From: Isoetes taiwanensis
Lineage: Eukaryota; Streptophyta; Lycopodiopsida; Isoetales; Isoetaceae
NCBI GenBank assembly: GCA_021234155.1
Contig: JAJEKV010000191.1
Span: 1 to 64,000 of the forward strand
Direction: 5' to 3'
Length of the DNA: 64,000 nt
Position numbers and translations under genes: made by a program. How positions within the stretch are numbered: the first letter of the stretch is position 1; each line of letters opens with the position of its first letter. Below the pieces are notes generated by a model. The model was not told where the DNA came from, made no database searches, and saw only the letters and a list, made by a program, of their open reading frames with translations. Positions 1-64,000 of this stretch are shown one piece after another.

Positions 1-370
1 AATTGGTAACTGCAAGAAGTTGGCACCCGGATGGGCCGGACCGTTCAAAAACCGCGGCGTGTTGGAGAGCAGCATATCGCTTGATCGCGGCCCACTTGAA
101 GATCCACAAGGTCTTTCACGTGAGTCTTGAAACAAACACACACTGATCCAGAGGAGGTTTTGGAAACCCCACCCCTCCTGGAAATGACAGAGGAGCAGCT
201 AGAGATAGTGCCTGAAGCTCTCCTTTGATCGAGCTTATAAAAATGTACCTCGTGAGGACTCAAATGTTGCAATACTTGGTTAAGTGGAAGCACTTACCGC
301 TTGAGGATGCTACGGGTGATGAAGATAGACCTTGATAAGCACTATCCAGGACTTCATGCGCGAATCTCAA
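1..370 (+). pseudogene. Chromovirus polyprotein, 3' end with chromodomain (partial)
   Basis: This is the C-terminal end of a Ty3/gypsy integrase, cut by the window edge. Around 10-130 the reading has the usual integrase-tail features (KLAPGWAGPF, then DPQGLS, similar to 'KLAPRW...KVHKVFH' of these elements). At about 155-200 it reads GLETPPLLEMTEEQLEIVPE in broken frames. At about 252-296 it reads QYLVKWKHLPLEDAT, the diagnostic core of a chromodomain, followed by a degraded YPGLHARI. Chromodomains at this position target new copies to marked chromatin in chromoviruses. The same motif recurs at 45,826 in the second element of the window. Several stops and shifts break the frame. Confidence 0.85.
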
Positions 371-979
371 AGTCAAGACCATCAATCCATGCTATCAACC
401 CGGCCCCTACGTGTAAGCTTGAAGGCTTCATTCGCCGAGAATCACACAAATGAGGGGTAGATGCATCAGAAGCTAACAAACAATTACCAATGATGGGATC
501 ACCTTCGTGTTCCTTAGGATGTGGGGTACTGTCAATGTGGACACGACCACAAATTGCGAACCATAGGCATAATAGGTTCCTTCTAGATAAATGTTCTTTT
601 ATTTTATAGGGGGTGGACCCTTCAACCACAACCTAATTATTTCATTTATATAAACTGATATATTGACATGTGCAGGCCAGTGAGCAGTACGTGACCTGCC
701 CATGTATAGAGGGTTGCTGATGGCCCGACTTTTCCAGCTTTCATGGTGTTACATGTAGTCCTTATTGTTACCCTGCTATTTGATATTGGACTTCGGTCCT
801 TGAACTTGTTGCTTATGATAATCATGTGAACTGCACTTCGGTGCTTAAACTATTTTAAACTTGGAAGTTTTAATATATTATCTTCTGAAATAAGGAATTT
901 CCTTCCTTCATAATCTCAGTTACTACATTTATATCTAACCCCAATGCCGAGGGACAGCATTATTTCTAAGGAGGGAGAA
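371..979 (+). other. Chromovirus 3' untranslated region
   Basis: Non-coding spacer between the chromodomain and the 3' LTR. I see no gene in it. It ends in a purine-rich run (see the polypurine tract entry). Confidence 0.6.
966..979 (+). promoter_or_regulatory. Polypurine tract of left chromovirus
   Basis: The purine-rich run CTAAGGAGGGAGAA lies immediately before a TG dinucleotide that starts an LTR. In Ty3/gypsy elements this is where plus-strand DNA synthesis is primed. Confidence 0.7.
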
Positions 980-2580
980 TGACGTTCCAAGTATTTATAC
1001 GGTATAAGTATAAATATGTTGACACGTCACCTAGTATAGATACGCCACCATGGGGTAGACCTAAAAGGGATTAAATTAGCTATGCTAATTTAATTATTAA
1101 GGATAAAAACCTATAATTAGGGAACTAATATTTAAAAGGGATAATTAAGTTAATTATGGTTTGGGAAGGTGCCACGTGGCCAACATCGATTGGCTAACAT
1201 GGTGATACTAATTGAGACCAATAAGGTGGATCACCACCCCCATATCATACAATTCACCTTTGAGCGTGGAGCCACCCTTGTGACGACACAGAGCCGAGCC
1301 ACCTTGAGCAGTTGAGCGCCATCCTTGTGACCGAGTGAACACCAAGACCAAGAAGATGGAAATCCCCAATGATAACGGTCCAAAGCAGAACACGGTGGGT
1401 GGCTAGTGTAGTTGTGAATTCTAGGATAAGCCTTGGGCAACCTTTGGGTTGGGTTGTTGGTTTGTCTGTGTTTTACTCGTAGGAACTAACCCTTGATTGT
1501 AAAGGTAAGTTCATTCTCTTTATATTCCGATTCTGGGTTTGCTCTCAAAGGATGGGTTGTTAGTTTTTGCATAGTATTACTCTTGGAAATGGGGGAATCA
1601 CGGGGTAGAGACCTCCGAGCCCATTTATTGTAGTATGCTCCTAGATAAAGCCTTGTATTATCCCATTAGTCATGTCAGGTACAAGAGACCACCGGGTCAT
1701 AGATGCTATGGATTGGCTTAGCACGTGCAGAAGGGACACGGTGGTGAAGTGGGGTGGGGTCTTGCACCTAACATAAAAGGCTCCCGAGACTCCTACAAGT
1801 GGGCTAGGCCCGGAGCAGGGTCAATGAGGGCCGGGTATGGGTCTGACACTCCCCGGGTGTAGAGGTGTGACCCCATGGGGCACCTTGCACTTTGAGTAGA
1901 ATTAGGGTGAGTAAGTCGGTATGCATGGATGCTGTCACGATGTGCACGCATTCTCTAGCTCACCCATGGAACCACCGTGGATCCCGAAGGGGACGCTTCC
2001 CCCACCCGCCCACCGGGGACCGGGGCCATGAACCCCGGAGTAGGCTCGCCAGTGGTGATACCCTCGAGCCTGGGTCTCCCCTGGCTATAGAGCGGCCATA
2101 GCGTGATCTCGACCCATCCGCAAAGTGCAATGGTGAGGGCGGATGGAGTGGACAACCCTAGCCGATGTTCTATGCCTAACGCCAAAGTTATACCTGTCAC
2201 GCTGATCTTGAGGTCGAAATGTTAATCTATCCTCACGTGAGTCCGAACCGGGTAGAACCCGGGGTTTGGGGTGTTTTCTTAGGTTTAGATGCATATTCTT
2301 TGCCGCTGGTATTTGGATGGATGCGCCACCCCGTCGGGTGGTTATTTATATGTGATTTATGCCGCATTGGTGCTAACCCTTGTATTCACGCTCACGACGA
2401 GGGGAGCCCATTATCAAGGCGTAATGCTAATGACCCCTCCGGTGTCCTTCACTTGAGGCGCCGATTATAGACGCCCGAAAGTTAGACGGAGGGTTCTGCC
2501 ATGGCAAGTTGGTTGCCATGGGAGGGGAACGCCCCGCATGTATACTCACGGAGGGTGGTATATGTTCGGGGGGCATCACA
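980..2580 (+). repeat. 3' LTR of left chromovirus (about 1.6 kb)
   Basis: It starts TGACGTTCC after the polypurine tract and ends ATCACA. Its length (1,601 bp) is close to the LTRs of the complete element at 35,287-48,450 (1,635 and 1,621 bp). It shares landmarks with them in the same order: GGGGTAGAGACCT near 1,600, GTAGTATGCTCCTAGA near 1,632, a CCACCGGG...GATGCTATG block near 1,690, GGATGGAGTGG followed by ACAACCCTAGCC near 2,130, and a G-rich end before ATCACA. It is therefore a diverged member of the same family. The short ORFs in it do not look like genes. Confidence 0.75.
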
Positions 2581-3990
2581 ATGCCCCCACAAATTGACCC
2601 ATATTGAGATCCAAGCACCTCGTAAAAGATCTTGATCCCCTCAGAGTTGCCCAACATTTGCATGACCTTAACTTGGTGCTTACATAAGTTGCCCTTGGCT
2701 CCCTCAGGGACAGTCCACAAGATGCCCGGTTCTTGTGTGCCCTGCTCACAAAGTATGGTCCTTGCCCTAGAGTCGCGTTCACTTTGCACGCCTCACCTTC
2801 CTCGGGTTAGTGAATGTGACCCGCTCATCGGCAATCTTCCTTGCACCCAATATGGCACATCAGATTATCTCTTCGGGAGGTGTTCACCACAAACCCCTTC
2901 CTTCATGGACCTAGATGACAGGAGAATTATATTCTGCAAAATCAAAATAGGCTACAAATGATGATTAGAAGTTATACCCGATGTATGCCATGTGTGTCTC
3001 CACGTTGTTGGTTAGAATGTAGAGGAGCTACCAATCCTCCGCCCCTGAGTGCTCGCTTTGAAATGCCCAGCGCCTTTTCAAGGCACAATGCCATGCCTCT
3101 ATGGCTGCATTAGTCTCTCTTGGTTGGAGTGAGGGTACATCCTTGTAGCCAATACCCATTGGCAAATGTTTTTGGTCCACTCCTTACTCATGTAAGCCGC
3201 CAACTTGGGGTACTAAGGATACTTCCTCAATAAGTCTTCCATTTTCCTAGTTGCCTCCCTCCCCTACGCCTCCCTATACTCTTCACCATACACATTGTCC
3301 CCCTAGAGGACCTTCGTCATCCCGTATAATGTAACCAAGTTCCTTGAACAGATCGTTACGTGCCACCTTGTTCTTGATGTTCTTCCGCAAACCACTTTGA
3401 TCCAAGCCCTCCTCACGTGCCATATGCAAATTTGCACCGGGCACATTAGGAAAAACCTATGAAATTAAAAACAATGTTAGTGCAGGTTCCAAGGATTAAA
3501 GTTTGACAAGTTACTTTTTTCACGGCCTTTATCTCAAAGATGGGCATCATCTCGTAATGATGCAAGAAGGTTGCCAATCGGGATCATCTCGCATAAGGAC
3601 TCCTTTAGTGCTTGCATCCACTTTGTTATAGCTCCACTTTTTGAGAATTGGTATTAACGTAAGCCAATGGTAAAACCATTGGAATACTCATCAAAAGTAG
3701 AAGTGTGAAAAGATAGAACCTCGCATTAAACCATACACAATAATCAAATCAACACACAATAAAAGTTGAGGAAGAACCGCACCTCTTTGTCGTTTTGTTT
3801 TGAAAGTAGAGTCCATGCAAATGGCTTTGTTCTTGCCAAATTTCAACATGGACTCCTTTTTGGATTGAGTCATAACTCCTAATTGAAACAAAGTCTCCTT
3901 GCTCATACATGAACCACGGTAATCTTGATGTTGTTGAACCCACACATTAAGAAAATTTGAGATCTCATTTTATCCCCATAAGAATCCTCC
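2430..3990 (-). pseudogene. MULE (Mutator-like) transposase, degenerate
   Basis: Read on the minus strand, the order of motifs is that of a plant MULE transposase. KFGKNKAICMDSTF (about 3,800-3,850) is the region of the first catalytic Asp. ICIWHVRRAW (about 3,405-3,440) is the conserved CHWH-like block. A lane reading TNAAIEAWHCALKRRWAF (about 3,065-3,120) follows. Near 2,650-2,720 there is VPEGAKGNLCKHQVKV, which matches the C-terminal SWIM zinc finger, followed by FYEVLGSQYG. Stops and frameshifts occur throughout, so no protein is expected. Terminal inverted repeats were not found. The 3' LTR of the left chromovirus ends at its 3' edge, which suggests the LTR element inserted into or beside it. 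Confidence 0.8.
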
Positions 3991-5770
3991 AATGGAATGA
4001 CTACCCTATTAGCGCAATTAATGCAGCACCAACAACTTCATTTACTTGTTGTTTTCCCCAATAACTTTTTGATCCACTTGTTAAAATGTTGCGTTTATTG
4101 CATTAGATGCGAATGAAAAGATCTTTCCAATGATCTATGGTTATGATGTATTTCAATATGGTCATATGCATTAACCTTAAGAAAATATGATTTTTTGCTT
4201 ATTTTTTATATATTTATATCTAAAAAGATGTATGAATGGGTTATCACTAGATAGATCTTGTGAAGAGCAGATCCATTGCTACAAAAGTTTTTGAATGTTA
4301 CGGATCAAGCGTTATAATGAAAAAAATGATACTCCAGTTGTTTGTTTTGCATTAATTCTGTTTTTTGCCACATATCTTGGAATGAGATATCTTGGAGCTC
4401 TTCTCTTATTGGATAGTTTAAAAAGTATGACATGGCATTTTAAGCATCCCTTAATGGGACAAAATGTGATCTCATTTTTCCTCTAATGTGTCAATGCTAG
4501 TGGGAAGATCTTCATGTAGCTTCCATGTGTTACGAGAACAACTCCTTTTCAATATTGTACACGTCGAGTTTTCAACACATCATCCCTACACATGCTTTCT
4601 GTCCATTCACTTCAAGTCTCAACCTCCACCTCTCTTCATGCATGTTCATGACACTCGTGGCATGTGCCATTGGACAAGCTTACGCCTTACCCATTCCCTC
4701 AATTCTTGTGAGATCCGAGGGGTGCTAGCTTGAACTTAACTTCAGGAGGATGGGTCAACAAACCTACCATGGCGAGGGGCAAACCTTGATATTCTTGTGA
4801 TCAAACCCATAATAAGTGATATGTGAAAATTCCGAAGGAAATAGAGTTGCCTGATTGTGAAATGGCACTGGCAGCCCCTACGTATGCCCTCTCCCCTCTC
4901 ACCCCTTTTCTGGCGTGTGCGGTGGGCGTGGTCTTTCCTCAACCACATGAGTGTTTCTTTGTCTTGTCACGAGGTCCATATGAACACCAATATGCATGTT
5001 ATTGCATTACAAGTTAGTTTTGAGCTACTAGGTGTAATCTTAATGACAAGCACCTCAAATGACTTAAAAGCAAGAATTATAATCAAACACATAAGCGAAA
5101 GCAAACACATAATCTTAGACTCATGATTTAAAACAAAAACACATGAATCAAACCAATACCTCTTCAACGTCATATAGGAATCCTTGTAGGGTCTTTTTTA
5201 ACACTCTCTCGAGCCTTTGAACTTCTTAGATAGAAATTGGCGGGTGCTTCACAATTCCTCCGCTCCCCAAACGAAATCTTGGACCCGTGCATATGGATGT
5301 AGCAAGTCCAAACAAGCATCGGCCACCCCTTGAATATCAGGTACAAAATGCTCTTAGGGATACCAATGTAAGTTGCCATGATCAAGCGAGGGCCATTTGG
5401 AGGTGTTTCGGGCCGTATTTCAGCCCTAAAATTTGGAAATAAAAACATTAAACACAAAATGACAACAGCTTGTTTTAAAAAGCCCTTGAACTTACCTCTT
5501 CTCTCTTCTCCTCTAACTTCGTCCATAGGCTGCCATGACCCCACGGCCGCATTGCGGCTCCTCCTCCATGCCTGCACTGCGCCCCGACATCAACGTACAG
5601 CGAGGGGATGAACCACACTTTCGGATGGTGATGAGGGTGTCCTCGAGCGTCCGCGTGTTTTCATTGTATTGGTGTGTCATGCATGGCAGCAAAATTCAAA
5701 CTTCGACCACGATTAGTCCACGCGCATATCTCCCGGCCCAAACATTCTTATATTACGGCCTCCAGGAATC
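3991..5770. other. No recognisable gene
   Basis: AT-rich to mixed sequence. A minus-strand reading at about 5,170-5,580 (EHFVPDIQGVADACLDLLHPY in one frame, continuing into a 135-codon frame) looks protein-like. It could belong to a transposon-borne ORF, but I do not recognise it. No other supportable feature. Confidence 0.4.
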
Positions 5771-5779
5771 CACGAAAAA

Positions 5780-6600
5780 TAGCGATGGGGATCCCGGAGA
5801 GGGGATCACATAAGCCCGGATAGCGTCCCGGATTATCAGCTTAAGGGGTGATCCGGAGGAGGGATCCTTATCCGTGCCCGGGGATCGGGAGGAGGGATCC
5901 CACATAGGCGATAGCGTCGCAGATTATCGGCCGGGGGTGATCCCGGAGGAGAGGATCCGGTCCGGTGCGGGGATCCCGTGAGGGAGGGATCACCACTGGC
6001 GGATAGCGCCCGGGCCAAATGCTGACCACGGCCCGAGCACGGGGATCCAAGTCCGCGGGATCCGCATCACCACTCCTGAAGGAAGCCCTGGCCGGATGGC
6101 GTCATGGATTGCTCGATATAGAAGTGATCCAGGAGGAGGATCCCTGCAGTGAATGCGTCCACCAGATTATGTGATCATGGGGAGAGTGATCCGGGAGGAG
6201 GGATCGCGTCAGGGGTGCGGGTCCGGGAGGAGGATCACCTCGGCGGGGATCAAGCGTCCGTGGTGCTCGACTCTGGCCGGGGTGATCGGGAGGAGGGATC
6301 CACCTCGGCCGGATAGGGTCCGCCGTTATCGCTGGCCAGGGGTGATCAGGAGGAGGGATCCACATCCGTGCCCGATCGGGGAGGTGGGGATCAACTTCGG
6401 CCGGACAGGCCCCGCCGTTGTCATTCTGGCCGGGGCGATCGGGAGGGGAGGATCCGCCGGGGTCTGCCGGGATCCCAGGAGGGGATCACCTCGGCCCGGA
6501 TATCGCCCGGGTGCGGCGCCAGCCGCCATGGGGATCGAGGAGAGGGGATCCCGGCGTGGATGATCGAGGCGCGGGGATCTCGGCATGGGGCGGGACGCGA
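5780..6600. repeat. GC-rich minisatellite, period about 30/60 bp
   Basis: Degenerate tandem units built on the motif GATCnGGAGGAGGGATC, alternating with a GGCCGGATAnCGTCC-like spacer. The motif is visible near 5,850, 5,890, 5,945, 6,130, 6,190, 6,225, 6,285, 6,345, 6,435 and 6,475. The spacing is about 60 bp, with half-units near 35 bp. Purine bias is strong on the plus strand. Open frames of 100-136 codons on both strands follow from the lack of AT-rich stop codons and are not genes. Confidence 0.8.
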
Positions 6601-7090
6601 TTGCAGGGGAGTTTGGGCCGAGGGGATGAGTGGGCCAAGCGTGGCGTCCGTTACCTCGAAGCAGGGTCCCCAGAGCGGACCCCATCGAGAGACAGGATCC
6701 GAGGCCGTAAATTTATCTGGGATCATTTGAATCAAGGGTAAAAGTATCCTGAGCCATAAAAGATTATATATCAGGCCGAATTTCCACTAACGGCAACGAC
6801 ACAAAATAATAATTATAGCAAAGTCCAGTAGATTTGTTTACATCATTACATCATTGACGGCAATTTGTGCATCTTTCCACTGGACGTGGTAGACGCACAT
6901 GTGGCATTAAAATTCATGAGGCAAAACAAAAAAGGATTATCAATTCTGTTGTATGGTTTAGTATCTATCCATGGCTGCAGTCCTGTTTGCAGGAGCAGGT
7001 TGGCCTATTGGATATGGTTGTCAGTTCTCCTTCGATATGTAGTGTAGTGATTTTTTTGTTTCCATTCAATCAATTTATGTTGATTTGCAG
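6601..7090. other. Upstream region of the HDAC gene
   Basis: Between the minisatellite and the first recognisable HDAC exon. A 5' exon coding for an organelle-targeting peptide may lie here, but I could not identify one. A good acceptor (TTTGCAG) ends at 7,090. Confidence 0.35.
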
Positions 7091-9542
7091 TGCGTGCATC
7101 TTTTCGGCCCATGCTAAGACTGGTAACTTTGAAAAGCCTAGAACAGCATTCCATGTCCCCAAATTATCGTCAATATTGTGTCAGCGCAAACCTTTTGAAT
7201 GTGGGAGTATCGGTGGATGAAATTTTGGATGCACGTATTGTTTATTCTGCCGTGCCAGCCATCAACCACAATCAGGTCAGTATAGATTTTATGCTCCTCT
7301 TGAAGCTTTGTTTGTCCGTTTGGGTCTCAAATGTTCCTGCCCTTTGTATATACAGGAGGGACACTTGGAATGCCATGCCAGGCTTGCTGCAATCCTACAA
7401 GGACTTGAGAATGCAGAGATCACTCCCCAGGTATATACAGTCCAAGTCGAATTGCGGACATTATAAATGGCCGGTTCCTTGATCTGAACCAGCATGCATA
7501 GTAGATAAATTGCCATCTATTAAATCAGAGAATGTAGATTGCATCATTATGTTTAAATGTGTCCTTCAGATGTGAGCTTTTAGGAGTTGAAACAAGGGTC
7601 TGAATGTGAAGAGTAAACCAGATCAATTTATCAATAGAGAAGATGCTGGTAATTTATCAATAGAGATGCTGGTTATTTATTTCTGCAGTTAGAAGTTTGT
7701 AGGATCCATAAACTAAACTGCCTTACTTCAAAGCATGGCCTGAATAAGAAACAAAAGGAGGAGGCAACAACACTCTTAATGCAAGCTATGCTGGTACATG
7801 TCGATGCTAAGGTTATCAGCATTTCATTTATGTAAACAAATCTTTACTTTTCTAGTGTCATCTTATTGTAGCCTTGCTAATAATGTTTTCCAAACTATAT
7901 TTAAAAATGTTTGAGAAGACTATGTAGTGTTCGATCAATTCATATTCTAGTGAATGTCTCAGATCGTGGAAAACAAATTTTAAAAATTCAAGATTTTAAA
8001 CCAGCGTCAAAAAGAGGATGTTGCAGCTGTACATTCAATGTTTTATATAAATGGCTTGGAAAAGGTGATTGCCAACTCTTTGCATGTTATATCTTGATAC
8101 CATTTCTAAGTAGCAGCTCACTCTTCATATATAAAGCATTTCAGGCAATGATAAAAAGCAGGGGAAGAAGGCCTTATATTCCTAGATTCAGCACCAACAT
8201 ATGCCACCATATCTGTAAGACTGAAATTTGTTTTAGGGGTGCAAACTTATTTAGTGTTCTGAAGTTCCCCATGAGTGCATTACTTGGTTCGTAACTTGAC
8301 TACAAATACACATCATGATTGTGCTTTTCATATGCACTTGAGATCTGCAAATGAAGTCCTTTTTTTTATATTTTGTGCTGATCCCAGTCATGCTTACATT
8401 CCGTTTCATAACCTATAAGAGAGATTCATAAGTATGAAGATGGTTCTTTAACATAGTCATTTACAGACATTCAGTGATTCCATGAGCGCCGGGTGCAGGA
8501 TTGGCTGTAATAGATAATGGTGTGCAGTTCCTTCCTGAGATTGTTTTGGGTTGTTGGATCTAGATTTTTGAGATCTAGATATTTTCAATAGTTTCCTTTT
8601 GCAGATTGCAGCCTCAAAACTGTCTCTAAAGCCACCTAATAGTGGGTTTGCCTTGGTTCGACCTCCTGGACATCATGCTGTGCCATCAGGGCCCATGGGA
8701 TTTTGCATCTTGACAATATTGCCATAGCAGCCAAGTATGCACAAAAGAATACATGGCTTGAAACGTGTATATATTATAGACTTCGGCGTTCATCATGGAA
8801 AGCTTGATGCATAAGATGCATTCTATAATGACCCGATATATTTTTTTCTCTCTACTCATCAGGTACAAGCTTAAGATCAGTTATTATTACCTTGCTATGA
8901 GTTGTGGTCCTTTGGGTTGACCTTTGGTGGGTTAACAAGATATTATTTCATTTGATAGGAGGGCATTTATCCTGGAACTGGTAAATTAAAAGAAGTAGGT
9001 GAAGGGGCGGTGGAAGGAACTACTTTGAATGTACCCTTACCTGGAGGCTCAGGGAAGGAGGCAATGCTTACTATATTTGAAGAGATAATTGTTCCAAGCT
9101 GCCAAAGATTCAAACCTGACATTATATTAGTTTCTGCAGGGTCTCTCCCTCCCTTTCACCCACTTCTTCCATGGTCTCTCTTATTGCCTGAATATTCAGT
9201 GCTCATCCGAGACCTTTTTTGTTTAATTTTATGCAGGTATGATGCTCATGTTCTAGATCGGCTGGGGAGCCTACAGTTTACTACTGCAACATATTATCAA
9301 TTGGCTTCAGGCATCAGGAAACTTGCAGATGGACTTTGTGGTGGTGGTTTTGGTGTTTTTCCTTGAGGGTGGCTACAATCTCAAATCTTTTATCTTCAAG
9401 TGTGGTTGATACCTTCAATGCCTTGTTAGAAGAAAGAAGCACTGCAAATTCTATGAGCAGTTTAGAAGTTCTTTATGAAGAAGAACCCATGAAGGCAGTC
9501 AGAAGAACAATCAACGAGGTCAAAGCATTGCATAGCTTGTAA
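7091..9542 (+). pseudogene. HDA14: HDA14-type histone deacetylase, disrupted gene
   Basis: Exons deduced from homology and GT/AG borders: 7,091-7,275; 7,356-7,430; 7,963-8,064; 8,145-8,214; 8,467-8,519; 8,612-8,862; 8,959-9,140; 9,237-9,542 (stop 9,540-9,542). Landmarks of the plant organellar HDA14 subfamily are DARIVYSAVPAINHNQ, DFKPAS, FLDSAPTYAT, GFALVRPPGHHAVP, YPGTGK, RFKPDIILVSAG and YDAHVLD. The family removes acetyl groups from lysines with a Zn2+ site; HDA14 acts in plastids and mitochondria. Frame breaks occur in exons 3, 4, 5, 6 and 8, mostly one extra base in a homopolymer. In exon 6 the metal-binding motif DFDVHHG reads DFGVHHG, and the following GNGT stretch is replaced by GKLDA and a TAA stop. 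The phase between exons 2 and 3 does not fit, so an exon may be missed. It is a pseudogene unless exon 6 is a sequencing artefact. Confidence 0.75.
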
Positions 9543-11255
9543 GTATGATCATATATGTCAGTGCATCCATCATCATAAAGTCACCATGCATGCAAAAGCA
9601 CACAAGTAAACAAATCTTTTAACTTGCACTCCTAGCCCCATATATTTTATTCAACGCATCTTAGAAAAGCAACACAAGGTCTACTTTAAAGCCTTAAAGG
9701 TTGCTACAATTATCCATATTATTATTACTTGACAATGACAATGTTACAGAAGCTTTCAATTTTAGATAGCATGAAATCTTTTGCTTATGTCTTTGTGATA
9801 TGGATGAGGTGGATTCTTTTAAAAGAATGTCTGTTTGGATCAAGATATACAAAAGTAACTTACATATTCCAAGATGGGAATGTCTTCTGCATCTCCAAAT
9901 TAGCAACTTGATTTTTGCATCAACGAGAATCAATATCAAATTTAAACAAGAAATTGGAGATATAGTATGTGCGTTTGGTCCACTGAAGGACTACTTTGAT
10001 GACTAACAACGGGAAAAAATAACTTGCCAAAGCATAACAAGAACTCCATCGTGAATGACCTGCTCTATATGGCTCTCACAACAAGATCTTTTCATTATTG
10101 ACTTTATCAATGGAATTGCGCTAATTTACATCAGCAATACGACTCCACTCTAATTCATATTTGCTTTCTGCTCTCAGTAAGCTGCAGAACACTATTGAAA
10201 GGGGTCGCCTCACTCACAAGGGATGTAAGATTAAATTCCAAAAAATGGTCTATCCGTTTGACCCTCTCAAGCCAGTATCTATGATGCAGACTGCTTATGT
10301 GCATTTATATGATTTAAATCTGGTCTTCTGGGATCCCAAATGCCTAGGGACAATTTTCTCCTCAACTGCATCTTTCATTGCTATAGGAGTGCAGAGCTGA
10401 TAGGCCGTCTTTCATGCAATTGAACCTCTTTAAAAGCATTCCCTCTTGAACTCACTTTCCTAGACATGTTTGAGATGGAACAATCTTTGCTCCTAAGATT
10501 GAATCGTTTGTCTTCTATTTGTCCTAGATGCAAGAAACAGTTGCATGGAGAAGGGAAAATTGTACAGCAACGATCAGTGAGGAGGAAGCCCACACAAATC
10601 CAGACAAACTGAAGCTCTTTTTCTATCCTCTTGGAGACATCAGCTCAAGAGGAGATGAATCAGAACCCTGCCCTTTGCTCGGGATGATAATTATGACGAA
10701 GAAGGGCCTTCTTACTCTTGTTTTTAGTGCACATTGTTGTGTTCCTATGACTTCCTGGAGGCAAGCGGGAACCCTTGATTTAAATGATTTGGATTGTACC
10801 AAAACTCATTCTCAAGCGTTAACACCATGTGACTCCCTAATCCCCTAAGGGGTGCACGCAAGAAAAACCGCAAAAACCATGTGAGTGTAAGGGGAGATTT
10901 TTTTGTCCAACCATACCCTTTTTTTTTGTCCAACCATTTGAAATATGGAGGGGGTTTTTGAAAAAAAAATTTTTTCAGAAAAAGGTTTAAGTTTCTCTTG
11001 ACCCTATGCACATACATGCCCCTATCGACTTACATTATTTTGCATCCAGGGGCTCTAATGAGAAATGTGTTCAATCAACCTACCAAAACATAGATTCTAT
11101 ATCGCTAGAGCAAGGCTTGAATGCACTAGGACAATTTAGATGAGTTTTTGAGTTAGTAATCCTTGATTCACAAAAAGAGGTCCAATTGGAGGGTAGATGT
11201 GCTAAGTACATTACCTTCTGAGAGAAGCCCTTTACTCTTCATATACCTTTCTAGC
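9543..11255. other. Intergenic, no recognisable gene
   Basis: AT-rich sequence with short open frames (for example about 10,160-10,400) that match nothing I recognise. Homopolymer runs of A and T lie near 10,905-10,975. Confidence 0.4.
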
Positions 11256-11261
11256 AACCAT

Positions 11262-11700
11262 GAGACTTCTCACTTGGAATTTGAAGGGTTTTTAAAGGGC
11301 ATGCTAAAAGAAGTGCATTGCCACTGTGAGTGTCGCTAAAGCATATATCATTATCATACAAGAATGTAGACTTCCACTATTTGAATACGCCAACCTTGAT
11401 GCATGGATTAAAACTAAAATAATCTCTTGTGTTATACTGTGATAGTATAAGCGTGGTTAAAATCTCTTCTTCTTCTTCTTCTAATAAATAGCCTAGTGTT
11501 ATTCTAAAACTTTATGAACATCATATTGCCTACATTAATATCTATGCCTCAACAATTGAATTGTTTTTTCCGTCTCACGGAGACCAATCGGTCTATGGGA
11601 CTCACAAAAATAGTAGCTTGCCTACTACGATCCATGATTAAAAACCATCAGCGAAGGATATTTGAGAGAAAAAACGGCGATAATAGACTTTGGCGATGAA
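11262..11700 (+). mobile_element. Non-LTR retrotransposon endonuclease fragment
   Basis: Starting at 11,262 the sequence reads MRLLTWNLKGF, then in shifted frames KRSAIATVSVAKAYIIIIQECR. This is the N-terminal signature of the apurinic-type endonuclease of LINEs (W-N-x-x-G-F/L followed by the Q-E metal site). Near 11,525-11,570 a reading of NIYASTIELFF resembles the next conserved block. Frames are broken and no reverse transcriptase follows on this strand. Confidence 0.6.
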
Positions 11701-12640
11701 CTATACATTTTTAATAGATATGTGATGATCGGGGGCATAATTGACAGGTAATTGACTCGCATGTCCAATATCTCCTGGATATAGGATATCAGCTCTTCTA
11801 CTGTAGGTGCGTTCATCATCACATGTAGCGGTCGAGGTGTAACCAAGCCCTCATAGTGTGTTGGCGGTGTTGAAGTGTATGGGCCTCATCTTCAATAACA
11901 TTTTGGATTGTTCACGCTCTTCCTAGCCCATCGCATGTCTCACTTTTGAGATGGTGTGTTTCCCACTGTGAATGAAGGCAATTGCCCTATGCTTTTCCAC
12001 CCGATAAGTGTGTTGTTAGGTATTGTTGTAGACTCTTGACAAGTACAAGAATCGGTTTTTGTAGTGCAAGGTATTTACCGGCTCTAAAGCATTGTTATCC
12101 CAAAGCTTACTTTGGAAACATGTATCTAGATTTGTTTCCGTGGTTGTGATAAGTAATTGTATGTACAATTTTTGTATTTTTGGGCTTCCATGTTTTGGGC
12201 TTTTTTGGCCAAATGAGTTTAAAGTATGGCCGGGGGCAAGAAGGCGGGGAGGACCACGGCAAAGGTGATCCAATAGAATATGAGGGTGACTCGGCTCATA
12301 TTGTCTCTTTTCTCCACGATTTGAAAACCAAGGTGCTAGGATTACGTGATGAAGTGGTTACCCTCGGGAAAAGCGGTTCTTTGAACTAGTAGAACAATTG
12401 TTCATAAGTGGGATATAGTAATTGAGAAAGTAGAAGCAAATTGAATCCATCCATGATTACATTGAACAAATTAGAGTTCTTGAAGCCAATTTGGCGGGTT
12501 TGATAAATTTGAAACCACCACGAGGAGCAAATGAAGTTGTATAAGGAGCATGTTGCGGTAGAATAGGCGAGATGGATGTATATAAAGACCAAAGAGTGTC
12601 GGTGAAAAGGACACCCTTAATGAGGACCCCAATTGTATTC
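11701..12640. other. Unassigned, weak coiled-coil-like reading
   Basis: Around 12,280-12,540 (+) broken frames give a charged, helix-like reading (FLHDLKTKVLGLRDEVVTL, later EQIRVLEANLAGL). It could be part of an old transposon ORF. I cannot assign it. Confidence 0.3.
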
Positions 12641-13290
12641 TTGACTCTCATCCATGTCATGAGATAGTTTCATTAGGATCTACGCATATAATTGTGAAGC
12701 TGCCCTCTTATCTCTACGATACCCCTAACTATTGCATTCTTTCACCTAATGCTTTCCTCGAGCCAGTATCAAATGCCTTTGCAAAATGGATGAATGCCAC
12801 CACTTGGCCCGAATTAGGGGCTTTAAGCTTTCTCCACTAGAACCCTAAGTGCCATGGAGTGATCTATGGTATTGTAATTCTACGGAATCTTTGTCACCGT
12901 GCTTGGGCATTTTTTATATTCCTCTTCCCATACACTCAGTTTCCATTCCAATAAACTGCCTAACACTTTTGAGAATGCACTGCTAATTAAGGTGGTTCTA
13001 TAATTAGACACTATATTCTTATCTCCAGATTTATGAATGGGATATATTACGTTAATTCACCATCCTAAAGGAAGCCCCTGTAATAGCTCCACTTATGTCA
13101 TCTTCTGTGAAAAGATCTGCGCTAACTGATAGAATGGGCATCTCATCTGCATTGCTTTTTGTATAAAGATCCTGCACCAGTTTTAACATCGCCTCCATAT
13201 CAAGATTTACTTGTACCCCTTCCTATTCATTGTTTTCCAAAAGGATTTGGGCTCCTTCTTCCATTGTTACGCTTTGTTTTATAGGTAAAG
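12640..13290 (-). mobile_element. Non-LTR retrotransposon reverse transcriptase fragment
   Basis: On the minus strand, from about 13,280 down, the order is LDMEAMLKLVQDLYTKSNADEM, then VIYPIHKSGDKN, NYRTTLISSAFSKVLGSLLEWKL, TIDHSMALRVLVEKA and FIHFAKAFDTGSRKALGERM. This is the domain order of a LINE reverse transcriptase: RT-0, the fingers block with NYR, and the FxDxxKAFD block that carries a catalytic Asp. The wording is nearest the RTE-type clade in my recollection. Many stops and shifts are present. It runs opposite to the endonuclease fragment at 11.3 kb, so the two are separate insertions. Confidence 0.7.
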
Positions 13291-13776
13291 CGCATTTTGG
13301 CTTCATAAGGCTTTTTACCTAATCTGGCGGACATCTATCGAGGCAGCTTAGATCTTTATACGTGCTTTTCGGCATCCTACCCGCAATTTACATGGCACGC
13401 CTTTCGCATTTCTTCATGTACCCAAACAGCATTGCTTGCGGCCTCGAGCATCGGACTAATGAATTGGTTTGCATCGGTAGTTATAGTTCGGTCCAATTGG
13501 CTTTAGCGATTAATTCCTCCACTACTTCTCGATATGGCAAGCTTTGTTCATATCGATTTTGATCTTGGGTGAAAATGGAACATCGTGGCACTTGCATTTA
13601 TCTTGGCCCTCGATTGTAGTATGTAAAGGCATAAAAATCGACTCGGGCATCTTACTTCCAACAATGCATTCATTGAACCATATCTATGTTACTAGTTAAT
13701 ACATTATTATCGGTTGTACTTGTTCCTACATGATTGAGACATGTGAAGCCTCGACTTGGGGAATTTCGACACCATT
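13291..13776. other. Unassigned, possible LTR-element leader
   Basis: No recognisable gene. On the minus strand the sequence next to the LTR-like end at 13,777 has the position expected of a primer-binding site and leader. Confidence 0.3.
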
Positions 13777-15300
13777 TGTGGCGTCCCCTACTCATATCGG
13801 GTTACCCGCGGTGTACAAGCGGGGAGTTCATCCCCATATCAGCTAAGCTAATATAGGACCCAATGGAGTGGTAGCGGCACTCCCGCGGGTGCCTAACCCA
13901 TGCCTTGCCCTGCGGTGTGGCAAGCCGTAGACCCTAGTCCACGGGGATCCCCGGTAGGCCTTACACACCCGGAGGGATGCGTTCAAGAGTTAGAACATGA
14001 ACCTCCTTATGAGCGGTCGGCCCTTCACCCCACAACCAGGTGTGGTTCTTGTACGGGCAGTAGAATACTAGTAATGAACTAAAGGGACTAGCTAGGAGCA
14101 TCATCAACTACTAGGTGCATGGGTCTCTACCCCTTCCCAATACAATGAGTCCACAGATCGTCCATACATCCATATCATCAAAGAACTAAAGAATAATATC
14201 TAATCTACATCATAGAAGTTATGTTCTTTAGTTAGGGCTCGCTATCTAGGGTTCTATGTGCTATGGGCAATTCAATAGGCTAAACATGCTAACTCATTGG
14301 AAGGCGGTTAGGCTATTGAATTGGCGAAATACACAGTCCTTGGCTTGCTCCTCTTGCTCGGAATGCTTCCATGTAGCCATTTTGTCTTGCTTGGAATCGT
14401 CGGAAGGAAGTCCCCGGCCAATTTAGGCTTTTCGAGCCGAATCTTAAATTGAGGATTGACTCTTGGTAGCGTGAAGCAGGCTTCCGGAAAGAGGTTGTAC
14501 CCGCGAAAAAGGAAAAGTTAGCGTTTGGTGGCCTTACATAGGCTATCGGTTAGGGTTAGGGTTCCATGACCCTTGGTATGCCTCTTAATGGTTAATTGTC
14601 TAAAAGTCGCACATTAATAATTAACCGCACCTGCCTAATTGTCCCTAAGAGCCACTTGCTTGGCTACCGTCGTACCGTCAATTGGAATGGCGTATGCAGC
14701 GTGGCCGGCTGACGATATCGTCTTGAGGCCGGTATCTGCGTCTTTGGCGTCACATTCTCCCCACCTTAAAATGATGTTGTCCAGCGGCATGGTGGATCTC
14801 CCCCACCTTGGGATCTTCTTGTCACGCAAAACAACTTGATGCATACAATTTATTACTATTATACTTACACAATTATTATAATTACTCTAAGGTAATATTT
14901 TTAAAACATTACTAGGACATTGCATTAACCAATAACTTATCAATTCATAGCTCTATTAAAAGCAAGGTACTTATTAGCCTTACTTAATACGACATTTAAG
15001 TTTATCAAGATTTAACAATTTCATATACAATTATCCTTGAGGTACTCTTCATTTCCTTGCAACACATTCCAACAAAACTTGTGTTGCAAGTCTTTGCTCT
15101 CTTCGACCAACTTGCCCTAGGGGCTCAATTGGCTGTGATGCGACACTACGTTAGTACCATTTTAATTATTAATAAAATTATGGTTATAAGGTAACCACCC
15201 ATCTAATTAACTAAATGGATGCATGACTAATCTCGGTGTGGGAAGAGGATGCTTCTTCCATTGTGGCCATGGAGGCGGCCCTATAATACCTAGGATGACA
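13777..15300 (-). repeat. LTR-like sequence, minus orientation (right edge uncertain)
   Basis: The plus strand starts TGTGGCGTCCCC. Reversed, this gives a G-rich LTR end followed by AATGGTGTCGAAATTCC, resembling the LTR end plus primer site of the chromoviruses here. The reverse complement also shares GGGGTAGAGACC and GATGCTCCTAG-type landmarks with their LTRs at the expected distance (14,090-14,135). I could not find its outer end or any matching internal coding region. Confidence 0.4.
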
Positions 15301-17190
15301 CTCATGCCTACACCTTAGTGGCCTTTGGCGTGAAGGATGGCGTCCTCCCCGTATTTAGGCGTGAAGGATCCTTCCCGTGGTAGGCATTGACTAGAGGTGC
15401 TTTCCTATCAATGCATTCTGAATGACCTCTTATCTCTCAAGATTCGTCTACTTAGTGGGGGGAGTAGACTTTTTAATCTACCTTGCACTCATCAAAGCGG
15501 AACGCGGTCATGCCTACATTGACATTACACCCGTCCTAGAGATCGCGGTAGTGGTCTCATCGCCGATAACAACGCGTGCAACCCATATCTGGCATAGGCT
15601 GCATGCGTAGATTAACAGAAACCTGCGCATGATTTATCTTTGGCTCCTTTAATGCATCGCGATTAACTTAATTACCTAAGGTAATGTTTATGAATTAAAC
15701 ATTATCATAGTATCGGATACATTACTCGATAGTACAATTATATTTACTCTAAGCTTTGCAATTTTTTAACGACTTTTAGATGTGATTATTTAAACAATAA
15801 CCACGATTTAGACCTATTGTTACATAGATAAGGTTTTAATTATCATACACAAAATTAGATGTGCTTCTTATTCTCTTCCTTGGATCTGCATTACCCTTGA
15901 AGTATATTCCTAAGATGCGCTAAAAGTATATTTGAATTCTATTTTCTATTTATATTTATAAGGACGAGGGTCATATAGCTATCCTTGGAAGGAATTGCAT
16001 CCTTCTTGAAGGATTAATTAACATGCTATCTCTCATTTATTATTTAACTTATTTCACTATGATACATATATATATATGTACAACAAATTCTATGCGAGTT
16101 ATTAGGATATATATTTAACTTATCAATAAGACACCTTAGGCTTATAATGCATGCATGCGCCTTACCTAAGACTAGAGGCATCCACCCATTGAGGGCGGTT
16201 GAGTAATTTGGAGATGACTTGGTAGGTCGCATTGCTCCCCATACTTTGCTCCACTTCATTGGTGTAGTTAGCTACCCGTCGGTCTCGCCGCGTTGAAGGC
16301 CTCCTGTTCATTAAGCCCCGGCTCTATTCGGTCAATTGATGGCCCCTTCAATCCCTAAGATGCAAGTACGTTCAATCATAAAGATTGAGCCCCCACACTT
16401 TCTTGAAAAGAAAATAGTTACGCACCTTCAATGGCGTTGTACTGGCGTCATATCTATTCTCTCCCCTTAAGGGTTATACGCTTCTTACTTAGGCGCATTA
16501 ACTTACTAGCCTTAGCTAACATATATAACCATCTAAGATGGATGCACATATTATGTTATCATTTATTTCAATATAGTTTAAGATTTACCTATTTAGTTAG
16601 AACAATTTTAAACCACAAGGTTTCATCATGACAATTCCTTTTTGTCTCAAAAAGACTATTTGATTACTATAATTCTTATTTTAGATATACCTTGCATGTA
16701 CTATTCTTTTATATTCTAGAGATTCCCCCTTTCTTAGTTATTTAAACTCTTAGAATATTCTTACCAATCAATTGATGCCATAAGTAACAAGTTGGTAGGA
16801 CTTGTTAGATTACTTCTTTTTATTTAGGTTTGGATTATTCTTTTGGAGGTACTAGCTTTATACATGGTCAAAATTATCCTAGTAATGATTCCTTCTTGTG
16901 AGGTGATCAATCTCTCCCAAGTGGTTTCAATATGTTGGATGTTACTGTTAACAATCGTGTATAATTTTAGTCACTCCTATGTATTTCCTTCCCAATCCTT
17001 GGCCTTAGCCCAATCTTGGGGCAATCCTTTCGGCCGGAGACTATTCCCGTGATGCCTTCTAATCCCAATTATGTGCATTTAACCTACTAGGCCCCATGGC
17101 CTTAGATCCTTGAGCTTGCTAGAAGCTCATCCACTGGTTATTGCTTGAGTAGCAAGGTGCGTTCTTCCGATAAATTTCGATGCTTGGGTC
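15301..17190. other. AT-rich, no recognisable gene
   Basis: Mostly AT-rich sequence, with a short TA microsatellite near 16,066-16,080. Only short open frames without recognisable motifs. Confidence 0.4.
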
Positions 17191-20100
17191 TCCTTGCGGT
17201 GGCTCCTCTTTGATGTAGAGGTTGACTTTGTTGTTAGAAGCCTCTCATTCTTTGGTGGTTTTGATGGTGTAGTTGATCACTTGAAATCTTTCATCGCGGC
17301 TTTTCAAAAGTGCGAAGGTGGCACCGTTGAAAAAAAAAGATCTTTCATCTTGAACTCTTTGTCTTGGCAGCTAAAGGATGACTACGGATCGATATTGTTT
17401 CTTCGACTCCCTCGACATCTCATCGTCCGAGTCCTCTTGTCGTTATCGTGTTGCTAGAAGAGTGTTGAGGATGTTGATTGCTTCACCTGCAAATTTTCGA
17501 CATCTCTTCCTTTGATCACATTGCGCTATGGGAAGGAATAACAAAGGGAACTATACATGCAAAGCATATAGCTTACATAATTACAATTACTACTAGAGCT
17601 ATTAGGTCCCCTTGTGCCTCTTTTGAGTTGCACACACCTACTCCTTAGCAATGTCATCGGTGTTCCTCGATTGCAATGGTGTTGACGATCTATATCCTCT
17701 TATTTATGCGATAAACTCGTGCTCCGGGGTAACTTGTTGATATACTTGGCCCTCGGTGTTTGTTAGCTATGGCACAACACGCTTTGCATCACCTTCTAAC
17801 TAAAGGTGTGCTGGTGGTTGATGCTTCGACATTTCGATTACGCTACGATCCTGTTCTTGGGCGGTAATTGTTTCCCCTTCATGATGCTTGAAGCTATTTG
17901 GAGGCGTCTCTTGAGGTTGTGTTGCGCGATTCCTTTGGCTATACTCCTCGGAGTTGTTCTCTTCTGCGATTTGTTCTTTGATTCGATCCTTGGGTTCACC
18001 AAGTTGCATGCAAGTCATCGGCTCGGCTTTCGCCTAGTCGCTTCTCCATCGAGGTTCCAATCTTACTTGTTTGATCCCTTGATCACATGGCTTGGGCGTT
18101 GTCACGTTCTGTGATTATATCCGTCTTCTTGTCTTGAGGTACCTTCCGGTGACTTTCATTTGCTTTCGTCGGTTTGATCTTCCCATTTGCCTCTAGGGAG
18201 CTTCGTTGGAAGAAGTCGGTTGCTAGCACTTCTCGGCTTTCAGTTTCGACCTTTGTCCCTCTATGCATGTGGGTCTCTCGGCAAGTAAAAGCATCATGGC
18301 TCTCCTCCCTGGCGGCTAGGTTGTCGAGGGATGATGGATCCTTATATGCCGCGGCTTGACCCTTGAGTTAAAAGTACACGCCTCGGATATACTCTTGTCG
18401 TTGAATAGCACGGCTATTATCTTGACTCTCTTTTGCCAAAGGTGCTTGGTTGCTATCCTTGTCGTTAAGGTGTTGAATGCTTCTACCTTGGGTGTTTGAT
18501 GTGCCACATGTAGGAGATATGATCGGCTTCTTCTCTTCTAATTCTTGGTAGGAGTACTGTGAAGCCATCACCCTGGTTGTTGAAGGCATATCTCCTCGTG
18601 GCGGTGCCCCTTTTGGTAAGTGCATCTCCATCACCCTATATTACCACAAGGTGGAATTATGGTCGTTGAGATGTTGCTTTTTTTAGTTGGCTCGTTAATG
18701 TCGGGTCGTTCCTCCTTCTATTGTTGAGGCCACTCGTGTCATAAGTTCGTCAAGTGTTTGCTTAGCGCCACAAGAGGTAGTGTTGCATACGGCGATGTTA
18801 CGGATGCGATCGCTGATGATCTTGACATGACGGTGTTGTCTCTTACTCTAACACTGGGTGAATGAGCGGTCTTCTACTTGAGGGGCACTTCGAAGTGTTT
18901 GGAGTCGAAAGGTTTGCTTGGGCTCACAGTCGTTTCTCCCCCGTATTTGCTCTTCCACTTTGATCTTGGGCTATAGTTGTGCTTCCTTGCTTCCTCCTTT
19001 GGTAGTGAAGTGAAGGAGCTTCCCTGATCTAAGCGCTAAATCCGTAAAACATGACTCTAACTCATGTTTTCTATACTATATGTGTGACACTTTCGAGATA
19101 TACAATAGACACATTTACATTGGGATTTAATTCATCTACTTTTTCTAAAACAACTCTGAAGATCTACTTAAATGTTTATACTCCTTTAGGGTTTCCCCTC
19201 CTCCTGCGTTTGATTCTTGGTTTCTTTGCATCTTCTTCATTACGATTGACTTCGGGGATTCCTTGAGATCTTTGCTACTATTGTTGACCTTCATATGCGA
19301 TCCGAGCTCGTCACCCCAAGTTGCGAAGAGTGTTAGTTGATGTGATCCCTTGAAAACGATGCTCCTTCTTAATGTGTATGTCCGTCGTGAGGAATCACGG
19401 TGATCGCTCAAAGCGTCCTTACATGCGGTGTGTCGTTGCAAGGTTGCCGATTAATGCGGTGCCATTGATCGCTTGAGTAGGATCACGAGCATTTAGGTCG
19501 GGCATTCTTGAATGTCTTGAAGCTCACGAGATCGTGGATGGTGAAGCCGGGAATTGTCATTCCTCCGCCCAGGTTGAATTTAGAGTGCGACTGTTTTGCT
19601 TGGGCTTTACTTCATTCGAGGTGCCTCTCTCCCGTTCACGGAAGTGTGATCATCTCCTTGCACCTACCATAGCTCCTTCGGTAAGCCTTTTCGTGATTTG
19701 TACCTGTTTGGCGGGATTAGGTCTCCCTCCGATCCTTTGGGTCCTATCCATTCGAAGTCTCGCACTCCTTGGTTGGCGTAGTAAAGTCGTCCTTCCTTTG
19801 GTTTCTAGGTGTTTACGGGTCCGAATTCTTGTTCAGTGAAATATTCTCCTTCTTGATCTTGCCCTAATGCTGATATAGGCCTTCAAGTCGGAGATGTTCC
19901 TTCCACGATATCGTCTCCTCCCCTCATGGTCTCCTACTTTTGGAACCGATGAAAGTTCTCTCTGCTAGTGCAAAGGGAAATTTGGAAGCTCGTTCCCGTC
20001 AGCCTTAGGTGCTTTGTGGTTGCCTAGCTTGGTTGCTCCTTTTGTTGACATTTTATGACATTAAAAGCGAGGCTGGCGGGCTATGTCATCATTGTGTAGT

Positions 20101-20290
20101 CACTTATTCTTTTTTTCTCATTACGCCCATGGCTAACCTCCTTGCACTCTATCTGGACTTTCGACACTCTTGACCCCATCTCCTCTTTTACCTTGGCCAT
20201 AATCTCACCTTCGACTTGGTTTCGGACCGGCGTACGTTCTTTTTTTTCGGACTTGAGCCTCTGTTTTGCTTGATCCATGATGTGATCAAT
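17190..20290 (-). other. Coding-like hydrophilic relic, unidentified
   Basis: Across this 3-kb stretch the minus strand has a run of open segments (17,800-18,018; 18,083-18,268; 18,368-18,634; 19,145-19,441; 20,081-20,278). All are very rich in K, R, E, S, T, Q and N and contain few aromatic residues. This is unlike random frames and resembles the low-complexity part of a retroelement Gag or a disordered nuclear protein. A plus-strand reading at 17,230-17,390 (FGGFDGVVDHLKSFIAAFQKCEGG) is also protein-like. I recognise no domain and propose no function. Confidence 0.35.
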
Positions 20291-20388
20291 TTAACTTCAA
20301 TCTTATTTCCCTTGACATCCTTTAACTTCAACCTCAACTCCTTCCTCGTTCTTTCAAAGTATTATTCATCTTTGGATCATCTATTATG

Positions 20389-20512
20389 TCGATTTTTGCA
20401 TTCTTTGCGAGTTTCTTACTAGAATGAATGTTACTACAAAAATCTTTTGCCGATTTTTTGCATTCTTCTTTGGAGTTTCTTACCCGGAATGAATGTTACT
20501 ACAAATCCATAT
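20389..20512. repeat. Direct duplication, period about 62 bp
   Basis: Two adjacent copies share GATTTTTTGCATTCTT, then GAGTTTCTTAC, then GAATGAATGTTACTACAAA. They differ by a few substitutions and small indels. Confidence 0.75.
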
Positions 20513-20639
20513 TCGGACATGCTACAATTTTTTGCATCTTCTTCAGCCACAAGGCCTTATCAATTTATCAAATTGTTTGGATTTTACAAGTACAATCTTT
20601 ATCACGGAAAGGAAAAATTTTAGCATTGGCCCGATAGCA

Positions 20640-22760
20640 CAAATTAATGTAGGGGTTTAGCAAGGCTAAATTATGGAACAAATAATACCTTAAGCGTTCA
20701 AGGCGGTGACCTCATGTCTCATCTCCCATGTTAATAGATGATCATAGGAACGAGCAATTTAAGCAGTGCATTAGTTATGGTGAAAAATGCCTATACAAGA
20801 CCAACGGCCTGAATGTGCACATAATATTTTTTCTACAAAACAATGTCATTTATAAAAGTATTCACTCTTCTCACATGCTAACCCATTGGTCTTGAGAATC
20901 TAAGACGGTGACCACAATTGCAATTCTTGCTATCATATGAACTTCCAATTTAGAATAAGATACCACGGCACGGGTTCTGAGAAATGTTGTGCATTCTTTG
21001 CACCATTTGCAATAGATACAACATAACCATTATTCATGTGCGATATCAATAATAATTGTTCTTAGAAGCTAAAACTACGTCTATAAAAAGATAGAAAAAT
21101 AAAAGCTACTGACATTTTCCATTTCGGGACTTGATCTCTAGATGAAGAACTATGGCAACTATGACAAGAAAAGTTGAGCAGCTAGTTAGGTGAATGCAAT
21201 GAGATTAATCCTAGAAACCCACTACAAATAAATACCAACCATGAGTCATACAAACATGCTAGTGAGCACATAGATAGATAAAATGTGCCAATCTTCACAT
21301 TTGTTCCGATTTCACAAAGATACACAATAAGAATGAAGTTAATATAAACTTGATGCAACAACATAACCATGACAAGGTTACCCTTCTAAACTTCATACCT
21401 AAAACGGGTCTCTGCAACAATAATAAACCCATGATTCCGAATGATAGCATATCTCATGGGCATGTATTTATCTTGCATCTAGCTTTATAGGGGGCAAGTG
21501 AAAAACCTCAATCATTGGCAATCTTAGACAATTGGGATATCCATCATTGAAGCCTTCAAAGTTACAATGGGCAAGTTTGATGGGTAAATAGTCTCCTAAA
21601 AAGTACCTTGAGAATGGTTTTTCACATCATCCATTTCAGCCATTGCATGTATATCATTAACTTCCATATGCTACCTTTGGATCTTAGCATTACCACCATT
21701 CATGTTCACATCATAGAGAGCCATACTAAGATTCTATTTTTTCGGGATTATCATCCATTTCATTCTTTTCGCCTCATCGGGAATGATAGTGGGTTGCGTT
21801 TCAACATTGTCATTAGCACTACCTTTTACCTCATCCTCGGCTTTATTACCGGTTTCTTACGCCATGGTAATGCGCTAAAACATAATCTGCTTCTCTTATG
21901 CATTTGCTCATTCTAAAACTCAAAGTAGCTTATAAAGTATGAGCTTACAATGGAACTTAGCCAAGAATTTGCTCACATGTATCGGCCAAGAATGTAGGTA
22001 ACAAATTCTAAATTGAATTCATTATTGGCACCTCTATCCATCTCGTATATTGATCAATATTTTTTAAGTTATACGAAACAAGTCTATACTGGATATGATG
22101 CTTGAAAAACTTTTCTTTTTTTCTTCTTTGAGCATCCAATAGCTATGGCGACACAAACCATGGCAAGGTTTTGATCACGCAAAAATGAGATTAAGAACAT
22201 ACCAGATTTGTTCAAGGCGAAAGCAAATCATTTCTTGAAGGTGAAGTCGGCACAAAAGGAACTCATTTGCATTTCTTCGCTAATTCTCAATTAAGCTCAT
22301 CCAACATGATTGGAAGCAAAAACCCAATTAGATCTTTTCATGCGGCCAAACCCCCAACGGCCAATAATTTCCCGGTGATATTGGGTTTGGAGTGGTTTCC
22401 AACATATCTCATGAGCATGTACTACATGTAGCAGACATATATCTAGAATAAAAACCTTTATAAGCGAGGGTTTGCCCCCGTAGAGACCAACCCAAATTGG
22501 CAAGTTAACAATGTTTTGAATGTGTTTTGAAAAGAACTAAAAACATCATAACTTGCAAATTTGAACTTCAATTCTAGATGAATTTTGATTTTGTTGGAAA
22601 AATGTTATCATAACCTACAATCTTCATGAAGATAACTTTTAGATTTGATGAGCCATAAAAATTATATTACCATATTTATGCAAAATACCCTTCATTTTTT
22701 CGAGGGCATTTTTGTAATTTTTAGCAAAAAGGAAGAACATTTGTAAAGTAGGATAAATGT
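20640..22760. other. AT-rich, no recognisable gene
   Basis: Only short open frames on both strands; none shows a recognisable motif. Confidence 0.45.
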
Positions 22761-22764
22761 ACTA

Positions 22765-22835
22765 GGGAAATGCACCTCGAGGAAATTCCTCGAGGGAATA
22801 TTTTCGAGGGAATATTCAAAGAGGTGCACTTTCCC
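22765..22835. repeat. Nested foldback hairpin
   Basis: The outer arms GGGAAATGCACCTC (22,765-22,778) and GAGGTGCACTTTCCC (22,821-22,835) are inverse copies apart from one base. Inside them, CCTCGAGGAA and TTCCTCGAGG (22,775-22,795) form a 10-bp palindrome with one central base. It lies 5 bp from the inverted-repeat element that follows. Confidence 0.8.
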
Positions 22836-22840
22836 GGACG

Positions 22841-23948
22841 TAATCCACTTTAGGCTGGAATTACGAAAATGAAGATTCTTTTTGGTCTGTGAGTTTTCTG
22901 CCCTTCTGCCTGGCGGTGCTTACTCCGGCGAGGGGCTTCTTCCTCTCCAACGAGGCGCTGACCTTTTTGAGTGATTCCAGCAAAAAGCATTTGGTACCGT
23001 TTCTTGAAGAAAAATCACATTTCTTTGCTGAAAAGTTTTATGTTTCGTGGAGATTGGATCAAAATTTGAGTTGGCAGGGAGTTCTTGGCGAGTCTTGGAG
23101 ATTGGATCGGGTTCTTGGCGAGTTTTGGCGTCAGGAATGGGTGCATGCATCTGCTAATGATGGATGTTTAACATCCTTTTCTAGTTTTTATGTTTTGTTA
23201 AGCCATGCCGTTGTATCAGATGGACGACCTGATCAAGGAAAAATGCCGGACTGATTCCGATTTAGCTTCAAGCTATTCATTCATTCTTAATTTTTATCCA
23301 AACTTAGGCTACAGCAAAAAGGGTATTCCGGAGGGCTTGAATCGTTCCTATAAATTGCTGTTTCTATTTGATGAAGATAGATCCGCCCTAGCCTATGAAT
23401 CTTTCTGTATTTTTCCTGGAATCTGATCGGCCACAGCCTAAGAACCCATCTTTGTTGCTTCCTTGCCGTTGCCTTTGATTTATGGGTCCGCTGTTTTGGT
23501 ATGCAGGTGTTGATCTAGCACTGCAGAGTCAACAAGAATAGAGTTCCGTGACTATGTTTGTCTTTGCTACAAGTTTCAGTTGAACAATGAAAACTTCGGT
23601 TGAAAACAATGTTATGATAATGTTTGATTCAGTTGGAAACAGGCTATAATTTTGTTTGAATTCTGAGTTGGAAATAGTGCCATGATTTTGTTATAAATGC
23701 TGAACTTTGTTGCAAATTTTAGAGTTGTATAATTCTCTTATGAATTCTGTGTTAATGCAGTGATAATGCAGTGTATAATTGTCTTATAATTCTGTGTAAA
23801 TGCAGTGATAAATGATAATGAAGTGATAATGCAGTGTCTTCTTGAATAATAAAAAGTTAGTGGAGGTGAAATTACCTGTTAGTGGAGCTGAAATTATGTG
23901 TTTGAAAAGATAGACAAATTTACAGTAATTCCAGCCTAAAGTGGATTA
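22841..23948. mobile_element. 1.1-kb element with perfect 24-bp terminal inverted repeats
   Basis: The left end (22,841-22,864) reads TAATCCACTTTAGGCTGG then AATTAC. The right end (23,925-23,948) is its exact reverse complement. Over 24 bp this is not chance. The interior holds no transposase. It contains a 121-codon open frame (22,889-23,254) with an internal near-repeat (SWRLDQNL / SWRLDRVL) and short repeats around GATAATGCAGTG near 23,755-23,840. It looks like a non-autonomous DNA transposon or a foldback element. The TA at each outer end could be the target duplication (mariner-like), but longer flanking duplications are not seen. The right end is 49 bp from the stop codon of the GTPase gene, so it probably sits in or next to that gene's 3' UTR. 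Confidence 0.7.
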
Positions 23949-23997
23949 TGAAGCATTGATTTTCCCGTTACTCGATTTACAAAAACAATTCTTACTT

Positions 23998-26900
23998 TTA
24001 ATACTCGTTTAAGTTAGTTGCTTGAGGTTTTGTGCGTTCAGCTTTCTTCTTACTACGCCAAAGCAAACGAATGGGAGTTCCAGCAAACCCTATATTTTGC
24101 CTAAGTTGCTTCTCCATGTACCGTCTATATTCTTCTGGGAACAACTTGGAATCATTGACAAAGAAGACGAATGTTGGTGGACGAATTGCAGCCTGCAAGG
24201 AAATAACAAATGGGCAGAGTTATTAAAGCTCAAACAAGCTTGTTTAATTTTATGCAATAATTTCCAACATTATAATTGACTTTGCTAATACAACTCTGGA
24301 TGAATCAGGGTATGGTGTAGACCTGTGTTCCAAAGTAGATGCGGCCCTTTTTACCACCATTTAGAGTTGGGGGCTGCCTAAGTGACATGGCATCTTGAAT
24401 AACTTGATTCAATACTGAAGTGTTCAACCTTTTACACCGTTCCTTCCCAACATTTGTTGCAACCTCTAAAATCCTGCAGTTGAAATGGGGAAGAGTTACT
24501 TTTCACTTTGTAATACTACGAGAAACAAAGATACAGATACAAACTTTTTGATTCTTTGTCCGCTTGTTGCAGACGTATATACAATAGGTGCCCATTTTAG
24601 CACCCGAAGTTTCTCTCGCACATCCTGTTCATAGTAAAGGGTTGTCTTATTGTTTTTCTCAGGGATTGTGTCCCACTTATTCACCACAATTATGCATGCT
24701 TTGCCCTCGCTTTCTATCCTTTCTGCCAACCTGTAGTCCTAATACAACCACCTTGAATCAGACATTCAAAATGCTAAAGAGTCAACATCAAACTGCAAAA
24801 TCGAGTACTGTTTTTGGTTCAATGCAGTCTTTTACTCTCAGCCTGATAGATTGTAGTATGGATAGATCACGCTACCATAAACAGCAAAATTGAAGCTATT
24901 CTATAAAACCTCAATAAGAGGAAAGGATCTTGCAAAATGAGGCCAAAATGAAATACTTCCATTTTAATTTTAGCCACACATTTGAAATACAACCAAACTG
25001 AACCATTATACACATAATGACAAGTCAGCAATTTTTTTACCTGTTCCGTTGCACAGTCCATGGCATCTATCACTAATGCCACTACATCTGCCCCTGCGAA
25101 TTGCCGAAATGCACTATTAATAGATAATGACTCGGTTTTACTTCCAGCAGCCGCTACAGCAGCCCTTCTCCTGATACCAGCAGTATCTATAAGTTTATAC
25201 TTCTGAAAGCAGACAAACCCCAAGAATCAGAAGTCTGTCATTTTGCTCACGCTTCATAATCAACTTTGTAAATTGCTCCTACTCATGCTGGAAGAACATC
25301 CCACATAAATGTGCAGCATAGATTTATAGACGCTTATTGTGAAAGTATAAGCTTGAGTCAATGACACTGAAACCAAGTCAATAGATGACTTTTTTGAAGA
25401 CTACTACTCAATATCATTCTTTCAACTGGATAACTTTAGTCCATAAACAAATCTTAGCAAGAACAGGAAGTACCTGACCATCAGGTCCAGTCACATCTGT
25501 ATCAATAGCGTCACGAGTGGTTCCACTGATGGGACTGACAATGGTCCTTTTCTCACCAACAAGAGCATTAAGGATGCTGCTTTTACCAACATTAGGCCTG
25601 CCGATGATTGCTATGGCAAGTTGTCTTCCTTCTGCTCCATTGGCTATTTCCTGAGGTGAGACAAGCCAAAAGGATGTGCAGAATTATATTTTCACATTAG
25701 CATCAACTAAATTGAGGATTCATTGCTCTATCAGTTTGAAATAATTTTTGTTACAAACATCTCAACAGGTGTTTCTAGCTGCCATCTTTCTGTTGCATCT
25801 TTAACCTTTAGACAAATGCTCCTGTGGCTAAACATGGCTAACAGTTTTACCATCCAATGCTTCTTGGTGGTGAACAATCTGAAGTTTTCTACTGAGGTCA
25901 CTAAGAATCCATAATAGTGACTTGTAATCAGGAAAAAATAACTAGTATAAAGATGCCAAAAAATAAAAAACAGAGAGTATAAGTGCCTATAGTACCTGAG
26001 GTAATAGAAGACCAGCACAGGCACTATCAAGTAGATCTCCTATTCCAGTGCCAGATATAGCAGAAACGGGTAATGGAGAAAACCTGATTTTAAAACAATT
26101 GGTTTTCTTTCTTCACATAATACAAAAAGCAAGCAAAATACGAGACATTTGACTGCCAAACAACTAGATCACTGACTTGCTATTGGGCATGCAAGTTATT
26201 TTGTAACAATTTAATCCGCATCCATCTTGCCAATTATGGATTACTTCAGGGTGATATGCGATGGAAAAAACTGGTAAGGCATAGAACATACAAGATAAAG
26301 AAAATTACCCAAGGGACCAAAACTCTGCAGTTTGCAGGAGCCCTTTCTTTGGTGACTCGCATTTATTGACAGCAAGTACTATATGCTTGTTGGAATGTTT
26401 TCTTCCTAAGCCAATCTGCTATGTCATTGTCAGCTGCTGTTACTCCTGCCTGTCAAATAAATTTGCATTGTTAATTTAAAGGTCTAGACTTTTTTTTGTA
26501 AAGGTAACAATGTTATGGCAAAAGGCTAACAAGATAAACGGACATTATTACCTGTCCATCCACCACAAATATTATAACAGATGCCTCTGCAACAGCGAAG
26601 CAGCTTGCTGCTCGATCATTGCAGGAAGTCCTGCAGCAAGAGCCTCTCTTGTTTGCAAGCTCAACGCCCATGGATCCTCCACCATAAGTTACTGCAATAC
26701 CATCTGATGGTGCACCACTTGTAGCAGGGATAGTCAACACACCACCAGTGTCCACCAGCATAAATTCTTTTTTTCTTCATAATAAGCTCTTGTATACAAT
26801 CTATCTCGAAAATAGCGCCAGGTTCATCGAGCACAATAGCAACCTTCTTCTGCACATCTTAAATAAATTCAGACATTGTAATGTTCAACTGACAGGCACT

Positions 26901-27646
26901 ATATCAGACATACTTCAGCAATCCGATTGAATAGAGCAGATTTTCCAACATTAGGCCTCCCTACTATCGCAATCTTTGGAAGTAAATAATCTGGAACCTG
27001 CATGGTAAAATAATTAGTAATTTGATCATGCTCAGATAATTGCCAAAGTAGTGGAAGTTATCAAGAACCTGGTCTTCAGAAGATATCTGCTGCCTTCTTT
27101 TCCCTCTTAAGCTTTGTTCAGAAGCTTCGTCATCAAGCTCATCTGTTATACGATGAACAACGATATCAGTGATATCAGTAATCATAATAATGTCAGCCAC
27201 TATATGGCATTAAGCTTCATAAACTTGTTTCAGCAAGCCTCAGTGTTGAATGCAAATGAAGTAGGAATGCTAGTAAATACCTAATTGTTCAACTACAAGA
27301 ATACTCATGACCGGAAGAAAAATAATAATTCCAACATTTTAAAATCAAATTCACCTGAAGAAAACGTTTGATCAGCGTCGTCAAAATCCTCTTCAGTAAA
27401 TAAGACATCATCATCCACTTCTTGAGACATTTCAACATCCTGGACTTGAATTTTGGTACTGGCTTGCACATTCAGAGTCTCAGGTTTAAGAGCCGTGTAG
27501 GCTATGCTGGACCGAAATCCCAGTGGAAGATTACATGCCATTTTAAAGTGGAAATGCGAATCGGGAGAAAGTGAAGGATTAGATATATGGTGGTACAAAC
27601 TGCTCCAGGCTGCCGGACTTATGGCAACGGCCATGGAGCTCGCCAT
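23998..27646 (-). CDS. DER: Organelle Der/EngA-type double GTPase (EMB2738-like), 11 exons
   Basis: Der GTPases mature the large ribosomal subunit; the plant gene acts in chloroplasts. Exons: 27,646-27,355; 27,142-27,069; 26,997-26,914; 26,849-26,552; 26,449-26,309; 26,083-25,996; 25,650-25,474; 25,202-25,041; 24,738-24,545; 24,473-24,323; 24,192-23,998. Expected length is about 617 residues. The Ser/Ala-rich start ([14 protein letters not shown]) fits a transit peptide. G domain 1: [12 protein letters not shown] (exon 3), VDTGGVL (exon 4), NKCE (exon 5). G domain 2: [12 protein letters not shown] and TTRDAID (exon 7), [10 protein letters not shown] (exon 8), NKWD (exon 9). The KH-like C-terminal domain ends in [10 protein letters not shown] and [10 protein letters not shown] (exon 11). 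All splice phases agree except in exons 4 and 5, whose lengths are each one base too long (298 and 141). The extra bases are homopolymer or short indels after VLDEPGA, in an A run, and in the adenine run after WLRKK. Because the rest is clean, I favour sequence error over a dead gene. Confidence 0.93.
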
Positions 27647-27737
27647 GGCTAACGTAGAAAGGTTTTAGCCGAGGTTATATTTATTCCACTGTATTAAGTT
27701 TGTGGGATAAAGTTTGCACAAATTAGATATTAGGGTA
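27647..27737 (-). promoter_or_regulatory. Short unique 5' region of the GTPase gene
   Basis: Only about 90 bp separate the GTPase ATG from the first satellite homology. The promoter must therefore either be within this segment or extend into repeat sequence. No clear TATA element was found. Confidence 0.4.
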
Positions 27738-30700
27738 TTTAAACCTCGGTTCTCGGAGATTCTACAAAATCCAACCAGTCCCAACCGCTGGATCGAGAGG
27801 TTATTTCGCATAACCTCTCGAATATCCCCTTTCAAGTATATGTCTTATTATTCACCTATATATTTTTTACAGGGTTTATACCTTTTGTTTTAAGATTGAA
27901 TATGAACCATTGATCTCCGGCATATGGAGCATCATGCTAAATCAATGGCTGACAAATTTTGGCTTGTAAAATCGTATGAAAAACACAAAGGTCCTTGTAA
28001 AACCCTCCACCATAGCCGCCACAATATGGGAAAAGGTATGGGCTAAAAAACCATGGTTTTGACAAACTTTTGGAGATCCCTATTCTCGCTCACCGGGAAG
28101 CAATGGAAGACTCCAGGTCCATGCAAACCCGGGAATGATGGAACCCTTCCCTGCTTCCTTCGAGGCATGGAATATTTTGGTTCTTGACTTTTGGTTCTCA
28201 AACTTAAGACATAGCGAGGGCAAACTTCCATTTCCTAAATACCGACCACGGAGAAAGGAACCTCCACTTTAGAGCTCAAGAGACCCGAAATTCAAAGGCT
28301 CGGGGAACCGCGAATTTACCTCAAATTTAAAATTCCTTAAAAACAATCTTTGGATTAACTTTTACGGCGAAATGTAGCTCATTGGATCCACGAACGTGCC
28401 AAACTCTCCAACAAAGGGTTGGATCAATGTGTTTGTTTGCCAACTACAATGCGGGGAATATGAAGAGCCAAGCATTTACCCTTGGTTTGTTTATCAAGAT
28501 CCCGTGATATTATGAAGAGCCATGCATTGGTTTCAACTTGCCCTTTCCATCGCTCCGGTTCTTCTAAAAAGCCTCGAAGCTAAAAGCAAGTTGTGACAAA
28601 CCCTATCCGCCCACATTTTAGCACGTCAAAATTCCTCTACAATGAACTTGCAAACACATTAAAATTAGAAACTAGACCACTAAATGGAAACAACCCCTTT
28701 TTGCTCAAACCTCCAAAATATACCATTTTTTATACAAACGGTCCTCAAAATCATAGTCCTAACCACTCGATTCCCAAATACCAAACAAAAATCGCAGAAG
28801 TTTATCCCCTTTCAAGTATATTCGGTGATTATCGTAATAACTTCCGGATATTCGACCTTCACGATACCTTCAAGCCACCATAGCGCCGCAAGACATAGAT
28901 TACGTGGGCGTTTCGAGTGCGGATCGATGCTTATCAAAAAAATGAAGCCTTGTATCATAGTATGAAAAACACAAACATTGACCTCCTACCATGGCAGACC
29001 ATTCATGCGGAAAAGCCTTTTTAGAGCTAAAAATAATACGGTTTTGCAACCAAACTTTTGGAGAGCTATTAGGCATTAGATGGAATATTTTGGAGTCCAT
29101 GCAAACTCACGAATGATGGAATTACTTCTCCCGCTTCCTTTCGAGGCATAATCACTTTGCTTTTGGTGATTTGGTTCTTGACTTAAGACATAGCGAGCTT
29201 TTAATTGACCCGCTTAATACCAAGGCCCGAGAAAGGAAGGGAGTTTGGAAACAAGAAAGCCGAATTCAAAGGCTCGGGAACCGCAGGTTACCTCAAATTT
29301 AAAATTCCTTAAAAGAAATTTGGATTCTGTTTTTCGGCGAAGAAGCCATAACTTCTGAGATGGTAGCGAGAGGAGAAGGAAGGGTTGGATTTAATGTGTT
29401 TATGATCTTGATTCGTCTACAATGCGGGAAGTCTGCTCCTCCAAGCATTTACCCTTGGTTTGTTTATCAAGATCCACAATTATTCAAGAAGAGCATGCAT
29501 TAGATTTGCCTTGCCCTTTACATCCGGTTAAGGTTCTTCTATGAATAGGCGAGTGTGACAAAGCTATGAAGGAGGTCAAGGCGTGACAAAGGAACCTCCT
29601 CCGCGTGTCGCCAGGTTTTAGGAGAGGTCCAACCTTCCCTTATCGGGATTCATGTTAACATAAACCGCCCTCGGATTCCTCCCGGTCGACCATTGGATCG
29701 AGGTTATTTGCCATAACCCGCCATGAGAGGAGGGTTAACCTCCTCTTCACACCATTGGTTACGTTATCTTAAACCTACATCTCCGGAGATTCTACAAATC
29801 CAACCAGTCCGGCCGTTGGATCGGAGAGGTTATTCGCGCATAACCTCTCGAATATTATCTTTTCAAGTATATTGGTGATTATTGTAATAACTTCGGGATA
29901 TATGAAGAACCTTACCTTCATGTTTTGCCTTAGCACGCTTTAGCCCGCCCAACCACGGCTTCTGGGCGTTTCGAGTGCGGGTATGATGCTTATCAAAATG
30001 AAGCCTTGTATCATAGTATGAAAAACACAAACACCGCCGACCTCCTACCATAGCCGACCATTCATGCCGAGAAAAGCCTTTTTTAGGGCTAAAAATAATA
30101 TCTGATTTTACATCCAAACTTTTGGAGAGCTATTAGGCATTAGATGGAATATTTTGGAGTCCATGCAAACTCTAATGACGGAATTACTTCTCTGCTTCCT
30201 TTCGGAGGCATACTCAATCAACTTTTGGTGATTTGGTTCTTGACTTAAGACATAGCGGGGCTTTTTTTATTGACTTAATCCAAGGCCATGAGAGAGGATG
30301 GGAATTTGGAAACAAGGAGTCGAATTCAAAGGGCCAAAGAAGAACCGATTTAAGCTCCAAAATTAAAATTCCTTATAAGAAAATTTGGATTCTGTTTTTC
30401 GGCGAAGAAGCCATAAATGTAAGGCATGAGAGAGAGAAGAAGGAAGGGTTGGATTTAATGTGTTTATGATCTTGATTTGTCTACAATGCGGGAAGTCTGC
30501 TCCTCCGGGCATTACCATTGGTTTTGTTTATCAAGATCTACAATATTCAAGAAGAGCGGGCATGGCAACGACCCGTTTGCCTTGCCCTTTAAATCGAGTT
30601 CGGTTCTTCTTCTATGAAGCTATGAAGCAAAGTGTGACAAAAGAACCTCCTCGGAGTTGAGGTTTATGGAGGTCAACCTCCCTCTTCGTGGAGTCATGGC

Positions 30701-33700
30701 AACATAACACCTTTCGGCCTCCTACCGTGGGTTATCTGCCATTTTAGAGCTTCGAGGAGTTAACCTCCTCTTCACAACATTGGTTACGTTATCTTAAACC
30801 CGGCTCCTCGGAGATTCTACAAATCCAACCAGTCCGGCCGTTGGATCCGAGAGGTTATTTCCAAAGCATAACCCTCGAATATGCGGTTATTTGCCATGAC
30901 CGTTGGAGAGGGAGGGTTAACCTCCTCTTCACAACATTGGTTCACGTTATCTTAAACCTCGCTCCTCGGAGATTCTACAAATCCAACCCGGTCCGATAAA
31001 GGCCATTGGATCGGAGAGGTTATTTTCGCATAACCTCTCGAATATTCCCTTTTCAAGTATATTGGTGATTATTGTAATAACTTCCGGATATTTGTTGATG
31101 AAGAATATTATTACCTTCATGTTTTGCCTTAGCCGCCATAGCCGCCCGCTGCGGCTTCTCACGGGCGTTTCGTGGTGCGAGTTTGATGCTTATCCAAAGC
31201 GAAGCCTTGTATCATAGTATGAAAAACACAAACAACGCCCGACCTCCTACCATAGCCGACCATTCATGCTTTGGAAAAGCCTTTTTAGAGCTAAAAATAA
31301 TACGGTTTTCGTCCAAACTTTTGGAGAGCTATTAGGCATTAGATGGAATATTTTGGAGTCCATACAAACTCTGAATGACGGAATTACTTCTCTGCTTCCT
31401 TTCGGAGGCATACTCACCGCTTTTGGTGATTTGGTTCTTGACTTAAGACATAGAAGGTTTTAACAGCCGACTTAATACCAAGGCCATGAGAAAGGATGGG
31501 AATTTGGAAATAAAGGGGCGAATTCAAAGGCTCGGAACCGCATTTAGCTCCAAAATTAAAATTCCTTAAAAAATTTGGATTCTCTGTTTTGCGAAGAAGC
31601 CATAAAATCAGAGGCGTGCTTGAGAGGAGAAGGAAGGGTTGGATTTAATGTGTTTATGATGCAGATTCATCTACAATGGAAGTCTACTTCTCCAAGCATT
31701 TACCCTTGGTTTGTTTATCAAGATCCACAATTATTCAAGAAGAGCATGCATTAGGCGCCTTGCCCTTTACATCCGATTCGGTTCTTCTATGAAGCTATGA
31801 AGCTATGAAGCGAGTGTGATAAAGGAACCTCCTCGAATCGAGGTTTAAGGGAGGTCAACCTTCCTTTATCGCGGGTCATGGCAACATAACCCGTTCGGCC
31901 TCCCGACCTCGTGTGTTATTTGCTATAACCCGCTCGAGGCGAGGGTTAACCTCCTCTTCACACCATTGGTTACGTTATCTTAAACCTCATTTCCTCGGAG
32001 ATTCTACAAATCCAACCAGTCCCGACCATTGGATCGAGAGAGGTTATTTAGATAACCTCTCGAATATCCCTTTTCAAGTATATTCGGTGATTATTGTAAT
32101 AACTTCACGGATATTTGTTAACCGAAGAATATTCGATTACCTTCATGTTTTGCCTTAGCCGCCATAGCACAGCTGCCGCGGCTTCTCACGGGCGTTTCCG
32201 TGGTGCGAGTCCGATGCTTATCCAAAGCGAAGCCTTGTATCATAGTATGAAAAACACAAACACCGCCGACCTCCTACCATAGCCAGGCCAGTTCATGCGA
32301 GAAAAGCCTTTTTAGAGCTAAAAAAATACGGTTTTGCGTCCAAACTTTTGGAGAGCTATTAGGCATCGGATGGAATATTTTGGAGTCCATGCAAACTCCT
32401 GAATGGCGGAATTACTTCGGCTTCCTTTCGGAGGCACAATCTTTGCTTTTGGTGATTTGGTTCTTGACTTAAGACATAGCGGGCTTTAAGCAGTCAAACT
32501 TAATGCCAAGGCCATGAGAAAGGATGGGGAATTTGGAAATAAGGGCGAATTCAAAGGCTCGGGGGCCGGATTTAGCTCAAAATTAAAATTCCTTAAAAGA
32601 AAGCTGGATTCTCTGTTTTACGGCGAAGAAGGCATAAATCACGAGGGTGTAGCTTGAGAGGAGAAGGAAGGGTTGGATTTAGTGTGTTTATGATCTGATT
32701 CATCTACAATGCGGGAAGTCACGCTTCTCAAGCATTTACCCTTGGTTTGTTTATCAAGATCCACAATATTCAAGAAGAGCATGCATTGGTGCCTTGCCCT
32801 TTACATCGATTCAGGTTCTTCTATGAAATTTGTGAAGCTATGAAGCAGAGTGTGATAAAGGAACCTCCTCGGATCGAGGTTTAAGGGAGGTCAACCTTCC
32901 TCTATCGCGGGTCATGGCAACATAACCCGCTCGGCCTCCCGACCTCGCGTGTTATTTGCTATAACCCGCTCGAGACGAGGGTTAACCTCCTCTTCACACC
33001 ATTGGTTACGTTATCTTAAACCTCGGTCCTCGGAGATTCTACAAATCCAACCAGGTGGATCCGACCGTTGTTGGATCTGGAGAGGTTACCTCTCTTTTTG
33101 CATAACCTCTCGAATATTACTTTTTCAAGTATATTCGAGTGATTATCGTAATAACTTCCGGGATATTGATACCTTCACATTCATGCGCCTTAGCGCCATA
33201 GCACGCGCTACAACGGCTTCGTGGGCGTTTCGTGGTGCGGGTCGATGCTTATCCAAAACGAAGCCTTGTATCATAGTATGAAAAACACAAACACCGCCAG
33301 CCTCCTACCATAGCCGACCGTTCATGCCAGAAAAGCCTTTTTTAGAGCTAAAAATAATACAGTTTTGCATCCAAACTTTTGGAGAGCTATTCCGGCATTA
33401 GATGGAATATTTTGGAGTCCATGCAAACTCTGAATGCCGGAATTACTTCTCTGCTTCCTTTCGGAGAGGCATACTCACCGCTTTTGGTCATTTGGTTCTT
33501 GACTTAAGACATAGCGGGCTTTTAACAGCCAGCTTAATTCCAAGGCCCACGAGAGAGGCAAGGGAATTTGGAAACAAAGGAGTCGAATTCAAAGGCCGAG
33601 CAAGCCATGATTTAAGCTCCCAAAATTAAAATTCCTTATAAGAAAGCTGGATTCTCGTTTTGGCGAAGAAGCCATAAACTTGCAGAGGCGTGCTAGCAGG

Positions 33701-35286
33701 AGGAGAAGGAAGGGTTGGATTTAATGTGTTTATGATGCAGATTTGTCTACAATGCGGGGAAGTATGCTCCAAGCATTTACCATTGGTTTGTTTATCAAGA
33801 TCCACAATATTCAAGAAGAGCATGCATCGGGCGCCTTGCCCTTTAAATCGGTTCGGTTCTTCTATGAAGCTGTGGAAGCTATGAAACAAAGTGTGACAAA
33901 AGAACCTCCTCGGATCGAGGTTTTAGCGGGAGTCAACCCTCCACTCGCGGGTCATGACAACATAACTTTTTCGGCCTCCGGCCGCGGCGGGTTATCTGCC
34001 ATCACCGCTTCGAGATGAGGCTTAACCTCCTCTTCACAACATTGGTTACGTTATCTTAAACCTGGCTCCTGGAGATTCTACAAATCCAACCCGGTCCCGA
34101 GATTTGGATCCGGATAGGTTATTTCGCATATAACCTCGAATATGTGGGTTATTTGCCATGACCCGTGAGAGGGAGGGTAAACCTCCTCTTCACAACATTG
34201 GTTACGTTATCTTAAACCCTCGGCTCCTCGAAGATTCTACAAATCCAACCGGTCCGTGGTTGGATCCAGAGAGGTTATTTCAAGCATAACCTCTCGAATA
34301 TTCCCTTTCAAGTATATTGGTGATTATTGTAATAACTTCCGGATATTTGTTGGCGAAGAATATTAGTACCTTCATGTTTTGCCTTAGCCCCATAGCACCG
34401 CAACCACGGCTTCTCCGGATGTCTCGAGTGCGAGTCGATGCTTATCCAAAAGCGAAGCCTTGTATCATAGTATGAAAAACACAAACACCGCCCCCTCTAT
34501 CATAGCCGGCCCGTTCATGCCGGAAAAGCCTTTTTAGAGCTAAAAAAATAATACGATTTTGCATCCAAACTTTTGAGCGGCTATTCCGGCATTAGATGGA
34601 ATATTTTGGAGTCCATGCAAACTCTGAATGACGAAATTATTTTCTGCTTCCTTTCGGAAGCATACTCACTGCTTTTGGTGATTTGGTTCTTGACTTAAGA
34701 CATAGCGAGGCTTTTGTTATTGACTTAATTCCAAGGCCACGAGGAGGGGGAATTTGGAAACAAAGGAGTCGGAATTCAAAGGCCCGGCAACGATTTAAGC
34801 GCCAAAATTAAAATTCCTTATAAGAAAATTTGGATTCTACGTTTTTCGGCGGAAGAAGCCATAGCAGAGGCGAGTGCAGAGGAGAAGGAAGGGTTGGATT
34901 TAATGTGTTTATGATGCGATTTGTCTACAATGCGGGAAGTACGCTCCTCCAAGCATTTACCATTGGTTCATTTATCAAGATCCACAATATTCAAGAAGAG
35001 CGGGCATCGCGCCTTGCCCGCTAAATCCGGTTCAGTTCTTCTATGAAGGCGTGAAGCTATGAAGCAAAGCGTGACAAAAAGAACCCCTCGGATCGAGGTT
35101 TAAGGGGAGGTCAACCCTCCACTCTCGGGGTCATGGCAACATAACACTTTCACCGGCCTCCCACGCGGAAGTTATCTGCCATCACCCCTTCGAGATGAGC
35201 TTAACCTCCTCTTCACAACATTGGTTCACGTTATCTTAAACCTCGCTCCTGGGAGATTCTACAAATCAACCGGTCGGCCGTTTGGA
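27738..35286. repeat. Satellite array, left part (first monomers to insertion)
   Basis: Direct tandem repeat. Using the conserved block around ACTTAAGACATAG as anchor, copies are at 29,181; 30,243; 31,441; 32,467; 33,502 and 34,693, plus a diverged first copy at 28,202. Spacings are 979, 1,062, 1,198, 1,026, 1,035 and 1,191. The first copy is strongly diverged, with rearranged segments between 27,840 and 28,560, as expected at an array edge. Open frames of 60-120 codons recur in several monomers, but they are short, differ between copies and match no family I know. The array runs on after the retrotransposon at 48,451. Confidence 0.95.
27794..27820. repeat. Perfect hairpin motif, first of a series in the array
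   Basis: The arms CGAGAGGTTAT and ATAACCTCTCG flank the loop TTCGC: an 11-bp perfect stem here. The same motif, with 9-11 bp stems, occurs once in each short monomer and twice in each long one, for example near 58,672, 59,691 and 59,847. Confidence 0.9.
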
Positions 35287-36921
35287 TGCGGCCGGTCGAG
35301 GGAATATACGCCATAAATCGTATATTCACGGATCCGTCACCATACAAGAATCTATCTTCATAGCCTTGTATACCATAGATTGTGGCACTAGGGGGCATGG
35401 CTAAGTTATTCTCATAGCTTAGCCAACCATAGGTTAAGCCATTATCCATGTGGCCTTAACCTATTGGGGGCACCGCCACCGCAGGGACTCACCGATTGGT
35501 GCCCGTGGCATCCTAGGTGGACCCTAACTTATATAGGCATAAACCCTAACCCTAGACCTCCTTTCCGGCCCTAGCACCCGAGAGACTCACCTACTTGTTG
35601 AAACCCCGTTTGAACATGGCTCGTTAATGGCATAGGGCTGGAGCGGCCAGCGAGGTAGACCCGATTCTTGGAGGAGGAGCGGCGCCTTGTGAGTGAAGAC
35701 TATGGGGCCCGGATCCGGAGGGAGAGCATGGGAGGCGGTATGTAGGATAGTAGTTGTGATAGCTCATGCGGAATTAGCAATCCGGATGTGCTAGTATTTT
35801 GTATCTAGAGTAGAGCCATCCTAGAACCCATATTCAACATCTTGAACCCTAATCAAGGAACCCTAACTATTAGTTGGTTGTATGATTAGGTTAAGATGTT
35901 CTTCTTATGATTATTCTCATGATGATTATGTGATGATGGTTGATCATGTTTGCTCCTCTTGTATTGGGGCCGGGGGTAGAGACCTAGAGCCATATGTAGT
36001 ATGCTCCTAGAGTAGATCCCTTAGTTCTGTTAGATCCTGACACATTGCATAGGAGCCCACCGGGCTATTGAGGCTATGATATGACTCAGCACGAGATACT
36101 TGAGGGGCTAGAGGGAAAGTGGAGGAGGATCCCCGCCGAGTGGGGGGCTTAGGGGGATCCCATAGTGGGCTAGGCCTATGGTGGGTCACCCGTGTGGGCC
36201 GAGCATGGGTGGACACCTCTGGGGCAATGGTGTTGCCCGCCTCCCAGAGCTGCAAGGGAAGGCTTGGCTCTCGTTTTGGGGGTTCAGTCGGGTACGAATA
36301 GGTGTGTCGCCGCGATTCTCTAGCCGCCCACGGCACCTCTAGATCACGGGAAGGGGAGATGCAGCCCTTCCTCGCCTCATCCGGACCGAGGAGATGCGGC
36401 CTGGGTAGTCCCGATGGGTGATACCATGGGATTGCGTTTCGGAAGGCTAGAGTCTGTCGTGAGCCTGATCTAGCCCATCGCAAAGTATGCAGGGAGGGGC
36501 GGGATGGAGTGGTCAACCCTAGCCATTGTTCTATGCCAGCCACCGCCATTGCCATGACTCGGTCAGTGCTCTATCTTGAGGCCAGGCAGCGGTCGATCCA
36601 CCCTCCTTATGAGTGCGAGCAGGGGTAGGAGCTCTCTGTTTTATGGTTGGTGATTATCATCTATGTATTGGTTTATAATGCGATGCACTACCCTCCGAGG
36701 TAGTATTTGTGTATGTTTTATGCTAGTTCTCGGCGTGTTATCGCCATTTGTTATAAGACCCATAGGGGAAGAGTGGCGCCAAAGACACCTTAAGTATTCC
36801 CTCCCGCACTAGGAGTTACCTCGAGAGTGCGGGGGGTAGAAGAAAGCCCCCATCACGGTGTCGAGCGGATGGGGGATTTCCTGGGTATCTGGTGGCCCGT
36901 ATGTTTAGCGGGGGCGTCACA
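35287..36921 (+). repeat. 5' LTR of the nested chromovirus
   Basis: Begins TGCGGCCGGTCGAGG and ends GGGCGTCACA. It aligns along its whole length with the 3' LTR. Long stretches are identical (for example around 35,865-35,950 against 47,400-47,490), separated by short clusters of differences. The 182-codon minus-strand frame at 36,007-36,555 lies inside the LTR and is not conserved in the other copy. Confidence 0.95.
35529..35556 (+). promoter_or_regulatory. LTR TATA box followed by telo-box-like motif
   Basis: TTATATAGG (35,529-35,537) is followed at once by AAACCCTAACCCTAG, a telomere-like motif known as a telo box in plant promoters. Both are kept in the 3' LTR (about 47,065-47,092). This is the likely start region for element transcription. 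Confidence 0.6.
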
Positions 36922-36922
36922 A

Positions 36923-36935
36923 TGGTATCAGAGGC
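36923..36935 (+). promoter_or_regulatory. Primer-binding site, initiator tRNA-Met
   Basis: TGGTATCAGAGGC starts two bases after the end of the 5' LTR. It matches the classic plant retrotransposon site complementary to the 3' end of initiator tRNA-Met (TGGTATCAGAGC), except at the last bases. Confidence 0.9.
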
Positions 36936-37450
36936 GATGTTCTTGGTTGACCAAGAACTAGCACTGACCATAACCATGAAGTAGTCTAACAGGCCTATAG
37001 GGGTGTGGAATAAACATTCCACCATCGAACAGCGAAAATGGGGAAAATTTTTTTCTCCTAGGTAGTGGGTCGGGAATTAAGCTAAGTGTTAGACGAAGAT
37101 TTGAGAGAGGCAAACGAATTTCTAGTAAATTTGGAGTGAAAATTATGCATCTGCATCAAATTTCACCTAAAATGGGGTCGAAGAATCATGCCAATCAGAG
37201 GCCCGGTGAAAAATGAAAGCAAATTCATAAATTGCACCCGAACCATTAGGAAAATTCGAAAAATTAAAGATAATATCAAGTAATATAGGTTAATATATAC
37301 ATTAATAGTTAAATAATTAATAAAATATCTTGTAATTAATAAGGGGGGCTAATAAATAGGGGTAATTATGGTAGGAGAATATTCCCGAGGACCCTCCTTT
37401 TTTAAATATCGACACCTCATTTTTCTCTCCAACCCTTCACCTCAAACCTT
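36936..37450 (+). other. Leader of the nested chromovirus
   Basis: AT-rich untranslated leader between the primer-binding site and the first gag-like frame. I see no gene. Confidence 0.5.
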
Positions 37451-37453
37451 CTC

Positions 37454-38180
37454 TTGCTTGACCCTTCGTCACCCGTTTTACGAACCATAAGATATGGCCC
37501 GCACCAAACAAACTTACGGGAGAGGATTGGACCAAGACCTAATCTCTCCATGGCGCAGCAAACAGGGCTTACATGTAAAGAAGATCCCGAACACCTAATC
37601 GAAGAAAGGGGAAGAGGAGCTTTCCCCGCCAGTATATGCCAGCCAGTTGGTGCCAGCCAAGCCTCATACCATGACGCCCAGGAGAGTCCCAAAGACCAGC
37701 GCCCTCCATCTGCAGGCACTCGTGAGGACCGGCGAGACTCACACTGGCCCCTGACACCCAGGTGGAAGAAGAAGGGGAGGAGCAGCGCCAGCAACAGGGA
37801 GGGGAAGGGCCTTCTGGTCCCAAGGAAGAAAGGTAAGGGAGAAGGTCACCTGAGTGGCCGAGGAGAGGGCCGCCAGAAGAAGCTTGAGCTGAGAGGGGAG
37901 CTGAGGGAGGAGAGAGGAGAACGAAGAGAAGGAACGACGGGCCTCGGGCCGGACCGCCGCTATTCAAGAGCCACGGCCTAAGAGGAGCCGCAGTGGGAGG
38001 CAGAGGGAGGAGGAGGAGGGGCAAAGACGACCCGACGCGTAGGCCACCCTACCCTAAGTGGGCCAGGAACCACCTAAGGTGGTGAAGAAACAGAAGGTAG
38101 GGGAGGGCATTCATTACCCGGCGGGACAGGAGTTCAAGAGAAAGATGGTGGCATACAAGGACACGCCGTGTTGGGCGAGG
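37454..38180 (+). pseudogene. Gag-like N-terminal region
   Basis: Frames here are highly charged and low in complexity (EEQRQQQ, GPKEER, GRGEGRQKKLELRGELREERGERREG), as in chromovirus Gag N-termini. A start codon at 37,494 opens MARTKQTYGRG; this frame stops after 34 codons. A 175-codon frame (37,454-37,981) covers most of the stretch. Near 38,080-38,190 another frame reads VVKKQKVGEG...FKRKMVAYKDTPCW. The capsid core is not recognisable. The first seven residues equal those of histone H3, but the rest of this part does not follow H3. Confidence 0.5.
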
Positions 38181-38184
38181 TACA

Positions 38185-38587
38185 ATGAGTGTGTATTGCC
38201 GGGAGGTCAGCCAGCGTCGTAGTGGGGGGCGTGACCCAAAGAAGAACCAGCCCAAGCCACCCACCAAGGCGGAAAAACCCGAGGGTTCTGCAGACCAGGC
38301 CAAACAGCACATACTGGGGTGTTTAGGGGAGATTCGGCACTTCCGGATGTGCGCGAATCTCGATAAGGAGCGCCCGCCAGGCGTCTCCTTAGGGGGAGGT
38401 TTTACTTGGCGATTCGGGGGCCGGACTGAGGGGTAGCCCCTCTAATGGCCCAGGGCTCTGCAAAGAGGCCTCCGGTGCTGAGTGCAGCTCTTGAGGGGAA
38501 ACCTCTAGCGCCATCCATGCTAAGCGGGTAACCCTTATGCCTAAGGATATCCACTTGGCGCGGAGGATCATGAGGGGAGAGGCCCTA
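38185..38587 (+). pseudogene. Histone H3-like sequence inside the retrotransposon
   Basis: The end (38,511-38,585) reads [20 protein letters not shown] then MRGEA, nearly the invariant C-terminus of H3 ([20 protein letters not shown], RGE). Going upstream in H3 order: DNA close to that for EDTNLC at about 38,490, LQEA at about 38,455, D-x-x-x-x-L-R at about 38,413, and EIRHF at 38,326 (H3 LREIRKY; CENH3 often EIRHF). From EIR to the end the length equals that of H3. The opening frame (MSVYCREVSQRRSGGRDPKK, later PTKAEK) has GG, P-K/R-K and TKA where the H3 tail has them, and its ATG is 6 bp from the predicted H3 start. The frame shifts after 38,400, with at least one stop. RVTLM and EIRHF hint at a CENH3-type source. 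Alternatively, GCLGEIRHFRMC could be a degraded Gag zinc knuckle joined to a shorter H3 fragment. Confidence 0.62.
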
Positions 38588-38589
38588 GG

Positions 38590-41500
38590 GCCTCAAATTT
38601 TGTAAATTTTGTAGAAGAACTAAAATTTTCATGTAATCATGTTCCTCATTAATATAAAAGTTCTTTTCCTCAGAAATTGTTCTTGAAATGTAGAAAATAG
38701 AACCCAATTCGGTAGAATTCTTCATAGCATGTCTAGAAATACCCGAAATCATGACTACAACAAAATTTTGGCAAAAAAAAAAAAAAAAATCATCAAAAAT
38801 GCAAAAATTGGGGCCGGTCGGGTGAGACCCGCGCCAATGGCCTCTAGCGTCCCAAGCCTTGGCGGCGTTTTTCAGCGGATTCACCCCGCCTACCCCCTAA
38901 AACTTGCTTTTTAGATGTGGAGTTTGCACAAAATAAGTTGCTAGTTAGGTTAGAATTGGCCCAATTAGCCATATTAGCATCTTCAAATTTCCTAAAATGA
39001 CCAAAAATTGGCCCAAAAGCAGGCCAACGGGTGAGACCCGCGCCAAACGCGTCTGCGTTCATGACGGAGGCCATCCGCTTGCGGATTCACGGGTCGGCCA
39101 TCTTTGGCCCGAATTAGCCAAATTTGATCCAACAAATTGCCATGTAGTGTTTCTTGCTTTGTTTTGCTTAAGTTTGCACTTCATGGTAGTTCATTTGGGA
39201 CACCGAGCCATAGAACCAAGGTCGTCTTAGCTAACACCTTTTTGCACAAATCCGGGGTCACCCATAGTCTATAAAAAATAGGTCTCATTTGCCATTTTTC
39301 TTCCTACAGAATCGCCCCTGGCCTTTTTAGGCGATTTTCGACCCTCCACCGATCTTTGCAAGACATTTTCTACACCCTTTCACCTCAATGGCGCCCAAGC
39401 AACTTTGAGATGGTATAATGCTTTGCTAGCCATATCCATGTGCTTCCGGTAGATCAAGCTTTCTCGTGGTTTGATCACTTGTTTGATCTTCACGCAACCT
39501 TGACTAGAACACCCTACTACACGGCATATTATGTGCCGGTATGACCCGGCAGATCCCGCCTTTGGGAAGTTAGGCGCCTCCTAGGGGAGGGTGGGTTTCC
39601 GCCAGGACACTTTACCCAAGCTTTAGGTCGAGAGCTGGTGGGGATCGGAGGCAAGAAGCAACTATGGGATAGGACTAGGACCATGCAGATTACATGACAC
39701 AAGCAGACATAATAAACCTGGTACCTTCGGCCAGACAGCCCTTGCCCTCTTCATGCATTATAAATCAATCAACAAAGTAGGGGGGAACCCTCAATTCAGC
39801 CCTTAGACTTAGCGCCACTTTCGATGCCGTAGGGCCCGGGATCAAATCCACGAATATAGAGTCCTCCGCCTACGAATACTACTAAACCGCGCGTCGGCGC
39901 ACCATCTCTGAGATCCATGAAGACTCGCTGGCAGCTGGGGAGCGTAACCCAGAATGGGAGAGCGAGGAGGCAACAAGAATGCGGAGATATCGCCGGGGCA
40001 TGGCGACGGCGAGAATCCGCTACTCGATCCACCAGTCCCGGCATCACAGCCTTGTCGCCAATAGTCATCGACGGGGAGGAGTACATTTTTGCAAATGACA
40101 TCCTCAATCTGTCCTACTGTCAGGAACAGGGTCTTCGAATCGACGAGCTCTTGGGTATGATAGCACACCTGAAGAGACATCATCGACTACTCATACCGGG
40201 AGATCCCAAGGAGTCATGGAGAGACACTCTATGCCTGGGAGACAATGTCGGATATAGCGACCATCACAGATAAGAGAGATCTATCGACAAAGAGGAGCCT
40301 ATCATCTCAGAGGAGGAGTTCAAAGAGATACTGAGCACACCTACAAACCAGCAAGGGCCCAAGCTCAAGCCCAGGCCGATTCGAGCGAGCATGAGGAAGG
40401 GTCCAAAGAAAGATTAACTTGGACAACGCAAAAGGGTATGTGGAGATCATGAAGACCTTATGGCGGTGGATGCCTATGGCTGGGCAGCTCAAAGGAAGTG
40501 GCAATCGATCGCGGCATTAGGGAAGGGGGCAAAGATCTTTAGCTATCTTCCAAAGGGGGCAAATGATAGTCTTCCACAAGGAGTTCAGCCTAAGGGGGAA
40601 GAATGGCGGCACTTCTCATAGCGCTTTGAGGCCGGGCAAAGCACTCAAAGATATCTTCATACCGAATACATCATCCTTTCAAACAGGCAGGCAGTGGCGG
40701 CTCCATTGCCTCGACCAAGAGAGGACACTGAGGATGCAACACTTTCAAGGTGCAGCAAAGAATAAACACTGCAACTCCTTTAACCGTGAGATGGCCCGGC
40801 AGCACTTGAAGGAAGATCAACGAGGAACATCTTATGCCAACCTCGGAAAAGGCCTCCGGGTCCAGGGGATGTCAAGAACTTCTTCGTGACTTTCGAGGCC
40901 ATCTAATAGTTGCAAAAAATTTCTTGGGTTTAAAATTTCTTAAGTTTGTGCTAAATGTTTCTTGTACCCATTGTGCTAAGATACATCCGCTTTATTATGT
41001 AATCCTTATGTATTAATGACTATTAACTGGTTTGTCAATGTAAGGCTTTGTATGATTTCTTATAACTAAAGATAATTCAATTTGCAAGTAAAATTGATCA
41101 ACATCTAACCTAAATAAAATGTATTGATGACCAATCCTTGCAAGAAAGGAACTCAAGGGCGGGATCCCAAGATCAAAGACCGCATAATTGGGTACCAAGG
41201 AATTTGTTTGGCAAAGGAACAAGAAGATGTTGAGCGGGATATGTCACCAGAGTGATCAACGCCAAGGTTGGTGCGAGATGAGGAATCGATGCAACACCTC
41301 ATCAACTGGGCGACACCTCTCATGAATGCAGGGAAGATGGTCACCCACCTCCACCTTGTTTTTTAGAGGGGGTGACGAAGTCCCTCAACCAGAAAGGGAG
41401 GGCAACCCGTGGGAACGCCGGGGATAGGAGAAGGAAGAGGAGAGCCAGGGGAGCCCATCATCATCCAGCAAGGCTCCATCGTGCGCAGTTCTTCCAGTGA

Positions 41501-42560
41501 GGAGGGATCTCTAGCTCCGAACAAATCGGTCGACACACCTAAAGCAGTGGGAAAAAGAGCAAGAAAGACGGTGTGATTATCGAGAAAAAGGTGGATAGTG
41601 CTACCATGGCAATGCATGGAAAAAACAGGAAGCTCGCCGGCCTCGGGAAGCGACGTATCGGGCATGGAGGCTGAAGCATGGCTTGATGAAATGGAAGAGT
41701 TTGGCAACTCATACTCGGTATGAAAGACAAGGACATAGGGAAAGTTGCTACAACCTAACCTTATTGGACCAAGCAAGGATCGGGTGGAAGGATATGCTAA
41801 ATCCAACAAGTCAAGAGGAACAACCCAAAGTTTGGGGACCTTCGGCCAGAGGCTTCCTCAAAGCACTATGTGCCAAGGTCTCATACTAGTAGACAGATCC
41901 AAAGAGTTTTACAAAGTTGAATCGGGGGTAGCTTATCGATTGGCTAAGTATAATTTAAGAATTTATGAGGCTGTTTGAATGTTCCCGAGTCTCGGAGGAG
42001 TAGCGTGGATACTTTTTACATTGAGGGGTTGAACGGCAATATCAAGAGGTTTGTCAGAGCAATCAACCCAAGTCACTACAGTCAAGATAAAGCTATAAGT
42101 TTGAAGAGGTAACCAAGAACTCCAAAGTACAGAGAAGCAAATAACCTTCAGTGGTAAGAGAGCCCTGTATGCGATCGTGTGGACACATCGGGGAAAAGCA
42201 ATCGCAGCTATAGCTCTTACACCACATCGTGTGGGAGAGTCGAAGCAGCGAAGGTAAGGGTCGAGCAAAGCTTTGGGGGACCGTGGTTACGTAACGCATC
42301 GTAAGGCCATTTTGCCGCTTCCTAGACACCGCCAAGGAAAAGAGATGAATGCATTGAGAAAGTTATGCTTGGTGCTTCGAAAAGCGGCACCTGGGACACA
42401 TGATTGTCCATTCGTCATCTGCAAATACTTTGTGAGGAATCCCTTGGATTGGGACTCCCCCAAATGGCCCGGACAGGGACGATGACCAAGCGGGGGGACC
42501 CACGACTTCATAGATGGTGAGTGTTATGATATGTGCAAACATTGAGTCGGATGAGATAGA
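38590..42560. other. Long interior stretch between H3-like part and protease
   Basis: About 4 kb that does not read as standard gag. Near 39,270 TATAAAAAATAGG resembles a promoter. At 39,917-40,273 (+) a 118-codon frame contains ITALSPIVIDGEEYIFANDI and LRIDELLGMIAHLKRHHR. At 42,273-42,485 a frame reads KLCLVLRKAAPGTHDCPFVICKYF. These look like protein, but I do not recognise them. A second, older element nested between gag and pol would explain both the foreign reading and the unusual total length. Confidence 0.4.
38811..39110. repeat. Two diverged copies of a GGGTGAGACCCGCGCCAA block
   Basis: The block GGCCGGTCGGGTGAGACCCG (from about 38,812) and its relative GGCCAACGGGTGAGACCCGC (from about 39,022) are both followed by CGCCAA, GCC-rich sequence and CGGATTCAC. 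The spacing is about 210 bp. Poly(A) of 18 bases precedes the first copy at about 38,772. Confidence 0.6.
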
Positions 42561-42639
42561 GAATCGATCAATGTCATCATGGTGATGGGATCATAGATAG
42601 TAACCCCTTGTAGTCCTCATAGATCTGGGTAGCTCTCAT

Positions 42640-45600
42640 AATTTTGCATCTCCTAGATTGGGCTGCTCTAATGAAGAACAAGGTATTGAAGTCTAAGCCA
42701 AGGCCCGTGCTATATAAAAGCCGGCCATCCCAAGAGCACTGCCGGGGGAGGAGGATCACCTTTGACATAGACCTTAGTGGGGCTAAGTGGCGATGGGAGC
42801 GTAAGTCATGGATATTGGAAGGTATGATCTTATAGTGGGGATGGAATTTTTGAAGCGGCCCAAGCCATGATTGATTGCGGCCCAGGAATAAGATCACCAT
42901 GGCGGCACGGGCAGGCTGACAAGTTGATAGTGTGAAGGTAAGCTAGAATCCCCTATGCGGTGTATTTCTTTGAAGGCGGCTAAGGAAGAGTATAGAAAGG
43001 AAAGGGTGGATTACATCTTGAGGATGGAATCCCAGTGGAGCCCGAGCAAGCCCGGGATGGAAGGTGACACAAAGGAAATCCCGGTTTGCCAGGCGATATG
43101 CAAGCTTATTGCACGGGGGGATGTATTTCGGATGAAATCCGCATTTCTCCTACCTATAGGGGTGTGGAATGTGAGATCACATTGGCTCGGATCTGAAAGA
43201 CCGATAATGCGCCATATAGAATGAGCATCCGGTAATTGGCCCGAAGGCTCAGAAAGCAGTGCGAGGAATTGCTCGAGCTTGGATTTATAAGAGCAAGTGT
43301 GTCTCCTTTGAGACACCTATACTCTTTGTCAAGAAGAAAGATGGGAGCTTAAGAATGTGCATAGACTATCGCCCAGCTCAATAGCGAGGCGATAAAGAAT
43401 AAAGTATGCATTAGAGGCGGATGACCTAATGGATCAGCTACAAAGGAGCAAAGGTATTCTCTAAGATTGATTTAAGATCGGGGATACCATCGGATAAGAA
43501 TAAAGGAAGAGGACATCCATAAGGCTGCTTTGAGCGGTATGGTCATTTTGAGTTCTGATGACACCCTTTGGATTGCCGAGCGGCTCCCCTTAGCGTTCAT
43601 GCGCCTCATGAGCGATATCTTGAGACTTCTTGGATGAGTTTGTTATTGTCTTCAACCGGCGACATCCCTAATCTCCAACAAGTCCCTTGAAGAGCATTTG
43701 GCATCTCGAGGGAAAGTGTTAGAGAAGTTGAGGCGTCGCCGGTTGTATGGGAAGCTCTCTAAGTGCCGCCGCCTTGGTAGGGTGGAGTACTTGGGGCATG
43801 TAGTAACATCAGGGAATCTCCACGAGATCCATCTAAGATTGAGGCAATAGTTGATTGGCCAGCTCAAGGAATGTGGATAAAGAAGCTTTCGGGTTGGCGG
43901 GATACTGAAAGTTAAGTGAAGGACTTTGCTAATTAGAGCGTCCCCTCGTAGGACCTCACTAAGGCCAACAAGATTAAGGGCTGGGCTAGACATTGGTTAG
44001 AAAGTCAAGCTTCTTTTGAGAAGCTTAAAGAGGCCTTAACTACTTGACACGGTGCTTGTCCTCCGGATCAGAGTAAGGATAAGTTGGTAGCAAGCGGATG
44101 CAAGCAAGATATAAGGTGATCTTGATGCAAGAAGGAAGGGTAGTAAGCCCTACATTTCGAAGAAGATGAGCGGCGCAGCAACAGCATGCAGCCCCACGAT
44201 CGGGAGGCTGCTGCTAGCCATTGTCGAGGGCATTGAGGATATGGAGGCATTATCTGTTTGGGAAGGAAGTTTCAGTTGGATCCGTGAGAGCCTTGCATTA
44301 TCTTTTCCTTGACCCACCTCCTCAACTTAAGGCAAAAGGAGGTGGATGGAATTCCTTGAGGAGGTATGATTTTTGATATTATATATAAGCTTTGGTAAGT
44401 TTAATGTTGTATGAGATGCCCTCTCGAAGACCATTTCGGACAAAAGGACGCATTGTAATGCGATTTCCACTCTTTCAGTGAGTTTGGCAAGAAGATTGAG
44501 GAGTCCTTGCCAACCGATGTGGACTTCGAGGGAGGTATGGGAAAGCCTTTTCTGGGGAAGCGAGCAGAATAAGGAGCGGGAAGCCTTCAAGCATTATAAG
44601 AAGGAAGGCAACTGTTGTACCACAAGCATAAGTTGTGTGTGCGAATCTTGGGGGTAAGGAAGTTAATTCTTCATGACACACATAATAGCCCAATAAGCGG
44701 GCATGCTGGCTTCATGAAGACATATTTCAAGATTCAGTAGCTACTTCGGCGGGAATGAAAGGGAGGAGATAGCTGCATATATTGAGGATTACCGGTTATG
44801 TCGTGGGACCAAAGCGGAACAACCGGTTCCGGTGCTTTGGAGCCATTAGGGGTGCAAATGCAAAGTGGGGAGGTCATAAGCATGGATTTCATCAGGACTC
44901 CCTAGAACTCTTGAGGCAAGGATGCATTGATGGTTGTAGTAGATAAGTTATCTAAGATGGCACATTTCGTGCCTTGCAAGGCGCAGGACACGCATTAGAC
45001 AGACCCAAGTTATTTGTAAGGGAGATTTTTAGACTCCATGGCATGCCTCGGGGAGATAATATCTCGATAGAGATTCTAAGTTCATGAGTGCCTTTTGGCA
45101 GGATCTCTTTAGCACCATCCGCACGGCTCTCCATGAGTGCGGCATATCATCCCCAAACAGATGGCGAGGCGGAAAAGGGCGAATCGGATCATTGAAGACA
45201 TGCTTGAAGCTATGTGTGGAACAAGCAGTCCAAGTGGGATGAGTACATTCACTTGGTGGAATTAAGCCTACAACGGTGCCAAGCGAGGAGTCATCTCGGA
45301 TGTAAGCCTTTCATGGTGAACTATGGCTACGCTTAACCCCGGGATACAGCACAATCCTGTGTCCAAGGTAGAAGTGTCCCAAAGAGATGTTAGGGGATAT
45401 CTGGCTGACTAGTAGAGGAAGTAAGGGGTTATTTATTGGCAGCAAGAAGTCGTAAGAAAGAGTGTAGCCCGGCAAGCATCGGACAAATAAAAAGGGGAGT
45501 TTAAGGTGGGAGATCTGGATTTGGTTGAAGATCAAGGTGAAGCAAAGCCAAGGTGCCCGGATTGGGAGCTGCAAGAAGCTTGCCCCTAGGTGGGGGCTGG

Positions 45601-45920
45601 GCGTTCAAGATTTTAGAGAGAGTGGGCTCTCAAGCCTACAAGATTGGATCTTCCGGCCCATCTTAAGGTCCACAAGGTCTTCCGTAAAGTTTATTAAAAG
45701 GCACAATCCTAACCACGAGGAGGGTTTGGATACTCCAACCTTGTTGGAAATGGAGGAGCAAGTAGAAATAGTGCGAGTTACTTCTTGATAAGTCATTCAA
45801 GAAGACTAGGAGGTCTCAGTTCCTCCAATATTTGGTTAAGTGGAAGTACTTACGTGGAAGATCGCGACATGGGTATTGAAGCAAGATTTGGAGAAGCAAT
45901 ACCCCGAGGAGTTCATGAAG
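42640..45920 (+). pseudogene. Chromovirus pol: protease, RT, RNase H, integrase, chromodomain
   Basis: Broken frames on the plus strand keep the order of a chromovirus pol. Protease end: YDLIVGMEFLKR (about 42,822-42,858). Reverse transcriptase: ELLELGFIRAS, FVKKKDGSLRMCIDYR (about 43,325-43,372), VFSKIDLRSG (43,454), TPFGLPSG (43,563), VEYLGHVVTS (about 43,785). RNase H region: SFEKLKEALTT (about 44,011). Integrase: zinc-binding HNSPISGHAGFMKT (about 44,681), catalytic KDALMVVVDKLSKMAHF (44,917-44,970), AYHPQTDGEAE (about 45,141). Chromodomain: QYLVKWKYL (45,826). The characteristic FIDD catalytic box of RT is not readable. Frameshifts are frequent and often at GC-rich CNG sites, so part of the damage may be sequencing error. 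Confidence 0.9.
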
Positions 45921-46818
45921 GAGTTTGATGGGCGCAGTCGTCTCAGGCTTGGTGGGCACTTCTGCCGGTGGTTAGCTAGTATGTTGTTAGTTAGCTTTGA
46001 GCTTTGGCGCATGCATTCTAGTAGGAGGTGCATGTGCGAACCTTGGATCGATGTGTGGCGATGATGGGATATAGCCTTTAAGGCATTCTCTAGGGCCACC
46101 ACGCACCATTAAAGAGGCGCGCATGACCATTAGGGGTCATGTGAGTGAGAATGAGGCATGGTGGGCGATGATGGGACATCGTCGACGGATGATCTCTATG
46201 CCACGATCGGGAGGTACACACACTGGCCGTAGGAGGGTCATGGTGAGCTTAAGTGATCATCTTGATGATGGGATGCAGAGGCGTTCCTAAATTTGAAACC
46301 CTAGGGGGCATGATGTTTGGGGTGTACTTCGTCCCAGGGACCGCGTGTGCAAAGGTACCACTCGATCTTGGGCAATGATGGGAGCATCTTAAATGATCCC
46401 TAAGCTCAAATCGAAAGGCCATGCCGGATCAGAAGGTAGTAGGACAACCTTGAGCCGATAGTTCGACTAAGGGAGGTAAGGGGGTGGTCCCCTAAAACCA
46501 CAAATTATTAAACTAAAGCGTAATGTGCTCCTTTTTGGGGGCAAGTAGAAGGAGGGACTGCGGACACAGAAGATGGATAAGGGGGCCATAATTAGATTAT
46601 GAACCCTACAACTCTTATAATAGTATTTTGAATTATTATAAGAAATAACGATGTTAAGGCTATATAATTTTTGTATAAAGTACAAATATGGCCCTAAAAA
46701 TTTTGACTTGAACTAATAAAAACTTGATTGCTAAGCTAAGCTAAAGGTTATGACATGTTGTTTTTCGGGCATAAGGTAGGTTAGTCACCTTAAGCAAATC
46801 TTGGACGCTTGATTGTCC
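45921..46818 (+). other. 3' untranslated region of the nested chromovirus
   Basis: No gene seen. Contains several ATGATGGGA-type short repeats near 46,060-46,390. Confidence 0.5.
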
Positions 46819-46829
46819 TAGGGGAAGAA
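46819..46829 (+). promoter_or_regulatory. Polypurine tract of the nested chromovirus
   Basis: TAGGGGAAGAA directly precedes the TG that opens the 3' LTR. Confidence 0.8.
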
Positions 46830-48450
46830 TGTGGCCGGTCGAGGGGGAATATGTCAGCCGCCATCGTATATTCCACGGATAAATCACCATACAAGTCTAT
46901 CTTCATAGCCTTGTATACCATAGATTGTGGCACTAGGGGCATGGCTAAGTTATTCTCATGGCCATAACCATAGGTAAGCCATTATCCATGTGGCCTTAAC
47001 CTGGTTGGGGGGCCACCTGGGACTCACCCGATTGGTGCCGCGTGGCATCCTAGGTGGACCCTGCTTATATAGGCATAAACCCTAACCCTAGACCTCCTTT
47101 CCAGCCCCTAGCACCCGAGACTCACCTACTTGTTGAAACCCGCTTCGAACATCGCTCGTTAATGGCATAGGCTGGTGCAAAGAGCTGGCCGAGGTAGACC
47201 CGTTCTTGGAGGAGGAACAGCAGCTTGTGAGTCAAGACTATGGGCTTGGGATGCGGAGGGAGAGCATCGGGAGGCGGTATGTAGGATAGTAGTTGTGATA
47301 GCTCATCTCGAATTAGCAATCAGATGTGCTAGTATTTTGTATCTAGAGTAGAGCCATCCCTAGAACCCATATTCAACATCTTGAACCCCTAATCAAGGAA
47401 CCCTAACTATTAGTTAGTTGTATGATTGATTAGGTTAAGATGTTCTTCTTATGATTATTCTCATGATGATTATGTGATGATGGTTGATCATGTTTGCTCC
47501 TTGTATTGGGGCGGGGGTAGAGACCTAGAGCCATATACTTAGTATGCTCAGAGTAGATCCCTTAGTTCTGTTAGATGCGGCTTTGTGCATAGGGCCCACC
47601 CGGGCTATTGAGGCTATGATATGACTACGACACCGGATAACGGGGCTAGAGGGAAAGTGGAGGGAGGATCCTTTTGCCGGTGGGGGCCGGGGGGATCCCA
47701 TAGTGGAAAGCTGAGCCTATGGTGCGGTCGCCGTGTGGGCGAGCATGGGTGGAAACACCTCTGGGGCAATGGTGTTGCCACGCCTCTGGAAGGCTGCAAG
47801 GGAAGGCTTGGCTCTCGTTTTGGAAGGTTGATCGAGGTGCGAATGGGTGTAATAGCCACGATTCTCTAGCATACGGCACCTCTAGATCACAGGAAGGGAG
47901 ATGCAACCCTTCCTGCCTCATCGGACGGGGAGATACAACCTGGAGTAGTCCGATGGGTGATACCATGGGATTGCGTTTCGGAGGAGGCTAGAGTCTGTCG
48001 TAAGCGATCTAGCCCACTCTGCAAAGTATGCACGGGAGGCGGATGGAATTAGTCAACCCTAGCCATTGTTCTATGCCAGCCCTCGCCATTGCCATGACTC
48101 GGTCTGCTCTATCTTGAGGCCTGGCCGGTCAGTCACCCTCCTTATGAGTACGGTAGGGGTAGGCTCTCTGTTTTATGGTTGGTGATTATCATCTATGTAT
48201 TGGTTTTATGTCGCGATGCACTACCCTCAGGAGTAGTATTTGTGTATGTTTTATGCTAGTTACGGCGTGTTATAAGCCATTTGTTATAAGACCCATAGGG
48301 AAGAGCAAAGACACCCGTATTCCCTCCCGCGCACCGGAGTTACCTCGAGAGTGCGGGGGTAGGCGAAGAACCCATCGCGGTTCTTGAGCGGATGGGGGAT
48401 TTCTGCGGAGTATGCGGGCGGGGCAGAAGTATGTTTAGCGAGGGTCCGCA
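46830..48450 (+). repeat. 3' LTR of the nested chromovirus
   Basis: Begins TGTGGCCGGTCGAGG and ends GGGTCCGCA. Homologous end to end with the 5' LTR, including the TATA and telo-box region. The ends TG...CA are kept. Confidence 0.95.
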
Positions 48451-51400
48451 GCGGGATCGAGAGGTTATTCGCATAACCTCCCTAGAGAATATCGCGGGTT
48501 ATTTGCCATGACGTGAGGAGGGAGTAAACCTCCTCTTCACAACATTAATTCACGTTATCTTAAACCCTCAGCTCTCTGAGATTCTACAAATCCAAACCGC
48601 GCCCGCCGATTTGGATCGAGAGGTTATTTCGCATAACCTCTCGAATATTCCCTTTTCAAGTATATTGAGCGGATTATTGTAATAACTTCCCGGATATTTG
48701 TTGGACGAAGAATATTTAAACGCGTTCATGTTTCGCCTTAGCCCCAGCCAGCACCGCCCTTCTACCTGGACGTCTCCGAGGGTCCGAGTCCGATGCTTAT
48801 CCAAAAACAGAAGCCTTGTATCATAGTATGAAAACACAAACACCGACCTCCCTATCATCCTATCATAATCGCTCATGCTTTAAAAGCCTTTTTAGAGCTA
48901 AAAATAATACTGAGTTTGCATCCAAACTTTTGAAGAGCTATTCCTAAGATTAGATGGAATATTTTGGAGTCCATGCAAACCCCGAATGACGAAATTACTT
49001 CTCTGCTTCCTTCGAGAGAGGCATACTCACTACTTTTGGTGATTTGGTTCTTGACTTAAGACATAGCAGGCTTTTACGACAAACTTAATTCCAAGGCCAC
49101 GAGAGAGGCAAGGGAATTTGGAAAAACAAAGTCGAATTCAAAGGCCCACGAAAAACCGCTGATTTAAGCGCCAAAATTAAAATTCCTTATAAGAAAATTT
49201 TGGATTCTCTGTTTCCGGGCGAAGAAGCCATAGCTTAACCGCAGAGGCAAAGTGAAGAGAGGAGAAGGAAGGGTTGGATTTAATGTGTTTATGATGCAGA
49301 TTTGTCTACAATGCGTGAAAGTACGCTCCAAGCATTTACCATTGGTTGGATTTATCAAGATCCACAATATTCAAGAAGAGCGGGCATCGATCGCCTTGCC
49401 CTTTAAATCAGCCTAGTTCTTCTATGAATTTTGTGAAGCTATGAAACAAAGTGTGACAAAAGAACCTCCCCGGACGAGGTTTTAGCGAGGTCAGCCCTCC
49501 ACTCTCGCTGGTCATGACAACATAATAACCTTTCGGCCTCCCCGCGGCGGGTTATCTCTGCCATCACCATTTCGAGATGAGGCTTAACCTCCTCTTCACA
49601 ACATTGGTTACGTTATCTTAAACCTGCTCCTGGAGATTCTACAAATCCAAAACCAGTCCCACTGTTGGATCCGGATAGGTTATTGGCCGCATAACCTCTC
49701 GAATATGTGGGTTATTTGCCATGACTCGTGAGAGGGAGTGGGTAAACCTCCTCTTCACAACATTGGTTCGTTATCTTAAACCTGGCTCCTCGAAGATTCT
49801 ACAAATCCAAATCCGGCCGTTGGATCCGAGAGGTTATTTCAAGATAACCCTCGAATATTCCCTTTTCAAGTATATTGAGTGATTATTGTAATAACTTCCG
49901 GATATTTGTTGTGAAGAATATTCGTACCTTCATGTTTTGCCTTAGCCCCATAGCACTCGCGCTTCAAGGCTTCTCACCGGATGTCTCCGTGGTCCGAGTC
50001 CGATGCTTATCCAAAATCGAAGCCTTGTATCATAGTATGAAAAACACAAACACCGCCACCTCCTATCATAGCCGACCGCTCATGCAGAAAAGCCTTTTTT
50101 AGAGCTAAAAATAATCTGATTTTGCATCCAAACTTTTGAAGAGCTATTAGGCATTAGATGGAATATTTTGGAGTCCATGCAAACTCCGAATGACGAAATT
50201 ACTTTCTGCTTCTTTCAGAGGCATACTCACCGCTTTTGGTGATTTGGTTCTTGACTTAAGACATAGCGGGGCTTTTTAATGACCCAACTTAATTCCAAGG
50301 CCACGAGAGAGAGGCGGGGAATTTGGAAACAAGGGGTTCGAATTCAAAGGCCCAGCAAACGCAGTTTAGCCAAAATTAAAATTCCTTATAAGAAATTTGG
50401 ATTCTCCTCGCTTTTCCGGCGAAGAAGCCATAGCTACCGCAGAGGATGATGAGAGGAGAAGGAAGGGTTGGATTTAATGTGTTTATGATGCGCATTTGTC
50501 TACAATGGTGAAGTCCGCTCCTCCAAGCATTTACCATTGGTTCATTTATCAAGATCCACAATATTCAAGAAGAGCGGGCATCGGTCGCTTTTTGCCCTTT
50601 AAATCCGGGTTCAGTTCTTCTATGAAGCTGTGAAGCTATGAAGCAAAAGCGTGACAAAAGAACCCCTCGGATCGAGGTTTAAGGGAGGTCAACCCTCCAC
50701 TCGGGCGGGTCATGGCAACATAACCTTTTTTTCGGCCTCCCGCGCCGGGTTATCTGCCATCACCGCTTCGAGATGAGGCTTAACCTCCTCTTCACAACAT
50801 TGGTTACGTTATCTTAAACCTCGCTCCTGGAGATTCTACAAATCCAACTAGTCCCCGCCAGATTTGGATCCGAGAGAGGTTATTTCGCATAACCTCTCGA
50901 ATATGGGTTATTTGCCATGACCCGTGAGAGGGAGGGTAAACCTCCTCTTCACAACATTGGTTACGTTATCTTAAACCTCCGCTCCCGGAGATTCTACAAA
51001 TCCAACCGGTCGGCCGTTGGATCCGGAGAGGTTATTTCGCGATAACCTCTCGAATATTCCCTTTTCAAGTATATTCGGTGATTATTGTAATAACTTCAGG
51101 ATATTTGTTGACGTAAGAATATTAAATACCTTCATGTTTTGCCTTAGCCCCATAGCCCTGCCCGCACACGGCTTCTCACGGACGTCTCGGTGCGATCCGA
51201 TGCTTATCCAAAACGAAGCCTTGTATCATAGTATGAAAAACACAACACCGCCAGACCTCCTATCATAGTCGGCCCAATCGCTCATGCCGAAAAGCCTTTT
51301 TAGAGCTAAAAAATACTGATTTTGCATCGAAACTTTTGGAGAGCTATTAGGCATTAGATGGAATATTTTGGAGTCCATGCAAACTCCTGAATAGCGGAAT

Positions 51401-54400
51401 TATTTCTCTGCTTCCTTTCGAGAGGCATACTCCATTGCTTTTGGTGATTTGGTTCTTGACTTAAGACATAGCAGGCTTTTAACAGCCCAGCTTAATTCCA
51501 AGGCCACGAGAAAGGCAGGGGAATTTGGAAACAAGGGAGTCGGAATTCAAAGGCCCAGCAACCGCAGTTTAGCGCCAAAATTAAAATTCCTTAAAGAATT
51601 TTGGATTCTCCGCTTTTTTACGGCGAAGAAGCCATAAAATCAGAGAGGGTGAGCAGAGGAGAAGGAAGGGTTGGATTTAATGTGTTTATGATGCAGATTT
51701 TTCTACAATGCAGAAGTCCGCTCCTCCAAGCATTTACCATTGGTTTGTTTTATCAAGATCTACAATATTCAAGAAGAGCAGGCATCAGACTGCCTTGCCC
51801 TTTAAATCCAGTTCCAGTTCTTCTATGAAGCTGTGAAGCTATGAAGCAAAGTCTGACAAAAGAACCTCCTCGGATCGAGGTTTAAGGGAGGTCAACCCTC
51901 CCCTCTCGTGGGTCATGGCAACATAACCTTTCATCTCGACCGCGTGGGTTATGGCTATCACCCTTCGAGAGGGTTAACCTCCTCTTCACAACATTGGTTA
52001 CGTTATCTTAAACTTCGCTTCCTCGGAGATTCTACAAAATCCAACCAGTCCTAACCATTGGATCGGAGAGAGGTTATTTCGCATAACCCTCCGAATATCG
52101 GAGTTATTTTGCCATGAAGTAGGGAGGGGTTAACCTCCTCTTCACAACGACGTTATTAAACCTCGCTCCTCGGAGATTCTACAAATCCAACCAGTCCCGG
52201 ATACCGTTGATCCGAGAGAGGTTATTTCAAGATAACCTCTCGAATATTCCCTTTCAAGTATATCGAGTGATTATTGTAATAACTTCGGGATATTTGTGAC
52301 GGAAGAATATTGATACCTTCATGTTTTGCCTTAGCGCCATAGCCCTGCCTGCCGCTTGTGCGGGCGTTTTGGATGAGTTTGATGCTTATCCAAAACGAAG
52401 CCTTGTATCATAGTATGAAAAACACAAACACCGCCCCCTCCTACCATAGCCCGACCATTCATGCGGAAAAGCCTTTTTAGAGCTAAAAATAATACGGTTT
52501 TGCATCCAAACTTTTGGAGAGCTATTAGGCATCAGTGGAATATTTTGGAGTCCATACAAACTTCTCATTGATGGAATTACTTTCTGCTTTCCTTCGAGAG
52601 GCACATTCCCGCTTTTGGTGATTTGGTTCTTGACTTAAGACATAGCGGCTTTTAACATTGACTTAATACCAAGGCCATGAGAAAGGATGGGGAATTTGGA
52701 AATAAGGTGAGCCGGAATTCAAAGGCTCAGGAACCGCAGTTTAGCTCCAAAATTAAAATTCCTTAAAAGAAAGCTGGATTCTCTGCGTTTTCGCCGCGAA
52801 AATGCCATAAGGTGGTAGTGAGAGGAGAAGGAAGGGTTGGATTTAATGTGTTTATGATGCTGATTCATCTACAATGCGTGAAGTCCGCTCCTCCAAGCAT
52901 TTACCCTTGGTTTGTTTATCAAGATCCACAATATTCAAGAAAAGCATGCATTAGACTGCCTTGCCCTTTACATCCAGTTCTGGTTCTTCTATGAAGCTAT
53001 GAAGCTATGAAGCAGAGTGTGATAAAGGAACCTCCTCGGATCGAGGTTTAAGGGAGGTCAACCTTCCTCTATCGCGGGTCATGGCAACATAACCCGCATC
53101 TTCGGCCTCCGACCTCGTGCGTGTTATTTGCTATAACCCCTCGAGGCGAGGGTTAACCTCCTCTTCACAACATTGGTTATGTTATCTTAAACCTCGGTCC
53201 CCGGGAGATTCTACAAGTCCAACCGGCCCCGATTTGGATCCAGAGAGTTTATTTCAAGATAACCTCTCGAATATTCCCTTTTCAAGTATATTCGGTGATT
53301 ATTGTAATAACTTCCGGATATTTGTTGTGAAGAATATTCGTACCTTCATGTTTTGCCTTAGCCGCCATAGCCCCGCCTCAAGACACGGCTTCTCGTGGGC
53401 GTTTCTGTGGTCCGAGTCCGATGCTTATCCAAAAGCGAAGCCTTGTATCATAGTATGAAAACACAAACACCACCAGCCTCCTACCATAGCCGGACCGTTC
53501 ATGCCGTAAAATGCCTTTTATAGAGCTAAAAATAATACAGTTTGCATCCAAACTTTTGGAGACTATTAGGCATTAGATGGAATATTTTGGAGTCCATGCA
53601 AACTCACGAATGACATAATTACTTCTTGGCTTTCTTTGAGAGGCACAATCAACGCTTTTGGTGATTTGGTTCTTGACTTAAGACATAGCGAGGCTTTTAA
53701 CACCCCAAATTTTAATTCCAAGTCCATGAGAAAGGATGGGGAATTTGGAAATAAGGGAGCCGGAATTCAAAGGCTCAAAGAACCTTGATTTAGCTCCAAA
53801 ATTAAAATTCCTTAAAAGAAAGTTGGATTCTTTTTCGAAGAAGAAGCCATAAATGCAGAGGCGGTAGAGAGGAGAAGGAAGGGTTGGATTTAGTGTGTTT
53901 ATGATGCATTCATCTACAATGCGGGAAGTCTCGCTTCTCCAAGCATTTACCATTGGTTTGTTTATCAAGATCCACAATATTCAAGAAGAGCATGCATTAG
54001 GCGCTTTGCCCTTTACATCCGGGCCCGGTTCTTCTATGAAGGAAGCTATGAAGCAAAGTGTGATAAAGGAACCTCCGGATCGAGGTTTAAGGGAGGTCAA
54101 CCCTTCCTCATCGCGGGTCATGGCAAAGGGCTTCGGCCTCCCGGCCTCGGGTTATTTGCTATAACCTTTGAAGGCGAGGGTTAACCTCCTCTTCACACCA
54201 TTGGTTACGTTATCTTAAACCTCAACCGGAGATTCTACAAAACCAACCAGTCCGACCGTTGGATCCGAGAGGTTATTTTGAAGATAACCTCGAATATTGT
54301 TTTGTCAAGTATATTCGAAAGTGATTATCGTAATAACTTCCTTGATATTTTTGAAGGACAAAACAAAATAGATATTGCCGCCATAGCGCCCCGCCCGCCA

Positions 54401-57400
54401 GATTCCGTGGACATAGTGGTTTGGGTCCGATGCTTATCCAAAACGAAGCCTTGTATCATAGTATGAAAACACAAACATTGCCGACCTCCTACCATAGCCA
54501 GCCCATTCATGCAAAAAGCCTTTTTAGAGCTAAAAATAATACAGTTTTGCATCCAAACTTTTGGAGAGCTATTCCGGCATTAGATGGAATATTTTGGAGT
54601 CCATGCAAACTCCTGAATGACATAATTACTTCTCTGCTTCCTTTCAGAGGCATACTCACTTCTTTTGGTGATTTGGTTCTTGACTTAAGACATAGCAGGC
54701 TTTTAACAGCCCAGCTTAATTCCAAGGCCACGAGAAAGGCAGGGGAATTTGGAAACAAGGGAGTCGGAATTCAAAGGCCCAGCAACCGCAGTTTAGCGCC
54801 AAAATTAAAATTCCTTATAAGAAATTTGGATTCTCTATTTTTTACGGCGAAAAGAAAGCCATAGCTAACAGATAGAGGCAGTAGCAGAGGAGAAGGAAGG
54901 GTTGGATTTAATGTGTTTATGATGCAGATTTGTCTACAATGCAGGAAGTCTGCTCCTCCAAGCATTTACCATTGGTTCGTTTATCAAGATCCACAATATT
55001 CAAGAAGAGCATGCATAGACGATTTTTTTGCCCTTTAAATCCAGTTCGGTTCTTCTATGAAGCTGTGAAGCTATGAAGCAAAGTGTGACAAAGGAACCTC
55101 CGGATCGAGGTTTAAGGGAGGTCAACCCTCCACTCTGTGGGTCATGACAAATTTGCCTCCCCGGCCTCGGGTTATCTGCCATCACCGCTCGAGATGGCTT
55201 AACCTCCTCTTCACAATACGTTATCTTAAACCCGCTCCCCGGAGATTCTACAAATCCAACCCCAGTCCCGTGGTTGGATCCCGGATAGGTTATTTGCATA
55301 ACCCCAATATCGCGGGTTATTTGCCATGACCCGTGAGAGGGGGTTAACCTCCTCTTCACACCATTGGTTCACGTTATCTTAAACCTCTAATCCCTCCTGA
55401 GATTCTACAAATCCAACCAGTCCCGCATAAATTTGGATCGGAGAGGTTATTTCGCTCTACACATAACCTCTCAATATTCCCTTTTCAAGTATATTCGAAA
55501 GTGATTACCGTAATAACTTCCATGTGGATATTTGTTGATTTCTTTGCGAGAAAGAATATTACGTACCTTCATGTTTTGCCTTAGCCCCATAGCCTGCGCG
55601 CACGACTTCTACGGGCGTTTTCGTGGTGCGAGTCCGATGCTTATCCAAAGCGAAGCCTTGTATCATAGTATGAAAAACACAAAGTTTGCTTGACCTCCTA
55701 CCATGGCCAGCATCGGTTTCATGCCGAAAAAGCCTTTTTAGAGCTAAAATAATTGTGGCTTTTGCATCCAAACTTTTTGGAGAGCTATTAGGCATTAGAT
55801 GGAATATTTTGGAGTCCATGCAAACTCTCGAATGACATAATTACTTCTCTGCTTCCTTTCGTGAGGCATACTCACGCTTTTGGTGATTTGGTTCTTGACT
55901 TAAGACATAGAAGGTTTTAACGGATCTATTAATTCCAAGGCCATGAGAAAGGAGGGGGAATTTGGAAACAAGGAGTCGAATTCAAAGGCCCAAGAACTTT
56001 AAGGCAATTTAGCGCCAAAATTAAAATTCCTTATAAGATGGTTGGATTCTCTCGCTTTTTCATGGTTTGCCCCAGAAGAAGCCATAACTGCAGAGGCGTG
56101 GGATAGAGAGAAGGAAGGGTTGGATTTAATGTGTTTATGATGCCCATTTGTCTACAATGTGAAGTCCGCTCCTCCAAGCATTTACCATTGGTTCGTTTAT
56201 CAAGATCCACAATATTCAAGAAGAGTGTGCATCGACCGCTTTGAGTTTTTAAATCAGTTCAGTTCTTCTATGAAGTCTGTGAAGCTATGAAGCAAAGCGT
56301 GACAAAAGAACCCTCCTGGATCGAGGTTTAGGGAGGTCAACCCTCCACTCTGTGGTCATGGCAACATAACCTTTCGGCCTGAAACGCGGATTATCTGCCA
56401 TCACCCGCTCGAGATGAGGCTTAACCTTCTCTTCACAACATTGGTTACGTTATCTTAAACCTATTCCTGAGATTCTACAAATCCAACCAGTCCCGGCCGT
56501 TGGATCGAGAGAGGTTATTTCGCATAACCTCTCGAACATCTTGAGGTTATTTGCCATGACCCGTGAGAGGGGGGTAAACCTCCTCTTCACAACATTGGTT
56601 ACGTTATCTTAAACCTCGGCTCCTGAGATTCTACAAATCCAACCAGTCGACCGTTGGATCCGGAGAGGTTATTTTAAGATAACCTCTCTAAATATTCCCC
56701 TTTTCAAGTATATTGGTGATTATTGTAATAACTTCCCGGATATTTGTTGACGAAGAATATTCGTACCTTCATGTTTTGCCTTAGCGCCATAGCCTGCCCG
56801 CAAGACGCGGCTTCTCTGGGCGTCTCGTGGTCCGAAGTCCGATGCTTATCCAAAAGCGAAGCCTTGTATCATAGTATGAAAACACAAACACTTGGCCGAC
56901 CTCCTATCATAGCCCGACCGTTCATGCCAGAAAAGCCTTTTTTAGAGCTAAAAATAATACAGTTTTGCGTCCAAACTTTTGGAGAGCTATTCTGGCATCA
57001 GGTGGAATATTTTGGAGTCCATGCAAACTCCTGAATGACGGAATTATTTCTCTGCTTCCTTTCAGAGGCATACTCACTGCTTTTGGTGATTTGGTTCTTG
57101 ACTTAAGACATGGCAGGCTTTTAACAGCCCAGCTTAATTCCAAGGCCATGAGAAAGGATGGGGAATTTGGAAATAAGGGAGCCGGAATTCAAAGGCTCAG
57201 GAACCGCAGTTTAGCTCCAAAATTAAAATTCCTTAAAAGAAAGCTGGATTCTCTGTTTTCTGGCGAAGAAGCCATAAATGCAGAGGCGGTAGCAGAGGAG
57301 AAGGAAGGGTTGGATTTAATGTGTTTATGATGCAGATTCATCTACAATGCAGGAAGTCTGCTTCTCCAAGCATTTACCATTGGTTTGTTTATCAAGATCC

Positions 57401-60400
57401 GCAGTATTCAAGAAGAGCAGGCATCAGACTGCCTTGCCCTTTACATCCAGTTCCGATTCTTCTATGAAGCTGTGAAGCTATGAAGCAGAGTGTGACAAAA
57501 GAACCTCCTCGGACCGAGGTTTAAGAGGAGGTTAAACCTCATCTTGAGCGGGCTATGGCCGACTGGGTTATGTTGCCATGACCCGCGAGAGATTCTACAA
57601 AATCCAACCAGTCCCAACCGCTGGATCCAGAGAGGTTATTTCGCATAACCTCTCGAATATCCCCTTTTCAAGTATATTCGAGTGATTATCGTAATAACTT
57701 CCCGGATATTCGTTGACAGAACGTACCTTCACGTTCTGCCTTAGCCACCATAGCCTGCCCGCACATAGATTCTGTGGACGTTTCCAGGGTCTGGATCCGA
57801 TGCTTATCCAAAACGAAGCCTTGTATCATAGTATAAAAAACACAAACATTGCCAGCCTCCTACCATAGCCTGACCGTTCATGCCAGAAAAGCCTTGCTTA
57901 GAGCTAAAAATAATACAGTTTTGCATCCAAACTTTTGGAGAGCTATTCCGGCATCAGGTGGAAGATTTTGGAGTCCATGCAAACTCTGAATGATGGAATT
58001 ACTTCTCTGCTTCCTTTCAGAGGCACAATCACTGCTTTTGGTGATTTGGTTCTTGACTTAAGACATAGCAGGCTTTTAACAGCCCAGCTTAATACCAAGG
58101 CCACGAGAAAGGAAGGGGAATTTGGAAACAAGAGAGCCAGAATTCAAAGGCTCAGGAACCGCAGTTTACCTCCAAATTTAAAATTCCTTAAAAGAAAGCT
58201 GGATTCTCTGTTTTCTGGCGAAGAAGCCATAACTACAGAGGCGGTAGCAGAGGAGAAGGAAGGGTTGGATTTAATGTGTTTATGATGCAGATTCGTCTAC
58301 AATGCAGGAAGTCTGCTCCTCCAAGCATTTACCCTTGGTTTGTTTATCAAGATCCACAGTATTCAAGAAGAGCATGCATTAGACTGCCTTGCCCTTTACA
58401 TCCAGTTCTGGTTCTTCTATGAAGCTGTGAAGCTATGAAGCAGAGTGTGACAAAGGAACCTCCTCGGATCGAGGTTTAAGGGAGGTCAACCTTCCTCTAT
58501 CGCGGGTCATGGCAACATAACCCGCTCGGCCTCCCGGCCTCGCGTGTTATTTGCCATAACCCGCTCGAGACGAGGGTTAACCTCCTCTTCACACCATTGG
58601 TTACGTTATCTTAAACCTCAGTCCTCGGAGATTCTACAAATCCAACCAGTCCGACCGTTGGATCCAGAGAGGTTATTTCGCATAACCTCTCGAATATTAT
58701 CTTTTCAAGTATATTCGAGTGATTATCGTAATAACTTCCCGGATATTCGTACCTTCACATTCTGCCTTAGCCGCCATAGCGCTTTGCCCGCTTACGCCTT
58801 CGTGGACGTTTCGTGGTCTGGGGTCCGATGCTTATCCAAAGCGAAGCCTTGTATCATAGTATGAAAAACACAAACACCTTGACTTCCTACCATAGCCGAT
58901 GCGGTTCATGCCGAAAAAGCCTTTTTAGAGCTAAAAATAATACGATTTTGCATCCAAACTTTTGGAGAGCTATTAGGCATTAGATGGAATATTTTGGAGT
59001 CCATGCAAACTCCCGAATGACGGAATTACTTCTCTGCTTCCTTTGGAGGCATACTCACTTCTTTTTGGTGATTTGGTTCTTGACTTAAGACATAAGGCTT
59101 TTAATAGTCCGGCTTAATTCCAAGGCCACGAGAAAGGCGGGGAATTTGGAAACAAGGGAGGAGGAATTCAAAGGCCCAAAGAACCGCAGCTTTTTAGCGC
59201 AAAAATTAAAATTCCTTATAAGAAAATTTGGATTCTCTCGTTCGGCGAAGAAGCCATAACCGGCAGAAAGAGGAGGAGAAGGAAGGGTTGGATTTAATGT
59301 GTTTATGATGCAGATTTGTCTACAATGCAGGAAGTCTACTCCTCCAAGCATTTACCATTGGTTTGTTTATCAAGATCTACAATATTCAAGAAGAGCAGGC
59401 ATCAGACTGCCTTGCCCTTTAAATCCAGTTTCGGTTCTTCTATGAAGCTGTGAAGTTATGAAGCAAAGTGTGACAAAAGAACCTCCTCGGATCGAGGTTT
59501 AAGGGAGGTCAACCCTCCCCTCTCGTGGGTCATGGCAACATAACCTGCTCGGCCTCCCGGCCGCGCGGGTTATCTGCCATCACCCGCTCGAGGAGGGTTA
59601 ACCTCCTCTTCACAACATTGGTTACGTTATCTTAAACCTCGCTCCTCGGAGATTCTACAAATCCAACCAGTCCCGACCGTTGGATCCAGAGAGGTTATTT
59701 CGCATAACCTCTCGAATATGCGGGTTATTTGCCATGACCCGTGAGAGGGAGGGTTAACCTCCTCTTCACAACATTGGTTACGTTATCTTAAACCTCGCTC
59801 CTCGGAGATTCTACAAATCCAACCAGTCCCGACCGTTGGATCCAGAGAGGTTATTTCGCATAACCTCTCGAATATTCCCTTTTCAAGTATATTCGAGTGA
59901 TTATTGTAATAACTTCCCGGATATTTGTTGACAGAAGAATATTCGTACCTTCATGTTTTGCCTTAGCCGCCATAGCCTGCCCGCACCGCGGCTTCTCTCG
60001 GGCGTTTCGGGGTCCGAAGTCGATGCTTATCCAAAAACGAAGCCTTGTATCATAGTATGAAAAACACAAAACTTTGCACGACCTCCTACCATAGCCGAAC
60101 CATTCATGCCGTAAATGCCTTTTTAGAGCTAAAAAATAATACAGCTTTTCGTCCAAACTTTTGGAGAGCTATTCCGGCATCAGATGGAATATTTTGGAGT
60201 CCATGCAAACTCCTGAATGACGGAATTACTTCTCGGCTTCTTTTCAGAGGCACAATCACTGCTTTTGGTGATTTGGTTCTTGACTTAAGACATAGCAGGC
60301 TTTTAACAGCCCAGCTTAATGCCAAGGCCATGAGAAAGGATGGGGAATTTGGAAATAAGGGAGCCGGAATTCAAAGGCTCGGGAAATATGTATTTAGCTC

Positions 60401-62869
60401 CAAAATTAAAATTCCTTAAAAGAAAGCTGGATTCTCTGTTTTCTGGCGAAGAAGCCATAAATGCAGAGAGGCGTGGTAGCAGAGGAGAAGGAAGGGTTGG
60501 ATTTAGTGTGTTTATGATGCAGATTCATCTACAATGCAGGAAGTCTGCTTCTCCAAGCATTTACCCTTGGTTTGTTTATCAAGATCCACAGTATTCAAGA
60601 AGAGCATGCATTAGACTGCCTTGCCCTTTACATCCAGTTCTGGTTCTTCTATGAAGGTTGTGGAAGCTATGAAGCAGAGTGTGATAAAGGAACCTCCTTG
60701 ATCGAGGTTTAAGGGAGGTCAACCTTTTCTATCGCGGGTCATGGCAACATAACCACGTTCGGCCTCCCGACCTCGTGTGTTATTTGCTATAACCCACTCG
60801 AGACGAGGGTTAACCTCCTCTTCACACCATTGGTTACGTTATCTTAAACCTCAGTCCTCGGAGATTCTACAAATCCAACCGGTCCCGGAGATTTGGATCC
60901 GGAGAGGTTATTTCAAGATAACCTCTCGAATATTATCTTTTCAAGTATATTCGAAAGTGATTATCGTAATAACTTCCCTGATATTCGTACCTTCACATTC
61001 GCGCCTTAGCCGCCATAGCCTCCCGCCTCAAGACACGCCACGTGGACGTTTCCTGTGGCGGGTCCGATGCTTATCCAAAACGAAGCCTTGTATCATAGTA
61101 TGAAAACACAAACACCGCCCGACCTCCTACCATAGCCTCAACCGTTCATGCCGTAAAAGCCTTTTTAGAGCTAAAAAATAATATAGTTTTGCATCCAAAC
61201 TTTTGGACAGCTATTCCAAAGCATTAGATGGAATATTTTGGAGTCCATGCAAACTCCTCGAATATTGAATTACTTCTCCGCTTCCTTCGGAGGCATACTC
61301 ACTTCTTTTGGTGATTTGGTTCTTGACTTAAGACATAGCAGCTTTTAACAGCCCAATAATTTTTAATTCCAAGGCCACGAAAGAAAGGGAAATTTGGAAA
61401 CAAGGGAGTCGGAATTCAAAGGCCCAAGAACCGCAGATTTAGCGCCAAAATTAAAATTCCTTATAAGAAAGTCGGATTCTCTGCTTTTCTGAAGAAGCCA
61501 TAACCGCAGAGGGATAAGAAGGAGAGGAGAAGGAAGGGTTGGATTTAATGTGTTTATGATGCGCATTTGTCTACAATGTGAAGTCCGCAACCTCCAAGCA
61601 TTTACCATTGGTTCGTTTATCAAGATCCACAATATTCAAGAAGAGTGCATCGGGCGCCTTTGCCCTTTAAATCCAGTTCCGGTTCTTCTATGAAGGTGTG
61701 AAGCTATGAAGCAAAGTGTGAAAAGAACCTCCGGATCGAGGTTTAAGGAGGTCAACCCCCCCCTCTCGCGGGTCATGGCAACATAACACCTTTCGGCCTC
61801 CCGGCCGGCAAGGGTTATCCGCCATCACCCTTCGAGATGAGGGTTAACCTCCTCTTCACAACATTGGTTACGTTATCTTAAACCCGGCTCCTCGGAGATT
61901 CTACAAATCCAACTAGTCCCGACGGATTTGGATCCAGATAGGTTATTTCGCATAACCTCTCGAATATGCGGGTTATTTGCCATGACCCCGTGAGAGGGAG
62001 GGAAACCTCCTCTTCACAACATTGGTTACGTTATCTTAAACCTCGCTCCTCGGAGATTCTACAAATCCAACCAGTCCCGACCGTTGGATCCAGAGAGGTT
62101 ATTTCGCATAACCTCTCGAATATTCCCTTTTCAAGTATATTCGGTGATTCTTTGTAATAACTTCCCGGATATTTGTTGACGTAAGAATATTCGTACCTTC
62201 ATGTTTTGCCTTAGCCGCCATAGCCTGCCCGCACACAGCTTCTCTGGGAGTCTCCAGGGTCTGAGTCTGATGCTTATCCAAAACGAAGCCTTGTATCATA
62301 GTATGAAAAACACAAACACCGCCAGCCTCCTACCATAGCCGACCGTTCATGCCAGAAAAGCCTTTTTTAGAGCTAAAAATAATACGCTTTTTGTGTCCAA
62401 CCTTTTTGGAGAGCTATTCGGCATCGTGGAATATTTTGGAGTCCATGCAAACTCTGAATGGGAATTATTTTCTGCTTCCTTCGAGGCATACTCACGCTTT
62501 TGGTGATTTGGTTCTTGACTTAAGACATGGTAGGCTTTTAAACAACTTAATTCAAGGCCATGAGAAAGGATGGGAATTTGGAAATAAGGGGCCGAATTCT
62601 TCCTTTCAGAACCGCTGATTTAGCTCAAATTAAAATTCCTTAAAAGAAAGCTGGATTCTCGTTTTTGCGAAGAAGCCATAAATGCGAGGGTGAAGAGCAG
62701 GAGAAGGAAGGGTTGGATTTAATGTGTTTATGATGCAGATTCATCTACAATGCGAGGAAGTCCTGCTTCTCCAAGCATTTACCATTGGTTTGTTTATCAA
62801 GATCCTAGAGATTCAAGAAGAGCGAGCATCGACCGCCTTGCCCTTTACATCATGGGCCAGATTCTTCTT
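48451..62869. repeat. Satellite array, right part
   Basis: Continuation of the array, starting in mid-monomer at GGATCGAGAGGTTATT. Anchors (ACTTAAGACAT) are at 49,053; 50,253; 51,459; 52,633; 53,676; 54,683; 55,898; 57,101; 58,056; 59,083; 60,283; 61,326 and 62,518. Spacings are 1,200; 1,206; 1,174; 1,043; 1,007; 1,215; 1,203; 955; 1,027; 1,200; 1,043 and 1,192. The long class carries a tandem doubling of a 155-bp segment. The 955-bp copy lacks part of that segment near 57,540-57,600. All copies are in the same orientation. The array breaks off within a monomer at about 62,869, after the GCCCTTTACATC block. Confidence 0.96.
59565..59875. repeat. Doubled 155-bp sub-repeat that makes the long monomer
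   Basis: Copy 1 is 59,565-59,719 and copy 2 is 59,720-59,875. Each runs from GCGGGTTAT, through GGTTAACCTCCTCTTCACAA and GGAGATTCTACAAATCCAAC, to the hairpin and CTCGAATAT. Short monomers have one copy. This pair is representative of the other long monomers. Confidence 0.93.
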
Positions 62870-62908
62870 GTTTGGGGTGCGGGTTTTGGGAACCGGAAGA
62901 CAGCCCTC

Positions 62909-63434
62909 TGTGAGGACCCGTGGATCTAACGGTGAGAACTGGGACTATGTCCTTGGGAACAAGAAGAGAACAAGAAGAAGAAAACAGAACAAAAGAGAAC
63001 AATGAGAAGAAAACGATAAGCTTCCTTGATATCAATGATGAACATACATGAGCTCTGCCAATCGAGAGAAAGCTGAAAAAATGAGACAAGACTCAAAACT
63101 CATCTAGCCTTCATGTGCTAGCTCTACTCATATATATAGTACAATGGCCTTTGGCCCAATATAGACACTCTGGTGATCTGGGGTGCCGACTCTCGGAAGG
63201 AGGCCTGATTTCCCCGAGGAATTTGGCGGTGCCTCTTGAGGTGCCTAGGATCCATGACGCGAGGCGGTGATGGCCCATCACTTGTCCCGAGCGCTTGATT
63301 TTTGGGCTGCTGCTTGGTCTGCTCTTAGCGGGGCCTTGGGCCGATGGCTGACCCGTGGTTGGCCCGTGGGTCCTTGTTCTTGACCTGGTCCATCGTATGC
63401 ATGAATAGTCCGTACAGGAGGCACATGACTAACA
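62909..63434 (-). repeat. LTR of a minus-strand retroelement (526 bp)
   Basis: The plus strand begins TGTGAGGACC and ends GACTAACA, so on the minus strand the LTR runs TGTTAG...CTCACA with TG/CA ends. A minus-strand purine run TTTGGTGGGGGG (63,435-63,446) lies just before it and fits a polypurine tract. CTATATATATGAG (about 63,128-63,140 on the minus strand) fits a TATA box. The size and TGTTAG start recall Ty1/copia LTRs. It would be the 3' LTR of an element whose body lies to the right, beyond the window. Confidence 0.65.
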
Positions 63435-63446
63435 CCCCCCACCAAA

Positions 63447-64000
63447 CGACACTTTCAGTGAAGAAAAGGAAGAAGTGTTTAGGGGGGGAAGCCATCCATC
63501 GAAAAGTGATCCTCGCGGGGAGTGAGGGCCGGGCACCATTATGGTAATTGCCAATGAGATCTGGCGTATTTGAAGCGGGAGGAGTGTTGAGGCCAAAGGC
63601 GGGGATCTGCATCAATGAGAAAGCGAGATCGCACCATGTCTTCAAGGGCAGCATGGGCTGCCCGAAGAAACAAACTAGCATTCCATGAGAAAGGTCACGG
63701 AGGCCGAAGGCAGCCCACGCCGCACCGGATTGCAAAGTGAAAGATGGGATTGCCGATGTAAGGAGCTGAGCAAGATGCATTTTAGAGCAACACAAAACCT
63801 GCTTGAAGGTGGACTGAAGGATCGGTGAGGTGGCTGACATTTTGCAAGAAGGTGTCAAGACCATGAAGCATCGTATGGGGGGCTTTGCCAACCACGCTCA
63901 TTAGCAATATAGATCCAATTCGTGGTGTTATCAAGAGTGGCACCCTCTCCCAAGTGGAGCGGCGAACAAAGAGGGATCCCAGGAGATCCGTCGAGATCCG
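63447..64000 (-). other. Interior of the minus-strand retroelement, unidentified
   Basis: An open frame of 188 codons (63,891-63,325, minus) crosses from here into the LTR. It shows no reverse transcriptase, RNase H or integrase motif that I recognise. It may be the non-coding region before the 3' LTR. Confidence 0.35.

What the first reader, a model, noticed from the sequence alone, without database searches (positions are those of the whole stretch)
38185..38587. Histone H3-like gene captured inside a chromovirus
The C-terminal reading [20 protein letters not shown] cannot be chance. Upstream blocks (EIRHF, D-x4-LR, LQEA, an EDTNLC-like stretch) come in H3 order, and the EIR-to-end length equals that of H3. 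The sequence lies between the 5' LTR and pol of a Ty3/gypsy element. I know of no described chromovirus family with an H3 domain. If other copies of this element also carry it, the element uses a histone fold, perhaps to enter or mark chromatin. EIRHF and RVTLM hint at a centromeric H3 source.
Basis: partly seen in the sequence, partly recalled or inferred. Interest (0 to 1): 0.9.

Follow-up and report, generated by a model that had tools for sequence, protein, structure and literature searches.

The report
Retrotransposon family carrying a histone H3 gene
A family of jumping genes in what is almost certainly a quillwort genome carries its own version of histone H3, the protein that packages DNA; many intact copies keep the histone part nearly unchanged, so the element probably uses it to interact with the plant's chromatin.

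Summary
The segment is the end of a broken ~1.1-kb gene (about 37491-38590) between the 5' LTR and gag of a 13.1-kb Ty3/gypsy element. In the same genome (1.658 Gb; fits the published Isoetes taiwanensis assembly) intact relatives encode about 355-460-aa proteins ending in a complete H3 core. The window's subfamily (D) starts with H3's own first residues (MARTKQT), then ~260 aa of charged linker, then the core. Subfamily A, and as far as read B and C, has an unknown ~200-aa N-terminal domain instead. Of 20 copies picked by reverse transcriptase alone, 16 had the H3 part upstream, 5 of these with an uninterrupted core. The core is the most constrained part of the protein (pN/pS 0.065 in A, 0.099 in D; other modules 0.22-0.44). 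An integrase chromodomain supports 'chromovirus'. A CENH3 source is not supported, though not excluded. Best reading: a retroelement-encoded H3 variant that pairs with host H4 and enters nucleosomes; that step is inferred. H3 captured by hAT DNA transposons is published for fungi; eight literature searches found no LTR retrotransposon carrying one. The window copy's frameshifts look largely like assembly error.

The parts
35286..36880 (+). 5' LTR of the element
   Evidence: Self-comparison: 35286-36880 matches 46829-48403 at 86.3% over 1647 columns (101 mismatches, 124 gap positions)
37491..38590 (+). ORF1, subfamily D: H3-type N-terminus, charged linker, H3 core; frame broken in this copy
   Evidence: tblastn of the intact L003 ORF1 protein: residues 1-249 at 37491-38213 and 243-363 at 38216-38575; 87 mismatches and 68 gaps (64 frame-breaking) against L003 in 1044 aligned bases. 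The end at 38590 is approximate
38329..38587 (+).
38591..41584 (+). Region between ORF1 and gag; a second unknown gene (ORF2) lies here in A and B copies, not demonstrated in this copy
   Evidence: A-type ORF2 did not match here significantly; weak alignments against shuffles only
41585..42127 (+). gag (Ty3-type capsid region)
   Evidence: tblastn with P0001, 32% identity, E 6.5e-9; Pfam of P0001
42604..42852 (+). aspartic protease
   Evidence: tblastn, E 1.4e-9
43125..43625 (+). reverse transcriptase
   Evidence: tblastn, E 1.4e-24
43677..45330 (+). RNase H and integrase
   Evidence: tblastn pieces, E down to 1.1e-49
45772..45920 (+). chromodomain-like end of integrase, broken over two frames
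   Evidence: Pieces seen; PF00385 19.3 bits for the first piece, below the 25.1 cut-off; the matching piece of sister copy L044 scores 35.2 bits. The end coordinate is approximate
46829..48403 (+). 3' LTR

Best explanation
The feature is a broken copy of ORF1 of a chromovirus lineage in which ORF1 encodes a histone H3 variant. SHOWN: many other copies carry an intact ORF1; the H3 core is complete, sits upstream of gag and pol on the same strand, and is the most constrained part of the protein; subfamily D keeps the H3 N-terminus (MARTKQT), while A and B (and C as far as read) have another N-terminal part and a tail remnant in which, aligned to H3 by eye, a proline stands at K9. INFERRED: the protein pairs with host H4 through the conserved core and is built into nucleosomes, on the element's own DNA or around its insertion sites. 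The extra N-terminal part or linker would then give those nucleosomes an element-specific property, such as poor silencing or recognition by the element's integrase with its chromodomain. Identity as an element-encoded H3 variant: about 0.93. Nucleosome entry as the way it works: about 0.5. The anti-silencing purpose: about 0.25.
For: Intact ORF1s. Copies: 150 scored of 8705 candidates for PF00125, 15 of them canonical H3 genes; of the other 135 I fetched and read 38, and all 38 carry the core, one of them with a stop inside it. The D core gave 150 scored hits of 8805 candidates, 85-100% identity. Unbiased by H3: of 20 RT-picked copies (from 150 scored of 25546 candidates), 16 had the H3 part in a 1.5-kb slice upstream, one more had ORF1 with its H3 just outside the slice, and 3 had nothing in the slice. 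Linkage: among the 150 RT places and the 135 element H3 places there are 20 pairs with H3 upstream on the same strand within 10 kb, 16 of them at 4.57-4.71 kb, none downstream, one on the opposite strand. Selection: pN/pS core 0.065 (A, 11 copies) and 0.099 (D, 9 copies) against 0.22-0.44 elsewhere in ORF1. Invariant in all 21 cores aligned, two host ones included: R63, R69, R83, R116, C110, H113, D123, L126, R129, I130 in H3 numbering (numbering counted by hand, roles recalled). A model of the D core, although of low confidence (pLDDT 58.9), matches nucleosomal H3 at E 1.7e-5. D and A are sisters: RT 114/126 identical, PR-RT 60%, start of RNase H-integrase 76%.
Against: No expression, protein or binding data exist here. 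Copies for pN/pS were chosen by H3 score, which lowers core pN. In the RT-picked set only 5 of the 16 H3 parts gave an uninterrupted 81-codon core by my filter. D has lost F84, Q85 and S86 in loop 1 and K56, so it may bind DNA differently. Three of 20 RT-picked copies show no ORF1 in the slice. Nothing in the sequence shows where in the cell the protein goes. The K9 argument fails for D, which keeps K9 in 8 of 9 copies with a readable start.
Confidence: 0.55

Rival explanations
1. The H3 core is used off the nucleosome: as a dimerising or nucleic-acid-packing module of the particle or integration complex, or as bait for H3 chaperones and nuclear import factors.
For: ORF1 lies upstream of gag in the same element; the fusion has large charged linkers; H3-H4, chaperone and import surfaces overlap (recalled), so conservation does not single out nucleosomes.
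Against: DNA-gripping arginines and the H3-H3' bundle residues are kept as well (roles recalled), which chaperone binding alone would not require.
Confidence: 0.27
2. Passenger: a captured H3 gene amplified without function, as described for hAT elements in Pseudocercospora fijiensis.
For: The window copy is broken, and 11 of 16 RT-picked H3 parts gave no uninterrupted core by my filter; in P. fijiensis the transposon-borne H3 copies were reported inactivated (PMC6710886, abstract).
Against: Many open cores, low pN/pS in A and D with synonymous sites far apart (pS about 0.5 in the core), and conserved architecture. Part of the breakage looks like assembly error.
Confidence: 0.08
3. The D-type H3 was captured from CENH3 and acts at centromeres.
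For: EIRHF, TNLLI and RVTLM are shared with recalled Arabidopsis CENH3; a D+CENH3 clade is not rejected (p-AU 0.273).
Against: No loop-1 insertion; identity 56/81 to host H3 against 45/83 to recalled AtCENH3; the best profile matches shown are H3; in the tree D groups with human H3.3 (recalled) at weak support (82/57); the satellite around the window element looks like a local array. The host's own CENH3 was not found.
Confidence: 0.07
4. Not an element gene: a host H3 variant family that elements happen to sit beside, or an assembly artefact.
For: The assembly seems to have many indel errors in repeats.
Against: 20 H3-RT pairs within 10 kb have H3 upstream on the same strand, none downstream, one opposite; H3 is found in 16 of 20 RT-picked copies, and H3 lies between LTRs in the window and in three of four fetched pairs of stretches (LTR identity 93.8-96.7%; no LTR pair was seen in the fourth).
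Confidence: 0.03

Closest known systems
hAT DNA transposons with histone H3-like genes in fungi (Pyrenophora tritici-repentis H3L, PMC3538342, passages seen; Pseudocercospora fijiensis and relatives, PMC6710886, abstract and one section read)
   Same: A transposon has captured an H3 gene, carries it inside the element and amplified it; in P. tritici-repentis full-length H3L genes and ESTs are reported.
   Different: Different class (DNA transposon, fungi). In P. fijiensis the copies are dead by RIP. Here the carrier is an LTR retrotransposon, the H3 part is fused to a new N-terminal part or a long linker, and the core is under purifying selection.
Plant chromoviruses (Ty3/gypsy with chromodomain), including Tcn1-like elements of lycophytes (PMC2864245, PMC3350952, passages only)
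   Same: gag, protease, RT, RNase H, integrase and a chromodomain end of integrase.
   Different: My term look-ups found no extra histone gene there: PMC2864245 has one 'histone' (on marks) and no 'additional ORF'; PMC3350952 has no 'histone fold' or 'additional ORF', and its 11 places with 'histone H3' concern marks or references. Assignment of our element to a named chromovirus clade was not tested.
Plant LTR elements with an extra ORF upstream of gag (Ogre type; recalled)
   Same: An additional gene between 5' LTR and gag.
   Different: The Ogre ORF1 is not a histone as far as I recall; no relation was tested.
Host histone H3 variants such as CENH3 and H3.3 (recalled) and virus-encoded histones such as those of Marseilleviridae and the H4 of bracoviruses (recalled)
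   Same: H3-type histone fold; a genetic parasite carrying a histone.
   Different: Encoded by a retrotransposon as an H3 fusion; one core of each type compared with host H3 gives 69 (A), 71 (B), 71 (C) and 56 (D) of 81 identical.

Membership tests
Histone H3 | Complete H3 histone fold (alpha-N, alpha-1 to 3) matching the family profile | tested here: met
   PF00125: 18 of 18 A/B/C and 11 of 11 D proteins given; D model helices 2-16, 19-30, 39-60, 62-67, 74-83 and match to nucleosomal H3. Model of low confidence. Met by intact relatives; the window copy alone shows only its end
Histone H3 | H3 rather than another histone; residues of DNA contact and of the H3-H3' bundle | tested here: met
   The PDB matches shown are all H3-type (60 of 177 rows shown in each); invariant positions, roles recalled; D departs at K56 and loop 1 (84-86)
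Histone H3 | Assembly with H4 into nucleosomes | not testable with these tools
   Needs biochemistry
Histone H3 | Modifiable N-terminal tail | tested here: inconclusive
   D keeps MARTKQT in 8 of 9 readable starts, MARTKST in the ninth; K9 kept in 8 of 9. In A and B the H3 part is not at the N-terminus; no C protein was read to its start
CENH3 | Longer loop 1 and divergent core | tested here: not met
   D cores have the same length here as canonical H3; recalled AtCENH3 is 2 residues longer in this stretch. Rests on a recalled sequence
Ty3/gypsy LTR retrotransposon | Two LTRs; order gag, PR, RT, RNase H, integrase | tested here: met
Ty3/gypsy LTR retrotransposon | Target site duplication | tested here: inconclusive
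   Edges read; no clear repeat made out
Chromovirus | Chromodomain at the end of integrase | tested here: met
   PF00385 35.2 bits in sister copy L044, though out of frame with the rest of integrase there; 19.3 bits, below cut-off, in the window piece
hAT element with H3 | Short terminal inverted repeats and hAT transposase | not tested
   looked only for inverted repeats of 60 bases or more (none in 28000-50000), too long for a hAT end; no transposase search was made. LTRs and pol are present instead

The most novel reading that the evidence does not exclude
A plant retrotransposon lineage has evolved its own replacement histone H3: it supplies H3-fusion nucleosomes that change how the host chromatin machinery treats its DNA, pairing a histone of its own making with an integrase chromodomain that reads histones. 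Subfamily D does so with the H3 N-terminus kept and set off on a ~260-aa linker; A, B and C do so by swapping the tail for a new part without K9 or K27.
Probability: 0.3. Interest if true: 0.95.

Novelty: new variant of a known kind. Interest (0 to 1): 0.86.

Why it matters
Transposons are silenced in part through marks on histone H3. An LTR retrotransposon that brings its own H3 would be a direct way to interfere with that, and a natural experiment on what the H3 tail is for. It also shows that H3 capture by mobile elements has happened in unrelated element classes and kingdoms (hAT in fungi, a chromovirus in what seems to be a lycophyte), here with selection on the captured gene. It also warns that element copies may be mistaken for histone genes in annotation.

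Tried and rejected
CENH3 origin: looked for the host CENH3 with a recalled Arabidopsis core; the 150 rows scored are 54-61% identical to it, canonical H3 genes first, and none stands out, so the comparison rests on a recalled sequence. Centromere targeting through the satellite: the 1.0-1.2-kb repeat forms an array on this contig (28.4-79 kb), with long relatives (79-83%) on four other contigs and short ones elsewhere (39 of 174 candidates scored, common words skipped); none of the 103 loci matched it, but these lie mostly inside elements, so flanks were hardly sampled. The N-terminal domain of A: no convincing Pfam match, no PDB sequence match (best E 1.3), no fold match (best E 4.2; model pLDDT 55), no relative in viral contigs. 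ORF2: no Pfam match for the one A copy tried; kinship of D and A versions not shown. One capture or several: A, B, C and D together as one clade is not rejected (p-AU 0.461) and not shown. In one search the A group wrongly held the broken D copy L002 and also L039, the same place as L030; the selection figures I use are those, which held neither. Before the trees I dropped L002 and identical cores. The window RT looked only 40-46% identical to A because its frame is broken; an intact D copy gives 114/126. LTR dating was not attempted beyond identities and one K2P of 0.055 because of indel noise. Rfam found nothing in the window at gathering scores.

Full report
What is in the window. The 403-base segment is part of a larger broken gene. 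Its end reads [20 protein letters not shown], matches Pfam Histone above its cut-off over 20 residues and solved H3 chains at E 4e-7. The EIRHF block lies in another frame, 181 bases upstream of AIH against 183 in canonical H3, and has no Pfam match alone. Using an intact relative, the gene can be followed from 37491 to about 38590. It lies between two LTRs (35286-36880 and 46829-48403) and upstream of gag, protease, RT, RNase H and integrase on the same strand, ending in chromodomain-like pieces. The 13.1-kb element sits in a tandem array of a 1.0-1.2-kb unit.

Which genome. The window's assembly has 1,658,258,908 bases in 1110 contigs. The Isoetes taiwanensis paper reports 1658.30 Mb in 204 scaffolds and 909 unplaced contigs (PMC8566536, passages). 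I take it to be that species; no call names it outright.

The copy is broken, but perhaps mostly on paper. Against the intact relative L003 the window ORF1 shows 87 mismatches but 68 gaps, 64 of them frame-breaking, in 1044 aligned bases; six other loci found by similarity to the window copy (L002, L004-L008) show 37-78 gaps, while three loci chosen for intact protein show 3, 4 and 11. So many indels per substitution is what uncorrected nanopore repeats look like rather than ordinary decay (inference; the paper describes nanopore reads polished with long and short reads). Intact copies exist.

The gene in other copies. A Pfam Histone search of the genome gave 8705 first-look candidates; 150 were scored, all over the cut-off. 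Fifteen are canonical H3 genes (L009-L023; cores; one, L009, read in full). Of the other 135 I fetched 38 and all 38 carry the H3 core, one with a stop inside it. Open frames reach 494 aa. A search with the D core gave 150 scored of 8805 candidates at 85-100% identity, with open frames up to 434 aa. Total copy number is not known: candidates were not all scored.

Copies chosen without looking at H3. The RT query gave 150 scored hits of 25546 candidates, all 98-100% identical in protein. I took 20 spread down that list and fetched a 1.5-kb slice 4.1-5.6 kb upstream. H3 was found in 16 of 20; 5 of these 16 gave an uninterrupted 81-codon core by my filter. In one more, L072, ORF1's N-terminal part is at the slice edge and its H3 is the locus L036. 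Three, L070, L075 and L083, showed nothing in the slice. The N-terminal part of ORF1 falls to 29% identity with L043 in some of these copies; why is not explained (recombination or fast change).

Linkage. Among the 150 RT places and the 135 element H3 places, 20 pairs lie within 10 kb with H3 upstream on the same strand; 16 of the 20 distances are 4.57-4.71 kb, the others 2.3, 3.2, 3.5 and 5.3 kb. No pair has H3 downstream, and one is on opposite strands.

Architecture. A-type ORF1 (L030, L043): MPRFKLTVDLKK..., a domain of about 200 aa, a variable charged or glutamine-rich linker, a basic stretch, KHPSTGGKS or similar, then the full H3 core. B has a related layout with a different start (METPKQ...); C was read only in part. 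D type, the window's own: MARTKQTYRKTG or MARTKQTARKYN, about 260 aa of acidic and basic linker with the conserved stretches PPYPKWPEPPK and YLRRWTRYNDWYC, then the core. Nine of the 15 D loci read have a clear start; eight begin MARTKQT, one MARTKST. Downstream come ORF2 (unknown) in A and B, then gag and pol. D and A are sister families: RT 114/126 identical, gag 62%, protease-RT 60%, start of RNase H-integrase 76%.

Selection. Mean pN/pS over 55 pairs of 11 A copies: N-terminal domain 0.223, linker 0.436, basic stretch and tail 0.254, H3 core 0.065. Over 36 pairs of 9 D copies: N-terminal tail 0.388, linker 0.324, conserved stretch before the core 0.229, core 0.099 (uncorrected proportions). 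Mean pS in the core is 0.51 in both, so the copies are not just recent duplicates. The copies were found by H3 score, which biases the core downward; the contrast with the rest of the same proteins and the RT-picked set suggest that the effect is real, but an unbiased estimate is still needed.

What the core keeps. In 21 cores, two of them host H3, the invariant positions include R63, R69, R83, R116 and C110, H113, D123, L126, R129, I130 in H3 numbering (numbering counted by hand). By recalled structural knowledge the first set grips DNA and the second, with R116, forms the H3-H3' bundle. D has changed K56 and loop 1 (R83 kept; F84, Q85 and S86 changed). A model of the D core is of low confidence (pLDDT 58.9) but has the H3 helix pattern and matches nucleosomal H3.

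Source. A, B, C and D are each one group on the tree, B with support short of the starred level. One common capture is not rejected (p-AU 0.461) and not shown; a D+CENH3 clade is not rejected (p-AU 0.273) but identities, loop length and profile matches point to canonical H3. CENH3, CENP-A and human H3.3 in these tests were recalled fragments.

How it may work. Shown: an element gene, intact in many copies, with a conserved H3 core fused to variable parts. Inferred: pairing with H4 and entry into nucleosomes. A specific idea for A, B and C: the H3 part no longer has a free tail; a proline (invariant in the 18 proteins) stands at K9 and the K27 stretch is missing (alignment to H3 by eye), so such nucleosomes could not carry the usual silencing marks. 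D keeps K4 in all nine readable starts and K9 in eight, so the idea does not extend to it as it stands.

Literature. Eight answered searches showed me no LTR retrotransposon carrying a histone gene; one search held 75 papers, of which 20 were listed and two opened, and held five, of which one was opened. The nearest are hAT DNA transposons with H3 in fungi (PMC3538342 passages; PMC6710886 abstract and one section). The two Isoetes genome papers do not contain the word histone in their main text (passages only were seen). The library is open-licence PubMed Central only, so absence there is weak evidence.

Noticed in passing
window 37471-38600 and loci L002, L004-L008: Unusually many indels relative to substitutions in some repeat copies (37-78 gaps in about 1 kb against 3-11 in three copies chosen for intact protein); looks like uncorrected nanopore error in repeats and would make many element genes look dead.
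   Followed up: partly
window 28910-35285 and 48454-62868: Tandem array of a 1.0-1.2-kb unit, split by the element and seen again at 73.7-79.1 kb of the contig; long relatives (79-83%) on four other contigs, short ones elsewhere.
   Followed up: partly
L043:3394-4803, L030:2113-2991, L041:3431-4759: Second gene (ORF2, about 300-470 aa) between the H3 gene and gag in A and B copies; no Pfam match for the L043 copy.
   Followed up: partly
L067-L086: RTs 98-100% identical in protein to the query while the N-terminal part of ORF1 falls to 29% identity with L043: recombination or very fast change of that domain.
   Followed up: no
L003, L087-L100 (D ORF1): Conserved PPYPKWPEPPK and YLRRWTRYNDWYC stretches inside the otherwise loose linker of the D protein; possible binding motifs.
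   Followed up: no
window 6284-6455: Short tandem repeat, 92-base unit, 1.9 copies.
   Followed up: no
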